Below, piece by piece: positions 1 to 64,000 of a DNA stretch of 64,000 nt. Made by a program: the position numbers and the translations under genes. The stretch comes from an uncultured Desulfobacter sp. (GTDB taxonomy: Bacteria > Desulfobacterota > Desulfobacteria > Desulfobacterales > Desulfobacteraceae). The stretch spans positions 744,001-808,000 of the forward strand of contig NZ_OY762229.1 of assembly GCF_963665355.1 (NCBI RefSeq). The letters are read 5' to 3'. Within the stretch, counting starts at the first letter, position 1, and each line of letters opens with the position of its first letter. Below the pieces are notes generated by a model that worked only from the letters and a program-made list of their open reading frames with translations, was not told the origin of the DNA and did not search any database.

Positions 1-990
1 CTGGCTTAAAATTTTGTGGCTTTTGGGACCCATGTACAGGGTAAAAGACTGCAGATTTTGTTTTGCCGGATCCAGTCTCGGCATTTCGGCAATCAGCCTG
101 CCGGTAACAACATTATCGGCAAAAGACAGTTTCAGGGTGGCGGCTTCCGGGGTGTCAGGCATAACGGCCGTCAGAAAATAACGGGTTGTGTAGCCGGCCC
201 AGGCCACGGTCCCCGAGTAAGTGTCCTTGTCTACAATGTCTTTGACCTTGATCGTATTGAATTTATTGTCAATATAGGCCACAGGCCCTTCAAAGGCAAA
301 CCGTGAGCGGTGCTTGACATCTTCATTGAAATATCCGGGAATATTAATGCCCATGGCGTCGTTGAGCGGCATCCCGGAATCATTCTGGACAATGATATCG
401 CAATGGATAAGGTAGGAGTCGGCCTTGAAGGACAGCACTTTTTTTACGGTAATGCCGTCGGGGTTGGTCCACGAAAAGGTAATCTTTTTTTCCCCCTGGT
501 TCAGGGAAATATCCGTACCGTCAACATCTGATGAAAAAACCGCATCTGCCAGCCCGCGGATACCGCCATGGGCCGAATCAATGGAGAAGATGCCTCCGGT
601 AAGATCGGCCAGCTCCTTGGGGACCAGCTGCTTTGCGGGTGATCCTTCTTCATTGGTTTCCCTGTAATCTTTCAGGGTCAGACTTGTTACCGCAGCTTTG
701 TATTCACTTACGGCAATGGTGTAATATGGGGTGGACAGCGTAATGGTGCGAAAATCCCGTAAAGCGGCCTGGGGTACCGGGGCAGGTGCGGGTACTGTCT
801 CAGGGGTAAATTCCGAAACCTTGCTGGAATCTGATTCAGACGAACCCGTCGTCTGTAAGGGGGCTTCCTGGTTTTGAGTATTAAGGTTCTGATTATCCGG
901 CTGGGGTGCGGGGGCGAAAAAGTACTGATAGCCAAAAATAACCGCAACCGACAGCACCACAGCTAAAAATAATCGTTTTTGCTCATCCAT
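1..990 (-). CDS. yidC: YidC membrane protein insertase, N-terminal part (runs off left edge)
   Basis: YidC inserts and folds inner-membrane proteins, alone or with SecYEG. The open frame starts at ATG 990 behind AGGAGAG and stays open to base 1, giving 330 codons of an expected ~540-560. The start MDEQKRLFLAVVLSVAVIFG is the typical N-terminal membrane segment. A Pro/Gln-rich linker follows, then the large periplasmic P1 beta-domain with stretches such as FSWTNPDG and AWAGYTTRYFLTAVMP. The catalytic five-helix core lies outside the window. It is the last visible gene of rpmH-rnpA-yidD-yidC, the standard order near bacterial origins. Family assignment is secure; only the C-terminal half is missing. 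Confidence 0.95.
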   Translation of the reverse strand, partial: MDEQKRLFLAVVLSVAVIFGYQYFFAPAPQPDNQNLNTQNQEAPLQTTGSSESDSSKVSEFTPETVPAPAPVPQAALRDFRTITLSTPYYTIAVSEYKAAVTSLTLKDYRETNEEGSPAKQLVPKELADLTGGIFSIDSAHGGIRGLADAVFSSDVDGTDISLNQGEKKITFSWTNPDGITVKKVLSFKADSYLIHCDIIVQNDSGMPLNDAMGINIPGYFNEDVKHRSRFAFEGPVAYIDNKFNTIKVKDIVDKDTYSGTVAWAGYTTRYFLTAVMPDTPEAATLKLSFADNVVTGRLIAEMPRLDPAKQNLQSFTLYMGPKSHKILSQ

Positions 991-1074
991 CTTCTCTCCT
1001 AAAAACAAGGTGGGTTGTTTAAACTACAAGAAGAGGAATACAGGAGCGGTTAACAGGTTGTTTTTAAAGCTGGT

Positions 1075-1287
1075 TTAAGGGACCGGATCATAACCTCCAG
1101 GCCGGAACGGGTGGCAACGCAATATTCTTTTGACTGCTAAAATCATGCCTTTTATACTGCCATATTTATGAATCGCTTCCAGGGCATAGTTCGAACATGA
1201 TGGTTCATACCTGCAATGGGTGCCAAGGAGCGGCGATATAAAAATCTGATAAAACCTGATCAATATGGATAACAGCTGTCTGCTCAT
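1075..1287 (-). CDS. yidD: Membrane protein insertion efficiency factor YidD
   Basis: This is a 70-residue YidD protein, a small membrane-associated factor that helps YidC-dependent insertion. The sequence has the N-terminal amphipathic helix ([18 protein letters not shown]) and the conserved cysteine pattern [15 protein letters not shown], followed by the [12 protein letters not shown] ending typical of the family. Its ATG directly follows the rnpA stop (TAA then ATG, no gap), so it is probably translationally coupled to rnpA. Length and motifs match the family exactly. It is followed by yidC after an 84-base gap. Confidence 0.95.
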
Positions 1288-1635
1288 TTATGCCGATGCT
1301 ATCTTATTAAAAAGCTTATCAAGCTTTTCATTAATCTGTTTATTGGACAGTGTTGTCAGACCCTTCCGTGCAATTATGCTGATGTCGTTTGTTCCGGATA
1401 CAAAGTCTTTCCTGTGTCTGAAATACTCTCTTACAAGCCTTTTTACTCTGTTGCGCGCGACTGCATTCCCCACTTTTTTAGATACGGTAATTCCAATTCG
1501 ATTGTTTTTTTCTGTTCCCTTGGAAACAGCAGCTATAAAATAACTGGTTCGTATCTTTCTGCCATGTTGTGAAAGCTTTAAAAATTCGGCCCGTTTCCGG
1601 AGCCGAGCATCTTTGGGTAAAGAAAAGTTAGTCAA
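1288..1635 (-). CDS. rnpA: Ribonuclease P protein component
   Basis: RnpA is the protein subunit that, with the catalytic M1 RNA, removes 5' leaders of pre-tRNA. At 115 residues it has the usual length. The RNR signature is clear (KKVGNAVARNRVKRLVREYF), as is the basic N-terminus with LRKRAEF. It lies 16 bases downstream of the rpmH stop and ends directly at the yidD start codon. Co-transcription from the promoter upstream of rpmH is expected. Confidence 0.96.
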   Translation of the reverse strand: MTNFSLPKDARLRKRAEFLKLSQHGRKIRTSYFIAAVSKGTEKNNRIGITVSKKVGNAVARNRVKRLVREYFRHRKDFVSGTNDISIIARKGLTTLSNKQINEKLDKLFNKIASA

Positions 1636-1651
1636 TAAACCCCTGAAAGAT

Positions 1652-1789
1652 TTAAACCGTGGTCAGTCTTTTTCTTCCTTTGGCCCGCCTGGCATTAATG
1701 ACGCGCTTGCCGCCCGGAGTGGACATTCTTTTCAGGAATCCGTGAGTTCTGGTTCTTTTGCGGTTGCTTGGTTGATAAGTACGTTTCAT
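1652..1789 (-). CDS. rpmH: 50S ribosomal protein L34
   Basis: This short gene (45 residues) translates as [20 protein letters not shown] at its start and ends in GRKRLTTV. This is the near-invariant sequence of L34, a very basic protein of the large ribosomal subunit. The ATG at 1789 is preceded by an AGGACAAGGA ribosome-binding region. It is the first gene of the rpmH-rnpA-yidD-yidC operon. dnaA, often found on the other side of rpmH, is not present here; rng lies upstream instead. Confidence 0.97.
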
Positions 1790-1861
1790 AAAATCTTTGT
1801 TCCTTGTCCTGTGTGGTTATTATTTATCAATATCAATTGCATAAGCTACAATAAACATAGA

Positions 1862-1890
1862 ATACTAATCCATATATCCATTAATGTCAA
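1862..1890 (-). promoter_or_regulatory. Sigma70-type promoter for rpmH operon
   Basis: Read on the minus strand, a perfect -35 hexamer TTGACA is followed by a 17-base spacer and TAGTAT (4 of 6 matches to TATAAT). The -10 box lies about 73 bases upstream of the rpmH start codon. Position, spacing and AT-rich surroundings fit a strong housekeeping promoter for a ribosomal protein operon. Not experimentally shown. Confidence 0.6.
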
Positions 1891-1915
1891 TCAAACAAAT
1901 TTACCGCCGCTCTTC

Positions 1916-3502
1916 TCATTTTGAAGATTTCGGAATAAAGGACTCAAAAATATGGTATTCCTCAATATGGTAATTGGGTTCCGGATAAATGGAAATGGGT
2001 TTTGCAAATTTTGATTCCAGGGAGACCAGCAGATGATTTTCGCTGCCGTGGAAAAGCTGGGCAATTTCCGGATGCACTTTCACCGTAAACCTGTTGCCCA
2101 TCATATCCCGGGCTTCGGCGGCCAGATCCCTGTAAATCTTGTAGCAGATGGATTTGCCCGATAGCAGGTAACCGTTGCCACTGCAGTAAAAACAGGGTTC
2201 ACAAAGGGTCCGGGTCAGATTGCGGCGGGTGCGCTTGCGTGTCATCTGAACCAGGCCAAGTTCCGTCAGGGGAAGGATATTGGTCTGGCTTTTATCCTTT
2301 TTCATGGCTTCGTTAAGCTGGGCCATAACCTTGTCCTTGTGGGCGGTCCTGCGCATGTCAATGAAGTCAATAATGATAATACCGCCGATATTGCGCAGCC
2401 GCACCTGGTATGCAATCTCCTTGACCGCTTCCAGGTTGGTTTTCAGAATGGTTTCATCGAAGTTGCGCTTACCCACATACCGTCCGGTATTCACGTCAAT
2501 GGCGACCAAAGCCTCGGTCTGCTCAATAACAATATACCCCCCGGACTTGAGCCAGACTTTTTTTTTCAGGGCCCGGGTGATGTCCCCTTCGATATTGTAT
2601 GCGTCAAAAATAGGCTCCTGGCCCTGGTACAGCTCCACGGACAGATTGACATCGGGCATAAGTTTTTTCAAAAAATTCTGGACGCTGTCATATTCTCTTT
2701 TTGAATCAATGATCAGTTTATCCGCTTCATTGGCCAACAGATCCCTCACCGCCCGGAAGGTGGCATTCAGATCTTTATAAACCAGGGCTGTGGCCGAAAT
2801 GGTTCGGTTTCTCTCCTGGATATCCTGCCAGGTACTGTTCAAAAAATCGATCTCTTTTGACAGTGTGTCTTCATCGATATCCTTGGCCTGGGTCCTGAAA
2901 ATATAGCCGAAATTATTTTTGCGCAGCTCTTTGAGCATCTCCCGCAGCCGGGTGCGTTCTGTCTCGTCGGTGATCCGTTTGGAAATGCCGATGTGATCCA
3001 CCGTGGGCATGAGCACCATATATCTGCCGGCCAGGGAAATATGGGTTGTAACCCGGGGGCCTTTGGAGCCGATGGAGGATTTTGCCACCTGGACCAGGAT
3101 CTCCTGGCCTTCCATGAGAAGGCCCTCGATGGCGCATTCAGGTGCGGGGGGTTTCCAAGACTCGGAGTCTTCATCTATTTCATCAACGGTCAACCCCTCA
3201 TCATCCCGCTCTTCTGCATCCCGCTCTTCTGCATCCGAATCCTGTTCAAGCCGTCTGCAGAATTTAAGACTGGCGGAATCCAGCACATCATCCACATAAA
3301 GAAATGCCGCCTGGTCAAATCCGATATCCACGAACGCCGCCTGCATTCCCGGCAGCACCCGCTGAACCCTGGCCTTATATATATTACCTGCAATACTTGT
3401 GTCATCCCTGCGTTCATTAAAAACTTCAACTATGGTTCCGTCTTCCAGCAGAGCGACCCGGGTCTCATGGGGCGCACAATTGACGACAAGCTCTTTGAGC
3501 AT
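1916..3502 (-). CDS. rng: Ribonuclease G/E family endoribonuclease
   Basis: This 528-residue protein belongs to the RNase E/G family, which cleaves single-stranded AU-rich RNA and matures rRNA ends. An S1 RNA-binding domain occupies about residues 35-165 (GNIYKARVQRVLPGMQAAFVD). It is interrupted by an acidic loop containing a tandem DAEER repeat. The Mg-binding aspartates are D336 (AIDVNTGRY) and D379 (IIIDFIDM), 43 residues apart as in E. coli RNase E. A CEPCFYC zinc-link motif near residue 440 fits tetramer formation. The long C-terminal scaffold of RNase E is absent, so it is RNase G-like in size. The start is supported by AGAAGGA. It sits 25 bases downstream of the radical SAM gene, a recurrent gene pair. 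Confidence 0.93.
   Translation of the reverse strand: MLKELVVNCAPHETRVALLEDGTIVEVFNERRDDTSIAGNIYKARVQRVLPGMQAAFVDIGFDQAAFLYVDDVLDSASLKFCRRLEQDSDAEERDAEERDDEGLTVDEIDEDSESWKPPAPECAIEGLLMEGQEILVQVAKSSIGSKGPRVTTHISLAGRYMVLMPTVDHIGISKRITDETERTRLREMLKELRKNNFGYIFRTQAKDIDEDTLSKEIDFLNSTWQDIQERNRTISATALVYKDLNATFRAVRDLLANEADKLIIDSKREYDSVQNFLKKLMPDVNLSVELYQGQEPIFDAYNIEGDITRALKKKVWLKSGGYIVIEQTEALVAIDVNTGRYVGKRNFDETILKTNLEAVKEIAYQVRLRNIGGIIIIDFIDMRRTAHKDKVMAQLNEAMKKDKSQTNILPLTELGLVQMTRKRTRRNLTRTLCEPCFYCSGNGYLLSGKSICYKIYRDLAAEARDMMGNRFTVKVHPEIAQLFHGSENHLLVSLESKFAKPISIYPEPNYHIEEYHIFESFIPKSSK
3203..3236 (+). repeat. Tandem 15-bp repeat inside rng
   Basis: ATCCCGCTCTTCTGC occurs twice head to tail (3203-3217 and 3218-3232). 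It encodes the duplicated acidic DAEER unit in the variable loop of the RNase G S1 domain. Because the unit is a multiple of three, copy changes would stay in frame. Confidence 0.8.
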
Positions 3503-3527
3503 AATAAATCCTTCTAGCCTATTTGAG

Positions 3528-6053
3528 TTAACTCTTTAGTTTTTTTATTCTTGCATCCATGACAACCGCATCATCAACACCAAATCCTCTGGACAACACC
3601 TCTGCAGGCCTGACGATACGTTCATTATATGATGTCAGCGTCATTTCAAGGCAGACAGGGGAGATCAGCCGGACGGATGAAAGCGCTTTTCGCAAATCTG
3701 TTTTTCGAATTTTACCCTTTTTGCTGATATCTTCAACCATAAATTCAGGCAGAGCCAGAAAGCGGTCCAGTTCGGAGTGGCTGAGACATGGCGTGGGAAA
3801 TGAAATCTGATAGGCGTCCTGGGGGAAATGATTTTGCGGTGATCTCCGGAAAAGTGTGCAGTCTGTAATCTCAATACCCCGGGGCAACTGGGAATTAAGA
3901 GCTGACATGATTTTTTCGGGCTTGGATCCTTTTCCAAAATAGATATAAAGAGTTTCCTGCTCGCTCTCCATTCCCAAAGGCAGGGCCGCGACAAAGGAGA
4001 TGCGCATGGTGGGATTAAACCCGCTGGAGTATTTCACAGCAAAACCTGTACGCTTGACAGCGCGCTCGAAGATGGTGGCCATCTCCAGGTGGCCGAAAAA
4101 CCTGGCGTCTTCCAGCTTGGAAAATTTTAATTCATATTTGATAAACGCATCGTCCGGCAGGTGGTTCGGCGATCCATTCATCTTTTTATCCGGACTTTTA
4201 TCCGGAAAAGCTTCTTTTTCGGCACCACCTTTTTGAAGTACAGGCGCAATGGTTTTAAAATTACAAATGCCGCACCCGGTGCAGGAATTTTCCCTGCAGT
4301 CCAGGGTAAGGTCCATATTTTCGGCTTTTTTACATTCGCTGTCCAAAAACGCCTTGCTGATTCCGGAATCTATGTGATCCCAGGGAAGCGGCTCATAGGG
4401 ATCTCTTATGCGGGAGGTATAAAACGCCGGATCAATGCCCGTGGTTTCAAAGGCCTGCTCCCACAGGCTGAAATTGAAATGGTCACTCCATCCGTCCAGG
4501 CGGCATCCCAGCTCAAATGCCTTGACAAGCAAAGACGACAGGGCCCGATCGCCCCTGGCCCAGACCCCTTCTAAAAGACTCATTTTCGGGTCCTGCCATT
4601 TTAAATTGACCTTGGGGTGCCGCAGATTGTCTTTCAGGTACTGCAGCTTTTCACGGGTCTCTTCCAGGGTCATTTGGGCATGACGCTGGAACGGGGTATG
4701 GGCTTTGGGGATAAAGCAGGTCACCGATACGTTGATCATCTGCCTTCCTTTGGTGTAGGTGGAGGCCAGTCGCCGGGAAAGATCGGCAATACCCTGGACG
4801 TCATCCATCTGCTCAAATGGAAGGCCTGTCATGAAGTACAGCTTAATGTTCTTCCAGCCCAAAGACAAAGCATTTTCAACGGTCTTTGCAATGCTTTCCT
4901 CGGTAAGATTTTTATTGATTATGTCCCGGAGACGCTGGGTTCCGGCCTCGGGTGCAATGGTAAAACCGGTTTTACGAACACTTTTGATCAGCTCCATGAG
5001 CTGGGGTGTCAGTTTTTCGGCACGGATGGACGGCAGGCTGATGGCATTGCACTGGTTCTGACTGAGCATCAGAAGCTCTTCCATCAATGTGGACAACTGG
5101 GAGTAATCTCCGGTACTCAACGACAAAAGCGAGATATCCGAGTACCCCGTGGCTGCCAGAGACGCTTTTGTGATCTCAAGAAGATCATTCAGACTTCGTT
5201 CCCGCACAGGCCTGTAAATCATTCCGGCCTGGCAGAACCGGCATCCCCGGGAGCACCCCCGGGCAATTTCCAGGCGCAGGCGGTCATGCACCGGTTTTCC
5301 AAAGGGAACAATGGGTGAAACGGGAAAATCGGCCAGGGTCAGTTCCGGCAAGATGGCACGTTTAATGTGGGCGTAATCCCCATAACATGGGCTCAGAATC
5401 TGGTGGCCATCACCATCCCGGGATGCGGTGAAAAAGCAGGGTACATACACACCTTCTATTCCGGAAAGTATCCTGAGCAAACTTTTTTTACTGCCGTCGC
5501 CATCCCGCTTAAAAGCAATAACAGCATCTGCCACCTGCGTGATGACCTGTTCTCCGTCACCGATGACAAAGGCATCGAAAAAATCAGCCAGGGGTTCAGG
5601 GTTAAAGGCGCAGGGACCTCCGGCAATGATCAAGGGGAAACCCGTATCCCGCCGGTCCGCGTAAAAGGGGATACCGGACAAATCAAACAGAGTCAGAATG
5701 TTGGTGAAATTGAGTTCATACAAAAGGCTCACACCGATGATGTCAAATTGCCCCAGGGGCGTCCGGGTCTCCATGGAGAGACAGGGCACCTTTTTTTCCC
5801 GCATCAGGGCTTCCATGTCCGGGGCCGGGGTAAAGAACCGTTCTGCGGCAATATCTTCCCGGCTGTTTAAAATGGAATAAAGAATTTGAAGCCCAAAGTG
5901 GGATGTCCCTATTTCATACAGGTCCGGAAAGGCCAGGGCAAAGGTCAGATTAACCCGGGACAGGTCTTTTTTCACTGTGTTGATTTCATTGCCGGAATAC
6001 CGGGTCGGGGTCTGGACCCGGTTAAGGATGTATTGATAATTTTGTTCGTGCAT
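3528..6053 (-). CDS. Fused radical SAM protein (B12-binding-like N-terminus, TIGR03960 type, plus DUF2344/TIGR03936 C-terminus)
   Basis: This 841-residue two-part protein has an N-terminal part of about 600 residues resembling the TIGR03960 family. It carries a B12-binding-like region (about 1-190; GTSHFGLQILYSILNSRE, IAGGPCAFNPEP) and a radical SAM core with the 4Fe-4S motif CSRGCRFCQAG. A second cysteine cluster, CRENSCTGCGIC, follows near residue 610. The C-terminal ~230 residues match the DUF2344 radical SAM-linked domain (KFSKLEDARFFGHLEM, SSGFNPTMRISFVAALPLG). In many bacteria these are two genes next to RNase E/G; here they are fused and lie directly upstream of rng. The substrate is not known; a role in RNA or ribosome modification is inference from gene context. 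Confidence 0.88.
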   Translation of the reverse strand: MHEQNYQYILNRVQTPTRYSGNEINTVKKDLSRVNLTFALAFPDLYEIGTSHFGLQILYSILNSREDIAAERFFTPAPDMEALMREKKVPCLSMETRTPLGQFDIIGVSLLYELNFTNILTLFDLSGIPFYADRRDTGFPLIIAGGPCAFNPEPLADFFDAFVIGDGEQVITQVADAVIAFKRDGDGSKKSLLRILSGIEGVYVPCFFTASRDGDGHQILSPCYGDYAHIKRAILPELTLADFPVSPIVPFGKPVHDRLRLEIARGCSRGCRFCQAGMIYRPVRERSLNDLLEITKASLAATGYSDISLLSLSTGDYSQLSTLMEELLMLSQNQCNAISLPSIRAEKLTPQLMELIKSVRKTGFTIAPEAGTQRLRDIINKNLTEESIAKTVENALSLGWKNIKLYFMTGLPFEQMDDVQGIADLSRRLASTYTKGRQMINVSVTCFIPKAHTPFQRHAQMTLEETREKLQYLKDNLRHPKVNLKWQDPKMSLLEGVWARGDRALSSLLVKAFELGCRLDGWSDHFNFSLWEQAFETTGIDPAFYTSRIRDPYEPLPWDHIDSGISKAFLDSECKKAENMDLTLDCRENSCTGCGICNFKTIAPVLQKGGAEKEAFPDKSPDKKMNGSPNHLPDDAFIKYELKFSKLEDARFFGHLEMATIFERAVKRTGFAVKYSSGFNPTMRISFVAALPLGMESEQETLYIYFGKGSKPEKIMSALNSQLPRGIEITDCTLFRRSPQNHFPQDAYQISFPTPCLSHSELDRFLALPEFMVEDISKKGKIRKTDLRKALSSVRLISPVCLEMTLTSYNERIVRPAEVLSRGFGVDDAVVMDARIKKLKS

Positions 6054-6135
6054 GATACTGATTTTCTTTATATTCTAACCTTTAGTTTACCTGTTTGAAA
6101 ATTATCAAATATATATTTTTAAAACGGAAATTGCA

Positions 6136-7515
6136 ATGAAAAGAACCAAGATAAAGGCAGTTCTGGATATGCCCGCCTCACCGGGGCAGGTCTTTGTACA
6201 GGGATGGGTCCGGACCAAAAGGGACGCAAAGGATTTTTGTTTTATTGAACTTAATGACGGGTCCTGCCTGGCCAACATTCAGGTGATCGCCGGAAGCGAT
6301 CTTTCTGGATACAGTGAGGTGGAAAAACTAACCACAGGTTCCGCGGCCGGTGTAACCGGGAAACTGGTTGAATCTCCCGGCAAGGGTCAGAAATGGGAAA
6401 TCCAGGCCACGGCCGTGGATGTCATCAGCATTGCGCCGGAAAATTATCCGTTACAAAAAAAACGGCATACAGACGAATTTTTGCGCAGCATTGCCCACCT
6501 TCGGCCCCGGACCAACAAATACGGAGCCGCGTTCAGGATCAGATCCCGGATGGCCCAGGCCATTCACACCTTTTATCTGGAAAAAGGATTTTTTTATCTT
6601 CACTCCCCCTTGATCACAGGTTCCGACTGCGAAGGCGCAGGTGAGATGTTCCGGGTTACAGGACTTGATCCGTCTGATGTCCGGAAACTGGGGAAAATGG
6701 ATTTTTCCAGGGACTTTTTCGGCCGGGAAGCCAATCTCACTGTATCGGGCCAGCTCTCAGCCGAAATGTTTGCCCTGTCCCTGGGCGATGTATATACCTT
6801 CAGCCCGGCCTTCAGGGCGGAAAACTCCAATACCCGGCGCCATGCCGCAGAATTCTGGATGCTGGAACCGGAAATGGCCTTCTGTGATCTTCAAGGAGAT
6901 ATGGACCATGCCGAAGAGCTGGTTAAGTATCTGGTCAGCCATGCCATGACGCACTGCAAAGAGGATCTGGGCCTGTTCATGAATTTTGTGGACAAAACTT
7001 TGGGCCCCAGACTGGAAACCATTGTCCATAAACCCTTTGCCCGGCTCTCCTACACGGATGCCGTGGAAATTTTAAAAACCTGCGGCAAAACATTTGAATA
7101 CCCCGTTGAATACGGCATTGATCTGCAGTCCGAGCACGAGCGGTTTCTGGCTGAAGAGCATTTTAACACCCCGGTATTCCTTACAGATTATCCCAAACAG
7201 ATCAAACCCTTTTACATGCGCATGAACGATGACGGCAGAACCGTGGCGGCCATGGATCTTCTGGTCCCGGGCATTGGCGAGCTCATCGGGGGAAGCCAGA
7301 GAGAAGAACGCCTGGACCGCCTGGAAGCCCGGATGGATGAGATGAACCTTGATAAGGATGCCTACTGGTGGTACCTGGATTCCCGCAGGTTCGGCACCGT
7401 ACCCCACGCAGGTTTTGGCATGGGATTTGAACGTTTTTTGATGATGATCACCGGGATTTCCAACATACGGGATGTGATTGCCTTTCCACGCACCCCGGGT
7501 TCCATTGATTTTTAA
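6136..7515 (+). CDS. asnS: Asparaginyl-tRNA synthetase
   Basis: This 459-residue class IIb synthetase charges tRNA-Asn. It has an N-terminal OB-fold anticodon-binding domain (about 15-110; VFVQGWVRTKRDAKDFCFIE). The catalytic core has motif 2 (SPAFRAENSNTRRHAAEFWM) and motif 3 (GFGMGFERFLMMITGISNIR). The FPRTPGSIDF ending is typical of AsnRS rather than AspRS. It is transcribed divergently from the radical SAM gene across an 82-base AT-rich gap. A GGA lies 8 bases before the ATG. No convincing terminator follows it. Confidence 0.95.
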   Translation: MKRTKIKAVLDMPASPGQVFVQGWVRTKRDAKDFCFIELNDGSCLANIQVIAGSDLSGYSEVEKLTTGSAAGVTGKLVESPGKGQKWEIQATAVDVISIAPENYPLQKKRHTDEFLRSIAHLRPRTNKYGAAFRIRSRMAQAIHTFYLEKGFFYLHSPLITGSDCEGAGEMFRVTGLDPSDVRKLGKMDFSRDFFGREANLTVSGQLSAEMFALSLGDVYTFSPAFRAENSNTRRHAAEFWMLEPEMAFCDLQGDMDHAEELVKYLVSHAMTHCKEDLGLFMNFVDKTLGPRLETIVHKPFARLSYTDAVEILKTCGKTFEYPVEYGIDLQSEHERFLAEEHFNTPVFLTDYPKQIKPFYMRMNDDGRTVAAMDLLVPGIGELIGGSQREERLDRLEARMDEMNLDKDAYWWYLDSRRFGTVPHAGFGMGFERFLMMITGISNIRDVIAFPRTPGSIDF

Positions 7516-7764
7516 TCCATGGCGGAATTCTTGTCCCTTAATACGAAATCTTGACGCAAGCCCCCCTGCTTTTAATCAACCATGATACGACACCATACCA
7601 TTAGGAGCGTCTGTTTTGCTCGGCGCTCCTGAACCTGCCTGGAAGTATCCTGCTGCAGCACTCTCATTGGACATTGGCTAAGAATAAAAATTACATACAC
7701 TAAGAAAATGCAATTATGATAATGCGTTGATTGAAGAAAATTTAGTCAAAAAAACGGTGGTTGA
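7516..7764. other. Intergenic stretch with a small hairpin
   Basis: No gene is visible. AGGAGCG (7603-7609) can pair with CGCTCCT (7624-7630) around a 14-base loop, with no T-run after it, so it is not an obvious terminator. The stretch probably contains the eroded left end of the transposase copy that follows, but I could not identify terminal inverted repeats. Confidence 0.4.
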
Positions 7765-8286
7765 ATGAAAGATTCCATTGAAGCAGTCCTTCGGGTTCTT
7801 CGCAGTGGTGCGCAGTGGCGATTACTGCCACCAGACAGGGGCAAGTGGAACAGTGTATAGTAATCTTCCTGATCAGGCTCTTGGGCGCTCTAAAGGCGGC
7901 TTTACAACAAAAATTCACGTGATGTGCGATGCTCTCGGAAATTCGCTCAATTTCATTCTCACAGGTGGACAGGCAGCCGATGTAACCCAAGCCTATACTC
8001 TTATTGAAGGGATACGGGCTACATATGCATTGATGGATAGAGCTTATGACGCAGATAAACTGATTGAACAGCTTAAGAAACAGGAGATTATTCCTGTTAT
8101 TCCCCCCAAATCAAACCGAAAGTTACCCGGGAATATGACAAGCATATCTATAAAGAACGTAATCTTATTGAGCGTTTTATTGGCAAGCTGAAACAATTCC
8201 GTCGGGTTTTCTCCCGGTTTGAAAAATGGGCAAAAAATTATATGTATTTTGTTCGATTTGCTGCAGCTTTGATATGTTTACGTTAA
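7765..8286 (+). pseudogene. Broken IS5-family (IS427/IS1031-like) transposase
   Basis: Three pieces of one transposase lie in different frames. 7765-7860 encodes [20 protein letters not shown]...KWNSV then TAG, the family's N-terminal helical region. From about 7861 another frame gives QALGRSKGGFTTKIHVMCDA and LMDRAYDADKL, the middle of the DDE domain; about 60 residues between the two pieces are missing. Near 8122 a second shift moves the sequence to a frame giving REYDKHIYKERNLIERFIGK and ending in FAAALICLR at the stop 8284-8286, with the conserved terminal Y-x-ER-x-IE-R signature. It cannot make active transposase. No intact partner copy is seen in the window. Confidence 0.85.
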
Positions 8287-8317
8287 AATGTCAACAGAAC
8301 GTAAGAAGACAACACTT

Positions 8318-10612
8318 CTATTCATCTTTTGATTTATCCAACTGTTCTCTGATTGCACCAATCAGTTTATGAATGGCAACAGGCTTCATAAGGAATTCGT
8401 CGGCGCCCTTCTCTAAATAATTCCCATTGGAAATATTCTCACTGAATCCGGTGCATATAATAACAGGTACGTCTTTTTTAATGCGTTTGGTATGTTGTAC
8501 CAGTATATCTCCTGTCATGTCCGGCATGGTCATATCCGTGAGTATGAGGTCATAGGAAGCAGGATCCTGTTCAAAGGTTTTCAGAGCTTCAATGCTGCTG
8601 GTAAAAGCAGAAACATGATAACCGTATTTCTCCAACACTTTTTTCCCCATTTGAGCGATGCTCCCCTCATCATCGATGAGCAGAATTCTCTCTGTTCCTT
8701 TTGCAATGCTGATATTTTCCCCCGGCTCCTCGACCTTGTTTATGCTGCTCACCGGTATGTAGACATGAAAGGTCGTTCCTTTGCCAGGCTCGGAATATAC
8801 TTTAATGTCTCCATTGAGCTTTTTTATAATACCATATGAAATAGAAAGGCCCAGTCCGGTCCCTTTTCCCTCTTTTTTGGTTGTAAAATAAGGGTTGAAT
8901 ATCTGCTCCAACGTGCTTTTATCCATGCCGCATCCTGTGTCGGAGACTGTCAGGCGGATGTAGTCGCCGGCAATTAAACCGGCAATGCCGTACTGGCCGT
9001 CTGCGGTGACCAGCACTTCTTCTAAAGCAACAGCAATCGTTCCCCCGTTTTCCTGGACTGCATGAAAGGCATTTGTGCAAAGATTCATGACGACCTGGTG
9101 AAGATTGGTGGGATCGGCAAAAACCGGCCGGCACTGGGGAGTGACCTTTTGCTGAATCACAATATTTTTGGGAATTGTTGACCTTAACAGTTTTAACGCC
9201 TCTTTAATAATGATTTGGAACGATACAATCTGTTGTTTCGTTTCCCCTTGGCGACTAAACGTCAAAATCTGCTCAATGAGTTCTTTGGCTCTGGAAGATG
9301 CCCTATAAATTTCATTTGCCATTTCATATTTAGGATCTTCTTTGGGAAGCTCTTCTAAAAACATTTCAGCATAGCCCTGAATGGGAAATAAAACATTGTT
9401 AAAATCGTGGGCAATGCCGCCGGCAAGGGTGCCAATGGCCTCCATTTTCTGATAATGCCGGATTCTTTCTTCAAGCAGATCCTTTTCTTTCTGGATTATG
9501 TTTTGTTTTTTCCTTTGTTTTTCCAATGCATCGGCCATTTCGTTAAACCCGTCTGTAACAAGCTTACCGGACTTAATGTCCGGCAATCCATCGAGACGAT
9601 ATGAAAAGTCTCCGGATTTAACCTTCTCAAAAGCCGTTTTTATTTTTCGGCTGATCACATCTTCCATGGCTTGACGGGGAAAAACACAAAACAATAACCA
9701 ATGGATGCCTGGAATGGCATGATAATATCCTATCAACTCAGAGTCAGTTTCTGGATTAAGTTCAAATCGTCCGCTTTTTTTTCGGAGTAACTCCAAGGCC
9801 GACAAGGATTGAAATTCGGCCCCAAGTTCATGGAAGTGGATCTGGGAAATGCTTCCTTTTTCACTATCAATCCGGGTTTGAATGTTAGGATGGGCGACCA
9901 GGAGCCCGTCCCGGTCCACAATGAAATTAACCTGTCCCTCCAAAAGAGTGTCAAATACGAACTCCGGATAAAGAGTTTTCATGGGCAGATCAATACTCCA
10001 TAATCCGAGAAAGCGGCTCTGTACATTTACCGGGATGGAAACGGATAGGATAAGGCCCTCTCCTGCATAATCAATTGTCGGCCTGGTCCACTGAATTCGT
10101 CCGTCCGGATTGTTTTGAGGACAGACAGATTGATAGGTATGATAAGTGCGCCAGTCAAACTCCGGTGTGATGGCAGTGCATTGATCAATATATGGAAATT
10201 GTATAGATGTATTGCTGATATCTTGATAGTAAATCCAGGATGTGCCAGGCATGCTGTCCCATATCTCTTTAAGGCATGGGCCGATATTTCTCAACGCGAA
10301 CATTCGGAAACAGGCCTCCTTATTGCTGACCACATCAGGATGCCAGGAATATGAGATTATATCTTTTGGCGCACGTTTTTCCCGAAAGGCTTTTAATGTC
10401 GGCTGACTTAACCAGAAACCGTCATTATCAATGCCAAAACCATCATCCAGAAACCAGTTTTCAATATCGTTATCTTCCGCCTGGATATTCAAGAAGAGCA
10501 TCTGTGCCAACCGCTTCAATTCATGGAGTCGATCATGATACCGTTGGATATTGGCGCCTAAGGTTGCTGCAATTTGCTGGACTTGCCTTTGAATTGAGTC
10601 TTCGTTTGTCAT
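8318..10612 (-). CDS. Hybrid sensor histidine kinase with Cache-like sensor and receiver domain
   Basis: At 764 residues from ATG 10612, it is preceded by GGAGG. An upstream in-frame TTG at 10627 is less likely because it precedes the Shine-Dalgarno. Order: an N-terminal sensor region of about 300 residues resembling a Cache domain (WSIDLPM, VDRDGLLVAHPN, IPGIHWLLFCVFP); a HAMP-like linker with FEKVKSGDFSYRLDGLPD; HisKA with H402 (GGIAHDFNN); HATPase_c with GKGTGLGLSISYG; and a C-terminal receiver (LIDDE, LTDMTMPD, LMKPV). No clear transmembrane helix flanks the sensor, which is odd for a Cache protein and suggests a cytoplasmic sensor. It is the last gene of the chemosensory operon, 34 bases after cheR. 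Ligand unknown. Confidence 0.85.
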   Translation of the reverse strand: MTNEDSIQRQVQQIAATLGANIQRYHDRLHELKRLAQMLFLNIQAEDNDIENWFLDDGFGIDNDGFWLSQPTLKAFREKRAPKDIISYSWHPDVVSNKEACFRMFALRNIGPCLKEIWDSMPGTSWIYYQDISNTSIQFPYIDQCTAITPEFDWRTYHTYQSVCPQNNPDGRIQWTRPTIDYAGEGLILSVSIPVNVQSRFLGLWSIDLPMKTLYPEFVFDTLLEGQVNFIVDRDGLLVAHPNIQTRIDSEKGSISQIHFHELGAEFQSLSALELLRKKSGRFELNPETDSELIGYYHAIPGIHWLLFCVFPRQAMEDVISRKIKTAFEKVKSGDFSYRLDGLPDIKSGKLVTDGFNEMADALEKQRKKQNIIQKEKDLLEERIRHYQKMEAIGTLAGGIAHDFNNVLFPIQGYAEMFLEELPKEDPKYEMANEIYRASSRAKELIEQILTFSRQGETKQQIVSFQIIIKEALKLLRSTIPKNIVIQQKVTPQCRPVFADPTNLHQVVMNLCTNAFHAVQENGGTIAVALEEVLVTADGQYGIAGLIAGDYIRLTVSDTGCGMDKSTLEQIFNPYFTTKKEGKGTGLGLSISYGIIKKLNGDIKVYSEPGKGTTFHVYIPVSSINKVEEPGENISIAKGTERILLIDDEGSIAQMGKKVLEKYGYHVSAFTSSIEALKTFEQDPASYDLILTDMTMPDMTGDILVQHTKRIKKDVPVIICTGFSENISNGNYLEKGADEFLMKPVAIHKLIGAIREQLDKSKDE

Positions 10613-10646
10613 CTTTCCTCCAAACAATTTCTCACTATTTATGAAA

Positions 10647-11444
10647 TCATTTCACATAAAGGCTTGGAATTCCGGCCACAGCCTTAAAACGATGTTTCAT
10701 ATTCATCAGACTTTCAGCGTTGCCAATGGCAAAAAAGCCGTTGGTCGATAAAGCATGGTATAATTTATTAACTACAGCTTCACTGGTTTGATGAGTAAAA
10801 TAGATCATTACGTTTCTGCATAACACGGCATCAAAATCCGAACCCGGGATTCGGTCTGAAATCAAATTAAATTTCTTAAAAGTAATATGCTGGCGGATTT
10901 CATTTTTGATTTTTAAATGCCCCTTATACTTTTCAGTCCCTTTCTGGAAAAACCGATGCAAAACAGGTAGAGGAACATTTTTGACTTTATCATTTTTGTA
11001 TATCCCCCTCTGGGCCACCTGGAGTACAGAATGGGATATATCCGTGGCCAGAATAGAAAAAGAAAGACCCAGGGCTTTTAACTGTACGGCAGCACTATAC
11101 GGTTCATCGCCGGTTGAACAGGCTGCACACCATATTTTAAAATGTTTTGTCTCTTTTTTAGGATGGTGGTCAAACTGCCTGACAATATATTCAATACTTT
11201 TATTTTCCCTGTAAAAAAAGGAGTGATTTGTTGTTATTGTATCTATAAATTCAATCACTTCGCGTTCATTTGACCTTAGATGTGATAAATATTGCTGAAC
11301 ATCCATCTGGGTTAAACGCATTCGTTTGGCAACCTTGGATTTTAACAATTCAAGTTTGCCATCATGAAGATTGATACCACAGGTTTTATACACAAGGTCT
11401 TTTAATTCAGTCAGCTCTCTTGGTTTAAATAGTATTGAATTCAT
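10647..11444 (-). CDS. cheR: CheR chemoreceptor glutamate methyltransferase
   Basis: This 265-residue CheR transfers methyl groups from S-adenosylmethionine to receptor glutamates, opposing CheB. The N-terminal helical domain (about 1-75, RMRLTQMDVQQYLSHL) precedes the SAM-binding domain. Motifs include TTNHSFFYRE, WCAACSTGDEPYSAA (SAM loop), ATDIS, and FDAVLCRNVMIYFTHQT. It lies 14 bases after the single receiver gene and belongs to the minus-strand chemosensory operon. No C-terminal TPR domain is present. Its partner receptor is probably the one encoded at 20505-22841. Confidence 0.93.
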   Translation of the reverse strand: MNSILFKPRELTELKDLVYKTCGINLHDGKLELLKSKVAKRMRLTQMDVQQYLSHLRSNEREVIEFIDTITTNHSFFYRENKSIEYIVRQFDHHPKKETKHFKIWCAACSTGDEPYSAAVQLKALGLSFSILATDISHSVLQVAQRGIYKNDKVKNVPLPVLHRFFQKGTEKYKGHLKIKNEIRQHITFKKFNLISDRIPGSDFDAVLCRNVMIYFTHQTSEAVVNKLYHALSTNGFFAIGNAESLMNMKHRFKAVAGIPSLYVK

Positions 11445-11458
11445 TTTTAGCCCAACTC

Positions 11459-11845
11459 TTACATTTTTTTCCAGCGGTTCACTTTTTCAAACGCGGATTC
11501 AGCGGTTTTCAGCAAAGTCGACATATTCACCGGTTTTTTAAAGTAGTCTTCAAAACCTGCGTCAAGGCATTCGGACAATTCAAATAAAGACGCATAGCCG
11601 GTAATGGCATATATAATTGACATGGGTTTCAGGCTTTTGACTTGCCGGCATAATTCCATACCGTTTATCACAGGCATATTTAAATCGAAGAACATGACGA
11701 TAATATTTTCCTCTTCAATATATTTTAAAGCATCATTTGCATTTTCGGCTGTGGATACATCATATCCGGCTTTGGTGAACAGTTGGGAAAGAAGCCTTAA
11801 AATGGGAGCCTCATCATCAACGACCAGTATTTTATTCTTTTCCAT
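11459..11845 (-). CDS. Single-domain response regulator (CheY-like receiver)
   Basis: A lone receiver domain of about 128 residues. It has the acidic pair (VVDDEAP), the phospho-acceptor Asp in VMFFDLNMPVINGMEL, Thr in AITGYA and Lys in YFKKPV. ATG 11845 overlaps the TGA of the upstream PAS/HisKA gene by one base (TGATG), with AGGAGG seven bases before, so the two are translationally coupled. A GTG one codon earlier is a possible alternative. Because the coupled partner has a phospho-acceptor histidine but no ATPase domain, this receiver may accept phosphate from it or from one of the neighbouring hybrid kinases. No output domain. Confidence 0.88.
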   Translation of the reverse strand: MEKNKILVVDDEAPILRLLSQLFTKAGYDVSTAENANDALKYIEEENIIVMFFDLNMPVINGMELCRQVKSLKPMSIIYAITGYASLFELSECLDAGFEDYFKKPVNMSTLLKTAESAFEKVNRWKKM

Positions 11846-12609
11846 CACTTGTCCTCCTCAAGATTGAAATCGGTTCCGGTAATTGAAGATGCGGCGTCAA
11901 GATCTATTATTTCGGAATTCAAATAGGCCTTTGTTTTATAGTGTGTAATCGCCATCAGCTTGTTGGTAATATCTTTGAGCCGTTCTGCCTGTTCTTTAAT
12001 TTCATAAACATTTGAATCCTGAACCTGCCCGTGGTGGAGGTCGTCCATTAACAGCTCCGAAAAACCCAGAATTGCCATTAAAGGCTGGTTGATTTCGTGG
12101 CATATTGCACCGGCCAAACGAATCATAGCTGTCAGTTTTTCCTTTTCTATTTCTGAACGTTCATATTTTTTTACCGGTGTAACATCCTCAATGAACAGCA
12201 GCGCTCCATTTTTTTCTTGAAACATCAAGGGTTGGGTTGTAATTCTCAAATACCTGCGTCCAATGGACCTGAAGACCATTGATGTCTCAACCATAAAATG
12301 GCTTCTGCCGTTTTTAAGAGTATCATCCACCGTTATTCTTAATTTACATTTAAGACACTCTTTCCCAAACCCGCAGCCTTCAGGGCTATCTTCGTAATGA
12401 ATACAGCCCAAAGCCCCCCCTCCGATACCACCAACCAGCTCATCGTTATTTTTGTTGACAAACCTGCAGACCATTTTATTGGCCAAGGCAAGTTTCCACT
12501 CCGCGTCAATCACCGCCACCGCAATGGGTAAACCATCAATAATGCATAAAATTTCTTCTTTTGAAAACAGTGCGGAGAACCCCGATATGATTTCAGTTTT
12601 TTTATCCAT
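11845..12609 (-). CDS. PAS domain protein with HisKA dimerisation domain, no ATPase domain
   Basis: A 254-residue protein with good Shine-Dalgarno AGGAG. Residues about 20-145 form a PAS domain. It contains a cysteine cluster (GCIHYEDSPEGCGFGKECLK, then a further C two residues on) of a kind I recall from PAS kinases of deltaproteobacteria, possibly metal- or redox-sensing. Residues about 155-235 form a HisKA helical hairpin with ICHEINQPLMAILGFSEL, the H-box carrying the phospho-acceptor histidine. The protein then stops after ~20 residues; the HATPase_c domain that should follow is absent and is not present in another frame before the next gene. It could act as a phosphotransfer or dimerisation partner for one of the hybrid kinases encoded beside it, passing phosphate to the coupled receiver. 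Confidence 0.78.
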   Translation of the reverse strand: MDKKTEIISGFSALFSKEEILCIIDGLPIAVAVIDAEWKLALANKMVCRFVNKNNDELVGGIGGGALGCIHYEDSPEGCGFGKECLKCKLRITVDDTLKNGRSHFMVETSMVFRSIGRRYLRITTQPLMFQEKNGALLFIEDVTPVKKYERSEIEKEKLTAMIRLAGAICHEINQPLMAILGFSELLMDDLHHGQVQDSNVYEIKEQAERLKDITNKLMAITHYKTKAYLNSEIIDLDAASSITGTDFNLEEDK

Positions 12610-12630
12610 TTTTTCTCCTTTCTCCGGGCG

Positions 12631-14544
12631 TTAACAGTGTTGATTCATCTGGAGTGACTGATCCAGAAGCGTACGAACACTGCATAAAAGTTCATCTTTT
12701 CCTGAAGGCTTCATCAACACCTTATCCGGTTTTGGTCCGGTTATCTTAATATTCACCATTTTTTCGCTGAAGCCTGTACATAAAATGACCGGGATCTCTT
12801 GGCGAATGGATTTTATATGTGACACGACTTTATCACCGGTGATATCAGGCATGGTTAAATCCGTAATAACAAGGTCAAATTCATGGGGGGACGATTCAAA
12901 ACAGGACAATGCATCCACACTTTTATCAAATGCTGTGACCTGGTATCCCAACCGGGTGAACATTTGTGTCACCATGGATAAAATCGCTTTTTCATCATCG
13001 ATCAGCAAAATACTTTCATAGCCCTTTAGCGAAGAGGCTGATCGGGTTGCATGATTGTTGTTTTCCTGTTTATCTACAAATTTGGGCAAATAGACAGAAA
13101 AAGAAGAGCCTTTTCCAGGAGAGCTGTGAACACAAATGTCTCCATGCAGATTTTTTACAATTCCGTGCACCACAAATAGCCCCAACCCGCTCCCTTTTCC
13201 ACTCTTTTTAGTCGTAAAATAGGGCTCATAAATACGTGAAATGGTTTGTTTGTCCATACCACACCCCGTGTCTTTGATTGTAAGACACAGATAATCGCCT
13301 GGAAACATTTTAGGAACCGGCGGGTCAGATTCCGTGACCAAGACCTCACTTATGGCCACAGACAATTCGCCCCCGTTTTCTTCCATGGCATGGAAGGCAT
13401 TGGTCAACAGGTTCATGGTGATCTGGTGGATCTGGGTCGGATCAGCCATAACCATGCTGAGGTCTTTGGGTATGTTTGATGTAATGCGAATGGTAGACGG
13501 CAGGGATGCCCGGGCCAGTTTCAATGCTTCCTTAACGATTAACTGTAACTTCAACGGCCGGTATTCATGCTCTGTCTCACGACTGAATGTCAGAATCTGC
13601 TGAACCAGATTCTTGGCCCGCAGCGCACCATCAAGCACAGATTGAACCTGATTTTTCATGATACTGTTTTCCGGCAGATCATTTATCATCATTTGGGAAA
13701 AACCGATGACCGGAAATAAAATATTGTTAAAATCATGTGCAATCCCCCCCGCTAATGTACCAATTGCTTCCATCTTCTGGGAGTGGTGAAGGCGGTTTTC
13801 CATCTGACGGTTTTCTTTTTCCGTGTGATCTCTTTTATGAAATTCATCAGTTAAGCTTTTGAATCGTCGGGCATTGTCAATGGCAAGGGAGGCCAGGCCC
13901 GCAAATTGCTCAAGTATTTCTACTGAATTGTGTTCAATTTTTATCCCGGCTGTATGCTGGCTGAGCCCAAGGATCCCCGCAATATTTTCTTCTGAACCCA
14001 GGGGAACGACGACCATTGCTCTGACAAACTTAAATTCATCACTGTCATTGTTTTCCGCCAATGCCTGCCAATCATCGGTTTGCATGGTTTTACGCGATTC
14101 CCAAACCATTTTGGCAATGTCATGTCCAGGTGGGAAACCGGTGTCTTTTAATTTTTTATACCCCCCGCAGACGGCTTTAAGTTCAAGTCCACGGGTGCCA
14201 TAATCATAGATGTAGATAAAACCGTCTGGAATTCCGGTCAATCTGGAAGCCCGTATGATAATAGCCTCCAGTGTCTGTGACATATCATGGTACTGAAACA
14301 TACCCAGCACAGAGTCATGGAGCGTATCAATGTATTCATTCTTTTTTCGAAGTTCGGTTTCAAGCCTTTTTCGATGGGATCTCTCCATGCATAACAGTTT
14401 TTTTGCATTTTGAAGCTCAGTATTCTTTTCCCTCGGCAGCTTTGATGCACCGATTCCCTGCCCAGTCAATTTCTGCATGGCTCTTTTTTCTTTCAACGGA
14501 CTGGCCTGCCAGGGTGGCTTATTAAATTTATAACTGTCAATCAT
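12631..14544 (-). CDS. GAF-domain hybrid histidine kinase/response regulator
   Basis: At 637 residues from ATG 14544, it overlaps the cheB stop by four bases (ATGA) and is preceded by GGGGGGAG. Order: a short coiled coil (about 40-85, ELRKKNEYIDTLHDS), a GAF sensor domain (about 90-235, GIPDGFIYIYDYGT, VVVPLGSEENIAGILGLSQH), HisKA (MEAIGTLAGGIAHDFNNILF), HATPase_c (LTIKDTGCGMD, GKGSGLGLFVVHG) and a receiver (LIDDEKAI, VITDLTMPD, LMKPSG). No membrane segment, so it is cytoplasmic. Being coupled to cheB points to a role in the same chemosensory pathway. The GAF ligand is not predictable from sequence. Confidence 0.86.
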   Translation of the reverse strand: MIDSYKFNKPPWQASPLKEKRAMQKLTGQGIGASKLPREKNTELQNAKKLLCMERSHRKRLETELRKKNEYIDTLHDSVLGMFQYHDMSQTLEAIIIRASRLTGIPDGFIYIYDYGTRGLELKAVCGGYKKLKDTGFPPGHDIAKMVWESRKTMQTDDWQALAENNDSDEFKFVRAMVVVPLGSEENIAGILGLSQHTAGIKIEHNSVEILEQFAGLASLAIDNARRFKSLTDEFHKRDHTEKENRQMENRLHHSQKMEAIGTLAGGIAHDFNNILFPVIGFSQMMINDLPENSIMKNQVQSVLDGALRAKNLVQQILTFSRETEHEYRPLKLQLIVKEALKLARASLPSTIRITSNIPKDLSMVMADPTQIHQITMNLLTNAFHAMEENGGELSVAISEVLVTESDPPVPKMFPGDYLCLTIKDTGCGMDKQTISRIYEPYFTTKKSGKGSGLGLFVVHGIVKNLHGDICVHSSPGKGSSFSVYLPKFVDKQENNNHATRSASSLKGYESILLIDDEKAILSMVTQMFTRLGYQVTAFDKSVDALSCFESSPHEFDLVITDLTMPDITGDKVVSHIKSIRQEIPVILCTGFSEKMVNIKITGPKPDKVLMKPSGKDELLCSVRTLLDQSLQMNQHC

Positions 14545-15614
14545 ACTCCCCCCTTTGCATAGGTCATACAACTGCAATTATTTAAAATAGAGCGAACCCT
14601 TCCTGCTATATTGTTAATATCTTCCACATAATCCACCGCACCGATCATGCGGGCCTCCTTGGGCATGCCATAGACCACGCTTGAATTTTTATCCTGGGCA
14701 ATGGTCACCGCACCTTCATTTTTCATTTCAAGCAGGCCTTGTGCACCGTCTTTACCCATACCGGTCAAAATAACACCCAAAGCGCGGGCTCCGGCCGCTC
14801 TTGCTGTAGATCTAAACAGGATATCCACAGCCGGGCGCTGATAGTGAACAAGGGGCCCTGTTTTAATCTGCACGCAATACCCTGTGCCCCGTGATTTTAA
14901 AACCATGTGATAATTGCCCGGAGCGATAAGGGCTGTTCCCGGTGTCACGGGATCTCCATTTTCAGCCTCTTTTACCCGGATCTGGCACAGTTCATTCAGC
15001 CGCTGGGCAAAGGCGCTGGTAAATTGAGCCGGCATATGCTGTACAACAACAATGCCGGGCGTATTTCGCGGTATCTGCGTCAGGACAGTTGTAATTGCTT
15101 TGGTGCCTCCGGTTGACGCACCTATGGCGATAACATTATGGGCCGTCTTTGCCTGGTAAATGGCAGCGTCCTTTGTCCGGGTGTTTAAAGATCTATTTTC
15201 CCCATTCCGTGTAAATTTAACCCCATGGACTGCCCTGATTTTTTCAGCAAGCTGGATACTGACATCTCCCACGGAATAGGCTTCGTTGGGTTTAGCCATC
15301 ACCTCCAGGGCTCCGATGGCTAAAGCCTCCATGGCCAGCTGACTTCCTTTTGTACTCAAAGAACTGACAATGATGACGGGCAAAGGATAATATTTCATTA
15401 GTTTTTTTAAAAAGGTAATGCCATCCATACGCGTCATTTCAATGTCAAGGGTGATGACATCCGGTTTTAACCGTACAATTTTTTCCCGGGCGACGTAGGG
15501 ATCTGGGGCCGTATCAATGACTGTGATCCCTTTATGCCTGGACAGCTCCTCTTTGAACACCTTTCTGACAACAGCAGAGTCATCAACCACAAGAACTTTT
15601 ATCTCTTTTGACAT
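14541..15614 (-). CDS. cheB: CheB protein-glutamate methylesterase/glutamine deamidase
   Basis: This 357-residue CheB removes receptor methyl groups when phosphorylated by CheA. It has an N-terminal receiver (VVDDSAVVRKVF, phospho-Asp in TLDIEMTRMDGITF, KP near residue 108). A ~45-residue linker leads to the esterase domain with catalytic Ser (AIGASTGGTKAI), His (VVQHMPAQFTSAFA) and Asp (LTGMGKDGAQGL). GGGAG lies 8 bases before the ATG. It follows the CheX-like gene by 20 bases and overlaps the next kinase gene. Confidence 0.95.
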   Translation of the reverse strand: MSKEIKVLVVDDSAVVRKVFKEELSRHKGITVIDTAPDPYVAREKIVRLKPDVITLDIEMTRMDGITFLKKLMKYYPLPVIIVSSLSTKGSQLAMEALAIGALEVMAKPNEAYSVGDVSIQLAEKIRAVHGVKFTRNGENRSLNTRTKDAAIYQAKTAHNVIAIGASTGGTKAITTVLTQIPRNTPGIVVVQHMPAQFTSAFAQRLNELCQIRVKEAENGDPVTPGTALIAPGNYHMVLKSRGTGYCVQIKTGPLVHYQRPAVDILFRSTARAAGARALGVILTGMGKDGAQGLLEMKNEGAVTIAQDKNSSVVYGMPKEARMIGAVDYVEDINNIAGRVRSILNNCSCMTYAKGGV

Positions 15615-15634
15615 TGAAAGGCTCCCAGCCCTTG

Positions 15635-16111
15635 CTACGCTGCATCCATGGTCAATATCAGAGCCAATCGCTCATCCATGATCTCGATCAACTGGCATTC
15701 TAAGGTGTCATTAAGATCGGTACAGGCAATCATTTCAGGTAAACCCAAGGCAAAGGGCAATTTGCTTTTTATTTTTCGCAGGGCATTTCCACAAACCATA
15801 TTTAGCATTTCAGTCAGTGTTCCGCACTGTTGTTCCCAACTCAATTGGTCTTTAGATTCTCCCATGAAGTTGGACGCAAGCTCCGAAACAAGCGAATCCG
15901 GAGAGACAATGACCAGGTTGCCCGAGATATCCCCGGTAAAGCTGAGCCGGCATGCCAATGCGTCATTGGGGTTGATCTGCGCATCTTTGAACAGTGCTTC
16001 TGGGCCAATATCCGCGGGCATAAAAAACATGCTCTCCATCACTTCAGAAATCGAACTGGTCATCGCCTCCATTATCTGTGTTATCCTGTGTTCCATCAAT
16101 GATTTCTTCAT
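15635..16111 (-). CDS. CheX/CheC-like phosphatase of response regulators
   Basis: A protein of about 158 residues with the CheX/CheC/FliY fold pattern. The likely active helix is LTEMLNMVCGNALRKIKSK, matching the E-x(3)-N-type signature of CheY-P phosphatases in a single copy, as in CheX. I chose ATG 16111 (GGAG nine bases upstream) over a TTG at 16138. This makes the 5' end overlap the 3' end of the CheY-like gene by 68 bases in another frame; later ATGs (for example at 16069) would shorten the overlap, so the start is uncertain. Expected job: dephosphorylating the receiver encoded immediately upstream. Confidence 0.75.
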   Translation of the reverse strand: MKKSLMEHRITQIMEAMTSSISEVMESMFFMPADIGPEALFKDAQINPNDALACRLSFTGDISGNLVIVSPDSLVSELASNFMGESKDQLSWEQQCGTLTEMLNMVCGNALRKIKSKLPFALGLPEMIACTDLNDTLECQLIEIMDERLALILTMDAA

Positions 16112-16493
16112 AGTCTGCTTCTCCAAGTATGCTGACAATTAAATCCCTGAGTGATTCAGGGGAAAACGGTTTGGTAATATATCCAGAGGCTCCGGCGTCC
16201 ATAAATTCTTTGATTTTTAAATCATTGCCTTCGGTTGAAATGACAACCACGGGAAGCTCTTTGAACAAAGCCTCGGCTTTTACCTGTTTTAAAAAATCAA
16301 GCCCGTTCATTTCCGGCATGTTGTAGTCGGTCAGGATCACATCTATCCACTCCCCTGACAGAATTGTTAGCGCCTCCTTGCCGTTGGCAGCCTCAAAGAT
16401 CTTGGAACTGACATATCCTGCTGCTGCAAGGGTACGTTTCAAAACGCTTCTCATGGGCATTGAATCATCCACAATCAGTATTGAATAAGACAT
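16044..16493 (-). CDS. CheY-like response regulator
   Basis: A 149-residue stand-alone receiver domain. It has the acidic pair in LIVDDSMPMRSVLK, the phospho-acceptor Asp in VILTDYNMPEMNGLDF, the Thr/Ser switch in VVISTEG and the Lys in YITKPF. A C-terminal acidic, Asn/Asp-rich tail of ~25 residues (DGTQDNTDNGGDDQF) follows the fold and is unusual; its coding sequence overlaps the start of the CheX-like gene. AAGGGAA supports the start. It is the likely main phospho-output of CheA in this operon. The lack of any flagellar gene in the window leaves open whether it controls flagella, pili or something else. Confidence 0.88.
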   Translation of the reverse strand: MSYSILIVDDSMPMRSVLKRTLAAAGYVSSKIFEAANGKEALTILSGEWIDVILTDYNMPEMNGLDFLKQVKAEALFKELPVVVISTEGNDLKIKEFMDAGASGYITKPFSPESLRDLIVSILGEADYEEIIDGTQDNTDNGGDDQFDF

Positions 16494-16510
16494 TTGATTC
16501 CCTTTTATGT

Positions 16511-17359
16511 TTAAGCCATTTTCAATAAAATTTTCACTTCATGCATATTAACACCAAATTCAGCCATCAGCTTGGTGATATCCGAGTGGGTAATGCCGTG
16601 ATTTTTCATTAACTGATCTTTAAATCGGTATGACAGGCCGTCTGCACCCACACCGATTCCCATCATCATACAGATGCAGTCTGCCAGATATACCGCAGCC
16701 ACCTCTTTATCTTTCATCATGCTGTCATCGCTAAGATGATGGTGGCGGATCAGTTTAATCATGCGGGGGCTGAACTGCCAGGTTTTGGCAATCAAAGCAC
16801 CAAGCTCTGCATGATCAATACCCAGTATTTTCTTTTCAGCCTCCCTGAAGCTGTAGCCTTGTGTTTTGACAAGCGCGTTGATCTTATTAAAATCCTTGGA
16901 CACATATTTTTCCAATATAATTTTACCAATGTCTTTGATCAGGGCCGCAGTAAAAATCGTACTTTTATTCTTTAACCCCAAACGCACCGCCGCCTGTTTG
17001 GCGATGATGGCCGAAGCGATGGAATAGCGCCACAGATCCCCATGGGCCAGACCGTACCCCTGGGGGGCTGTGGTCAGAACTTTGGCGCTTGATTTCACCA
17101 GTGCCAGCTCAACGATCCGGTCAATACCCAGCATACTTACGGCGTCTTGAATTGATTCAGCAGGTTGCTTTAACCCCATGTACGCCGAGTTGCATGTTTT
17201 CAGAATGTCCACGGTCATGATTGGATCATATTGGATTATTTCGGCAATATCTTCCATTGAACTGTCCGGCTTTTCCGCAACGTCCAGAAGAAGGGCGGCA
17301 ACCGCCGGTATGGGCGTAAGATCCTTGATTTCAGCAATCATTTTATCCAGAGTTGTCAT
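16511..17359 (-). CDS. HDOD-domain signalling protein
   Basis: A 282-residue protein whose N-terminal ~200 residues form an HDOD domain (PIPAVAALLLDVAEKPDSSM, DPIMTVDILKTCNSAYMG, VSMLGIDRIVELAL). HDOD is a relative of HD phosphohydrolases lacking the metal ligands needed for catalysis, and often linked to chemosensory or cyclic-nucleotide signalling. The motif IDHAELGALIAKTW follows. The C-terminal ~60 residues have no known domain. ATG 17359 overlaps the cheD stop (ATGA), with GGAAG upstream. Function in the pathway is unknown. Confidence 0.85.
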   Translation of the reverse strand: MTTLDKMIAEIKDLTPIPAVAALLLDVAEKPDSSMEDIAEIIQYDPIMTVDILKTCNSAYMGLKQPAESIQDAVSMLGIDRIVELALVKSSAKVLTTAPQGYGLAHGDLWRYSIASAIIAKQAAVRLGLKNKSTIFTAALIKDIGKIILEKYVSKDFNKINALVKTQGYSFREAEKKILGIDHAELGALIAKTWQFSPRMIKLIRHHHLSDDSMMKDKEVAAVYLADCICMMMGIGVGADGLSYRFKDQLMKNHGITHSDITKLMAEFGVNMHEVKILLKMA

Positions 17360-17835
17360 ATTTTTACTTCCTGTGACCCTGATGTTTTTAAAAAAATATT
17401 TCCGGATGCAATTTCAATCCTGACAGTACGGTTTATATTTCCCCCGACTTCCTGTTTGTCGATCATCACCTTGTTTCTGAAAAACATTTTTCTTAAAGCC
17501 ATGTAATTTCGTTTGCCTATATTGAAAAATCCGTTCTGATCAAGGATTTCGGCACCGCCTGCTACAAATATTTTTATCCTGGCTTTTTGGGCGCCCAATG
17601 CGTACGCGGTTTTAAATAAGCGGGGAATGCCGGTATCTGCGAACATATAAGGCTTTTGGGTGGCCTTTTCTTTGTCTATGGAGGATTCCGGCAGCATATA
17701 ATGAAGGATCCCTCCAACCCTTGCGACCGGATCATAAATGACCAGGCCTATGCATGATCCAAGAGAGTATGTCACGACATCATCTTCAGGATTATTGCTT
17801 ACTTTCATATCTGCAACGCCGACAATTTGTTTCAT
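17356..17835 (-). CDS. cheD: CheD chemoreceptor glutamine deamidase
   Basis: A 159-residue CheD, which deamidates receptor glutamines and in many species is sequestered by CheC-type phosphatases. The catalytic Cys is in YSLGSCIGLVIYD and the catalytic His in GGILHYMLPES; RLFKTAYALGA and KIFVAGGAEI complete the family pattern. The gene ends in an ATGA overlap with the HDOD gene and begins 35 bases after cheA. Co-occurrence with a CheX-like protein in the same operon fits the known CheC/CheD adaptation system. Confidence 0.93.
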   Translation of the reverse strand: MKQIVGVADMKVSNNPEDDVVTYSLGSCIGLVIYDPVARVGGILHYMLPESSIDKEKATQKPYMFADTGIPRLFKTAYALGAQKARIKIFVAGGAEILDQNGFFNIGKRNYMALRKMFFRNKVMIDKQEVGGNINRTVRIEIASGNIFLKTSGSQEVKI

Positions 17836-17870
17836 ATGTTCATATCCTCATCTCATTAACGCCGCAGGCT

Positions 17871-20396
17871 CTATTTTTCCGAAACAATGGAGAAAACACC
17901 ATGTACATCTAAAATCAGTCCCACCTTTCCGTCCGCCAGAATGGCACCGCCTGCAATACCCTGAATATTATCCATATTCCCGCCGAGATTTTTGATAACA
18001 TACTCGTCTTTACCCAAAAGTTCATCAATGAGAAAAGCGCGTTTCTCCTCTTTGGACTCGACCACCACAACCAGACTCTCTTCAACGGGAGGCATATTAT
18101 CACTCGTCCCATAGATCTCATTCAATCGGACCAGGGGAACCAGGCGACCACGGTCTTTGACCATCTCTCCTTTTCCCTCAACGGTGAAATATTCACCCGG
18201 ACCCGGCCTGAAAGCCTTTTGAATTGCAATGGTTGGAATAACGTATCTTTCATCATCCACCCTGACCAGCATGCCGTCAATTATGGCCAAGGTTAAGGGC
18301 AGACTGATAATAAACCGTGTTCCGCGCCCCTTTTGGGATTCAATATTCAAATGCCCACGAAATTTTTCAATACCCGCCTTAACCACATCCATGCCTACGC
18401 CCCGGCCGGAGACATCGGTAATCTGCTTTGCTGTTGAGAATCCCGGCTCAAGAATCAGACTAAAAACCTGGGCGTCCGTCATCTGTTCGTCTCCGGTAAT
18501 CAACCCGGTGGCGGTCGCCTTTTCAAATATTTTTTCCCGGTCAAGGCCTTTGCCGTCGTCTTCAATCTCAATGACAATATTACCGCCCTTGTGGTAGGCC
18601 CGCAGATCAATGTTTCCCTGCTGGTCTTTATTGCTTTCCTTACGTTCCTGCACTGATTCAATGCCGTGATCACAGGCATTCCTGATCATATGAACCATGG
18701 GTTCATAAAGGGCATCCACGACATTCCTGTCAATCTCAGTGTCTTCACCGGCCATGGAGAGATTGATTTGCTTGCCGGACTTGCGGGACAGATCCCTCAC
18801 CAGGCGGATCATTTTCATAAACGTGGCTTTAATAGGTATCATCCGCATGGACATGGCAATATTCTGCATGTTGTTTACAATCTGTCCCAGTTGTGAAACG
18901 GTCTGGCTTAAAGCAGGATTCTCCATGGTTTGCTGCCGCAGCATAGACTGCGCAATCACAAGCTCTCCGGCATAATCAACAAGGTCATCCAGCTTCTGGG
19001 TGCTGACCTTAACTTGAGAGTCCACTCTTTTTTTAGTTGCAGACTGTTCCATCAGCGCAGACGCAACCTGGGCGGGAGCAACCTTTTGATCTTCGATCAG
19101 GATTTCGCCAAATTTTTTCTCGGGATTTTTTTTCTGTATTTCCAGTGCGTCATCAATGTCCTGGGCCTTAAGATTATTTCTTCGAACCAGAATCTCACCC
19201 AAAGGCTCCTTTTCCCCTTTAGTCAAAGAGATCTGAAGCTTGTTAAGCTTATCCCTTAAAAAATCGACATCGATATGGCCGTCCTCCTGTCGACATCCTT
19301 TGAAGAGGCCTTGTTTTACGCTGTCGATAAGTTTTTTCAGTAAATCAACGGATTCCAGAATGGCATCCGTGGCAGAATGATTAATGATAAAATCACCGCT
19401 TCTGGCACTGTCCAGCAGGTTCTCCGTGGCATGGGAAAGCCGGTTGATTTTTCCCAGAGATAAAAATCCGGAGACCCCTTTGATTGTGTGAAAGGGTCTG
19501 AAAATATCGTTTATGATATCAGTGTTTTCAGGATCCTGCTCCAGTTCAATCAGAGACACTTCAATATTATTAAGGTTATCCTCGGCCTCGGATATGAAAT
19601 CAGTCAAAATTTCGATATCATCGTCTGACAGCTTCTGAAGTATCTTTTCCGATGCGGACTCAGGTTCTTCCAGCTCTGTTGTACTTTCATCGGGACAGTC
19701 ATCGGATTGTTCTGTGGCAACAAGACTTTCTTCAAGGAGTTCAAGTACATCCGAATAGTCGAAGGTAAAAGGCTCTTTTTTCTTTAAATAACTTAATATG
19801 GATTTTAACAGCAAAATGCCTTCTTCAATGGGCTTTGTGGTGCACATCGACCCAAAAGACATATTCTCCAGGTATTTTTTTAATAAATTTGAAATATCGT
19901 AAAAGGATGACGGCTGAATATTTTCAGATCTTTTGATAAGATCCTCGACGTTATGGATTATTTCTTCCATATCAATTTCTTTGCCCGGACAAAAACCGGC
20001 AATGAGCATTGAAAGCTCATTCAATTTCGCCTCTAAATCTTTATATTCACCGTTTTGGGCCTGGCCGTCGGTCTCAAGGGCCTTCCGGTTAACTAATTCT
20101 TTATTTTCCGTGGGGTAGAGGGTATTCAGTTCTTCGCTGAAATTTGAAACAATTATGTCAAGATCTGCCAACAAAGGTCCTTTAGGTTCCGTTTCATTAC
20201 TTACTATGGCATCAATAATGTGTTTGGCCTTCAGAATCTGTTCCGCCTGGGAGTGAAGGCCCTGCTCTTTACACTGGGTGTGTAAGCTTTTGAGAATGGG
20301 CAACATTTTTTTGATGGAGTCCGGCTTGTCAGCGTCGGATAAAATCAATTCTGATGCCAGCCTTTCCGTCATTGCGATTATACTTTCATAAGACAT
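17871..20396 (-). CDS. cheA: CheA-type chemosensory histidine kinase with unusual N-terminus and MshEN-like insert
   Basis: About 841 residues from ATG 20396 (better spaced from GGGA than the ATG at 20402). The first ~255 residues are helical with no histidine Hpt motif. An Hpt domain then follows (about 260-370; FRPFHTIKGVSGFLSL holds the phospho-His). Next come two consecutive ~30-residue units with the pattern LGEILx..AL..Q (PLGEILVRRNNLKAQDIDDA and KFGEILIEDQKVAPAQVASA), resembling the MshEN/GspE-N helical unit. The dimerisation domain (DLVDYAGELVIAQSML), ATPase domain (HMIRNACDHGIE, DVSGRGVGMDVVKAG) and CheW-like domain (RGRLVPLVRLNEIYG) follow. No separate CheY-binding P2 domain is evident. 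It is separated from the upstream receptor gene by a hairpin. Confidence 0.92.
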   Translation of the reverse strand: MSYESIIAMTERLASELILSDADKPDSIKKMLPILKSLHTQCKEQGLHSQAEQILKAKHIIDAIVSNETEPKGPLLADLDIIVSNFSEELNTLYPTENKELVNRKALETDGQAQNGEYKDLEAKLNELSMLIAGFCPGKEIDMEEIIHNVEDLIKRSENIQPSSFYDISNLLKKYLENMSFGSMCTTKPIEEGILLLKSILSYLKKKEPFTFDYSDVLELLEESLVATEQSDDCPDESTTELEEPESASEKILQKLSDDDIEILTDFISEAEDNLNNIEVSLIELEQDPENTDIINDIFRPFHTIKGVSGFLSLGKINRLSHATENLLDSARSGDFIINHSATDAILESVDLLKKLIDSVKQGLFKGCRQEDGHIDVDFLRDKLNKLQISLTKGEKEPLGEILVRRNNLKAQDIDDALEIQKKNPEKKFGEILIEDQKVAPAQVASALMEQSATKKRVDSQVKVSTQKLDDLVDYAGELVIAQSMLRQQTMENPALSQTVSQLGQIVNNMQNIAMSMRMIPIKATFMKMIRLVRDLSRKSGKQINLSMAGEDTEIDRNVVDALYEPMVHMIRNACDHGIESVQERKESNKDQQGNIDLRAYHKGGNIVIEIEDDGKGLDREKIFEKATATGLITGDEQMTDAQVFSLILEPGFSTAKQITDVSGRGVGMDVVKAGIEKFRGHLNIESQKGRGTRFIISLPLTLAIIDGMLVRVDDERYVIPTIAIQKAFRPGPGEYFTVEGKGEMVKDRGRLVPLVRLNEIYGTSDNMPPVEESLVVVVESKEEKRAFLIDELLGKDEYVIKNLGGNMDNIQGIAGGAILADGKVGLILDVHGVFSIVSEK

Positions 20397-20444
20397 TGGC
20401 ATTTCCCAATTTTAAAGTTCTTGAAAGAATAATAAGAATACTGC

Positions 20445-20485
20445 CCGGCACAGGGCTTGAACAATTCGTTTCAACCCTGTGCCGG
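20445..20485 (-). terminator. Hairpin between receptor gene and cheA
   Basis: CCGGCACAGGG (20445-20455) pairs perfectly with CCCTGTGCCGG (20475-20485), and TTGAA/TTCAA can extend the stem inward. On the minus strand it follows the receptor stop by 19 bases and precedes an AT-rich run without a clean U-tract. It may be a partial terminator or an RNA-stability element that sets the receptor:CheA ratio within one operon. Confidence 0.5.
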
Positions 20486-20504
20486 AACAGTTCTCTATTA
20501 CATA

Positions 20505-22841
20505 TTAAAAGTCTTCAAACGTTTCGTCTTCATCAAATGGAATGATCTGATCCGGACGGGCTGAATTAAAATGGTGATCTGTGCGCTTTACCTTAGCTTT
20601 AACCTTGCCTGGTATTTGTTTGGGGACAGGCTTGCCTGCATGGTAAGTTCCCATGACCTGGGTGGAATTTTTGCTGCCGGAAACCAGCATGATCAAATTG
20701 TCCACATACTCCTTGAGCTGCTCGGCCTGGGCGCTCATCTCCTCTGCGGCAGATGCGGATTCTTCGGCATTTGCGGCATTTTGCTGAACAACACGATCCA
20801 TTTCACTGATGGCATTGTTCACCTCTTCGATGCCATTGGACTGCTCGGTTGATGCCACGGAAATTTCAGCGATCAGGGCACCCACTTTGGCCGAACTCTC
20901 TGCCACTTTGGAAAAGGCCTCACTGGTTGAAGAAACGATATCGGAACCATCATTGACCTTTTTCACCGTGTCTTCTATAAGTGCTGCTGTATCTTTGGCG
21001 GCATTGGCCGCCCGCATGGCCAGGTTTCTGACTTCATCGGCCACTACCGCAAAGCCGGCTCCGGCCTCGCCGGCCCGGGCCGCTTCTACGGCCGCGTTCA
21101 AGGCCAGCAGGTTTGTTTGAAATGCGATTTCATCAATGGTTTTTATAATTTTTGATGTTTCTTCCGAGGCTTTGGAAATTTCTTCCATGGAGCTGGTTAG
21201 TTCTCCCATGGATTGGCCGGCGGTCTTCACAACCGCATTGGCGTCTTTCATCAGCCCATCGGCATGGGTTGCATTCTGGGCGTTTTTCTTGGTCATTGAG
21301 GACATCTCCTCCATGGATGAAGAGGTCTCTTCAATGGAGGCGGCCTGCTGGGACGCCCCTTCAGCCATGGATTGGCTGGAGGAAGAGACCTGCCCGGATG
21401 CCGAAGCCACCTGGACGGCACCTTCGTTAAGCCCGGCAATGATTTTGTTGATGGGCTTGGTAATGCTGCGTGTAATAAAAAATGCGGAAAAAATACCGAC
21501 GATAAGCGCAACGATCAGGCCAGCAATCATGAAAACGGAAGATCTTGAAAGCGCTTTCTCAGCGTCCTGGGCAATTGTGTCTGTTGCACTCATTCCCGCA
21601 TTTGCCATGGTTGTACAGGCATCGCCAACTTCGTGGCCGGCAATCCGGCGTTGGGCCGCTATATCCTGCATTGTGAGCCAGTTATGAAGAAAATCGTTCA
21701 TGGCTGTCTGATATTCCTGCCCGGCGGCTTTAATCTCTTCAATCCGCCTCAAATCCTCAGGAAGCCGTGTAATTTTTTCCAACTCCTCAAATTTTCGATC
21801 TATTATCGGGAAATTTTTTAACGCGTTTTTAATGACTTCAGGGCTGCGTAATGCCTGGGATTTGAATGCACCGATGCGGGTTTCATTTCCAAGGGTGATA
21901 ATATCGTTTACCAGTGTGATTTTCGCGTTTCTTTCAAGCATGTCCCTGTTCAGCTTTTCGTGCTGTCCTTCAAGAAAAGCATCGCAGTTTGATACATAGA
22001 TGCCGGCACTTTCATCCATCTGATCCAGGTACTTATTCAACTCTTTTTTGTCTGTGGACCGGTCCTGATTAAACGCATTCATAAATTGCTTGATGGCTTT
22101 CTGGTAAGTTTGTGCTGCGGACTGAATGGCTTTCAGTCTTTGAATATCTGCGCTGTCCCGTATCATAGACCTTAAATCATTTATGGGTTCGGCAACAGTA
22201 TCCAGTTGGGACATCGCTTTTTCCATAAGCCTTGGATCATTGGCTGCCTGGGCTTTAAAGTTGGTCACCCTGAAGCTGGAACCGATATGGACCAGGTCTG
22301 TGGCCAGTTTAATCTTTTGCTGACGCTGTTCCAGGTCTGTTTTGAATTTTGCGTTTTGGCCGGTTAAAAAATCAGCTGAATTTGACATGTACTTTCGGGC
22401 TGACTCGTCTAGTGTCTGCCTGTTGGCAGCAAGCTTGGCGATGGTATCAACGGTCTGCTTCATTAAAGTTTTATAGGTCTCAACAGCCTTGGAGGCGGTG
22501 TCAACCTGGGCTTTAAGCGCTTTTAAATTCTGGGCGGTCTCTGCGAGTTCACGCGTTTTTTGCAGGGCCGCATCCACAGACCCCATTGCGGCTTCTCCCT
22601 GTTGATAATACGTTGGATCTTCCGTATGCCCATATCCTCTCATTGCATACATGACCTGCTTGGCCGCATTGTTTAATTCCATGGCAATGGCAACTTCGGG
22701 TATATACTCATCTGCCAGCATGGTGCTTTTTGTCCCTACGCCTCGCATATTCACAATAGCCATTAAACCAAGGGCAATGGCAATGACAATCAGCACTGCA
22801 AATCCATATGTAATTTTTAATCCCAGACTTAAGTTTTTCAT
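20505..22841 (-). CDS. Methyl-accepting chemotaxis protein with duplicated helical (HBM-like) sensor
   Basis: 778 residues from ATG 22841 (GGAG upstream; a TTG two codons earlier is less likely). It has an N-terminal membrane helix (about 8-30) and a ~400-residue periplasmic helical sensor. The sensor contains an internal duplication: [16 protein letters not shown] (near 150) and [16 protein letters not shown] (near 285) are each followed by KI-x-L and FK-x-QA. This fits a helical bimodular-type sensor. A second membrane helix ([20 protein letters not shown]), HAMP and signalling domain with hairpin tip [20 protein letters not shown] follow. The tail is proline/basic and ends [12 protein letters not shown]. 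It is first of the core signalling proteins after CheW in the operon. Ligand unknown. Confidence 0.92.
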
Positions 22842-22871
22842 CTTCAACTCCTTTATTGTTTGAATCCGTAT

Positions 22872-23384
22872 TTATGATGCATGTTGGATGGTGGCCATTT
22901 CGCTCGAAGAAAGGACCTTGTCTATATTCAACAAAATTTTAACCGTCCCCTCCTGTTTGGCCATGCCCAGGATATACCGTGTATCCAGTTTGGTACCGAA
23001 CGCCGGGGTTTCCTCGATTTCATCCTCTTTTATGTTTAAAACCTCGGAGACGGTATCCACCACGATGCCGATCAATACAGTGGACTGTGACGCGTCAATT
23101 TCAACGACGATGATGCAGGTTCTGTCATTATAAGAAATCGATTTCATGTCGAACTTTGAGCGAAGATCAATGACCGGAATTACTTTTCCCCTCAAATTTA
23201 TAACACCTTTGACAAAATCCGGCGTTCTGGGAACAGACGTAATCGGCAACATACCGATTATTTCTTTGACTTTGAGAATGCCGATTCCATACTCCTCCGA
23301 CTCTAACAAGAAAGTCAGATACTTACCTGTTTTAATTGTCATGTCGGCCACTGCTTTATTCATGCTGTCAACATGATCAGCCAT
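22872..23384 (-). CDS. cheW: CheW coupling protein
   Basis: This 170-residue CheW links receptors to CheA. Characteristic motifs: YLTFLLESEEYGIGILKVKE, VPRTPDFVKGVINLRGKVIP, and DLRSKF. GGAGG lies just before the ATG, inside the 3' end of the upstream gene, which it overlaps by 8 bases. The first ~18 residues precede the CheW fold. Confidence 0.93.
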   Translation of the reverse strand: MADHVDSMNKAVADMTIKTGKYLTFLLESEEYGIGILKVKEIIGMLPITSVPRTPDFVKGVINLRGKVIPVIDLRSKFDMKSISYNDRTCIIVVEIDASQSTVLIGIVVDTVSEVLNIKEDEIEETPAFGTKLDTRYILGMAKQEGTVKILLNIDKVLSSSEMATIQHAS

Positions 23385-23796
23385 TCCGTCCTCCTTTGAT
23401 TTTAAATTTTATATTACTTACCATTTTGTTTAGTATTAAAAGGATGTCGTTGTAGTCACGTTTCGTATGTGTCATATATCGCGGATACAACCTGATGGCC
23501 TCGGGGGCCGTATCATCGATGCTGCTGTCAAGAATTAAAATGATCAAACGATCTTTCAATTTTTCCTTCAACTGGTAAATTTGGCTCAACTCGTGCTGGC
23601 TTCTGGCGACCACCAGCACGACACAAAGTCCGTAGAGCAGTGATGTAAGATGATCAGACAATTCGACCGTAGTACTGCAATACAGGATTCTCTCCTTGGG
23701 GAAACATTGCAGACTTAAACCTGATAAATTTTTATAATGCTCATCAAATTTTGAAGAAAAAAAGACAAGCTTGATATCGTCATGGGTCTCACACAT
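23377..23796 (-). CDS. Unknown protein, possibly a degenerate receiver domain
   Basis: I do not recognise this 139-residue protein by family. The alternation of hydrophobic strands and amphipathic helices (DIKLVFFSSKF, YGLCVVLVVARSQHELSQI, KDRLIILILDSSIDD, DYNDILLILNKMVSNI) is like a CheY fold. The acidic pair, phospho-acceptor Asp and KP lysine of real receivers are absent. It is the first gene of the chemosensory operon and overlaps cheW by 8 bases, so it is likely made with it. A pseudo-receiver role is inference only. Confidence 0.6.
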   Translation of the reverse strand: MCETHDDIKLVFFSSKFDEHYKNLSGLSLQCFPKERILYCSTTVELSDHLTSLLYGLCVVLVVARSQHELSQIYQLKEKLKDRLIILILDSSIDDTAPEAIRLYPRYMTHTKRDYNDILLILNKMVSNIKFKIKGGRNG

Positions 23797-23856
23797 AAAT
23801 TTGCCAGTCCTTAAAATTATAAATTTGAATTAGTTGGCCAATTTATAAACGTATAT

Positions 23857-23873
23857 AACAAGTTTTGTGCCAA
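23857..23873 (-). promoter_or_regulatory. Sigma54-type promoter candidate for the chemosensory operon
   Basis: Minus-strand TTGGCACAAAACTTGTT matches YTGGCAC-N5-TTGCW in spacing and in the whole -24 element; the only clear mismatch is T for C in the -12 element. The implied start site is about 50 bases upstream of the first gene. A sigma54 activator gene ends 147 bases away on the upstream side. Confidence 0.5.
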
Positions 23874-23962
23874 GCAACAGAATTGCGACAAAATCAGTTT
23901 AATATCAGTGTGTTGAATACAACTTGAGAAGGTTTTGCAACAAGAATTAGGTCAAAAATAAA

Positions 23963-23979
23963 AGCAACAAATGTGTCAA
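23963..23979 (-). promoter_or_regulatory. Second, weaker sigma54-like site
   Basis: Minus-strand TTGACACATTTGTTGCT has a perfect -12 element (TTGCT) at the right spacing but GA instead of GG in the -24 element. It lies 106 bases upstream of the better candidate. Several TGTTGC-type words occur between the two and could be activator half-sites. Confidence 0.25.
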
Positions 23980-24019
23980 AAATGAGATTCGTACCAATAA
24001 TGGGACAGAGAGGATGGAA

Positions 24020-25438
24020 TTACGCAGAGATATTATGCTTTTTTAATTTCCTGTACAGAACTGTTCTGGAGAGACCTGTTCTTTCCAAAAGGCGCTGAAT
24101 ATCACCGTGGCTGTCTGAATAAAAAAATTCAAGATATTTCTTTTCAGCTTCATTCATGAAATCAGTATGGGGCAATGATTCAGCCTGAATAAAAATATTC
24201 GATTCTGCAGGCTGCTCTTCAGGTTTTTGAGGTGTTTGTAATGTAGAAATTTTTGAACGAACGATCAGGGCCCGCAGTTTGGCAGGAAGATGAAAAGGAT
24301 GCAAAGTATCCTCAAACAGAGCACTGGTGACACTTGTTTCCACCACATTGATTAATTCCCTGACATTACCCGGCCAATTATATTGTTCCAGGGCGTTCAT
24401 AAAATCCGGGGAAACATTTTTTTCGCTTGTTTTATGTGTTTTACAACTTTTTTTGATTTGATCAAGGGCGATAAGCGGAATATCCCCCTTCCGAGTTACC
24501 AAGGCCGGCAAGTGCAAAACAAAATTTTTCAGCCGGAATAACAGGTCAGCCCTGAATAATTTGTCAGATACCATTTGATCAAGATTTTTATTTGTCGCGC
24601 AGATCACTCTGAAATCACTGTAAATCTCTTTTTCGCTGCCGACCGGACGAAATTTTTTTTCCTGAAGCACCCTTAAAAATGAAGACTGAATCATTTCCGG
24701 CAACTCCGCCACCTCATCTAAAAACAGAGAACCGCCATTGGCAAGCAGTACAAGACCTTTCCTTTTTCTGTCCGCACCGGTAAATGCACCTTTTTCATGT
24801 CCAAAAAGAACACTTTCGATTAAATTTTCAGACAGAACGCTGCAATCCACCACAATAAACTCACCATTTCGCCTGGCACTGTTATTATGAATTGCCTTTG
24901 CAAAAAGTTCTTTACCCGTGCCCGTGTCTCCGGTGATCAACACATTGGCATCACTGTTTGTAATTTGGGCCGCATGGCTGATGCACTGCCGCATAACATG
25001 ACTTTGGGCAATGATATTAGGCGCTTCAAATAAATTGTTTTGTGCGGCCTTGATCTTTTGCTCCTGATACTGAAGTGCTCTTAGAGTCTGCAACCGGATA
25101 TCTTTGGGAGAAGCAGGCTTTTGCAGATAATCCCAGGCACCGCTTTCGATGGCATACTGTGCACCGTCAGGGTCAGAATATGCGGTCATAATTATAACCT
25201 GGGGAGAACTGGCGCAGGCAACAATTTCTTTTATGGCCTCTACACCATTGCCGTCCGGCAAGTTGACATCCAGAAAAACGAGATGAAAATCATTTGTTTC
25301 CAATTTTTGAAAGGCATCTTTCAAGTTGTATGAAACAACCGTGTGCAGATTCAGCTTTTCAAGAATCTTAACCATTGAATAAGCCACACCCTCATCATCA
25401 TCAACAATTAATATTCGGCCTTGCTTTGGATTATCCAT
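24020..25438 (-). CDS. NtrC-family sigma54-dependent response regulator
   Basis: A 472-residue enhancer-binding protein. The N-terminal receiver (about 8-120) has VDDDEGVAY, VFLDVNLPDGNGVEAI and YLQKPASPKDI. The AAA+ domain (about 145-365) has Walker A GDTGTGKELFAKAIH, the sigma54 contact loop GAFTGADRK, and Walker B GGSLFLDEVAELPE. A C-terminal Fis-type helix-turn-helix (GDIQRLLERTGLSRTVLYRK) completes it. It follows the PocR hybrid kinase by 27 bases, so the two probably form a two-component pair. Its position next to a sigma54-like promoter suggests the downstream chemosensory operon as target (inference). Confidence 0.92.
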   Translation of the reverse strand: MDNPKQGRILIVDDDEGVAYSMVKILEKLNLHTVVSYNLKDAFQKLETNDFHLVFLDVNLPDGNGVEAIKEIVACASSPQVIIMTAYSDPDGAQYAIESGAWDYLQKPASPKDIRLQTLRALQYQEQKIKAAQNNLFEAPNIIAQSHVMRQCISHAAQITNSDANVLITGDTGTGKELFAKAIHNNSARRNGEFIVVDCSVLSENLIESVLFGHEKGAFTGADRKRKGLVLLANGGSLFLDEVAELPEMIQSSFLRVLQEKKFRPVGSEKEIYSDFRVICATNKNLDQMVSDKLFRADLLFRLKNFVLHLPALVTRKGDIPLIALDQIKKSCKTHKTSEKNVSPDFMNALEQYNWPGNVRELINVVETSVTSALFEDTLHPFHLPAKLRALIVRSKISTLQTPQKPEEQPAESNIFIQAESLPHTDFMNEAEKKYLEFFYSDSHGDIQRLLERTGLSRTVLYRKLKKHNISA

Positions 25439-25465
25439 AAAACCCGATACCCATTCTATTTCTTT

Positions 25466-27583
25466 CTACATTATGCCCTTTTCGGAGTTGTTCAAAACCT
25501 GCCGGACCTTTTTTGCCAGGTGCTGTTTTGAAAAAGGCTTGCCTATAAAATGAACACCACTGTCCAGAATGCCGTGATCAGCAATAACATTTGCCGTATA
25601 CCCTGACATAAAAAGGCACTTGAGATCTGGAAATCGATTGCGAATCTCCCCAGCAAGTTTTTTCCCATTCATATCAGGCATGACAACATCCGTTATAAGC
25701 AGATCAATGTGAACATCCGCCCCAGCGGCAATTTTGATTGCCTCTTTTGGCGTGGATGCAGACAATACTTTATACCCCAGACGTTCCAGCATCATTTGCG
25801 TCAAACGGATGATGGAGGGTTCGTCTTCCACCAGAAGAATGGTTTCAGTACCCAAGTCCGTTCCGGATTGAAAATTATTTTCATTATTGTGGTCAGCCTT
25901 CCTTATATGCTCAGGAAGATAAATTTTGAATGTTGTCCCCTTTTCATGTTCACTGTATACATTTATAAACCCTTTGTTTTGTTTGACAATACCAAACACG
26001 GTTGATAAACCTAGCCCACTTCCTTTATCAGCGTTTTTGGTCGTAAAAAAAGGTTCAAAAATATTTTCCAATGTGTCTTTATCTATACCAATGCCATCAT
26101 CGGTCACAGCGATCATAACGTAATTACCTGTTATCGTTTCAATGTGATCTTTACAGTATTCATCGTCGAAATTCACATTCTGGGTTTCAATGATTATTTT
26201 ACCCACACTTTTAATCGCATCACGGGCGTTGACACAAAGATTAGCCAGAATCTGGTTGAGTTGGGACGGATCCATTTTGACAGGCTTCAACCCTTTACCC
26301 GGCAACCATTTCAAGTCAATATTCTCCCCGATCAGACGCCGTAACATTTTCAGCATATCATCTATAATATCGTTCAAAAATAGCACCTTAGGTGAAATAA
26401 CCTGTTTACGGGCAAAAGCCAAAAGTTGCTTGGTCAACTCCGCAGAGCGATTTGCGGCCTTAAAAATTTCCTGTAAATTTTCAAAATACAACTCATAGGG
26501 GTTCATTTCATCCATTAGGATTTCTGTATTGCCGAGGATGATGGAAAGCATATTATTGAAATCATGGGCCACACCCCCGGCAAGCCGTCCAACAGATTCC
26601 ATTTTTTGGGCCTGAAGCAACTGGATTTTTAACTTTTCCTGTTCAGCTTCAACGCGTTTGCGTGCGGAAATATCCTGGCTTGCGCCTCTCAGGCCAATCA
26701 TGTTCCCTGCTTTATCATTTTGGGTTTCGCCATGGACCCACATCCACCCCTGACTTTTGTCATTACGAACCGTTTCTAACTCGAGATCATATGGTTCGCC
26801 TGTATTCATGGTATTCTTGAGTGCGACAGATAATTTTTTCCAACTTTCAGGTGTAAACAGTTTGTGCTGTTCTGCAAAGGCAGGAGGCGGACCTGTGGAA
26901 TCAAGACCATACATTCTAAACAGTTCCTCCGACCACACGACGTCATTTGTCAAAAGATCAAGCCGCCAGCTTCCTACATGGGCAATGCGTTGGGATGCTT
27001 TTAAGTCTTCCTGGCTGTGTCTCAACGCCTCTTCATTTTTAACCATTTGCTCATTAAGTTTGATTTGTTCCAATTTCTGAAAGGTGATTTCACTTATCAA
27101 TTCAGTCATATTCACCAAAAAATGCATCGCCGTTTTAACCTCATTCTCCGAAACCACCGGCACTTCCTCAAACGCTTGAAGGTATAACGCTTTATCAAAC
27201 CCGTATTTCTCCGCTTGTTCCTCAAAAAAAAAGCGATCCGGCGTTTTAAAAAAAAACTGTCCGGTAAAAAGGGTGGCGGCATGCTCCCCTCTGATTATAA
27301 TGGGAACTGCCACATCAACCAGTCCGTTCAGGCATTCATAGCAATGGTATCTTTCCTCCTGATCCATTTGACCGGCTAAAACGGTATCACTGATTTTGCA
27401 CCGTTTTGCGGTTTCAGGATAAACACGGTGAAAATGAGTACAGATCCGTCGCCAACCGGATTTTGATAAAATATTGCCTTTGAGATCCAAAATCGCAGTG
27501 ACAAACCCCGTTGTCTGATTAAATCCTTCAAGCAGGGTATTCACTATCTCAAAGTCAATGTGATCTATAATTTTTACATCCAT
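25466..27583 (-). CDS. PocR/PAS hybrid histidine kinase
   Basis: A 705-residue cytoplasmic hybrid kinase. Residues about 5-165 match the PocR ligand-binding domain (CKISDTVLAGQ, YHCYECLNGLVDVAVPI, ATLFTGQFFF), whose cysteines may bind a metal or sense redox. In other proteins PocR domains sense small hydrocarbon derivatives such as propanediol. A short coiled coil and a PAS domain (about 200-330) follow. Then come HisKA (MESVGRLAGGVAHDFNNMLS), HATPase_c (DKGSGLGLSTVFGIVKQN) and a receiver (LVEDEPSIIR, ITDVVMPDMNGKK, GKPFSK). No transmembrane helix. Paired with the downstream sigma54 activator. Confidence 0.88.
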   Translation of the reverse strand: MDVKIIDHIDFEIVNTLLEGFNQTTGFVTAILDLKGNILSKSGWRRICTHFHRVYPETAKRCKISDTVLAGQMDQEERYHCYECLNGLVDVAVPIIIRGEHAATLFTGQFFFKTPDRFFFEEQAEKYGFDKALYLQAFEEVPVVSENEVKTAMHFLVNMTELISEITFQKLEQIKLNEQMVKNEEALRHSQEDLKASQRIAHVGSWRLDLLTNDVVWSEELFRMYGLDSTGPPPAFAEQHKLFTPESWKKLSVALKNTMNTGEPYDLELETVRNDKSQGWMWVHGETQNDKAGNMIGLRGASQDISARKRVEAEQEKLKIQLLQAQKMESVGRLAGGVAHDFNNMLSIILGNTEILMDEMNPYELYFENLQEIFKAANRSAELTKQLLAFARKQVISPKVLFLNDIIDDMLKMLRRLIGENIDLKWLPGKGLKPVKMDPSQLNQILANLCVNARDAIKSVGKIIIETQNVNFDDEYCKDHIETITGNYVMIAVTDDGIGIDKDTLENIFEPFFTTKNADKGSGLGLSTVFGIVKQNKGFINVYSEHEKGTTFKIYLPEHIRKADHNNENNFQSGTDLGTETILLVEDEPSIIRLTQMMLERLGYKVLSASTPKEAIKIAAGADVHIDLLITDVVMPDMNGKKLAGEIRNRFPDLKCLFMSGYTANVIADHGILDSGVHFIGKPFSKQHLAKKVRQVLNNSEKGIM

Positions 27584-27929
27584 GTCTCAATAATATCCCC
27601 CGATCAGAAATCTGTCCTGATATCCATATGAACCAAGCAATGAGCATAATCCGCGATACAATGGGTAGCATTTCTCTTGTCAGAAGGCGAATACATGTAC
27701 AAATAACGAACATAAGTCACTCGTCTCCAATATAAAATAAGCCTCCAAATTAATCAAAGATATTTTATCAGTATAGAAATTTGTAAAAAAATTCTTTTTA
27801 GAAAACTTACCGGATTCCTAAAATATCTTGCGATTATACGCTGTTAAAGGTACTGTTTATTTTATTATTTCTAAATTTGAATCCTTACATAACCTTATCA
27901 ACATGATCAAACAGTGGACGGAGAAAAAT
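27584..27929. other. Divergent intergenic region
   Basis: A 346-base AT-rich gap between the minus-strand PocR kinase and the plus-strand orphan gene. It must hold promoters for both directions. I could not pick out a convincing -35/-10 pair or a sigma54 site, and no RNA gene is recognisable. Confidence 0.4.
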
Positions 27930-28499
27930 ATGGGCACTGAAAAAAATGAGATATTCAAAAAAGGAATCTGGTTAAAGGAACAGCAGGGCGTCTTAACCGT
28001 AGGTTCCATGGATAAAAAAAGTACAGATATCATGGTTGTACCCGATGAATTACGAAGCAGGCTCGACGCCTTTGAATCAGATATGATGGAAGCCCTCTAT
28101 GGTGAAGACCGGGAAACGTTTCAGCCCGGGATTCTTGATATTGAACTTCTGTTCAGGCAGATTAAAAAACGGTTTGGAGATGTGCAGCTGAACGTATCCT
28201 TTGATAAATCCGATGAGCATCCTTTCGTATGTGATTTTGATACGATTTTTTCTTTACTGGAAAAATTGGTCTTAAGTTCCATATCCGGCAGCTCCAATCC
28301 TGTTATTTACATCAGTGCATCCCTTGTCCAGGATCATCTGTGCATTATTTACCGGGACTCTGAATCAGCTTCAAGTCCGTCAGACCTGGACCCTGAATTT
28401 TTCCTGATAAAAAACCGCCTGGGCGGCGATATGGAATTTAAAAAGGCAGATAAAAAAGGAACCTACTACGACCTAACCATTCCTTCGGCCGATGGTTGA
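27930..28499 (+). CDS. Orphan protein with degenerate HATPase-like C-terminal fold
   Basis: 189 residues from ATG 27930 (GGAG six bases upstream; an in-frame start at 27828 is less likely). I do not recognise the N-terminal half (about 1-85). The C-terminal ~100 residues follow the layout of a histidine-kinase ATPase domain: an N-box-like helix (TIFSLLEKLVLSSISGSSNP), a strand (LCIIYRDSES), a G2-like position (FFLIKNRLGGDMEFKKA) and a final GTYYDLTIP strand. The Asn of the N-box and the G-boxes that bind ATP are missing. It may be a non-catalytic partner of the nearby kinases. This fold assignment is inference from pattern only. Confidence 0.65.
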   Translation: MGTEKNEIFKKGIWLKEQQGVLTVGSMDKKSTDIMVVPDELRSRLDAFESDMMEALYGEDRETFQPGILDIELLFRQIKKRFGDVQLNVSFDKSDEHPFVCDFDTIFSLLEKLVLSSISGSSNPVIYISASLVQDHLCIIYRDSESASSPSDLDPEFFLIKNRLGGDMEFKKADKKGTYYDLTIPSADG

Positions 28500-28533
28500 T
28501 TTTATCTGACCCGGCAGGGCAGCCCATGGCTAT

Positions 28534-28571
28534 TAAAAAGAAAAGCCATCTCAATTTTTTTGAGATGGCTT
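28534..28571 (-). terminator. Rho-independent terminator of the lactate operon
   Basis: AAGCCATCTCA (28543-28553) and TGAGATGGCTT (28561-28571) form a perfect 11-bp stem with a 7-base loop. On the minus strand it is followed by TTTTCTTTTT. It lies 28 bases past the Fe-S subunit stop. In the other direction it also sits after the orphan plus-strand gene but without a T-run there. Confidence 0.85.
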
Positions 28572-28599
28572 ACGACGTCTAATTATCAGTTTCGGCAAG

Positions 28600-29898
28600 C
28601 TAATTTTCAAGGGCGTCGGCATAGATTTCAATCACATGCCTGACCGTTACCTCATCCTTGTTCTGGGAAAGCACATCCCGCATCTGCATCATGCATGCAG
28701 GGCAGGAGGTGGCCACGACGGCTGCCTGGCTGGCCAGGATATTTTGCCTTTTCTCCATACCGATGTCCCTGGACAGATCATAGTTCTGCAGGTTAAAACT
28801 GCCCCCGTTGCCGCAACAGGTATCCGCACCGGCCATCTCCACAAAGCGGCATCCCGCATTGGCCCGGATCAAATCCCGGGGCTGGCTTTTCACCTTCAGG
28901 GATTTGGCCAGATGGCAGGGATCGTGGTAGGTCACGGCGATGCCTTTGCTGCTGTCGCAATCACCCGCCGGTGTCACGCCGACCAGATCCACCAGGAACT
29001 GGCTGATGTCCATGGTTTTGGGTGCCCATTGGGTGGCTCTGGACCGGGCAATGCGCCCCTGCCGGGCCATCATGGGCCAGATCTCCTTGATGGTGGCCGT
29101 ACAGGTGGCACAGGGGGTAATCAGATAATCAAAGGATTGTTCTGCAAACAAAGCGGTATTGTGCGCCACAAGGGTGTCAAAGGTTTTGCGATCCCCTGAT
29201 GCCAGGGCGGGAATCCCGCAGCATGCCTGGCCTTGTGGCATAAACACCCCCACACCGTGGTGCTTGAGCACCTTGAGCACAGCCTGGCCGATTTCCGGGT
29301 TCATCTTATCTGTAACGCATCCCGGGAAAAGGGCGACTTTAAGTCCTGATTTTCCGGCCCGGGTATTCAAAGAAGGGCAGGTGTTATGAAACGGGATTTT
29401 GGCCAGGGGAAGGAAATGCCGGTTGCCGATCACCCCGGACAGAAGCTTGGAACATCGGGTCCCCTGTTGGGCATCGGCTTGTGAGGTACCAAGATTCTGG
29501 AGCCGGGATGCAGTTTGAATCACGGCATCCATGCGTTCCGGATGTTTGAGCATGCCCCTGAAAATCAGTTTTTTCACCGGCGAGAGCCCAATATATTCGG
29601 TGAGTGCGGCCCTGGCTTTAAGAAAAATTTCCAGAATCTTCACCCCCGAAGGGCAATTGGCCGCACAGGTGCCGCACATCAGGCATTTTTCAATCCTGGT
29701 CTTGGCCCCTTTGGCATCCAGGAGCATCTGCTCGGCCAGGCGCTCCAGAAGAAAAATTTTGCCCCGGGCCACATCCCCCTCATCTCCGGTCTGCCTGAAA
29801 ACCGGGCAGACCGCCTGGCACAGGCCGCACTTCATACAGTCCGTGAGCTGATTTTCAATCTCTTTAAGGCTTTGGGCCAGTTCATTTAATTCTGACAT
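28600..29898 (-). CDS. glcF: Fe-S subunit of lactate/glycolate dehydrogenase
   Basis: A 432-residue GlcF-type protein. Two 4Fe-4S ferredoxin motifs are near residues 21-31 (CMKCGLCQAVCPVF) and 72-82 (CLMCGTCAANCPSG). Two cysteine-rich CCG domains follow, with GCVTDKMNP/GQACCGIPALASGD and YHDPCHLAKSL/ADTCCGNGGSFNLQ. Such proteins pass electrons from the FAD subunit toward the quinone pool or other membrane carriers. The ATG starts one base after the stop of the FAD subunit gene, with AGGA upstream. Operon context with a lactate permease makes lactate the likely substrate. Confidence 0.9.
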   Translation of the reverse strand: MSELNELAQSLKEIENQLTDCMKCGLCQAVCPVFRQTGDEGDVARGKIFLLERLAEQMLLDAKGAKTRIEKCLMCGTCAANCPSGVKILEIFLKARAALTEYIGLSPVKKLIFRGMLKHPERMDAVIQTASRLQNLGTSQADAQQGTRCSKLLSGVIGNRHFLPLAKIPFHNTCPSLNTRAGKSGLKVALFPGCVTDKMNPEIGQAVLKVLKHHGVGVFMPQGQACCGIPALASGDRKTFDTLVAHNTALFAEQSFDYLITPCATCTATIKEIWPMMARQGRIARSRATQWAPKTMDISQFLVDLVGVTPAGDCDSSKGIAVTYHDPCHLAKSLKVKSQPRDLIRANAGCRFVEMAGADTCCGNGGSFNLQNYDLSRDIGMEKRQNILASQAAVVATSCPACMMQMRDVLSQNKDEVTVRHVIEIYADALEN

Positions 29899-29899
29899 T

Positions 29900-31285
29900 T
29901 TATTGTCCTATGATTTTTCCGGGGTTCAGGATGTTGTTCGGGTCAATGGAGGCCTTCATGGTACGGCAAAAGTCAATGGAAGACTGCCCCACTTCATTTT
30001 TCATGAATCCGGCCTTGGCAATGCCGATGCCGTGTTCCCCGGAAAGAGTCCCCCCCAAAGAGAGGGCCGCGTCAAACAGATCCGCCACACAATGTTCCAC
30101 CCGTTCCCAATGGGCCGCATCCCGTCTGTCCGTCAACAGCGTGGGATGAAGGTTGCCGTCCCCGGCATGGCCAAAGGTGCCGATGGGAATATCATATTTC
30201 CGGGCCAGTTTTTCCACAGCACTGACCATGGCCGGAATTTTACTCCTGGGCACGGTGGCGTCCTCGAGCACCAGGGTGGGTTTCAGCCGGGCAAGGGCGG
30301 ACAAGGCGGCTCGTCTGGCCTCCCATACCTTGTCCTTTTCCGCCTCATTTTTGGCCACCTGTATGGCTCTGGCCCCTTCCTGTCTGCAAATCTGCTCCAC
30401 CTTTTCGCCGTCCTCGGCCACCTGGGCCGGGTGCCCGTCCACTTCAATGAGTAACAAGGCTTTGGCATCCCGGGGCAGTCCCACTTTTGAGAAATCCTCC
30501 ACGGCATTGATGGTGAAATTATCCATAAGTTCCAGAGTGCAGGGCACGATTTTCGCCGCAATAATGGCGGCAACCGTCTGTGTGGCACCCTCCACACTGT
30601 CATACACCGCCATCATGGCCCTGGAGGCCGCGGGCGGCGGGATCAGCTTGAGCGTGATCTCGCTGAACACACCCAGGGTGCCTTCGGACCCCGTCATCAA
30701 CCCGGCCAGGTTATATCCGGTGACGCATTTCACGGTTTTGGATCCGGAAACAACCTTACGGCCCATGGCATCAAAGAACTCCACGGACATCACATAATCC
30801 TTGGTCACCCCGTATTTAAACCCCCGCAGACCGCCTGCGTTTTCCGCCACATTGCCCCCAATGGTGGAGACGGCCTGGCTGCCGGGGTCCGGGGGGTAAA
30901 ACAGCCCCTTGGCCGCCACCTGGGCCGCCAGATTGGCCGTAACCACGCCAGGCTCCACACGGACATACATGTCGGTTTCGTTCAACTCAATGATCCGGTT
31001 CATCCGGTTGGTGAGCAGCACAATTCCGTTTTTCCGGGGGATGGTGCCCCCGGACAGGTTGGTACCGGCCCCCCGGACAGTGACAGGGGTGCCGCTGTCG
31101 TTGCACAGGGCAAGAATCCGTCCAATGGCCTCTTTGCTGTTGGGACGGACCACGGCTGCAGGGACCGTGGGTTCCAGGACCGCAGCATCGTATGAATAAT
31201 TCTGGCGATCAACCTCAGAGGTCATCACGGCGTTTTCGCCGCAGATCTGTTGAAATTCGCTGATTAAAGATGAAGGTAAATTCAC
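29900..31285 (-). CDS. glcD: FAD-binding D-lactate/glycolate dehydrogenase subunit
   Basis: 461 residues from GTG 31285, eleven bases after the permease stop and preceded by AGGAGAAG; a longer in-frame ATG at 31354 would lie inside the permease gene. It has the FAD-binding type 4 domain (RGAGTNLSGGTIPRKNGIVL, DPGSQAVSTIGGNVAENAGG, LMTGSEGTLGVFSEITLKL). The C-terminal FAD-oxidase domain (PIGTFGHAGDGNLHPTLL, SGEHGIGIAKAGFM) contains the catalytic His region. With the Fe-S partner it should oxidise lactate to pyruvate. GlcD and D-lactate dehydrogenases of this family cannot be told apart by motif; the permease favours lactate. Confidence 0.9.
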   Translation of the reverse strand: MNLPSSLISEFQQICGENAVMTSEVDRQNYSYDAAVLEPTVPAAVVRPNSKEAIGRILALCNDSGTPVTVRGAGTNLSGGTIPRKNGIVLLTNRMNRIIELNETDMYVRVEPGVVTANLAAQVAAKGLFYPPDPGSQAVSTIGGNVAENAGGLRGFKYGVTKDYVMSVEFFDAMGRKVVSGSKTVKCVTGYNLAGLMTGSEGTLGVFSEITLKLIPPPAASRAMMAVYDSVEGATQTVAAIIAAKIVPCTLELMDNFTINAVEDFSKVGLPRDAKALLLIEVDGHPAQVAEDGEKVEQICRQEGARAIQVAKNEAEKDKVWEARRAALSALARLKPTLVLEDATVPRSKIPAMVSAVEKLARKYDIPIGTFGHAGDGNLHPTLLTDRRDAAHWERVEHCVADLFDAALSLGGTLSGEHGIGIAKAGFMKNEVGQSSIDFCRTMKASIDPNNILNPGKIIGQ

Positions 31286-31295
31286 TGTTCTTCTC

Positions 31296-32981
31296 CTAAA
31301 AAGTCCCTGGAAACAGGATATAAATAAAAAGCATGCCCATGATGCCGGCCACAACGCCGTAGAGCAGACAGGGGATCATGGTGCGGCGCAGGATGGTGCC
31401 TTCCATGCCTGCAAGGCCCACGGTGGCGGATGCCGCCACCACGTTGTGTACACAGATCATATTGCCCATGGCAGCCCCCACCGCCTGAAGGGCTACAATA
31501 ATGATATGGCTGGCGCCTGTGGTGGTGGCCACGCCATACTGAAAATCGGCAAACAGCAGATTGGAAACCGTACACGAACCGGTGATAAATGCGCCCAGTG
31601 CCCCCACATAGGAAGCCACCATGGGCCACAGCGATCCGCAGAGTCCGGCCACAAATTCGGCCATGGTCAGCGGCATGGATGCATAGCCTGCGGTGCCGTG
31701 CCCCGATTGTTTAAGAATCTCCACCATGGCCACGGCAAAGAGCATGGCAATGGTGGGGTTTTTCATCTTCACGATGGCATCCTTCCAAGCCAGAACCACC
31801 TTGGACCCGGGAATCCTGTGGATGAATATGGTCAAAATCGCCACCAGCATAAAGGGCACCACCCCGGGCAGGTACAAGGGTTTCATGGAAAAATTAACAG
31901 TTTCCCAACCCAGAATTTTGGGAAAAGAGATCACAAAGGATGTAACCCATCCCTTGAAGGGCAGAAAGGAGAGCCGGGTGAGCACCAGCAGCAGAGCAAT
32001 GAGGATATAGGGCGTCCAGGCGGCGAACTGGCTCATCTTAGGCCTCAGGTTATTGGAACCCGGTTCAATATCCCCAATCCACTGCTTTTCCCAATGGGCC
32101 CGGTCTGCAAACTCCCAGGTATTTTCGGGCAGAAACAGCTTGAGCCGGGCTCCTGTGATCACAAGTCCCAGACCGATGAGCCCGCCAAGCAGGGAAGGAA
32201 ATTCAACACCAAATACGAAAGCTGTGAACAGATAAGGTATGGCATAACACACCCCGGCAAATACGGTAAACTTCCACACGCCCAAACCCTGGGACCAGGA
32301 CTTGTCTTTTCCAAAAAAACGGGTGAGAAAACAGACCGCAAACAAAGGAAGCAGTATGGCGGCCACGGCATGAATCAAGGCTGAATAGGTGCCCACCTGG
32401 TACATGAATGCATCAAACGAAGCCACGGGCGCGCCCTGGGCAATGGCTGACTCCACGGCAGGCTTAAGATTTTTCAACCCGAACCAGATGGGGGTACCCA
32501 CTGCTCCGAAGGTGACGGGAATGGAGTTGAACATAAGGCACAGGCACACGGCAGCCAGTGCGGGGAATCCAAGGCCCAGCAGCAGTGGTGCGGCAATGGC
32601 GGCGGGTGTGCCAAACCCTGCCGAGCCTTCGATGAAGGCACCAAACAGAAAGGCTATGATAATGGTCTGGACCCGGCGGTCCGGGGAGATGGTGGTAAAG
32701 CCGTAGGAGATGGTCTCCATGGCCCCGCTCTCCCTGAGGGTATAAAGAATAAGAATGGCCCCGAACACGATGATCAGCACGTTGATGGCGCTGCCAAACC
32801 CGCTCAGGGTGGAGGCGGCCACAAGACCTGGGGGCATTTTCCAAAGGGTTGCACCGATGAGGGCGCAGATCAGCCATGCAAGGGGCATGGCCCGGGTGGC
32901 TGGCCACCTTAAACCGACCATGAAGATTAAGACCAGGGCAATGGGGATAAACGCAATAAATGCTGATAAGCTAAGAGACAA
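31296..32981 (-). CDS. lctP: L-lactate permease family transporter
   Basis: About 561 residues of LctP/LldP type with roughly 12-14 membrane helices. Family stretches are [38 protein letters not shown] and [19 protein letters not shown] place the start at TTG 32981, six bases after AGGAGG; an ATG at 33035 would put that ribosome-binding site inside the gene. First gene of lctP-glcD-glcF, which supplies lactate as carbon and electron source, a common theme in sulfate reducers. Confidence 0.92.
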
Positions 32982-33310
32982 ACCACTCCTCCTTTTTATC
33001 GGGAAAAACTTGATACCCGGGTGCCGAATCAACACAATCGCTTTGCTCTTAATGCCGGTGCCGGGCGGTTAATTTCATCTGCGGGTTACAGGTGAAACCG
33101 ACTCCACCCGCCGCATGCCTGCAGCAGTTATTACACAAAGGATGCCAGAACAGATAACACATTAAAATCACTTAAAATAAGAACAATATGTCGTTTTTTC
33201 AGGGACTGACAAATTGCCCGAAAAGTCCGAAAAAACGGACTAAAGGACCGGATTGGTCCTGGAAATCGGACTGTCGTCTCCCCCCCACGGTTGGATTAAA
33301 TTTCGCGGAT
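32982..33310. other. Intergenic region between lctP and cbiET
   Basis: 329 bases with no gene. It contains the tandem hairpins listed at 33224-33260 near cbiET. The rest, next to lctP, should carry that operon's promoter. I saw no clear FNR-type box or sigma54 element here. Confidence 0.4.
33224..33260 (-). terminator. Tandem hairpins downstream of cbiET
   Basis: Two neighbouring stems lie 51 to 87 bases past the cbiET stop. AGGACC/GGTCCT has a 5-base loop (33244-33260) and AGTCCG/CGGACT has a 6-base A/U loop (33224-33241), followed on the minus strand by TTTT. The second is a plausible terminator; the first may assist it. Confidence 0.55.
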
Positions 33311-34534
33311 TTACATGCATTTTCTTTTTTCTGCGGCGATGATCCACACGGGGTTGAGCGCTTCCATGCGCCGTCCCCAGGGCATATTCCGGGATTTGCT
33401 GATCTGGGCCTGGGTCAGGCTCACGTCAAATCCCTTTTCTTCCAGCACCGATACCGCCAGGTTCAGGGTCTCCATCAGTACGGTATTGATAACGATTCTG
33501 CCCCGGGGGTTCAAAACATCTGCCGCCACCGCCAGCACCTGATCTATGTTTTTGCCTGAACCGCCCACAAATACCCGGTCGGGCCCGGGCAGGTTATCCA
33601 TACCATCGGGAAGTTCGGCCATGATGACGGACAGGTTTTTCACCTTGAACCGCTCAACATTGGCTTTGATCTGTTCAACACGGCTCTGATTTTTTTCAAC
33701 GGCATAAACATACCCACGGGGCAGAAACAACGAGGCTTCAATCCCCACAGATCCTGACCCTGCCCCCAGATCCCACAATATATTGTCAGGCATAAGCGCC
33801 AGGGCCGCCAAAGAGAGCACACGAACCGGCGCCTTGGTTATCAGGCCCTTTTCATGAACAAACCAGGTGTCCGGGGTCCCCAAACGCAATGGTCCCGGCA
33901 GGGCTGCGGGCCCACCTTTTTGAAGCACCACCACATTGGGCCGGGAAAAGACCTTTTGGGTATCTGTGTGTTCATCCACGGCCAGAATTTCTTCTTCCGG
34001 GGCACCCAGGTTCTGCAACACCCACATCTGCCAGGTATGATCATGGATATCCACCTGTTTTTTAACTACCCAGGGATCATTTCTGGGATCTGTAAGCACG
34101 CACAGCAGATCTTTGCCATCCATGGCCTTTACCAGGGCCGGCATATTGTCCCGGCCATGCAGACTCACCCAGGCGGCATCCTGCCAGGGCAGTTTCAGCC
34201 TGGCAAAAGCGGCGGCCATGCTGGTGACATTGGGATGGATGATGACCAGATCCTGCCCGAAACGTTGGATCAATGTCTTGCCAATGCCGAAAAATAGTGG
34301 ATCCCCCGAAGCCAGAACCACCACAAGCCCGCCGCCCATATTCTCCTGGATGAAATCCAACACCCCGGACACAGGACTTGAGATCTCTTTTTTTATGGCC
34401 TTTACATTCTCAAAATATGACAGATGCCGTTTGCCCCCCACCAGAACGGAGGCTCTTTCGATCAGAGCCAGGTGGGATGCGGTAAGATCCGTGGGGCCAA
34501 GGCCCAGACCGATCACGTGAACCGGTTCATGCAT
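33311..34534 (-). CDS. cbiET: Precorrin-6Y C5,15-methyltransferase (decarboxylating), CbiE-CbiT fusion
   Basis: A 407-residue fused cobalamin-pathway enzyme. The N-terminal CbiE domain (about 1-205) is a tetrapyrrole methylase (VIGLGLGPTDLTASHLALIE, VLASGDPLFFGIGKTL). The C-terminal CbiT domain (about 215-400) is a SAM methyltransferase with decarboxylase function (ILWDLGAGSGSVGIEASL, DRVFVGGSGKN). The fusion is the CobL arrangement. The ATG is preceded by GGGAGG. It stands alone here: no other cobalamin gene is adjacent, and I found no B12-box riboswitch in the 263 bases upstream. Confidence 0.93.
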   Translation of the reverse strand: MHEPVHVIGLGLGPTDLTASHLALIERASVLVGGKRHLSYFENVKAIKKEISSPVSGVLDFIQENMGGGLVVVLASGDPLFFGIGKTLIQRFGQDLVIIHPNVTSMAAAFARLKLPWQDAAWVSLHGRDNMPALVKAMDGKDLLCVLTDPRNDPWVVKKQVDIHDHTWQMWVLQNLGAPEEEILAVDEHTDTQKVFSRPNVVVLQKGGPAALPGPLRLGTPDTWFVHEKGLITKAPVRVLSLAALALMPDNILWDLGAGSGSVGIEASLFLPRGYVYAVEKNQSRVEQIKANVERFKVKNLSVIMAELPDGMDNLPGPDRVFVGGSGKNIDQVLAVAADVLNPRGRIVINTVLMETLNLAVSVLEEKGFDVSLTQAQISKSRNMPWGRRMEALNPVWIIAAEKRKCM

Positions 34535-34797
34535 GGTTGTATTTCCTCCCGGGGGAATCAGCTGATCTTTATACTTTTTTTATTTTCCTCTTTTTGTATA
34601 GCGTCTTGGGCGGGAGAAGCCAATATCCACGCAGGATTTTTTGCCGGGATTTTCGAATGAAAATGCGGCTAAAATCGGCTGGACTTTGGCGATTCTGCTT
34701 GATAAATTGTTCAGAATCGATGATTTCCCGGAGAAAACCCGATCAAACCGGCACCGATATTGGAAATCATATTCCGTGCCAACATTCCGGATTATAA

Positions 34798-35640
34798 ATG
34801 ACGCCAATGGAAAACATAGAAGAAAACATCAGACACGCTTCCAAAGCCCTTAAAACGGCAGACGCACTTTTTATAACCGCCGGCGCCGGTATGGGTGTCG
34901 ATTCAGGATTACCTGATTTCAGAGGAAATTCAGGCTTCTGGAAAGCTTATCCGCCCATAGCAAAAATGGGCAAATCCTTTACCGAAATGGCAAACCCTGT
35001 GTGGTTTGACAAAGATCCTGAAATTGCCTGGGCTTTTTACGGGCACAGGTTGAATCTGTATCGTGAAACCACTCCCCATGACGGCTTTTTAAAATTGCTC
35101 GAATTGGGGAAATCTAAAAAATACGGATATTTCGTATTCACCTCAAATGTTGACGGGCAGTTTCAAAAAGCCGGCTTTGACCACGCCCTGATTGAAGAGT
35201 GCCATGGCTCCATCCATCATCTTCAATGCATCAGGCCGTGTTCCCACCAGATTTGGGACATGGGAGAAAAGAGCGTCCATGTTGATCTGGAGGTCTTTAA
35301 AGCGACAGGAGAGCTTCCAAAATGCAAAAACTGCGGCGGGCTGGCCCGCCCCAATATTTTAATGTTTGGGGACTGGAACTGGATAGGGGCTCGCAGCAAT
35401 GAACAGGGAGAGCGTTTGAACAAATGGTTTCAAGGGCTCAGCGACCGCAATGCCAATTTAGCGATTATTGAAATGGGGGCAGGCCACGCGGTCCCCACGG
35501 TGCGATTACAGTCCCAGCGGACCATCAGAGGCATAAATTCAACTTTAATTCGCATCAATCCCAGAGATTTCGATGTGCCCAGAGGCGCCATTGCCATACC
35601 CCTCGGCGCCAAGGAAGGCATAGACAGGATTTTATGTTGA
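34798..35640 (+). CDS. SIR2-family NAD-dependent protein deacetylase
   Basis: A 280-residue sirtuin. The NAD-binding motif GAGMGVDSGLPDFRG, TSNVDGQF, catalytic His in EECHGSIHHLQ, two zinc Cys pairs (CIRPC and CKNCGG) and RPNILMFGDW are all present. It is therefore likely a real NAD-dependent deacylase rather than a zinc-free SIR2 defence nuclease. Residues 60-110 are unlike CobB and may shape substrate choice. Starts at M1 or M4 are equally possible; no strong ribosome-binding site is visible. It lies 82 bases upstream of the WD40-caspase gene on the same strand. Confidence 0.9.
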   Translation: MTPMENIEENIRHASKALKTADALFITAGAGMGVDSGLPDFRGNSGFWKAYPPIAKMGKSFTEMANPVWFDKDPEIAWAFYGHRLNLYRETTPHDGFLKLLELGKSKKYGYFVFTSNVDGQFQKAGFDHALIEECHGSIHHLQCIRPCSHQIWDMGEKSVHVDLEVFKATGELPKCKNCGGLARPNILMFGDWNWIGARSNEQGERLNKWFQGLSDRNANLAIIEMGAGHAVPTVRLQSQRTIRGINSTLIRINPRDFDVPRGAIAIPLGAKEGIDRILC

Positions 35641-35722
35641 TACTCAAAAATCTTGCCCAATTTTCAAAGTCCGACAAAAGAAGGATCTCAGGAACGGATA
35701 AATAGTTTCGAAAGGAAATAGA

Positions 35723-38629
35723 ATGACGACTGATCTGCGAGGGTGTCTGCATACCACCCTTTTGTTTCCATTACTTGCACTAATCTTCTGCCTTGGGGCC
35801 GGACCGGTACCGGTCTGGGCAGATGGCAGCAAACCCATTCTCACCGTGGATACCGGGGGGCATAAGGGCATAATTAATGATCTCATCGTCACCCCGGATA
35901 ACCGATATCTTATTTCCGCCTCGGATGACAAAACCATCCGGGTCTGGGATATCAGAACGAAAAAGGAAGTCAGAAAGATCCTGGGTCAGGTGGGGCCGGG
36001 CAATGAAGGAAAGATTTTTGCCATTGCCCTCTCCCCGGACGGGCGGTGGCTGGCTGCGGGGGGGTATTTTTTGCCGGATGATGCTATCCGCATCTATAAC
36101 TTCGAAACCGGAGCACTGCATCAGGTCCTCAAGGGCCATACCAATGTGGTCTATGATCTCGCCTTCAGCCCGGACGGAACCCTTCTGGTGTCCGGTTCCG
36201 CAGATAAATCAGTAAAACTGTGGCAGGTGAACAACCACTTCAGCCTGAAAGAGACCCTTACAGGCCATAAAAATGATGTTTATGCAGTGGCCGTACTTGA
36301 AGACAATACCATTGTCTCGGCAGGCTATGATGAACAGGTCATTATGTGGAAAAAGGGCAAAAAGGTGAATGCATACCGCCACAGCCATGACCTGAAATAC
36401 ATTGCAATCAGCAACAAATGGATCGCGGTTTCAGGCAATCGGAATGACGATAAAAAAATCCTGATCTTTGATCATCAGCTTAAGCTTCATAAGGCCATTA
36501 CAAGCCCAACCACACCAAACGGTCTTGCCTTTTCCAGGGACGGCAGACAGCTTGTTGCCGGCACAGGCTCCTCTCCCTATGTTTCCATCATTTATGACGC
36601 TGAACAGGGATTTACCGAACTTAGCCGGTTCCAGGGGCATGATAACCTGGTGATGGCCGTGGCCTTTCTATCCGATAACACGGCAGTTACAGCAGGAGGG
36701 GCTAATAACGACATCTTCTTCTGGAAACAGGGAAAAAAACTTGGGCAGATTTCCGGAGCAGGGAAAAGAATCTGGGCTGTGGGGCTCGATAATAGCGGCC
36801 TGCACTGGGGCACAACCTGGAAAACATCAGTAAAAAAACATGCCAATCCCCTGACCCAGAGATTTGATCTCACCTCCTTTACCCTGGGCAATTCAGGCGG
36901 CACGCCTGCCCGCATCTCAACCACCAGCGGTGCCTGGACGCTTTCCCACTCTGGGGGCGGGGATTATGGATATGCTGATGCCACCCTTGTTATCAGTAAA
37001 AACGGACAGGAACAGGCCCGAATCACCAGGGATTCAACCGATGGTTTAGGGCATAATGCCTATGGCTTCCTCCCGGAAGGAACCATTGTTTCTGGCGGTT
37101 CGAACGGGTTTCTGGCCACCTATGACAAAAAAGGCAACAAGCTGGCCCAATTCATGGGCCATACAGGAGAGATATGGTCCATTGCCGTACTCGGAGACCG
37201 GCTGCTCTCCGGTGGAGACGATCAGACCCTGATGCTCTGGGATCTTGGGGCGCTGAAGCGGGGTGAAAAAGAGATTTACCCCATCCTAAGCCTGTTTGCA
37301 GGCGATGACGGCGAATGGGTGGCCTGGTCCAAATCAGGCTATTACACCTCCAGTGCGTCCGGGGATAAATATGTGGGGTTCCATGTCAACGGCGGGCCGG
37401 AACACGAGGCCCAATTCTATCCGGCATCCCGGTTCCAGGCAAGCCTCTACCGGCCCGATATCATCAAGGCCCTGATTGAGACAGGCAATGAAGAAGAGGC
37501 CGTGGCCCTGGCAGCCCGGTCACGGAAAACCCAAAAAGTGGAGGCCGCCGACATCCTGCCGCCGCTCATCGAACTGGTCCGGCCGGACACCACCCGCAAA
37601 GAGGTTCCAGGGGATTATTTTGATCTGGAGTGTATTGTCAAACCCCAATCCGCCCATCCTGTCACCGAGATCCAGATTCTCGTCAACGGCCGCCCCGAAG
37701 CGGACACCAGGAGTATTGCAATAAAAAACACCGGCCGGGAGATCCGGGTGAACCGGCGGCTGGAGCTGCCCCTGGCCCGGAACATCATCACTGTGTTTGC
37801 CCGCACAGCCTATTCCTCTTCCAATCCCCTGGTGCTGGAGATCAACCGGAAAACCCAGGCCCAGGATATTTTCAAACCCAGTCTGTACATGCTCAGTGTG
37901 GGGGTGTCCCAATATGCCGACCCCAGCTACAACCTGGCCTTTGCCGATGCCGATGCCCGGGACACCGCAGCCCTGTTCAAAAAACAGGAGGGCAGGCTTT
38001 ACAGGGAGGTGAAAACCCGGGTGCTGACCAATGAAGAGGCCGACCGGGGCGCCATCCTTGACGGCCTTGACTGGCTCAAGGACGAAACCACCCAGCGGGA
38101 TGTGGCCGTGATCTTCATTGCCGGCCACGGGCTGAACGAAGATACCAGCTACTATTTCCTCTGTCATGATGCCGATGCCCAGAGGCTGCGGCGGACCGCA
38201 GTAAACTGGCGGGACTTCAAGGATATTGTGGCAGGCCTTCCCTCCAAGGTGTTCCTTCTGGCCGACACCTGCCACTCCGGTGCCATCATCGGCGGAGGGC
38301 GAAGAGGTGTTGACAACTCCATGACCACAGCAGTCAAGGAGCTTTTAGCCGCCGGTACGGGCCAGGTGATCATGACGGCGGCCACCGGCGCCTCCTATTC
38401 CATGGAGGATGCCACCTGGGGGCACGGCGCCTTTACCAAAGCAATTCTTGAAGGCCTGGGCCACACGGGAAAGGCTGCGGCCGATTTTGACCGCAACCAC
38501 ATTGTCACCATCAAGGAAATTGATCTTTACGTCACCCAGCGGGTCAAGGAACTCACCCGGGGCAAACAGAAACCCACCACCATTGTGCCGGAGTCTGTAC
38601 CGGATTTTGCTGTGGCTGCCGGGCTGTAA
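35723..38629 (+). CDS. Exported WD40-repeat protein with C-terminal caspase-like (peptidase C14) domain
   Basis: A 968-residue protein. A signal peptide covers about residues 1-34 (LLFPLLALIFCLGAGPVPVW, cleavage near VWA/DG), so it is probably periplasmic or secreted. Residues 45-540 hold about ten WD40-type blades, for example LISASDDKTIRVWDI and LLVSGSADKSVKLWQV. After a ~130-residue beta-rich linker comes a caspase fold (about 705-965). Its catalytic His802 lies in FIAGHG and Cys850 in LADTCHSG, with the predicted S1-side aspartates nearby. Ribosome-binding site AAAGGAAAT. Bacterial WD40-metacaspases are known, but substrate and trigger are not. It is read in the same direction as the sirtuin and is convergent with DUF945. 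Confidence 0.88.
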   Translation: MTTDLRGCLHTTLLFPLLALIFCLGAGPVPVWADGSKPILTVDTGGHKGIINDLIVTPDNRYLISASDDKTIRVWDIRTKKEVRKILGQVGPGNEGKIFAIALSPDGRWLAAGGYFLPDDAIRIYNFETGALHQVLKGHTNVVYDLAFSPDGTLLVSGSADKSVKLWQVNNHFSLKETLTGHKNDVYAVAVLEDNTIVSAGYDEQVIMWKKGKKVNAYRHSHDLKYIAISNKWIAVSGNRNDDKKILIFDHQLKLHKAITSPTTPNGLAFSRDGRQLVAGTGSSPYVSIIYDAEQGFTELSRFQGHDNLVMAVAFLSDNTAVTAGGANNDIFFWKQGKKLGQISGAGKRIWAVGLDNSGLHWGTTWKTSVKKHANPLTQRFDLTSFTLGNSGGTPARISTTSGAWTLSHSGGGDYGYADATLVISKNGQEQARITRDSTDGLGHNAYGFLPEGTIVSGGSNGFLATYDKKGNKLAQFMGHTGEIWSIAVLGDRLLSGGDDQTLMLWDLGALKRGEKEIYPILSLFAGDDGEWVAWSKSGYYTSSASGDKYVGFHVNGGPEHEAQFYPASRFQASLYRPDIIKALIETGNEEEAVALAARSRKTQKVEAADILPPLIELVRPDTTRKEVPGDYFDLECIVKPQSAHPVTEIQILVNGRPEADTRSIAIKNTGREIRVNRRLELPLARNIITVFARTAYSSSNPLVLEINRKTQAQDIFKPSLYMLSVGVSQYADPSYNLAFADADARDTAALFKKQEGRLYREVKTRVLTNEEADRGAILDGLDWLKDETTQRDVAVIFIAGHGLNEDTSYYFLCHDADAQRLRRTAVNWRDFKDIVAGLPSKVFLLADTCHSGAIIGGGRRGVDNSMTTAVKELLAAGTGQVIMTAATGASYSMEDATWGHGAFTKAILEGLGHTGKAAADFDRNHIVTIKEIDLYVTQRVKELTRGKQKPTTIVPESVPDFAVAAGL

Positions 38630-38654
38630 ACCGGCCGGCATTCCATTGCCGAAG

Positions 38655-39986
38655 CTACTGGTTCAGCACCACCTGGTGGCCGTTGAGAAACAGTTTATCC
38701 TCCCTGATGTGCACATCAAGGGATAAAAGGTCTCCTTGAATAATGAACAATCCTGTTTCCATGCCCGGAAACAGGGGGTCAGTCAGATTCGACCCGCTGC
38801 CCACAAGGGCATGGGGCAAGCTGAGCTGGGCATCCAGGTCAAAAAATGAAAAAATCTGGTCCGGCTGCATGGCAAAGACAAAAAATCCGGAGGGGTCCAG
38901 ATCCTTTTTTAAACCCAGATCCAGCCCGCCAGTCACCTTTCCCTCGGGCAGATCAATCTCCAGGCCGGAGATTTCCATGCCCAGCCCCTTTTTAAGGAAC
39001 CCCGCGAGCACAGACATGAGTTGCGGCGTATTCCGGGCCATTTCATCCTTGAGAATCTCCTGAAAATCACCGGGGTGCCCCCCCGCCTCTCCAAATCGTC
39101 GGCCTGTCCTGGCCATCAGGTTTGAATACAGGACCATACCCTGGTCAAAGGATGCCGTATCCATATGTTTGAGCTTGAGGTTACCGGCCCAGTCCGCCAG
39201 CGACTTTCCGCCCAGTTCAATGCTTTCCACATGAAAATCCGTGACCATGGACATTGTTTTTTTATCGCCGGGTGCGCTGATCTCAAAATTGACGCTAAGG
39301 CCCGAAAAATCCACGGGATTTGATTTCCCGTCATCTATTTTCATCTGCTCCAGTGAGAAGGTATTTTTCCCGGCCCAGATCATGTCGGTGAGCGGATACA
39401 GATCCGATGTAAAACGGACCGGTCCCAGCACAACCTCACTGCCCAGGGATGCCCCTTGCCACAGGCCCTGGGCCTTCAGGGTTTCAAAGCCGTTTCCCAT
39501 GGAAACTTCAAGCTCCAGGGGATGGAAATCAAATTTTTTCCCCCTGTCTTCAATGACAAAGGCGTTCATATGTATTGTGGATGCCATGGCGCCGGCAAGG
39601 GAAAACCGGGTCTGGATGGTCAGAGGATCCTGACCGTTCAGACGGGTGTTCACCCACTGCATGTACCAGGGGTTTTCCTTCATATCCGTTTGTGAATCCA
39701 CACTGAAAAATTCGTGGGTTCCCCGGGTTACAAACACCAGCCGGGTCTGATCGTTTCCGGGAAAACCGCTTGGGTTTTCGACGCACCACTTTACACGGGA
39801 ATCAAACAGGCCCCGGTCATACTCAAGGATTGCCAGTTTCAGACCTGTCCCGGCCTTGGCAGCCTTGCTGTTATTGTTTTCAACAACGGATTTAACAGTT
39901 TGTTCCATGATGATGCCGTTGGCAATGGGCAGGCCGGCGGCACAGACAACCGCCAGGCCGATTAAAATGAGCAACCATTTTTTCAT
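38655..39986 (-). CDS. DUF945 (YdgA-like) periplasmic protein
   Basis: A 443-residue protein with an N-terminal signal anchor (WLLILIGLAVVCAAGLPIAN) followed by the YdgA/DUF945 pattern (LKLAILEYDRGLFDSRVKW, then a long beta-rich region with LTDMIWAGKNTFSLEQM). The family's function is unknown; members face the periplasm. Its ATG overlaps the recD2 stop (ATGA), so it is the last gene of the lon-rlpA-gmhB-recD2 run. It converges with the WD40-caspase gene, with 25 bases between. Confidence 0.8.
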   Translation of the reverse strand: MKKWLLILIGLAVVCAAGLPIANGIIMEQTVKSVVENNNSKAAKAGTGLKLAILEYDRGLFDSRVKWCVENPSGFPGNDQTRLVFVTRGTHEFFSVDSQTDMKENPWYMQWVNTRLNGQDPLTIQTRFSLAGAMASTIHMNAFVIEDRGKKFDFHPLELEVSMGNGFETLKAQGLWQGASLGSEVVLGPVRFTSDLYPLTDMIWAGKNTFSLEQMKIDDGKSNPVDFSGLSVNFEISAPGDKKTMSMVTDFHVESIELGGKSLADWAGNLKLKHMDTASFDQGMVLYSNLMARTGRRFGEAGGHPGDFQEILKDEMARNTPQLMSVLAGFLKKGLGMEISGLEIDLPEGKVTGGLDLGLKKDLDPSGFFVFAMQPDQIFSFFDLDAQLSLPHALVGSGSNLTDPLFPGMETGLFIIQGDLLSLDVHIREDKLFLNGHQVVLNQ

Positions 39987-42124
39987 AATTTCTCCTCCAG
40001 ACGGTCTTTCAGTCCGGACCGCCGTAACGCGGTCCTGTTATTGTCAAAGGCCGTTTTAAAGGCCCTGGTGGATCCCACGATAATCACAAGAAATTTTCCA
40101 CGGGTCATGGCCGTGTACAGCAGATTTCTTTGCAGAAGCGGAAAATGGGCCGTGGTCAGAGCGATGATCACCGCATCATATTCCGACCCCTGGGCTTTAT
40201 GGACGGAAACCGCATAGGCCAGGGTCAGTTCGTCCAGTTCCGGCAGATCATAGACAACGGTTCTGCCTTCGTAATCCACGAGCACCTGGCCCGTGGATTT
40301 ATCCGCCTCCACCACCCGCCCGATATCTCCGTTAAACACCTCTTTTTCATAATTGTTTTTCAGGTGCATGACTTTATCGCCGGTTTTAAAGGTGTGGCCA
40401 TGGGACTCAATACCCAGGGGCTGGTCATTTAAAACCGCCTGCAGCCGCTGGTTCAGGCTGATGGTACCGGCCTCTCCTCTGTGCATGGGGGTGAGCACCT
40501 GGGTCTCCCGGATATGGGGAAAAGCCTTTGGAATTCGTTGGGCACACAGCTCACAGATGGTGTCTGCCACCCGGGCCGGTGTGCCGGTTTCAATAAAATA
40601 AAACTGGGAAGCCTGGTCCGGTGCGGCTGATTTTATGTCCGGCATCTGGCCGTTCCTGATACTGTGGGCATGCATGACAATGGGGCTTTTCCGGGCCTGG
40701 CGAAAAATCCGGGTCAGGGGAAATACGGCCACCTGGGCCGAATCAATAATGTCTGACAAGACATTTCCCGGCCCCACCGAGGGCAGCTGAAAGGTGTCTC
40801 CCACAAGGATCAGCCCGGCCCCTGCCGGCAGGGCCTCGGCCAGGCGGTACATGAGCTGGGTGTCCACCATGGAGGCTTCATCCACCACCAGAAGGTCCAG
40901 GTCCAGGGGATTGGTAAAATCATGTTCAAAGGATTCCGTGTCCTGGTTAAACCCCAGCAGTTTGTGAAGGGTTTTGGCCGAACGGCCGGTCACTTCGGCC
41001 AGACGCCGGGCGGCCCGCCCCGTGGGTGCGGCAAGCATCACTTTCAGGCGAAGCGTCTTGAAAACAATGCACAATGCCTTGACAAGGGTTGTCTTTCCCG
41101 TACCCGGACCACCGGTAATGATGGAAATTTTCTGCCCCATCACCCGGGTCACCACATCCATCTGCTCCTGGGACAGCTGAACCGCCATGGCGGAAAGCAC
41201 CTGGGCCTGGATCAGATCTTCATCAACTTTGAAACCGGGAACGGGCATGGATAAAAGCGCCCTGATCCGCCGGGCGATCCCGGCTTCGGCCTTGTGTAAA
41301 GGTTCAAGATAGACCCGGTCCTTTTCAACGACCACCTCGTTATTGTCTTCCAGATTTTCAAGGACCTGGGAAAACAGTTCCCCGGACACCCCCGCCGTCC
41401 GGGCACAGGCCCGGATCAGGGCCTCCTTTTCTTCAAATACATGGCCATCCTGCTCCAGGTCCATGAGCCGACAGACCAGGCAGGCTTTAAGCCTTTCCTG
41501 GGCCTGGGTTTCCGCGCCAAGCTGTCTTGCCAATTCATCCACGGCGGCGAATCCAATGGCCGGGATATCCCTGGCAATGCGAAAAGGATCCGAGGTCAAC
41601 ACCTCCAGGGCGTGGTTTCCATATGTTTTAAGGATGGCTGCGGCCTGGGCCGAATCAATACGGGTGCCCTGCAGGGTCTCCATGACCCGCCGCACTGAAT
41701 GGTGGGCATTCCATGCCGTTTCAATGCTTTTCTGTTTGGTTTTGCCGATGCCGTAAACATCAAGGAGCTGGTCCGGATCATTCTCAATGATCTCAAAGGT
41801 TTGTTCCCCGAAGGTATCCACGATTTTGTCGGCCAGGTCCCGGTTAATGCCGGGAATGATACCCGAACTTAAATATTGCCGGATACCTGCCGTGGTGGAG
41901 GGCAGGGTTACTTCAAAGGAAGCGGCCTTAAACTGCTCACCGTATTTGGGATGGCTGGTCCATGTGCCTTTGAGTTTAACCTGCTCCCCCAGGGCCACGC
42001 CGGGAAGATGCCCCACCACGGTAATGGCATCGGCCACCTTGGGCACCTCCACACGGCAAACCGTGTAATGATTTTCCGGATTCTGGAATGTAATCCGGGA
42101 CAGGGTACCGCTGATGGTAATCAT
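39983..42124 (-). CDS. recD2: RecD2-type 5'-3' DNA helicase
   Basis: A 713-residue RecD-like superfamily 1B helicase of the RecBC-independent RecD2 class. An N-terminal OB-like region and helix-hairpin-helix repeats (about 75-190; GIIPGINRDLADKIVDTFGE, LLDVYGIGKTKQKSI) precede the motor. Walker A is GGPGTGKTTLVKAL, Walker B LLVVDEASMVD, and motif VI is AYAVSVHKAQGSEYDAVI with LLYTAMTRGK. RecD2 acts in replication-fork and mismatch-related repair in other bacteria. It starts 4 bases after gmhB. Confidence 0.93.
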   Translation of the reverse strand: MITISGTLSRITFQNPENHYTVCRVEVPKVADAITVVGHLPGVALGEQVKLKGTWTSHPKYGEQFKAASFEVTLPSTTAGIRQYLSSGIIPGINRDLADKIVDTFGEQTFEIIENDPDQLLDVYGIGKTKQKSIETAWNAHHSVRRVMETLQGTRIDSAQAAAILKTYGNHALEVLTSDPFRIARDIPAIGFAAVDELARQLGAETQAQERLKACLVCRLMDLEQDGHVFEEKEALIRACARTAGVSGELFSQVLENLEDNNEVVVEKDRVYLEPLHKAEAGIARRIRALLSMPVPGFKVDEDLIQAQVLSAMAVQLSQEQMDVVTRVMGQKISIITGGPGTGKTTLVKALCIVFKTLRLKVMLAAPTGRAARRLAEVTGRSAKTLHKLLGFNQDTESFEHDFTNPLDLDLLVVDEASMVDTQLMYRLAEALPAGAGLILVGDTFQLPSVGPGNVLSDIIDSAQVAVFPLTRIFRQARKSPIVMHAHSIRNGQMPDIKSAAPDQASQFYFIETGTPARVADTICELCAQRIPKAFPHIRETQVLTPMHRGEAGTISLNQRLQAVLNDQPLGIESHGHTFKTGDKVMHLKNNYEKEVFNGDIGRVVEADKSTGQVLVDYEGRTVVYDLPELDELTLAYAVSVHKAQGSEYDAVIIALTTAHFPLLQRNLLYTAMTRGKFLVIIVGSTRAFKTAFDNNRTALRRSGLKDRLEEKL

Positions 42125-42128
42125 GGCG

Positions 42129-42695
42129 TCATATTGTCGGGCAGAAATTTGCAGTTATCCAGCAGGCGGCCTCGTAAAGATCTTCGGCAACAAAATCCGG
42201 GGTGATGCCTTTTTTTTTCAAAGCGGTAAGGGCTTTTTCCCCGTTGCCGGTTTTCACCAGTATGGTTACGGAACACCCGGCATTTTTACCGCACTCAATA
42301 TCCTTGGCGGAATCCCCTACCATAAAGGCGTTATTCAAGTCAATGCCATGGCGGTCCACGGCCTGAAGAATCATTCCGGGCTCAGGCTTTCGACAGCCGC
42401 ACCCCTGGTCCGGGGTATGGGGGCAGAAAAAGATATCCCTGATCCGGCCGCCGGCCTGTTCCACCCCCCGGGTCATTTTTTTTAAAATGTCATCAAGGGT
42501 CTGGCCGGAGATCATGCCCCGTCCCACAGCCGATTGATTGGTAATCAGGATCACCTGGAAGCCTTTGGCATTCAAAAGAGCTATGGCGTCCGGGCTTCTG
42601 GAGATGAAATGAAATTCGTCCGGATGTTTGATGTAGGCAGGAGAATCGTGGTTGATCACACCGTCCCGGTCCAGAAAAACAGTATATCCCGTCAT
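42129..42695 (-). CDS. gmhB: D-glycero-D-manno-heptose 1,7-bisphosphate 7-phosphatase
   Basis: 188 residues from ATG 42695; a longer TTG-started frame would overlap rlpA and is unlikely. HAD-family motif I is FLDRDGVINHDSPAYI, motif II ITNQSAVGRGM, and motif III/IV MVGDSAKDIECGKNAG. The zinc-binding loop CPHTPDQGCGCRKPEPGM is diagnostic of GmhB. It dephosphorylates heptose bisphosphate in ADP-heptose synthesis for LPS core. Located between rlpA and recD2. Confidence 0.93.
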   Translation of the reverse strand: MTGYTVFLDRDGVINHDSPAYIKHPDEFHFISRSPDAIALLNAKGFQVILITNQSAVGRGMISGQTLDDILKKMTRGVEQAGGRIRDIFFCPHTPDQGCGCRKPEPGMILQAVDRHGIDLNNAFMVGDSAKDIECGKNAGCSVTILVKTGNGEKALTALKKKGITPDFVAEDLYEAACWITANFCPTI

Positions 42696-42717
42696 TGGTT
42701 TGCCGCTTTTGCCGCCG

Positions 42718-43509
42718 TTATTCTTCGGCCACGGCAAAGGCCTGTCCGACGCCTTCCCTGCCCGACAGTTTTTCGCTGAACGTTACGGCATCATTGAGGT
42801 TATTGAATTGACCGACCCTTACCCGGTAAAACTGCCCCCGGTCATCCGCATAGGGGACAACATGGGCATTAAGATAGTCCCTGGACAATTTGACCCGGTA
42901 CTGATCCGCATTGGTTCGCATCTTGAACGCCCCCACCTGAACCGAAAAATTGCCTTTCCAGTAATCCACAGGTGTGAAGTCCACAGGGGCGTGGTCTATC
43001 CTGGAATAGGCCGTGGCCTTTCCCAGGGCCGTCACCTTTACCCGGGCTGTGCCGGGTCCCACCATACCCATGGCCTGGGCCGCAGTATAGGACATATCAA
43101 TGATCCTGCCGGCCACAAAGGGACCCCGGTCGTTGACGCGCACCGTGACGGCTTTGCCGTTGTCCAGATTCTCAACCCGGACCCATGTGTTCATGGGAAG
43201 GGTTTTATGGGCTGCTGTCATGGCATACATATCATAGGTTTCACCGTTGGAGGTTTTTCGGCCATGAAATTGTTCGCCATACCAGGAGGCCCGCCCTTTT
43301 TCCACATATCCGCTGGCCGAAGCCATGGGATAATAGTGTTTGCCGTCAATGCGGTATGGTCGCTGGGTGGGTTCGCTTCCGCAGTATGGCGTCGTATCCC
43401 CGGGCCGTTTGTAGCCGGAATCATAGGCCCGGGCACTGCATCCGGCAACGGTAACCGCAAGGCTGAAAATGAGTGCCGGGATTAATATTCGGGTCACAAA
43501 TTTATTCAT
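42718..43509 (-). CDS. rlpA: RlpA-like septal lipoprotein with SPOR domain
   Basis: 263 residues from ATG 43509 (GGAG six bases upstream; an ATG four codons earlier is less likely). Lipobox VTVAGC gives a lipid-modified Cys near residue 23. A double-psi beta-barrel domain (about 85-180; GRASWYGEQFHGRKTSNGE, VRVNDRGPFVAGRIID) and a C-terminal SPOR domain (about 190-262; FSVQVGAFKMRTNADQYRVK) follow. RlpA proteins bind or cleave glycan strands lacking stem peptides at the division site. Precedes gmhB by 22 bases. Confidence 0.93.
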   Translation of the reverse strand: MNKFVTRILIPALIFSLAVTVAGCSARAYDSGYKRPGDTTPYCGSEPTQRPYRIDGKHYYPMASASGYVEKGRASWYGEQFHGRKTSNGETYDMYAMTAAHKTLPMNTWVRVENLDNGKAVTVRVNDRGPFVAGRIIDMSYTAAQAMGMVGPGTARVKVTALGKATAYSRIDHAPVDFTPVDYWKGNFSVQVGAFKMRTNADQYRVKLSRDYLNAHVVPYADDRGQFYRVRVGQFNNLNDAVTFSEKLSGREGVGQAFAVAEE

Positions 43510-43535
43510 ACAGGGCTCCATTCTTTATTCCTGTT

Positions 43536-45887
43536 TTATTCCAGGGCGGTGTTCAGGACCTCTTCCATTTTATCCGTGAAAAAAAAGGTCGTGGTGGACA
43601 TAATATGCTTAGGAACATCTTCCATATCTTTTTCATTCCAAAGGGGCAAGATCAAAGACCGGATACCGGCTCTGTGGGCGGCAATAACCTTATCCTTAAT
43701 GCCCCCCACCGGCAAAACTTCTCCCCTGAGGGTGATCTCTCCGGTCATGGCCAACCGGGATTTTACCTTCCTGTTGGTGATCAGGGAGGCAAGGGTCACC
43801 AGCATGGTCACCCCGGCAGAGGGGCCGTCTTTAGGAATGGCCCCTTCGGGCACATGGATATGAATATCATGGGTATCAAAAAAGGTATCATCCACACCCA
43901 GCCGGCCGGCATTGGACCGGATAAAGCTCAACGCGGTTGACGCGGATTCCTTCATGACATCTCCAAGCTGTCCGGTGAGGGTCAGACCTTTTCCGCCCTT
44001 CATGGCCACGGCCTCCACAAAAAGCACCTCTCCGCCCACAGGGGTCCAGGCAAGACCCACGGCCACGCCCGGTGATTTGATCCGGGCGGCCATATCAGGC
44101 ATGTTTTGGATGGGGCCCAGGTACCCGGGAATTTCTTTGGTGCCAATGGTCAGATTTTCCACCAGATTTTCCACGATTTTAGCGGCAACGCCTCTGCATA
44201 CAGCCCCTATCCGGCGCTCCAGGTTGCGTAACCCCGACTCCCTGGTATATCCGGAAATAATCTGTTTAACCGCGCCTGCGGTGATTTTGATCTGCCCGGC
44301 ATTGATACCGTTGGCCTCCCTCTGTTTGGGGATGATATACCGGGTGGCGATTTTGAGCTTCTCCTCTTCGGTATATCCGGTCAGCTCAAGCACCTCCATC
44401 CGATCCAGCAGGGGCGGTGGAATGGTGTGCAGGACATTGGCTGTGGTCAGGAATATGACATCGGACAGATCAAAGGGAACGTCCAGGTAGTGGTCTACAA
44501 AGTGCTGATTCTGCTCGGGATCAAGGACTTCAAGCAGGGCGGATGAGGGGTCTCCGTGGTAGGAGGAGCTGACCTTGTCAATCTCATCCAGCATGATGAC
44601 GGGATTTTTTTTGCCGGAGGTTCTTAACTGCTGGATAATCCGGCCCGGCATGGCGCCCACATAGGTCCGCCGGTGCCCTCTGATCTCCGCCTCATCCCTG
44701 ATGCCGCCCAGGGCGATGCGGACAAATTCCCGGCCCAGGGCTTTGGCAATGGATTTTCCCAGGGAGGTTTTTCCTGTGCCCGGGGGGCCCGCAAAGCAGA
44801 GTATCGGCCCCTTGGAGTCATTTTTAAGCTTACGCACGGCCAGATATTCCAATATCCGCTTTTTGGGCTTTTCAAGGCCGTAATGGTCCTGGTCCAAAAT
44901 TTTTCTGGCCTCGGCAATATCCAGGCGGTCCTGGGAATATTCATTCCAGGGCAGAGAGGTCAGCCAGTCAAGATAGGTGGATGATACCACATATTCCGAA
45001 GATGAGGGGTGCATCCTTGAGAGACGGTCCAGCTCGCGCTGGGCTTCCTTACGCGCCTCTTCGGGCATGGGCGTTTCCCGGATCAGGGTCCTGAATTCCT
45101 GAAGTTCCACTGCTTCCTGGTTGTTTTCCCCCAACTCCTCCTGGATGGCTTTGAGCTGCTGGCGCAAGTAGTATTCGCGCTGGCGTTTGTCCATGTCTTC
45201 CCGGACCTGACTCTGGATTTTAAAACCCATTTCGAGAATATCAAGCTGGTCATTGACCAGGCGGGTGACCTTTTTCAGACGGCGGTTCACATCAATCAGC
45301 TCCAGGACCTTCTGCTTTTCAACCACAGGAGCATTAATGGTGGAGGCCACCATGTCGGCAAGGGCGCCGGGCTCCTGAATGGTCTTGACCATCTGGCCCA
45401 TTTCCGCAGGCAACCCCGGCGAAAGCTTCACGATTTTTTCGTACTGCTCTACAATATTGGCCATCAGTGCCCTATTTTCCTTGTTCTTGTCATCGTTACG
45501 ACTTTTGAGCACTGAAATGCCGGCATGCATATAATCACGATTTTTCAGGAAATCTGTCACCTTGAACCGGTGCAGGCCCTGGATCAGCAGCTGGGCCTTT
45601 TCATCTTCCATCTTGGACATTCTAAGGATTACCGCCACAGTACCAATGCGGCACAGGTCGTCAGCGGTGTGCCTGGAATCAATGTCCGAACGTTTTGACA
45701 ATAAAAGACCAAGCATGCGGTTTCCGGCCATGGCATCGTCAATGAGGTCTATGGCCTCTTTCTGGATCAACACCAGGGGCAGCACCATCTTGGGAAACAG
45801 ATTCGTATCCACAATGGGAAGAATGGGCAGTTCGTCGGGGATGTCGTCAGTGGTGATAGGGGCGGAGGGATGGTTTAAGTCATCCAT
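43536..45887 (-). CDS. lon: ATP-dependent protease Lon
   Basis: 783 residues from ATG 45887 (AAGGA upstream; an in-frame ATG 48 bases earlier is poorer). The N-terminal substrate-binding domain is at about 20-210 (LPILPIVDTNLFPKMVLPLV). The AAA+ domain has Walker A CFAGPPGTGKTSLGKSIA and Walker B NPVIMLDEIDKVSSSY. The protease domain has the catalytic Ser in IPKDGPSAGVTM and the partner Lys in the downstream family region. It degrades misfolded and regulatory proteins. The gene is preceded by a small heat-shock gene and two ~87-bp repeats. Confidence 0.95.
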   Translation of the reverse strand: MDDLNHPSAPITTDDIPDELPILPIVDTNLFPKMVLPLVLIQKEAIDLIDDAMAGNRMLGLLLSKRSDIDSRHTADDLCRIGTVAVILRMSKMEDEKAQLLIQGLHRFKVTDFLKNRDYMHAGISVLKSRNDDKNKENRALMANIVEQYEKIVKLSPGLPAEMGQMVKTIQEPGALADMVASTINAPVVEKQKVLELIDVNRRLKKVTRLVNDQLDILEMGFKIQSQVREDMDKRQREYYLRQQLKAIQEELGENNQEAVELQEFRTLIRETPMPEEARKEAQRELDRLSRMHPSSSEYVVSSTYLDWLTSLPWNEYSQDRLDIAEARKILDQDHYGLEKPKKRILEYLAVRKLKNDSKGPILCFAGPPGTGKTSLGKSIAKALGREFVRIALGGIRDEAEIRGHRRTYVGAMPGRIIQQLRTSGKKNPVIMLDEIDKVSSSYHGDPSSALLEVLDPEQNQHFVDHYLDVPFDLSDVIFLTTANVLHTIPPPLLDRMEVLELTGYTEEEKLKIATRYIIPKQREANGINAGQIKITAGAVKQIISGYTRESGLRNLERRIGAVCRGVAAKIVENLVENLTIGTKEIPGYLGPIQNMPDMAARIKSPGVAVGLAWTPVGGEVLFVEAVAMKGGKGLTLTGQLGDVMKESASTALSFIRSNAGRLGVDDTFFDTHDIHIHVPEGAIPKDGPSAGVTMLVTLASLITNRKVKSRLAMTGEITLRGEVLPVGGIKDKVIAAHRAGIRSLILPLWNEKDMEDVPKHIMSTTTFFFTDKMEEVLNTALE

Positions 45888-45907
45888 TCGGTGTCCTTTA
45901 TAAGAGA

Positions 45908-45994
45908 GTCTGTGTAACCCACACCGATCTTTCAACCGTGGTTGCGGGTTGAGTCTGGAAGTTGATATGCCGAATCAGCCCATGGCTGCTATAT
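45908..45994 (+). repeat. 87-bp interspersed repeat, copy A
   Basis: It begins GTCTGTGTAACC and ends with the palindromic CAGCCCATGGCTG segment. About 84% identical by eye to copy B directly beside it (start-to-start 91 bp) and related to copy C on the other strand at 61418-61502. It lies just upstream of lon. No coding capacity. Confidence 0.85.
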
Positions 45995-45998
45995 GAAA

Positions 45999-46085
45999 GC
46001 CTGTGTAACCTGCACAGATCTTTCAACCTTGGTTGCGGGCTGAGCCTGGCAGCTGATATGTCAGATCGGCCCATGGCCGTTATAA
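45999..46085 (+). repeat. 87-bp interspersed repeat, copy B
   Basis: Direct tandem neighbour of copy A. Its last bases supply the stop codon of the small heat-shock gene, so the repeat abuts or was fixed at that gene's end. It shares with copy C the lead-in ATGAAAG and the core CTTTCAACCTT...GGGCTGAGCCTGGCA. Confidence 0.85.
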
Positions 46086-46532
46086 AAAATCCATGGGCAG
46101 TTTCTGCTCCGAGGCATAATTTTTATTGAGCTGTTTCCCTAATTTAAGTTCAAGAAACCCGTTGGAATATGAAGCCGTCACTTTTTTCATGTCAATGACA
46201 TTGGGTAAATAAAGAACCCGCTCAAACCGGCCGAACTGAATTTCAGCCAGTCTGTAGGTGGCAGTGGGATCCGGCTGGCTGCTCTTGCGCTCCCCGGAAA
46301 TCTTTACGGCCTTGCTGGAGAGTTCAACAACCATGTTCTCCTGACGGACCCCTGCCATTTCGGCCTGAATAATAATTTCATCCCTGGTTTCAAAAATATC
46401 CATCTGGGGTCTCCAGACGCGTTTTGAAAAGCAGAACATGGGATTAACGGATTGAAACATCTCTTCAAAAGATTTTTCCTCCGTGGCCGGTGTTTCAATG
46501 AGGTCCCCAAATCGAATTTCTATCTGTTTCAT
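46080..46532 (-). CDS. Small heat-shock protein, Hsp20/alpha-crystallin family
   Basis: A 150-residue holdase chaperone. The alpha-crystallin domain spans about residues 42-135 (PQMDIFETRDEIIIQAEMAG, VELSSKAVKISGERKS, YRLAEIQFGRFERVLYLP). The NGFLELKLGK strand is near the end; a classical C-terminal IXI motif is not evident. Start supported by AGGAG. The stop codon lies inside repeat B. A heat-shock-like pair with lon downstream on the same strand is suggested by position. Confidence 0.92.
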   Translation of the reverse strand: MKQIEIRFGDLIETPATEEKSFEEMFQSVNPMFCFSKRVWRPQMDIFETRDEIIIQAEMAGVRQENMVVELSSKAVKISGERKSSQPDPTATYRLAEIQFGRFERVLYLPNVIDMKKVTASYSNGFLELKLGKQLNKNYASEQKLPMDFL

Positions 46533-46668
46533 AAAACACTCCTGAAAATGGGACTGGAACTGCCTTGAACACTGTTACCCACTCCCCTTAATCAATTCTG
46601 TCTAACTACCATCTGCCTGGAACATTGTAAAGCACTATCAAAAAAGACCGTTAAAAATTAATCAGTTA

Positions 46669-48294
46669 TCACTCATGCCGATCAAGTATCTCCCGAATAA
46701 CCTTTGAAAACCGGTCCATGGAAAACGGTTTCTGTAAAAAACCATGGCGCCTGTCAGTGCCAAGCATATTATTAATCTCCTCATCCACACTGGCACCACT
46801 GAAAATCAGTATTTTTATGCTTGGATCCAGTTCCCTGATCCGATGAAACGCCTCCTTGCCGTCCATGACGGGCATGACCAGATCCAGAATGACCACCTCT
46901 ATTTTACCGGGATATCGTTCTAACAGGTCCAGGCACTGTTTCCCGTTGCGGGCCTGGAGAACCTGATACCCCAGCGCTTCAAGCAGGCTTGCCCCCACCT
47001 CAAGGACTTCATCTTCATCATCTACAATAAGAATGGTTTCATTGCCTTTGGGCATCAGGTCAAACACACCGGATTCATCTTTGCGCCGGAAAGCCGCCCC
47101 GGGTATCTCACAGGGCAGCGCCACCCTGAATACGGATCCGACATTTTTTTCGCTCTCCACGGTGATGAACCCGCCGTGATTTTTCACAATGCCGAACACC
47201 GTTGACAGTCCCAGTCCTCTTCCTTTTGCATCCCCGGGCATCTTGGTGGAAAAAAAGGGATCAAACACTTTTTTCTGGATGGCTTCATCCATGCCGATCC
47301 CGGTATCTTTCACACTGATTTCCACGTATGTGCCGGGTACCACTTCAAAATGATAATTTCTGATATCGTCAATTGTTACAATCCGTGTTTCTATGGTCAG
47401 GGTACCGCCGTCCACCATGGCCTGGGCTCCATTGACCAAAAGATTAAGCAGAACCTGTTCAAGCTGGGAACGATCCCCGCATACCTTGCAAAGCTGCGGG
47501 GACATTTTTTTTTCAATGACGATATCTGTTCTCCCGGGCTGGAAAACAGCGAGGGCCATATCCACAACCTGGTTAACATTCAGGGTATCCACCTGGTACT
47601 TGCCGCCCCGGGCAAATCCTAAAAGACGATCGGTAAGTTCGGCGGCAGCCTCAATCAGCCGGGTCATCTGCTTGATATGGTCCTTGATTTTTTCCGGTCG
47701 ATCTGCATGGATCCCCATCAGAGACAAGTGCCCCTGAAGGGCCATGAGAAGATTGTTGAAATCATGGGAAACACCACCGGCCAGAACTCCGATGGCTTCC
47801 ATTTTCCGGATCTGATTTTCCCTGATCTGTCCGGAATTGATTTCCGTAATATCCGACACCACAATCAACAGGCCCTGGGAGTGATCGTTAGGATCCAGCC
47901 AGCAGGCCCGAAGGCGGCAGTCAAAGGCTGTGTTGTCCACCCGTAACAACCGGGAGTCTACCGTAATCGACCCCGTTGGATCAATTCCTGTGATAAAGAC
48001 ACGATACACACGTTCAAACTCTTTATCCGTAGGGAAAAGAGTCCGGGCGGATTTTCCTTCCAGACTGCGGTATTCACGGCCGGTTATGGCGTAACAGGCG
48101 GGATTTGCCCAAAAGATGTCGGTGTGGTGAAGAATACACATACCCACAGGGGAGTAGATTAATACATTTTTTATATTTTCCCGGGAAAAAATATCCAATC
48201 CCGTCAAACAAGGCGGATCCTTTTCAGGTCCGTCTTGTCCGTTAGAACTTATAGAACTTAGATCAAGCGATGTACGATCATGCCCATGGGTCAT
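46669..48294 (-). CDS. PAS hybrid histidine kinase
   Basis: 541 residues from ATG 48294 (GGAAGG upstream). An in-frame ATG at 48330 has no ribosome-binding site and abuts a palindrome. PAS domain about 45-165 (YSPVGMCILHHTDIFWANPA, SLEGKSARTLFPTDKEF), HisKA (MEAIGVLAGGVSHDFNNLLM), HATPase_c (VKDTGIGMD, GRGLGLSTVFGIVKNHGG) and a C-terminal receiver (IVDDEDEVLEV, VILDLVMPVMDGKEA, LQKPFS). No membrane segment. Not in an operon: downstream is hsp20 on the same strand 136 bases away, upstream is the divergent lnt. Confidence 0.87.
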   Translation of the reverse strand: MTHGHDRTSLDLSSISSNGQDGPEKDPPCLTGLDIFSRENIKNVLIYSPVGMCILHHTDIFWANPACYAITGREYRSLEGKSARTLFPTDKEFERVYRVFITGIDPTGSITVDSRLLRVDNTAFDCRLRACWLDPNDHSQGLLIVVSDITEINSGQIRENQIRKMEAIGVLAGGVSHDFNNLLMALQGHLSLMGIHADRPEKIKDHIKQMTRLIEAAAELTDRLLGFARGGKYQVDTLNVNQVVDMALAVFQPGRTDIVIEKKMSPQLCKVCGDRSQLEQVLLNLLVNGAQAMVDGGTLTIETRIVTIDDIRNYHFEVVPGTYVEISVKDTGIGMDEAIQKKVFDPFFSTKMPGDAKGRGLGLSTVFGIVKNHGGFITVESEKNVGSVFRVALPCEIPGAAFRRKDESGVFDLMPKGNETILIVDDEDEVLEVGASLLEALGYQVLQARNGKQCLDLLERYPGKIEVVILDLVMPVMDGKEAFHRIRELDPSIKILIFSGASVDEEINNMLGTDRRHGFLQKPFSMDRFSKVIREILDRHE

Positions 48295-48336
48295 AAAAAC
48301 ACACTGCCTTCCAAAAATTGACGAACGCATAGATTA

Positions 48337-48354
48337 TCTGGTAAATATACCAGA
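48337..48354. promoter_or_regulatory. Palindromic operator-like site between divergent kinase and lnt genes
   Basis: TCTGGTAAATATACCAGA is a perfect 7-bp inverted repeat with a 4-base centre. It lies in the divergent control region and starts 24 bases before the lnt ATG. It could be a repressor site for one or both genes; a terminator is unlikely because no gene ends here. Confidence 0.4.
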
Positions 48355-48377
48355 ATTTTTAATTAAGGCCACTTAAA

Positions 48378-49937
48378 ATGTATTTAACATCCATATTTGG
48401 TTTTCTACTCCCCCTTGTTCCTGCATTGGTCAGCGGTCTTATGCTCTATTCTGCATTTCCGGGACCAGGCCTTTATCCGGCGGCCTTTTTTGCCCTTGTT
48501 CCATTATGGTTTTCCCTTGACCGGCTCAGTTCAAAACAGGCTTTCTATGCAGGCATTACCACAGGGATAGGATTTTTTGGGCTCCTGATCTACTGGATTT
48601 GTCCCACCCTGACCCAGTACGGAGGCCTTTATTTCTGGGTTTCCTTGTCCTGCCTGGTTCTTCTGGTTTCTTATCTATCTGTTTATACCGGCGTTTTTGC
48701 CCTGGTGATGAAAAAGATCCCTGCCCCTGCAGGCCTTATTCCATTCTGGGGGGCTGCGGTCTGGGTTGCCCTGGAATATATCCGGACATATCTGTTTTCG
48801 GGCTTTCCCTGGGGCGTGCTGGGGTACAGCCAGTATCCCGATCTTGTTATGATTCAGGCGGCAGACACCTTTGGGGTTTTAGGGATCTCCTTTCTGGTGG
48901 TTCTTGCCAACGGCATCCTCACCATTGCCCTTAAGGCTTTTTTTCAAAGGACATGGCCTAGAAAACATAGTATGGCAGGCTTAAGCCTTGCCATGGCACT
49001 GCTTTGCACAGGCTTTATTTACGGCCACTTTAAACTGGCACAAGTCCAGAGCCAAATTAAAGACGCACCGTCTAAAAAAATCGGCGTTATCCAGGCCAAT
49101 ATCCCCCAGGACGAAAAATGGGATAACGCATTTATCGACAAGACCATAGAGGAGTATTCCCGGCTGTCTCTCCAGGCGATTCCCTGCGATCTTGTGGTGT
49201 GGCCTGAAACGGCCCTGCCCTTTTATTACGGCCTGGAGCCTGAGCCCTCGAACCGGGTGGATGCCATGATCAGAAAGGCAGGCACCTTTTTTCTCATAGG
49301 CATCCCGGCAGCCAAGCCTTCGGACCAGGGGTACCGGTATTACAACCGGGCCGTAATGCTTAACCCCCTTGCCCTGCCCAAGGGCTATTATGACAAACAC
49401 CACCTGGTTCCCTTCGGGGAGTACGTTCCCTTTAAAAATTTACTCTGGTTTGCAGAAAAACTGACCGCCGGTGCCGGTGATTTTTCAAAAGGGGAGACCG
49501 GACCCGTACCCCTAAAATTCGATACGGGAACAACCGGGGTGTTGATCTGCTTTGAAATTATTTTCCCCGATATTTCAAGGGACTTTGTGCGCAACGGGGC
49601 GGACATCTTAACCACCATGACCAATGACGCCTGGTTTGGCCGGACCCAGGCCGCGCTCCAGCACTTTTCCATGGCTGTGTTCCGGGCTGTTGAAAACCGG
49701 CGCAGCGTGGTCCGGGCGGCCAACACAGGCATCTCGGGATTCATTGATCCTTGCGGGACCATTCTTGACACAACAGACATTTTCACAGCCTGCGCCCTTA
49801 CCCGGCAGATTCCGGTTCTGTCCGGCACAACCATATATACCCGCCACGGGGATTTTGCCGCCCAGGCGTGCCTGGTTGCATTTATTTTGATTTGTGTGAT
49901 ACAACCCATGAAAAAAAAATTTAGGAGAACCTTATAA
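48378..49937 (+). CDS. lnt: Apolipoprotein N-acyltransferase
   Basis: A 519-residue inner-membrane enzyme that adds the third acyl chain to lipoproteins. About six N-terminal membrane helices (residues 5-210) precede a nitrilase-like periplasmic domain. The Glu-Lys-Cys triad is in VVWPETALPFYYG, YDKHHLVPFGEYVPF and TGVLICFEIIFPD. A final membrane helix near 495-512 completes it. The stop overlaps the prfB start (TAATG). This fits with the predicted lipoproteins in the window (RlpA, DsrE-like). Confidence 0.95.
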   Translation: MYLTSIFGFLLPLVPALVSGLMLYSAFPGPGLYPAAFFALVPLWFSLDRLSSKQAFYAGITTGIGFFGLLIYWICPTLTQYGGLYFWVSLSCLVLLVSYLSVYTGVFALVMKKIPAPAGLIPFWGAAVWVALEYIRTYLFSGFPWGVLGYSQYPDLVMIQAADTFGVLGISFLVVLANGILTIALKAFFQRTWPRKHSMAGLSLAMALLCTGFIYGHFKLAQVQSQIKDAPSKKIGVIQANIPQDEKWDNAFIDKTIEEYSRLSLQAIPCDLVVWPETALPFYYGLEPEPSNRVDAMIRKAGTFFLIGIPAAKPSDQGYRYYNRAVMLNPLALPKGYYDKHHLVPFGEYVPFKNLLWFAEKLTAGAGDFSKGETGPVPLKFDTGTTGVLICFEIIFPDISRDFVRNGADILTTMTNDAWFGRTQAALQHFSMAVFRAVENRRSVVRAANTGISGFIDPCGTILDTTDIFTACALTRQIPVLSGTTIYTRHGDFAAQACLVAFILICVIQPMKKKFRRTL

Positions 49938-51041
49938 TGAGTGTAGAATTCAAACAGATCATCTCTTCCATCACTGCCAAAGCCAACCGGCTTAAGGAGT
50001 ATCTTTGACCTCCCTGTAAAGGAAAAACGGCTTCGGGAACTTGAGCTTCTCATTGCCAGGGAAGACTTCTGGAATGACGCGGACAAAGCCACCGAGATGC
50101 TCAAGGAGCGCACCACCATCGCAGGCCTCATTGACACCTGCACGGCCATATTTTCAGAAATCGAAGACATTGAGGTGATGCTGGAACTGGCAAGGGAGGA
50201 GTCGGACAAGGAGGCCGAGCAGGAAGCGGCACATATGCTGGCTGACTTGGAAAAAAAGGTCAAGCGCTTCTCCCTGGAGATCACCCTGGACGGTGAGGAT
50301 GATGCAAGGGATGCCATTGTCTCCATCAATGCCGGTGCCGGGGGCACGGATTCCCAGGACTGGGCCGAGATGCTGTTCAGGATGTATACCCGGTGGATTG
50401 ATAAAAAGGGGTACAAGTGCCAGGTCATTGATTACCAGGAGGGAGACGAAGCCGGTATCAAGGGCGTAACCCTTTATGTCACAGGACCCAACTGCTACGG
50501 ATTCATGAAGACTGAATCCGGGGTACACCGCCTGGTCCGTATTTCCCCCTTCAACGCCAGCGGCAAGCGCCAGACCTCTTTTGCGGCAGTCTTTGTCTAT
50601 CCGGAGATCAAAGATGAAATCAATATCGACATTGATGAAGGGGATCTGCGCATTGATGTGTACCGGGCCAGCGGAGCCGGCGGACAGCACGTCAACAAAA
50701 CCAGTTCAGCCGTGCGCATCACCCACATTCCCACAGGCGTTGTGGTCCAGTGCCAGCAGGAATCATCCCAGCACCGAAACCGGGAGATTGCCATGAAAGT
50801 GCTGAAATCACGGCTTTATCAACTGGAAAAACAGAAACAGGATGAAAAAAGACAAAACCTGCATGACGGTAAGGATGACAATGCCTGGGGCAGCCAGATT
50901 CGATCTTATGTGCTTCATCCCTACAGAATGGCAAAAGACCATCGGATTGACCTTGAAATCGGGGATGTGGACCGGGTGCTCAACGGTGATCTCGACCCAT
51001 TTATCGAGGGCGTACTGCTGTCCAGCAGTGCGGGCGGGTAA
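49937..51041 (+). CDS. prfB: Peptide chain release factor 2, with programmed +1 frameshift
   Basis: RF2 terminates translation at UGA and UAA. The ATG at 49937 opens 23 codons ending ...LKEYL and then an in-frame TGA (50006-50008). Skipping one base, CTT TGA C is read as Leu-Asp and continues to 51041, giving 367 residues, the normal RF2 length. The C-terminal part has the GGQ catalytic loop (ASGAGGQHVNKTSSAVRI) and the SPF stop-recognition motif (RISPFNASGKRQTSFA). An AGGAG lies a few bases before the slip site as in E. coli. Coding parts: 49937-50005 and 50007-51041. It is coupled to lnt and followed by an HD-domain gene after 2 bases. Confidence 0.96.
49995..50009 (+). promoter_or_regulatory. 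prfB: RF2 autoregulatory frameshift site
   Basis: AGGAGTATCTTTGAC contains the Shine-Dalgarno-like stimulator AGGAG and the slippery CTT followed by TGA C. When RF2 is scarce, ribosomes pause at UGA and shift +1. This is the well-established autoregulation of prfB. Confidence 0.95.
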
Positions 51042-51043
51042 GC

Positions 51044-51598
51044 ATGAAGATAGATCCAGTGGAAATCATCAGGCAGTTTTATGATCCGGATTCAAAGCTT
51101 TTTGCCATTTTGGTGGAGCATAGCAGAAAGGTGGCTGAAAAAAGCCTGGAAATTGCAAAGGGCGTTGTTCACCTGAATCCGGACATGGACTTCATAGAAA
51201 AAGGCGCCATGCTCCATGACATAGGCATTTTTAAAACCAGCTCCCCGAAAATCGGCTGTGCGGGAGAATATCCCTATGTATGCCATGGATACCTTGGGCG
51301 TGAACTTCTGGATGGACTTGGGCTGCCCCAGGCGTTCGGACTTGTGTCCGAACGCCATACCGGAGCCGGCATCACCCTTGAAAATATTATTGAAGCAGAC
51401 TTGCCCCTGCCCCACAGGGACATGGTGCCGGTCACCCTGGAAGAAAAAATTATCTGCTGCGCAGACAAATTCTATTCAAAAAGCCCCAAAAGCAAAGATA
51501 AAATCATGACCCGGGAAAAGATCGAAAAAAAATTGTCCAAACTTAATCCGGGTCATGCACAAAGGTTTGCCGCCTGGGCAGATGAATTTAAACTCTAA
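51044..51598 (+). CDS. HDIG-type HD-domain phosphohydrolase
   Basis: A 184-residue HD-domain protein. Metal ligands are in LVEHSRKVAEKSLEIA, GAMLHDIGIFKTS (the HD pair) and SERHTGAGITLENI, with a final Asp in ICCADKFYSK. The family hydrolyses phosphate esters of nucleotides or similar small molecules; the substrate here is unknown. The gene starts 2 bases after prfB. It ends back to back with msrAB, whose last base is the next nucleotide (convergent, no spacer). Confidence 0.87.
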   Translation: MKIDPVEIIRQFYDPDSKLFAILVEHSRKVAEKSLEIAKGVVHLNPDMDFIEKGAMLHDIGIFKTSSPKIGCAGEYPYVCHGYLGRELLDGLGLPQAFGLVSERHTGAGITLENIIEADLPLPHRDMVPVTLEEKIICCADKFYSKSPKSKDKIMTREKIEKKLSKLNPGHAQRFAAWADEFKL

Positions 51599-52801
51599 TC
51601 AGAAAAGTTTTGCGTACTTTTCATATCCCTCTTCGGCCAGTTTGTCTTTGGGGATAAACTTCAAGGCCCCGGAATTAATGCAGTACCGAAGGCCTGTGGG
51701 CGCCGGACCGTCGTCAAACACATGGCCCAGGTGGGAATCGGCTACCTTGCTTCTGACCTCGGTGCGGGTCATGAACAGACTTCTGTCCGTTTTTTCAACG
51801 ACATGCTCCGGTTCCAGGGGGCGGGTGAAACTGGGCCAGCCTGTGCCGGACTTGAACTTGTCCGTTGAGGAAAACAAAGGCTCTCCCGACACGATATCCA
51901 CATAAATCCCCTCTTTTTTATTATCCCAGAATTCATTCCGGAAGGGCGGTTCCGTGCCTTCATGCTGGGTGATTTTATACTGCATGGGGGTCAGCATTTT
52001 TTTGATGTCGGCATCCGATGGCCTTGTCCACATTGACATCTTGTCCTCTTTCATTTTATTCACGGCGTCCATCTCCTTGCCCATGGGGGCTTCGTCCATC
52101 CCGTTTTTTTTCATCTGATTGTTTTTCCATGTCTTTTCTATGAAATTATCACGACCGGAATTCCACCGGTAGTATTTGTAGCGGACAGGATTTTTTTTAT
52201 AGTAGTCCTGGTGGTACGCCTCGGCAGGATAAAAGGTTTCAAATTCCGTGATCCGGGTGACAATGGGCTTGTCAAAGATCTTGGCGGCCTCCAGGGCCTT
52301 TTTGGAAGCCGCGGCCTCCATCTTTTGCCTGTGGGTGTGGTAGAAGATTTCAGAGCGGTACTGGTTTCCCCGGTCCACAAACTGGCCGCCGGCATCCGTG
52401 GGATTGATGTGGCGCCAGAAGTAGTCCAGAAGTTCTTTATAGGTTACGACCGTTGGGTCAAAATAGACCTGAATGGCCTCGGTATGTCCTGTGCCGCCCA
52501 TGGAGACCTCCTGATAGGAGGGATGGGGCTTATGGCCGCCGGTGTATCCGGAAATCACCTTTTGGACGCCATTGACCTTTTCAAAGTCTGCCTCTGTGCA
52601 CCAGAAACAGCCCCCGGCAAAGGTGGCAATCTCAATTTCCATCATATGATCATCCATCATGCTCTTATCCATTATATTTTCGTCCATCATTTTATTATTC
52701 AAGACCTCTTCTTTCATCTCCCCCTCCATGCCGGCAAAGGCATAAAATCCAAGGGCGATGAACAGGGTGGCAAGGATCACAATGATCAGTTTGGGTTTCA
52801 T
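51599..52801 (-). CDS. msrAB: Exported MsrA-MsrB methionine sulfoxide reductase fusion
   Basis: A 400-residue bifunctional repair enzyme reducing both S and R methionine sulfoxide. It has an N-terminal signal anchor ([19 protein letters not shown]). The MsrA domain (about 55-215) has the active site [14 protein letters not shown]. The MsrB domain (about 262-395) has [25 protein letters not shown] and the catalytic Cys in [13 protein letters not shown]. MsrB lacks the zinc CxxC pairs. Two methionine-rich stretches are unusual: residues 24-54 before MsrA and about 226-260 between the domains. Start has AGGAG. Confidence 0.93.
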
Positions 52802-52936
52802 GGCGAATCTCCTTTTTATGTGTTTTGGGTTGCCTTAACCCTCATATTAGAAAGATAAGATCACAGAAAGATTGGTCAAAGGTCACAAGTTTATCACAAT
52901 ACACGTGTACTATACGCTTGCTATAGAAATACCCGG

Positions 52937-52950
52937 TTGATAAACATCAA
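52937..52950 (+). promoter_or_regulatory. Perfect FNR/CRP-family box upstream of gapN
   Basis: TTGATAAACATCAA is an exact match to the TTGAT-N4-ATCAA FNR consensus. Its centre lies about 113 bases before the gapN start codon and about 142 bases before the divergent msrAB start. It suggests control by oxygen or redox through an FNR-type regulator. Confidence 0.6.
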
Positions 52951-52959
52951 TATCATGTA

Positions 52960-52987
52960 TTGCCCTTTGGGCCATCTGTCTTAGAAT
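52960..52987 (+). promoter_or_regulatory. Possible gapN promoter
   Basis: TTGCCC, a 16-base spacer and TAGAAT (five of six to TATAAT). The upstream FNR-type box would be centred about 50 bases before the implied start site. The -35 is weak, so this is tentative. Confidence 0.3.
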
Positions 52988-53056
52988 GATGCCCGGAGAT
53001 GTGCAAAAAGAACCACCATCGACCATTAAAAAACATAACAAAATAAGTGAGGCGTC

Positions 53057-54682
53057 ATGAATAATCATCAGAAAATTGTCAGCCTGTTTCCCGCAGAATC
53101 AGACATCCCGGAAGAGTTTCGAATTTCGGAACCCCTGGAGCAGAAAGAATTTCTGGTTAACGGCCAGATCCACCACTGGGATGGTCCGGTGCAGGATGTG
53201 TTTTCACCCGTATGCGTGGCGCTGGACGGCTGTTTTAAAAAAAAGCGCATCGGCAGCTATCCGCTGCTCACGGAAAAAGAGGCACTGGAGGCTTTGGAGG
53301 CAGCCAGCCGGGCCTACGACAGCGGTCGCGGCCACTGGCCGACCCTGGCTGTGGAGGAGCGTATCCGTCATATGGAAAAGTTCGCCTACCTCATGAAGGA
53401 AAAGCGCGGGGAGGTTGTTCGCCTTCTCATGTGGGAAATCGGCAAAAACTTCCAGGATGCCTGCCACGAGTTTGACCGTACCCTGGATTATATCCTGGGC
53501 ACCATTGAAGCGCTCAAGGATCTGGACCGGGCCGGATCGCGGTTCGACATCACCCAGGGGGTGGCCGCCCAGATCCGCCGCGCGCCTCTGGGGGTGGTTT
53601 TGTGCATGGGGCCGTTCAACTATCCCTTGAACGAAACCTTTACCACCCTGATTCCGGCCCTGATCATGGGCAATACCGTGATCTTCAAACCGCCCAAACT
53701 GGGTGTTCTGTTGCACCGGCCCCTGCTTGAGGCCTTTCAAAACGCCTTTCCGCCGGGGGTTATCAATACCGTATACGGCAAAGGATCCAGGGTTGTGGGT
53801 CCGCTGATGGAATCAGGCCGCATTGATGTACTGGCCTTTATTGGTACCAGCCGGGTCGGCGACAGCCTCAAGAAGCAGCATCCCCGGCCCCACCGCCTGC
53901 GCTGTGTGCTGGGGCTGGAAGCCAAAAACCCGGCCATTATTCTGCCGGATGCAAAACTTGATGTGGCGGTTAAGGAGTGCCTTCTGGGCGCCCTGTCATT
54001 CAACGGTCAGCGCTGTACAGCCTTAAAGCTTTTGTTTGTGCATGAATCCATTGCCGAAAAATTTCTGGACATGCTCTGTCAGGAGGTGGAAAAGCTTGAA
54101 CCGGGTCTGCCCTGGCAAAACGGGGTGGGGATCACCCCCCTGCCCGAAGAAAACAAAACAGCCTATCTCCAGGAACTCATCACAGATGCCCGGCAATCGG
54201 GGGCGGCGATCCGCAATAAAAGCGGCGGCCTGGTCAATCAGACCTTCATGTTTCCGGCTGTGCTCTACCCGGTGACCCCGCAGATGCGCGTTTTTAAGGA
54301 GGAGCAGTTCGGCCCTGTGATTCCCGTGGTTCCCTATAAATCCATTGAAGAACCCCTGAGGTATGTCACGGATTCAGAATACGGCCAGCAGATCAGCATC
54401 TTCGGCACAGATCCCGGCCCCATTGCGGAACTCATCGATCCCCTGGTGAATCAGGTCTGCCGGGTCAACATCAACAGCCAGTGCCAGCGCGGTCCGGATA
54501 CATTCCCCTTTACCGGGCGTAAAAATTCCGCCGAAGGGACTCTGTCCATGTCCGACGCCCTGCGGGTTTTTTCCATCCGCACCCTGGTGGCCGGAAAACT
54601 CAACGATCTGAACAAGGAGATCATCTCGACCATTACCCGTGAGCGCAAATCCCGCTTCTTATCCACGAATTTTCTTTTGTGA
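53057..54682 (+). CDS. gapN: NADP-dependent non-phosphorylating glyceraldehyde-3-phosphate dehydrogenase
   Basis: A 541-residue aldehyde dehydrogenase of GapN type, converting glyceraldehyde-3-phosphate directly to 3-phosphoglycerate with NADPH production. Motifs: cofactor region PLGVVLCMGPFNYPLNETF, general base Glu in VLGLEAKNPAIILPDA, catalytic Cys in SFNGQRCTALKLLFVHES, and the GapN-like ending NSQCQRGPDTFPFTGRKNS. The first ~70 residues extend beyond the ALDH core start. GTGAGG lies before the ATG. The gene precedes the coupled ParA/AAA module by 158 bases with no clear terminator. Confidence 0.9.
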   Translation: MNNHQKIVSLFPAESDIPEEFRISEPLEQKEFLVNGQIHHWDGPVQDVFSPVCVALDGCFKKKRIGSYPLLTEKEALEALEAASRAYDSGRGHWPTLAVEERIRHMEKFAYLMKEKRGEVVRLLMWEIGKNFQDACHEFDRTLDYILGTIEALKDLDRAGSRFDITQGVAAQIRRAPLGVVLCMGPFNYPLNETFTTLIPALIMGNTVIFKPPKLGVLLHRPLLEAFQNAFPPGVINTVYGKGSRVVGPLMESGRIDVLAFIGTSRVGDSLKKQHPRPHRLRCVLGLEAKNPAIILPDAKLDVAVKECLLGALSFNGQRCTALKLLFVHESIAEKFLDMLCQEVEKLEPGLPWQNGVGITPLPEENKTAYLQELITDARQSGAAIRNKSGGLVNQTFMFPAVLYPVTPQMRVFKEEQFGPVIPVVPYKSIEEPLRYVTDSEYGQQISIFGTDPGPIAELIDPLVNQVCRVNINSQCQRGPDTFPFTGRKNSAEGTLSMSDALRVFSIRTLVAGKLNDLNKEIISTITRERKSRFLSTNFLL

Positions 54683-54840
54683 ATCCTTGATTTGCGGCAC
54701 TTATGTCCAGTCGAAATAAAACGGGAGATTTATCGGGGGGCGGGGCCTATAGAACTTGGGCTTATTCGGTACAAATTGTTTGATCTTGGCAATTTATCAA
54801 TGTAATTGTGGGGAACTAAAATACGGTATGGAATAGGGAA

Positions 54841-55161
54841 ATGAAGATGCAAAGATATACTGATCACGAACTGGAAGCTCTGCTAAATGATACGGAGTCC
54901 GACCTTGCAGAACGAAAGAAATCATTCAAGGGAGATACGCCAAAGAAAGGCCGTCAGGCCGTTTGCGCGTTTGCCAATGACTTGCCAAATCACAACAAAC
55001 CGGGTGTGCTTTTCATAGGGACCTGGGATGATGGAAATCCTTCCAATGAACCCATTACCGATGAATTGCTGCGCGCTTTAGCCGACATTAAAACGGATGG
55101 CAATATTTTGCCGCTCCCTGTCCTGTCTGTGGAAAAACGCATTTTAAAAGGTAAGCCATGA
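54841..55161 (+). CDS. AlbA_2/Schlafen-type DNA-binding domain fragment
   Basis: 106 residues matching only the first part of AlbA_2/SLFN-like proteins (AERKKSFKGDTPKKGRQAVC, FANDLPNHNKPGVLFIG, ITDELLRALADIKTDGNILP). The family normally runs further, through an arginine-rich segment and more domains; here it stops after VEKRILKGKP. ATGA overlap with the ParA-like gene couples the two. The second ATG (54847) is better spaced from AGGG and may be the real start. It may be a decayed protein or a minimal DNA/RNA-binding subunit of the module; I cannot tell. Confidence 0.72.
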   Translation: MKMQRYTDHELEALLNDTESDLAERKKSFKGDTPKKGRQAVCAFANDLPNHNKPGVLFIGTWDDGNPSNEPITDELLRALADIKTDGNILPLPVLSVEKRILKGKP

Positions 55162-56174
55162 AACAGCCGGTATTGACATTTTTCAATAACAAAGGCGGGG
55201 TAGGAAAAACTTCCCTTATTTATCATCTGGCCTGGATGTATGCCGCCCTTCGAAAACGGGTGGTCATTGTCGATCTTGATCCACAGGCCAATTTAACAGC
55301 GATATTCCTTGATGAGGACAGGATTGAAGAAATCTGGGACAAACAAAAAACAGGCTCGACGATATTTCAATGCGTCAGGCCCCTGACAGGTGTCGGCGAC
55401 ATTGCAGAGCCGGTTCTGAGGAATGTGGCAACCGACCTTTATCTGCTCCCCGGAGATGTCAGCCTCTCCGGATATGAAGATGCGTTGTCCGCTGAGTGGC
55501 CTAACAGCATGGGGGATAACAATCTTTACCGGCCAATGCGTATTTTAAGTTCGTTCTGGCAGGTCATGCAGATGGCGGCAGCAAAAGTTCAGGCAGACAT
55601 CATTCTGGTCGATATCGGTCCGAACCTGGGGGCGATCAACCGATCGGTTCTTGTAGCGACAGACTATGTGGTGATTCCTCTCGGGGCGGATCTTTTCTCC
55701 CTGCAAGGTTTAAAAAACCTTGGGCCTACCCTGAGAAGCTGGCAGAGCTTATGGAAAAAGAGGCTGGACAACTGGGAAACCTGCCCCGAAAAAAGCAGCT
55801 ATCCGGATTTTCACCTCCCCCAGGGCAAAATGCAAACCATCGGGTACCTTTGCCAGCAACACAGTGTACGGTTTGACAGACCGGTGAAGGCTTATGACAA
55901 ATGGGTAAACCGCATTCCCAATGTCTACCGTGATGCGGTCCTTAACCAGGCGTCAAACACGACCGTCAAGCAGAAAGATGATCCATATTGCCTGGCCACA
56001 ATCAAACACTACCGCAGTTTAATTCCCATGGCCCAGGAGCATCGTAAACCGATATTTAACCTGACATCAGCGGATGGTGCCATCGGTAGTCATGCGAATG
56101 CTGTCCAAGATGCCAGAAAAGATTTTAAGAATCTTGCATCAATAATTGCAGGAAAGATAGGATTGCAACTATGA
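55158..56174 (+). CDS. ParA-like P-loop ATPase of a phage-defence/mobile-type module
   Basis: A 338-residue MinD/ParA-superfamily ATPase. Deviant Walker A is NNKGGVGKTSLIYHLAWMYA, the switch region VVIVDLDPQANLTAIF, and Walker B IILVDIGPNLGAINRSVLVA with YVVIPLGADLFSLQGLKNLG. The second half (LCQQHSVRFDRPVKAYDKW, CLATIKHYRSLIPMAQEHRK) is conserved in a chromosomal ParA subgroup that is not tied to ParB or to plasmid partition; no parB or parS site is seen here. Its 3' end overlaps the next mini-ORF (ATGA). Role unknown; a nucleotide-dependent regulator of the coupled ATPase/TOPRIM pair is one possibility. Confidence 0.85.
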   Translation: MKQPVLTFFNNKGGVGKTSLIYHLAWMYAALRKRVVIVDLDPQANLTAIFLDEDRIEEIWDKQKTGSTIFQCVRPLTGVGDIAEPVLRNVATDLYLLPGDVSLSGYEDALSAEWPNSMGDNNLYRPMRILSSFWQVMQMAAAKVQADIILVDIGPNLGAINRSVLVATDYVVIPLGADLFSLQGLKNLGPTLRSWQSLWKKRLDNWETCPEKSSYPDFHLPQGKMQTIGYLCQQHSVRFDRPVKAYDKWVNRIPNVYRDAVLNQASNTTVKQKDDPYCLATIKHYRSLIPMAQEHRKPIFNLTSADGAIGSHANAVQDARKDFKNLASIIAGKIGLQL

Positions 56175-56266
56175 GTCAAAAAAGGGGGTTTGACTCGATC
56201 CTGGAAGAAGGTCCCAAGCTGCTCATGTGGTACGACCAGGCGGTGACAAAAACGGGAGGAGAATAA
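56171..56266 (+). CDS. 31-residue mini-protein between ParA-like and AAA genes
   Basis: The frame is MSQKRGFDSILEEGPKLLMW then YDQAVTKTGGE and a stop. It starts in an ATGA overlap with the ParA-like gene and ends in a TAATG overlap with the AAA gene, whose ribosome-binding site (GGGAGGAG) lies at its 3' end. It could be a real small protein, or mainly a coupling leader. A short ORF following this ParA type seems to recur in other genomes as far as I recall, which would favour a real product. Confidence 0.5.
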   Translation: MSQKRGFDSILEEGPKLLMWYDQAVTKTGGE

Positions 56267-57504
56267 TGGCTCTTATAGAAGGATTACGGATTCAGAATTA
56301 CCGCTCATTACGTGATATTTCAATGGGCAGAATCGGTACAGATTCAACATTGCGCAGTGCGGATCCGCTGTCACCCTTAACCGTAGTTATTGGTAAAAAC
56401 GGTGTCGGTAAAAGCTCAATTTTCGATGCATTTGGTTTTCTTGCGGATTGTATGGAAACAGATCTGGAAACAGCCTGCAATGCCAGGAACCGTGGAGGAT
56501 ATGACAAACTCATTTCTTCCGGCATTGATCAATCGATTACAATAACAATTTATTATCGTGAATCGAAAAACGATCGCCCCATCACATATGAAGTGAGTGT
56601 TGCTAAAGAAGAGAAAACAGAATTGCCCATCGTCCTCAGTGAGCGTTTAAGACAACGTGCAAAAAGCAGCGGGGGATCAGGAAGGCCGAGGTCTTTTCTG
56701 AATCTTGAAAAAGGAAAAGGCTCGGTTTATGTCGGTGACGATGCGCTTGAAGGGGATGAGGCATCAAAGCGGATTGTTGAATTTGATCCTCATAAACTGG
56801 CCATTGTCTCCCTTGCAGAGCAATTTTCAGAAAACCCGCGCATCGCTCAATTTAAAAAATTCATTCAAAGTTGGTATCTGAGCTATTTCACGCCGGATTC
56901 AGCAAGAAAAATTCCCCAGGCCGGCGTGCAAAAACACCTGAACCTTCATGGCGATAATATCGGTAATGTTGTCCAGTATATGGAGCGAAATCATCCTATT
57001 GTTTTTAAACGAATTCTTGAAGAAATATCAAAAAAAATACCTGGTATCGGCACCATAGAGCCATACAGAGACAGAATCACCAACAACCTTTATCTTCTTT
57101 TCAAGGATAAAGGCTTTGCCAAACCATTTACCCAGCAGCAAATGTCCGACGGAACATTAAAGATGTTCAGCTACTTGCTGTTGCTGAATGACCAGGAACC
57201 AGCCCCATTTATCTGTATAGAAGAGCCGGAAAACGGATTGTATCATAAATTATTGGAGACTCTGGCCCGTGAGTTCAGAGGGCACGCCACAGGCAGAAAA
57301 GGTGCTTCACAAATATTCATAACCACACACCAGCCATATTTTGTAGATGCTCTGGAACCGCACGAAGTATGGATCCTGGAAAAAGGGCAGGACGGATTTT
57401 CCACTATACGCAGGGCAAGTGACGATTCAATCGTAAAAAATATGGTTGCTGAAGGCTTGCCGTTAGGCGGACTTTGGTACAGTGATTATCTGGACGCGAG
57501 GTGA
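56266..57504 (+). CDS. AAA_21/ABC-type ATPase (RecF/OLD-like)
   Basis: 412 residues from ATG 56266 (GGGAGGAG upstream; an earlier in-frame ATG at 56227 falls inside the mini-ORF). MALIEGLRIQNYRSLRDI is the usual RecF/SMC-like start. Walker A is VVIGKNGVGKSSIFDAFGFL, the ABC signature QQMSDGTLKMFSYLLLL, Walker B PFICIEEPENGLYHKLLETL, and the H-loop FITTHQPYFVDAL. Residues about 130-260 form the variable insert. Such ATPases pair with TOPRIM nucleases in OLD- and PARIS-like defence systems; the next gene is such a partner. Confidence 0.87.
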   Translation: MALIEGLRIQNYRSLRDISMGRIGTDSTLRSADPLSPLTVVIGKNGVGKSSIFDAFGFLADCMETDLETACNARNRGGYDKLISSGIDQSITITIYYRESKNDRPITYEVSVAKEEKTELPIVLSERLRQRAKSSGGSGRPRSFLNLEKGKGSVYVGDDALEGDEASKRIVEFDPHKLAIVSLAEQFSENPRIAQFKKFIQSWYLSYFTPDSARKIPQAGVQKHLNLHGDNIGNVVQYMERNHPIVFKRILEEISKKIPGIGTIEPYRDRITNNLYLLFKDKGFAKPFTQQQMSDGTLKMFSYLLLLNDQEPAPFICIEEPENGLYHKLLETLAREFRGHATGRKGASQIFITTHQPYFVDALEPHEVWILEKGQDGFSTIRRASDDSIVKNMVAEGLPLGGLWYSDYLDAR

Positions 57505-57508
57505 TCTG

Positions 57509-58171
57509 ATGCATTTAGAGATCCTCGTTGAAGACCAGTCCGGCAAAAAAGCCCTCGATATTCTTGTCCCCAAAATCATCGGGAATGACCATACGTTCAA
57601 TGTTCACCCTTATAAAGGCATAGGCCGCATTCCGAAGAACCTTGGTGGCAAGGCGGATGTCAGCAAACGCATTCTGCTTGATCAGCTCCCGAAGCCCCTC
57701 CGTGGATACGGGAACACTTTTGCTAATTATCCAGCCGGGTATCCGGCTGCCGTCATTCTTGTCTGCGATCTTGATGACAAGTGTCTCAAAACATTTCGCC
57801 AAGAGCTTTTAGCTATTTTGAATGTCTGCAACCCCAAACCTGAGACCCGTTTTTGCATCTGCATTGAAGAAGGTGAGGCCTGGTTTCTTGGCGACATTCC
57901 GGCGATCAGATCAGCTTATCCAAAAGCCAAACACGCTGTCTTGAATGCATACGTAAATGATTCCATTTGCGGCACCTGGGAGCGCTTGGCAGATGCCGTA
58001 TATAAAGGTGGTTCAACCGCACTTTCAGCAAAAGGCTGGCAATCTGTCGGTGCTGAGAAATCGCAGTGGGCTGAAAAGATTTCCCCGTACATGGATGTAA
58101 CAAATAATGCTTCCCCAAGTTTTGCTTATTTCCGGCAAAAGTTGCTTGAACTCTCTGGATCAACGAAATGA
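57509..58171 (+). CDS. TOPRIM-like protein (DUF4276-like) paired with the AAA ATPase
   Basis: 220 residues from ATG 57509, four bases after the ATPase stop, with AGGTGA upstream. The conserved Glu near the N-terminus (LEILVEDQSGKKALDILVPK) and a DxD motif (AVILVCDLDDKCLKTF) match the acidic layout of TOPRIM nuclease/DUF4276 proteins. CICIEEGEAWFLGDIPAI is a further conserved stretch. Predicted metal-dependent nuclease or nucleotide enzyme. Its end overlaps the acvB remnant (ATGA). Confidence 0.78.
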   Translation: MHLEILVEDQSGKKALDILVPKIIGNDHTFNVHPYKGIGRIPKNLGGKADVSKRILLDQLPKPLRGYGNTFANYPAGYPAAVILVCDLDDKCLKTFRQELLAILNVCNPKPETRFCICIEEGEAWFLGDIPAIRSAYPKAKHAVLNAYVNDSICGTWERLADAVYKGGSTALSAKGWQSVGAEKSQWAEKISPYMDVTNNASPSFAYFRQKLLELSGSTK

Positions 58172-58626
58172 GTACAGGGCTTTCAAAAAAGGGATTCTCT
58201 GTGGCCTGTCTTAACTCACTGGCCTATTTCTGGTCCAAGAAAACGCCGGGAACGGCCGCCCGGGATCTGGATCGCATCATCAACCACTATCTGACCCGCT
58301 GGGACAAAAACAAGGTGTGGCTGACCGGTGTGGCCCTGATCAGCCCCAGCCTCCATTCCGATTTCGAGATCTCGATCAGTTCCTGGCGGGGAAATTCAAA
58401 GCGGGAGCCTAAGTATCCGTTGCTTCCGGAACTGACCAAATCCGAGGCCTATCCCGTATTGTGCCTGGCCGGAGATGATGATGATGATGACTGCCTTTGC
58501 AAGAATCTCAACCTTACAGGGGTAAAATCAGTCTTGCTTCCGGGAGGACACCATCTGGGCGGAGATTATGACAGACTCGTTGACACCCTTGTTCTGGGCC
58601 TTGAAAAGCAAAGAGGTAAGCTATGA
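58168..58626 (+). pseudogene. Remnant of acvB/virJ (lysyl-phosphatidylglycerol hydrolase family), lacking nucleophile
   Basis: The reading frame (152 codons) is homologous to the C-terminal AcvB/VirJ domain: LSKKGFSVACLNSLAYFWSK, then ARDLDRIINHYLTRW, VALISPSLHSDFEIS, and LPGGHHLGGDYDRL with the catalytic-type His. Two parts are missing. The N-terminal half with signal peptide and oxyanion-hole segment is absent. An internal in-frame stretch of ~35 residues is also gone: KVWLTG jumps directly to VALISPS, losing the GYSFGAD nucleophile elbow. The frame is still open and overlaps mprF (ATGA), but the product should be catalytically dead and cytoplasmic. A GAT repeat (about 58475-58490) makes a poly-Asp run. 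Confidence 0.75.
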
Positions 58627-61181
58627 AAAACACAATAAAACCTTTCCTTGGTTTGACACTCAGCCTGGCACTGTTCGCAGGCGCCGCATTTCTGATGCAC
58701 AGGGAGCTTTCTGTGTATCATTTCAACGAGGTGATTGCCACTTTTCGAAGTATTCCTTTGGAAATCCGGTTTTCCGCCTTTTTTTTAACCTTTATCAGTT
58801 ACGCTGTCCTGACGGGCTATGACACCCTTGGGCTGAAATATATTCATAATACTTTGCCCTACCCGAAAATCGCCCTGGCCTCCTTCACCGGTTATGCCTT
58901 CAGCAACAACATCGGACTGTCAATGATAGCAGGCGCTTCGGTGCGGTACAGACTGTATACGGCATGGGGGCTTTCAAGTTTCGATATCGCAAAGGTGGTG
59001 GGATTCTGTGCCGTCACCACATGGTTGGGTTTTTCTCTTTTGAACGGCCTGGCCCTTGTGGCCCACCCCGGACTTCTGGGTGCCGCTGTTCACATCACGC
59101 CATGGCTGATCCGGCTTCTGGGCCTGTGCTTTATAATTATAGTCGCAGGGTACCTGGCTTTTTCCCTGGGTGGAAAGAAGATGTTTTCTCTTCGGGGTCG
59201 TGAAATCCGCGTGCCTGACACTTTTATCGCCTTTTCCCAGGTCGTGCTGGGTGTTCTGGACTGGACCCTGGCCGGCATGGTTCTCTATCTGCTGCTGTCC
59301 CATTTTGCCGATCTGTCCCTTCCGGGGTTCCTGACGGTCTACCTGGTCTCACAATTGGCGGCTCTGTTCAGCCAGGTGCCGGGCGGACTGGGTGTATTTG
59401 AATCACTCATGGTCATGTCCCTGTCTGCACAGATTCCGGCGCCCCACATCCTGGGGGCTCTGATTGCTTTCCGGGTGATTTACTACTGGATTCCCCTGGG
59501 GATTGCGGCTCTTCTTCTGGGAGGCCAGGAGCTGCTTCGCGGAAAAAAACACACCACAAAACTGATATCCCTGTTCGACCGCTGGGTATCCCCCATGATA
59601 CCCAGTGTATTGGGATTCACGGTGCTCCTCGGGGGAGCCATCCTGCTGTTTTCCGGGGCGACACCGGGCCTGGAGCCACGGATTGAGCACCTGAAGGAAT
59701 TTTTCCCCCTGCCTTTCATCGAAGTCTCCCATTTTCTGGGAAGCATTGCAGGGATGGGCCTTCTTCTGCTTGGACGGGGCCTTCAGCGGCGTCTTGACGC
59801 GGCATATATACTCAGTGTAATTCTGCTTTTCCTGGGCATTGCGGCCTCCCTGGTCAAAGGGTTTGACTATGAAGAAGCTGCTGCACTTGCCGTAATTCTG
59901 GCAGCCCTGCTGCCCAGCCGCAGGCATTTTTACAGAAAAGCATCCCTGTTCAGCCAGAAATTCAGCCCGGGATGGACCACGGCTCTTTTGATTATCCTTG
60001 TATCATCCACCTGGCTGGGATTTTACGCCTACCGCCATGTTGAATATGCAGACGCCCTGTGGTGGCAGTTTACCTTTAAAGGAAATGCGGCCCGTTTCCT
60101 GCGGGCCACCCTGGGCGTGTCGGTCATGGGGCTGTTTTTCGCCCTGGCCCGTCTGATGAAACCCGGTATGCCCAAGGCCCGGTTTCCCAATGACGATGAG
60201 TTAAAAACAGACATCCTGCCCATCGTGCGCCGGTCGGAAAGCGCCACGGCAAATCTGGCCCTTCTGGGCGACAAAATGATTCACATGAACCAGAACAAAA
60301 ACGCCTTTATCATGTACGGCGTTGAAGGAAAAAGCTGGGTCTCCATGGGTGATCCCGTGGGGCCGGTGACGACCTGGCCGGATCTGATCTGGCGGTTCCG
60401 GGAATTGGTTGATCAGGCCGGCGGATGGCCCGTGTTTTATCAGATAAGCCATGAATGGCTCCATATGTACCTGGATATGGGATTTACCATGGTTAAGCTC
60501 GGTGAAGAAGCCCGGGTTCCCCTTGAAACCTTCAATATTGACGGCCATTCCCGGAAAAATTTAAGAAGCTGCAAAAACAAATTTGAAAAAACGGGATACG
60601 TGTTCACCGTTCTTGAGCCGGATCAGGTCCGGCTTCGCATGGAAGAGCTCAAGGCCGTTTCCGATGCCTGGCTTGAGATAAAAAGCGGTAGGGAAAAGGG
60701 ATTTTCCCTGGGTTTTTTCAGTCCGGATTATCTATCCATGAACCCCGTGGCCATTGTGGAAAAGGACGGAAAGATCGAAGCCTTTGCCAATCTGTGGCAA
60801 AATGCCGGAAAGCAGGAACTCTCGGTGGATCTCATGCGGTTTACACCCGGTGCACCCAACGGTACCATGGATTACCTGTTCACGGCGATCATGCTCTGGG
60901 GCAGACAGGCCGGCTATGCCTGGTTCAACCTGGGCATGGCGCCTTTTTCCGGCATTGAGGCCTCCCATGTGGCACCGTTCTGGAACAGACTGGGCGCCTT
61001 TGTGTTCAACCATGGGGAGACGGTGTACAATTTCCATGGATTGCGGCAATACAAGGAAAAATTCGACCCGGTCTGGTCGCCACGCTACCTTGCGGCACCG
61101 GGGGGATTGGCCATGCCGGTGGTTTTTACCAATCTTGCGTCACTTATTTCAGGCGGTGTCAAAGGACTGCTTCTGCACTAA
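58623..61181 (+). CDS. mprF: Bifunctional lysyl-phosphatidylglycerol synthase/flippase MprF
   Basis: An 852-residue membrane protein. The N-terminal flippase part (about 1-500) has roughly 12-14 helices (SNNIGLSMIAGASVRYRLYT, GLGVFESLMVMSL). The C-terminal DUF2156 GNAT-like synthase domain (about 530-850) transfers an aminoacyl group from tRNA to phosphatidylglycerol (FIMYGVEGKSWVSMGDPVGP, FANLWQNAGKQELSVDLMRF, YAWFNLGMAPFSGIEASHV). It lowers negative surface charge and gives peptide and acid resistance. In alphaproteobacteria lpiA/mprF is paired with acvB, as here with the remnant upstream. Confidence 0.92.
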   Translation: MKNTIKPFLGLTLSLALFAGAAFLMHRELSVYHFNEVIATFRSIPLEIRFSAFFLTFISYAVLTGYDTLGLKYIHNTLPYPKIALASFTGYAFSNNIGLSMIAGASVRYRLYTAWGLSSFDIAKVVGFCAVTTWLGFSLLNGLALVAHPGLLGAAVHITPWLIRLLGLCFIIIVAGYLAFSLGGKKMFSLRGREIRVPDTFIAFSQVVLGVLDWTLAGMVLYLLLSHFADLSLPGFLTVYLVSQLAALFSQVPGGLGVFESLMVMSLSAQIPAPHILGALIAFRVIYYWIPLGIAALLLGGQELLRGKKHTTKLISLFDRWVSPMIPSVLGFTVLLGGAILLFSGATPGLEPRIEHLKEFFPLPFIEVSHFLGSIAGMGLLLLGRGLQRRLDAAYILSVILLFLGIAASLVKGFDYEEAAALAVILAALLPSRRHFYRKASLFSQKFSPGWTTALLIILVSSTWLGFYAYRHVEYADALWWQFTFKGNAARFLRATLGVSVMGLFFALARLMKPGMPKARFPNDDELKTDILPIVRRSESATANLALLGDKMIHMNQNKNAFIMYGVEGKSWVSMGDPVGPVTTWPDLIWRFRELVDQAGGWPVFYQISHEWLHMYLDMGFTMVKLGEEARVPLETFNIDGHSRKNLRSCKNKFEKTGYVFTVLEPDQVRLRMEELKAVSDAWLEIKSGREKGFSLGFFSPDYLSMNPVAIVEKDGKIEAFANLWQNAGKQELSVDLMRFTPGAPNGTMDYLFTAIMLWGRQAGYAWFNLGMAPFSGIEASHVAPFWNRLGAFVFNHGETVYNFHGLRQYKEKFDPVWSPRYLAAPGGLAMPVVFTNLASLISGGVKGLLLH

Positions 61182-61184
61182 ACA

Positions 61185-61204
61185 ACCCGGACCGGGTATT
61201 TTTA
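61185..61204 (+). terminator. Probable terminator after mprF
   Basis: ACCCG-GAC-CGGGT hairpin three bases after the mprF stop, followed by ATTTTTATT. The short stem makes it moderate in strength. Confidence 0.5.
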
Positions 61205-61264
61205 TTCATACCCGCCAGGGTATTGCAAGGCGGTCAATTTATAATCATTCATAAGGACGTTATT

Positions 61265-61390
61265 ATGATCTAACCGGGGGTAAATGATTACAAAAGCAAC
61301 CTGGCACTGCCCTGGGGATGGGAACGCGATATCATACTTTTTACCCAAGGAAAAAAGGTTTCCCTGATACAGGAAGATGTATTATCTTGA
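61265..61390 (+). pseudogene. Possible broken short gene with stop at codon 3
   Basis: AAGGA and ATG ATC TAA are followed in the same frame by 38 open codons (PGVNDYKSNLALPWGWERDI, then FTQGKKVSLIQEDVLS) to TGA at 61388. The good ribosome-binding site and in-frame continuation look like a small gene inactivated by a nonsense change. I do not recognise the family. It may be chance. Confidence 0.25.
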
Positions 61391-61417
61391 AAAAACAAAA
61401 TTAATTACGGGACATTT

Positions 61418-61502
61418 TTAAACAGCCATGGCTGGCCTGCCATATCAGTTGCCAGGCTCAGCCCACAACGAAGGTTGAAAGTTCTGGGCCGGTTACACAG
61501 AC
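61418..61502 (-). repeat. Interspersed repeat, copy C (inverted relative to A and B)
   Basis: On the minus strand it begins GTCTGTGTAACC and contains CTTTCAACCTT, GGGCTGAGCCTGGCAACTGA and CAGCCATGGCTG, aligning end to end with copies A and B at 45908-46085. It lies between mprF and the DsrE-like lipoprotein gene. Confidence 0.85.
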
Positions 61503-61534
61503 TTTCATTTAAACTATTAGGAAAGGATGGAAAA

Positions 61535-61960
61535 ATGCGTAAAATTATTGTGTTATTGTCTTTTGTATCTCTTCTTTTTATTGCCGCATGCGGACATGAC
61601 AGCTCTAAGCATCTTCTTGTCGTCGTAACAACAGATGATCCGGTTACACAATCAATGTCAATGGTGCTGGCTGAGCAGTCCATGAAAAAAGGGGCAACTG
61701 TGGAGATTCTTCTGTGTGGCAAAGCCGGTTCTCTGGCCATCAAGGATTCTGAACAGGTATTGTTAAAGCCCCAGAATATATCCCCCCAGATGATGTTGCA
61801 AAATCTGATCCGCAACAAAATCAGTGTCGAACTGTGTCCGATATTCCTGGCAAATTCCGAGAAAAGCATTCCAAATCTGATAGATGGCGTGACCATTGCC
61901 AAGCCGTCCATAGTGGCGGATAAACTTCTTCGGGAAAACACAAAAATCTTAAGTTATTAA
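61535..61960 (+). CDS. DsrE-family-like lipoprotein
   Basis: 141 residues from ATG 61535 (AAAGGA upstream). The signal peptide ends in a lipobox (LLFIAAC), so Cys 19 is probably lipidated and the protein faces the periplasm. The rest looks like a DsrE/YchN-type fold (LLVVVTTDDPVTQSMSMVLA, EQSMKKGATVEILLCGKAGS, LIRNKISVELCPIFLANSEK, GVTIAKPSIVADKLL). Two cysteines lie at likely loop positions. DsrE proteins normally carry sulfur in the cytoplasm; a lipid-anchored form may act on periplasmic sulfur species. Substrate unknown. Stands alone. Confidence 0.75.
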   Translation: MRKIIVLLSFVSLLFIAACGHDSSKHLLVVVTTDDPVTQSMSMVLAEQSMKKGATVEILLCGKAGSLAIKDSEQVLLKPQNISPQMMLQNLIRNKISVELCPIFLANSEKSIPNLIDGVTIAKPSIVADKLLRENTKILSY

Positions 61961-61988
61961 CGGTGTTTGATTGATCCACAGGCATTGC

Positions 61989-62032
61989 AGTCACAGAAGT
62001 CATAAGTTTAAACGCTTATGACTTCTGTGACT
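61989..62032. other. Large perfect hairpin (18-bp stem)
   Basis: AGTCACAGAAGTCATAAG pairs perfectly with CTTATGACTTCTGTGACT around an 8-base loop. It lies 28 bases after the DsrE-like stop and 20 bases before the TRIC-like start. There is only a short T-run afterwards (TTT), so it may be a terminator, an RNA-stabilising stem or part of a mobile repeat. Confidence 0.8.
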
Positions 62033-62052
62033 TTGGGGTTTAATGTCCAAAC

Positions 62053-62661
62053 ATGACAGACGTATTAATCCTATTATTTGATTACTCAGGCACCTTTGCT
62101 TTTGCAGTTTCAGGAGCACTTGCTGCCAGTGAAAAAAAGCTCGATTTATTCGGCGCTTTGTTTCTTGGATTTGTAACGGCTATTGGTGGTGGTACAACGC
62201 GCGATATGATGATTGGCAACACGCCTGTGTCATGGCTTCAAAACCCTGTTTATTTTTATATTATTGTGGCTGCTGTTGGGCTTACATTTTTATTTACCAA
62301 AACAATATTGCGGTTTCCCAGAGCGCTTTTCTTTTTCGATACGGTGGGAATCAGTGTCTTTACCATTATTGGCATTCAAAAGGGACTGCACGCCGGTATT
62401 CATCCGCCACTGGCCGTTATGATGGGCATTTTGACAGCTGTTATGGGTGGAATTATCCGTGATGTGCTCTGTAACGAAATCCCTCTGATTTTCCATAAGG
62501 AAATATATGCCACAGCCTGCTTCGCCGGTGGTGTTTTCTTTGTGCTTTTTGTGTTTTTCAACATGCCCGAACCTTTTACTGCTCTGATCGCTGCGGGTGT
62601 TATTTTTACAATCCGCTCACTGAGTGTCCGAAAAGGTTGGGCACTGCCGCGGTTTAAATGA
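62053..62661 (+). CDS. TRIC/UPF0126 family membrane protein (YicG/YadS-like)
   Basis: 202 residues with about seven membrane helices and two internal repeats. Each repeat carries a GG-TRD-type motif: FAFAVSGALAASEKKLDLFG with TAIGGGTTRDMMIGNTPVSW, and TAVMGGIIRDVLCNEIPLIF. This is the bacterial relative of trimeric intracellular cation channels, thought to pass K+ or amino acids such as glycine. The stop is one base short of the convergent kinase gene's stop codon. Confidence 0.9.
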   Translation: MTDVLILLFDYSGTFAFAVSGALAASEKKLDLFGALFLGFVTAIGGGTTRDMMIGNTPVSWLQNPVYFYIIVAAVGLTFLFTKTILRFPRALFFFDTVGISVFTIIGIQKGLHAGIHPPLAVMMGILTAVMGGIIRDVLCNEIPLIFHKEIYATACFAGGVFFVLFVFFNMPEPFTALIAAGVIFTIRSLSVRKGWALPRFK

Positions 62662-62662
62662 T

Positions 62663-64000
62663 TTATTGGGGCCGCTGCCACGGAGGCAGAGAAAACGAAA
62701 AACAGCTGCCGCTGCCGGGACGGCTTTCAACCTGGACCTGGCGGCCGTGGAGCTGGAGAATTTTTGCGGTTATGGCAAGGCCCAGGCCGGTATGCCCCCC
62801 GGTTTTCTTGCCGAGCGAATCGGACTGGTAGAAGCGGTTGAAAATATGGGGCAGCTCTTTTTCAGGAATGCCCGGGCCTGTGTCGGAGATCCGGATCACC
62901 ACCTCGGTTTCCAGGGAAACCGTGATGCCGACCCGGCCCTTTACCGGGGTATAGTTCAGGGCGTTTTCAATGAGGTTTTCCAGGGCTCTTTCGATCAGGG
63001 CGATGTCTGCCTCGACAAAGGGAACGCCCCCTTCAAACTCTTGGACCAGTTCAATCTCTTTTTGTTCTGCGGCAAGGGTGAATTTTTGACAGATATCCTG
63101 AATCAGCTCCCTGGGATCAAAGATTTCCAGAGAAAGATCCATGCGGGCGGATTCCAGCCGGGCCAGCTCAAGCAGTTCCGAGACCAGGGTGTTGAGGCGG
63201 CGGCAGTGGCGGATGGCAATATCAAGGTAATGACGCCGTTCTTCCCCGGAGTATTGATTGTCCTTGATGAGCAGGGTCTCGATATATCCCTGCAGGGTGG
63301 CCAGGGGGGTGCGCAGGTCATGGGAGACATTGGCCACCAGCTCCCGGCGCATCTGGTCGGATGCCTTCAGCTCCGCCACCTGGGCCTTGATCCGGGCGGC
63401 CATCTCCCTGAAGGTGGTGCCCAGCCGGTCAATTTCATCGGGCGGACCCTGTGGCCCGGGCAGGTACACATCAGCCCCGGCACTTCCGCCTTCAAAAGCC
63501 GCCATCACAGCGGCAAGTTTTTTCAGCCGCCCGGTGAGAAGACCGAAAAGGACCAGCCCCGCTGCCAGTGCAAAGAGAAGGCCGGCCCCGATCATCCAGG
63601 CGGAAAGCCTCAGGATATAACTGCCTTTAAGTTTCTGGGCCACGGAATCGTATTCCTCCCCGCCCAAAATGACGTAGAGATAACCTTCAAGGATGCCGTT
63701 TCGTTCAATGTGTGCCGCTGAAAAGACTTTTTTCCCGGTGGGGTTTTTGGGGTCATCTCCCAGAACCGGTGGGGTCAGCGTACCGTCCAGCCACTGCTTT
63801 ACCGGGGCCAGAGACACTTTGCTGCGCTTGACGCTTCCCCCGGGTGCGGAAAAGGTCAGGATGTTTCCCCCAACGTCCAGAAGGTAGATCTCAATGCCGG
63901 GGTTGATGACCATGAGCATGTGAAAGATGTCCCTGAGGGCCTCCTGGTTCACCCGGCCCCCTTCCATGAGAATCCGCTCTTTGACGATTTGCCGGGCAAG
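62663..64000 (-). CDS. Sensor histidine kinase with HAMP domain (runs off right edge)
   Basis: 445 visible codons, open to base 64000, so the true N-terminus is outside. A periplasmic sensor part (about to visible residue 140, YLYVILGGEEYDSVAQKL) is followed by a membrane helix (LSAWMIGAGLLFALAAGLVL), HAMP, HisKA (VANVSHDLRTPLATLQGYIE) and HATPase_c (LENLIENALNYTPVKGRVGI, ISDTGPGIPEKELPHIF, GGHTGLGLAITAKIL). Classical membrane kinase of the PhoR/BaeS type without a receiver. Its response regulator probably lies beyond the window. Confidence 0.9.
   Translation of the reverse strand, partial: LARQIVKERILMEGGRVNQEALRDIFHMLMVINPGIEIYLLDVGGNILTFSAPGGSVKRSKVSLAPVKQWLDGTLTPPVLGDDPKNPTGKKVFSAAHIERNGILEGYLYVILGGEEYDSVAQKLKGSYILRLSAWMIGAGLLFALAAGLVLFGLLTGRLKKLAAVMAAFEGGSAGADVYLPGPQGPPDEIDRLGTTFREMAARIKAQVAELKASDQMRRELVANVSHDLRTPLATLQGYIETLLIKDNQYSGEERRHYLDIAIRHCRRLNTLVSELLELARLESARMDLSLEIFDPRELIQDICQKFTLAAEQKEIELVQEFEGGVPFVEADIALIERALENLIENALNYTPVKGRVGITVSLETEVVIRISDTGPGIPEKELPHIFNRFYQSDSLGKKTGGHTGLGLAITAKILQLHGRQVQVESRPGSGSCFSFSLPPWQRPQ

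What the first reader, a model, noticed from the sequence alone, without database searches (positions are those of the whole stretch)
54841..58171. Candidate defence module: AlbA fragment, ParA-like ATPase, mini-ORF, AAA ATPase and TOPRIM-like protein in one coupled operon
Five reading frames follow each other with ATGA or TAATG overlaps or a 4-base gap. The last two are an ABC-type ATPase with intact Walker A, signature and Walker B and a protein with TOPRIM-like acidic motifs (Glu near the N-terminus, DxD). That pairing is known from OLD- and PARIS-like anti-phage systems. Here it is joined upstream by a ParA-like ATPase and a 31-codon ORF, which I do not recognise as part of a described system. 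The module sits between gapN and a truncated acvB, as expected for recent insertion.
Basis: partly seen in the sequence, partly recalled or inferred. Interest (0 to 1): 0.75.

Follow-up and report, generated by a model that had tools for sequence, protein, structure and literature searches.

The report
Decayed BREX operon with two dyads
This is not a new five-gene defence system but the wreck of a known bacterial antiviral operon, in which a known ATPase-nuclease pair survives intact beside one half of a second, apparently undescribed two-gene unit.

Summary

HEC-01 lies with BREX-3 or Hma genes in at least 12 of 80 loci; in another genome of the genus its ATPase sits between brxC, a pglXI stump and pglZ. 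This ParA is absent from all 80. It belongs to a separate Schlafen-ParA dyad (16 of 17 other ParA loci, 15 with the ATGA overlap). In two Hma operons that dyad fills the helicase-methyltransferase slot that HEC-01 fills elsewhere.

Best reading: a BREX-3-derived island between gapN and acvB lost its host system and one effector but kept HEC-01 and an orphan ParA. New here is the Schlafen-ParA dyad, a candidate toxin-antitoxin-like unit.

The parts
53057..54682 (+). aldehyde dehydrogenase (gapN-like), left flank of the island
   Evidence: Pfam Aldedh 329.5 bits; 86% identical DNA in G567 and G571
54693..58167 (.). inserted island, absent from the same place in G567 and G571
   Evidence: homology to these relatives stops at 54691-54692 and resumes at 58621 (L155) or 58512 (L156)
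54841..55161 (+). Schlafen/AlbA_2-HATPase_c_4 gene reduced by an in-frame deletion of about 298 of 402 codons; start, about 102 codons and the last 2 codons kept
   Evidence: alignment and junction DNA against seven relatives; full-length relative is AlbA_2 + HATPase_c_4
55158..56174 (+). ParA/Soj-type (AAA_31) ATPase, intact; second half of the Schlafen-ParA dyad
   Evidence: Pfam AAA_31 100.9 bits; four relatives at 74-78% identity, three with full-length AlbA
56171..56266 (+). relic of pglXI (BREX type-3 methyltransferase): about 8 codons of uncertain origin plus its last 23-24 codons
   Evidence: PADLOC PglXI profile positions 895-918 of 919, E 7.6e-6; tail profile E 9e-11; same peptide ends intact PglXI
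56266..57504 (+). HEC-01A, OLD/AAA_21-type ABC ATPase, intact
   Evidence: PDLC04182 566.8 bits over 1-411; AAA_21 119 bits
57509..58171 (+). HEC-01B, DUF4276, TOPRIM nuclease-like, intact
58168..58626 (+). acvB (VirJ) remnant, 5' truncated and with a 25-residue internal deletion; right flank
   Evidence: VirJ 103 bits; comparison with 259-aa acvB of L157
58623..61181 (+). lysyl-phosphatidylglycerol synthase (lpiA/mprF-like), right flank
   Evidence: LPG_synthase_C 322 bits; 90% and 88% identical proteins in G567 and G571

Best explanation
The island is a decayed defence locus derived from type-3 BREX, in which two embedded effector dyads outlived their host system. (1) HEC-01, intact: an OLD-type ABC ATPase and a separate TOPRIM nuclease. 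Inferred: the ATPase senses infection or anti-restriction activity and licenses the TOPRIM subunit to cut nucleic acid, as AriA does for AriB in PARIS. (2) A Schlafen(AlbA_2)-HATPase + ParA dyad, now half dead. Inferred: the Schlafen protein is an RNase effector, and the ParA ATPase holds it inactive or switches it on. Only ParA remains whole here, as expected if the harmful half is lost first. Between them lies the stump of pglXI. Shown: the identities of the parts, the relics, the separateness of the two dyads, the shared embedding slot and the empty site. Inferred: nuclease activities, trigger and toxin/antitoxin roles.
For: HEC-01 identity; ATPase gene directly in front of DUF4276 in 80 of the 80 loci kept of 191. 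OLD-like fold with invariant E8, D87, D89. HEC-01B dN/dS 0.115 against L002. PglXI tail. HEC-01A in a partly deleted BREX-3 of the same genus: BrxC', PglXI N-terminal 131 aa, HEC-01A, PglZ, BrxA (G092). PglXI remnants in front of HEC-01 also in L019, L060, L071, L072. Slot HmaA-[dyad]-HmaB held by HEC-01 in L022 and L059 and by Schlafen-ParA in L110 and L128. AlbA upstream of ParA in 16 of 17 other loci, with the 4-base overlap in 15 of those 16. AlbA broken or shortened in 5 of 16 plus the window; ParA open in five of these six. No PglZ and no PglXI at E <= 1e-100 in the window's genome. Precedents, read in passages: PMC12839542 (OLD-TOPRIM and Schlafen-HK-wHTH as BREX/BR backup effectors), PMC3710099 (HEPN + ParA/Soj proposed as toxin + antitoxin).
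Against: No functional data. Only 12 of the 80 HEC-01 loci showed BREX-3 or Hma genes with my panel of queries, so HEC-01 often stands elsewhere. 8 of 16 Schlafen-ParA pairs showed no recognised defence neighbour in the stretch fetched, and no random-locus baseline was measured. Two AlbA relatives (G043, G018) have no ParA and one ParA (G144) has no AlbA. No relative with AlbA-ParA directly in front of an intact pglXI was found; in L002 and L019 a different AlbA_2 subfamily without ParA stands upstream of pglXI. So AlbA-ParA and pglXI-HEC-01 may have been joined by deletion, not inherited as one operon. Foldseek alone gave no match at E <= 0.001 for DUF4276.
Confidence: 0.75

Rival explanations
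1. A functional new five-component anti-phage system: the AlbA fragment, ParA and the 31-residue peptide act with the ATPase and TOPRIM protein.
For: All frames are open and translationally coupled; both ATPases keep their motifs; the AlbA deletion is in register and the relic frame is open, as if coupling were kept.
Against: 0 of 80 HEC-01 loci hold relatives of P0001 or P0002; AlbA has about 402 codons elsewhere; the 31 codons carry a methyltransferase C-terminus.
Confidence: 0.07
2. HEC-01 and ParA are all still active and ParA has been recruited as an extra regulator of HEC-01 after loss of its Schlafen partner.
For: ParA is intact and co-transcribable; ATGA/TAATG coupling links it to HEC-01A through the relic.
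Against: No second genome with this arrangement in the loci examined (G092 and G013 hold both families but on different contigs); persistence of an antitoxin-like gene explains it equally; synonymous sites are saturated in all ParA comparisons with the window, so selection after the AlbA loss could not be measured.
Confidence: 0.15
3. AlbA-ParA is a plasmid or phage partition remnant, unrelated to defence.
For: ParA family; match to a PHROG called ParA-like partition protein (154 bits); the nearest named solved structures are Soj segregation proteins; distant plasmid and phage homologues.
Against: Partner is Schlafen-HATPase, not ParB; pairs sit in Hma and beside MmeI/GmrSD, Wadjet and type III methyltransferase genes; distant ParA homologues are ATGA-coupled to SIR2 genes in 3 of the 6 plasmid records looked at, of 16 found.
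Confidence: 0.1

Closest known systems
HEC-01 (PADLOC Hma-embedded candidate 01)
   Same: HEC-01A ATPase 566.8 bits and HEC-01B DUF4276 327.4 bits over nearly full length, adjacent, same order; in L022 and L059 the same pair sits between HmaA and HmaB
   Different: here next to a pglXI stump, not in Hma; the ATPase clusters with L072/L044/L023/L112 while DUF4276 is nearest to L002/L004, so the pair looks recombinant
OLD nucleases / PARIS (AriA + AriB)
   Different: two genes instead of one OLD chain; no AriB profile match; HEC-01A scores 450 bits higher than AriA
BREX type 3
   Same: the 31-codon ORF is a PglXI C-terminus; HEC-01A lies inside a BREX-3 locus in the same genus
   Different: no BrxC, PglZ, BrxH or complete PglXI in the island; no PglZ and no PglXI found in the whole genome
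HEPN (MAE_18760) + ParA/Soj dyad (Anantharaman et al. 2013, PMC3710099, passages read)
   Same: small dyad of a putative RNase with a ParA/Soj ATPase, proposed there as toxin + antitoxin
   Different: here the RNase-like partner is Schlafen/AlbA_2-HATPase_c_4, not HEPN; some copies stand directly before Hma methyltransferase genes
Schlafen RNases fused to minimal histidine kinase and wHTH as BREX/BR backup effectors (Rakesh & Krishnan 2026, PMC12839542; outline, passages and part 1 of section 25 read)
   Same: AlbA_2 + HATPase_c_4 architecture, linked to BREX and BR/Hma core genes
   Different: ParA partner; the words ParA, MinD, Soj and SIMIBI do not occur in the main text of that paper (supplements not seen)

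Membership tests
HEC-01 | ATPase matching HEC-01A model | tested here: met
   PDLC04182 6.3e-171, residues 1-411
HEC-01 | DUF4276 protein matching HEC-01B model, adjacent | tested here: met
   PDLC04205 9.5e-99, residues 1-214; 4-base gap
HEC-01 | embedded in an Hma operon (the feature behind the name) | tested here: not met
   neighbours are a pglXI stump and acvB; 7 of 80 relatives do lie with Hma genes
OLD-type TOPRIM (HEC-01B) | TOPRIM fold with acidic site | tested here: met
HEC-01 | protects against phage | not testable with these tools
   needs plating assay
PARIS | AriB-type TOPRIM partner | tested here: not met
   12 PADLOC families listed for P0005 at E <= 0.1, none AriB
MADS | MAD3 ATPase over curated cut-off | tested here: not met
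   NF047739 94.5 bits, cut-off 420
BREX type 3 (functional system) | PglZ and PglXI present | tested here: not met
   0 PglZ matches in own genome; no PglXI at E <= 1e-100 in own genome; stump only in window
BREX type 3 (origin of the relic) | PglXI C-terminal sequence | tested here: met
   tail profile E 9e-11; PDLC02541 positions 895-918/919
Schlafen-ParA dyad (proposed here) | AlbA_2-HATPase_c_4 gene with 4-base overlap to ParA | tested here: met
   16 of 17 other ParA loci have AlbA upstream, 15 of those 16 with the overlap; in the window the overlap is kept but AlbA is only a remnant
Schlafen-ParA dyad (proposed here) | Schlafen catalytic carboxylates | tested here: inconclusive
   E17 and E22 invariant in 12 aligned relatives, the same 5-residue spacing as SLFN13 E205/E210 (PMC5862951, passages); third carboxylate not fixed
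Toxin-antitoxin with ParA as antitoxin | effector toxic alone, neutralised by ParA | not testable with these tools
   only the pattern of loss (effector broken, ParA open) was seen

The most novel reading that the evidence does not exclude
Schlafen(AlbA_2)-HATPase + ParA is an undescribed mobile anti-phage dyad that shares the helicase-methyltransferase embedding slot with HEC-01. ParA/Soj ATPases would then be a general switch or antitoxin for cell-suicide effectors: Schlafen here, SIR2 in distant plasmid relatives, HEPN in the 2013 proposal. Such embedded dyads would outlive the BREX and Hma systems that carried them.
Probability: 0.45. Interest if true: 0.65.

Novelty: new variant of a known kind. 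Interest (0 to 1): 0.5.

Why it matters
It gives a catalogued but barely studied candidate (HEC-01) a predicted fold, an active site and a documented history inside BREX-3. It shows that embedded effector dyads can remain after the host defence operon has been deleted down to a stump, so tiny coupled ORFs beside such dyads can be read as fossils of the lost system. It also proposes a testable new dyad, Schlafen-ParA, and a wider rule that ParA-type ATPases govern nucleic-acid- or NAD-destroying effectors.

Tried and rejected
Five-part module: rejected, because no other locus examined combines the parts. PARIS, MADS and a functional BREX: rejected as memberships. Target-site duplication: TCAAAAAAGGG occurs at 56176 and 58183, but six other two- or three-copy families of similar length lie in the same 4.2 kb; not claimed. 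The first 8 residues of the relic (MSQKRGFD) resemble some PglXI starts (MSQKK in L019, MSQQ in L144) but are too short to prove a native start. L064 also hints at a PglXI tail (E 0.005) and L112 more weakly (0.038); not counted. Selection on ParA and on the ATPase could not be dated: synonymous sites are saturated in the window's comparisons. Promoter and terminator scans were not above shuffles. The Rfam scan of 52000-64000 and the tRNA scan of the window were empty. A viral-contig search with ParA found nothing. Foldseek alone missed the OLD match; the BFVD search had no match at E <= 0.001. A profile search of the PDB with DUF4276 gave four hits at E 0.2-0.35, taken as chance; the ATPase had none. 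ParA matches under 40% identity (G129, G143, G006, G057, G067, G035 and a second copy in G000) were dropped from the pair count; three of them (L091-L093) were looked at with P0001 and gave no hit. Only neighbours that looked like defence genes were sent to PADLOC, so 8 of 16 is a count without a baseline. The HEC-01 context count rests on a panel of 13 query proteins at E <= 1e-15, so 12 of 80 is a lower bound.
Full report
1. What is there. The five frames lie as described: 54841-55161, 55158-56174, 56171-56266, 56266-57504 and 57509-58171, followed by an ATGA-coupled sixth frame, 58168-58626. The window is bases 744001-808000 of a 5.54-Mb contig.

3. The 31-codon ORF is a fossil. Its residues 7-30 match the last 24 positions of the PglXI profile, and PglXI proteins of 882-951 aa end in the same peptide...LEEDPKLLMWYDQAVTRxGGE or close to it. 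PglXI is the type-3 BREX methyltransferase, called BrxXI in PMC12839542 (part 1 of section 25 read; equation of the two names recalled). A tail profile finds the window at E 9e-11. The same search over 89 HEC-01 loci (84 with at least 150 nt upstream; at least one record is held twice) plus tblastn finds complete or nearly complete PglXI upstream of HEC-01 in L002, L004 (two copies) and L020, and remnants in L019 (residues 9-75 and 884-933), L060 (871-932 with stops), L071 (about 25 codons), L072 (212-248 joined in frame to 620-934, at a contig end) and L099/L175 (3-133). The last is G092, of the window's genus: BrxC (positions 1-983 of 1231, fused in frame to the tail of an AlbA-type protein), PglXI stump, HEC-01A, then PglZ and BrxA. 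There the DUF4276 gene gave no hit; between HEC-01A and PglZ a 13-codon frame remains whose start (MHF) and end (REKLDVLAGD) resemble the two ends of DUF4276 (read by eye). G123 gives a type-3 set without HEC-01 in the slot: BrxC, PglXI, an AriA/PtuA-like ATPase, BrxH, PglZ. The window's genome itself has no PglZ match and no PglXI at E <= 1e-100.

4. The AlbA frame is a fossil too. In relatives with a complete gene it has 394-402 codons and carries SLFN_AlbA_2 plus HATPase_c_4. The window keeps about 102 codons and the last two, with AAGCC and the ATGA overlap: an in-frame loss of about 298 codons.

5. ParA belongs to a separate dyad. Searches of 146 genomes of the order and 395 of the phylum (the sets overlap) give 17 loci besides the window with ParA at about 47% identity or more. 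AlbA lies directly upstream in 16 of 17. The 4-base overlap is present in 15 of these 16; in L127 the frames are broken. The exception, G144, has a Septu PtuA/PtuB pair upstream instead. From the other side, 10 of 146 genomes have the AlbA family at E <= 1e-40, the window's included; 8 of the 10 have ParA next to it, G043 and G018 do not. AlbA is complete in 11 of the 16 pairs. It is shortened in frame in L105 (-125 codons) and L125 (-30), deleted with a frame change in L132, frameshifted in L130 and broken in several places in L127. ParA is open in all of these except L127. Because ParA was the bait, this asymmetry is suggestive only. G092 and G013 hold both ParA and HEC-01A, on different contigs.

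6. Shared slot. L110 and L128 read HmaA - AlbA - ParA - HmaB, with ParA ATGA-coupled to HmaB; L110 also has a 90-aa ORF after HmaA, and each locus is cut by a contig end in one Hma gene. L022 reads HmaA - HEC-01A - HEC-01B - HmaB with the same 4-base coupling, and L059 has the same order up to its contig end. In L124 and L126 ParA is followed by a remnant that looks like the start of a DUF1156-type methyltransferase (read by eye). Recognised defence genes lie near 8 of the 16 pairs: MmeI and GmrSD (G026), AAA_21 with a HEC-01B/mad4-like protein (G054), Hma (G058, G264), SNF2 helicase, HmaB-like methyltransferase and HEC-01A (G045), type III methyltransferase (G289), PDC-M30B/M41B (G226), Wadjet JetB/JetC (G484). 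The other 8 showed none in the stretch fetched, and no baseline was measured. Of the 80 HEC-01 loci, 12 carry BREX-3 or Hma methyltransferase or helicase genes at E <= 1e-15 with my panel: 5 PglXI type, 7 Hma type.

7. Mechanism. Established elsewhere: in PARIS the OLD-type AriA senses the phage Ocr protein and activates the TOPRIM AriB, and Schlafen proteins with minimal kinase and wHTH are listed as BREX/BR backup RNases (PMC12839542, passages). SLFN13 cuts tRNA with E205, E210 and D248 (PMC5862951, passages); E17 and E22 are invariant in 12 AlbA relatives with the same spacing. A HEPN + ParA/Soj dyad was proposed in 2013 as toxin + antitoxin (PMC3710099, passages). Distant ParA homologues (28-32% identity) on plasmids are ATGA-coupled to SIR2_2 genes in Salmonella enterica, Spirosoma oryzicola and Vibrio ponticus, the first with a DNA methyltransferase upstream; three other plasmid records looked at show no such partner, and 10 of the 16 were not looked at. 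Inference: HEC-01 is a backup nuclease triggered by its ATPase, and ParA controls a Schlafen RNase. In the window only HEC-01 can still work as a unit. HEC-01B is under purifying selection (dN/dS 0.115 against L002 with unsaturated sites).

8. History. G567 and G571 lack the island. Either an AlbA-ParA-pglXI-HEC-01 operon arrived and then lost pieces, or two neighbouring dyads were brought together by the deletion that consumed pglXI and whatever lay upstream. No intact AlbA-ParA-pglXI locus was found to decide; in L002 and L019 an AlbA_2 protein of another subfamily (with Fic-like_C), without ParA, stands upstream of pglXI. The HEC-01 pair itself looks recombinant: the ATPase is 85% identical to those of L072 and L044 and 58% to L002/L004, while DUF4276 is 83-86% identical to L002/L004 and 69-73% to L072, L044 and L023.

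9. Novelty. HEC-01 is catalogued in PADLOC, and PMC12724379 names it in a list of detected systems (passage). PMC12988326 (passages) says that several Hma-embedded candidates, HEC-06 among them, have shown antiviral activity; whether HEC-01 is one of them I could not see, as the preprint it cites (Payne et al. 2024) was not held and not read. For Schlafen or AlbA with ParA, four searches of the held library listed 15 entries in all; judged by title and abstract, only the HEPN paper and the BREX survey bear on it, and the others were not opened. The 2025 bioRxiv preprint on bacterial Schlafens, cited in PMC12839542, was not held and may describe such a dyad. PADLOC 2.0.0 matches the four ParA proteins tested only over about 38 residues of PDC-M28B.

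Noticed in passing
window 45899-46092 and 61415-61511: A repeat of about 100 nt, two tandem copies and one inverted copy 15 kb away (76-85% identical); related short copies occur in G571 (L156 6800-6860), so it may be a small dispersed element of the genus.
   Followed up: partly
window 61989-62032: Near-perfect palindrome (91% self-complementary over 46 alignment columns), possibly a terminator.
   Followed up: no
window 58168-58626; L155; L156; L157: acvB is decaying in this genus: truncated here, absent in G567, a tail in G571, complete in G530 of the same family, while mprF is kept.
   Followed up: yes
window 56266-58171: The HEC-01 pair looks like a recombinant of two lineages, with the switch near the end of the ATPase gene.
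   Followed up: partly
L175 (reverse strand, 7795-12892): In G092 BrxC is fused in frame to the C-terminal end of an AlbA-type protein, PglXI is a 131-residue stump, and behind HEC-01A only a 13-codon frame resembling both ends of DUF4276 is left.
   Followed up: partly
L170 2896-5910: On a Salmonella enterica plasmid: DNA methyltransferase, ParA and SIR2 genes in a row, ParA-SIR2 with a 4-base overlap; the same ParA-SIR2 pair in Spirosoma (L172) and Vibrio ponticus (L173).
   Followed up: partly
L171 4704-6663: A close HEC-01 pair (80.6% for HEC-01B) on a conjugative Pseudomonas plasmid between type IV secretion genes and the relaxase gene.
   Followed up: no
L003 2376-2672, L019 8408-8704 and L002 8399-8704: A 98-101-aa ORF (MSGGHFDYQE...) sits directly in front of HEC-01A in three loci; unidentified.
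   Followed up: no
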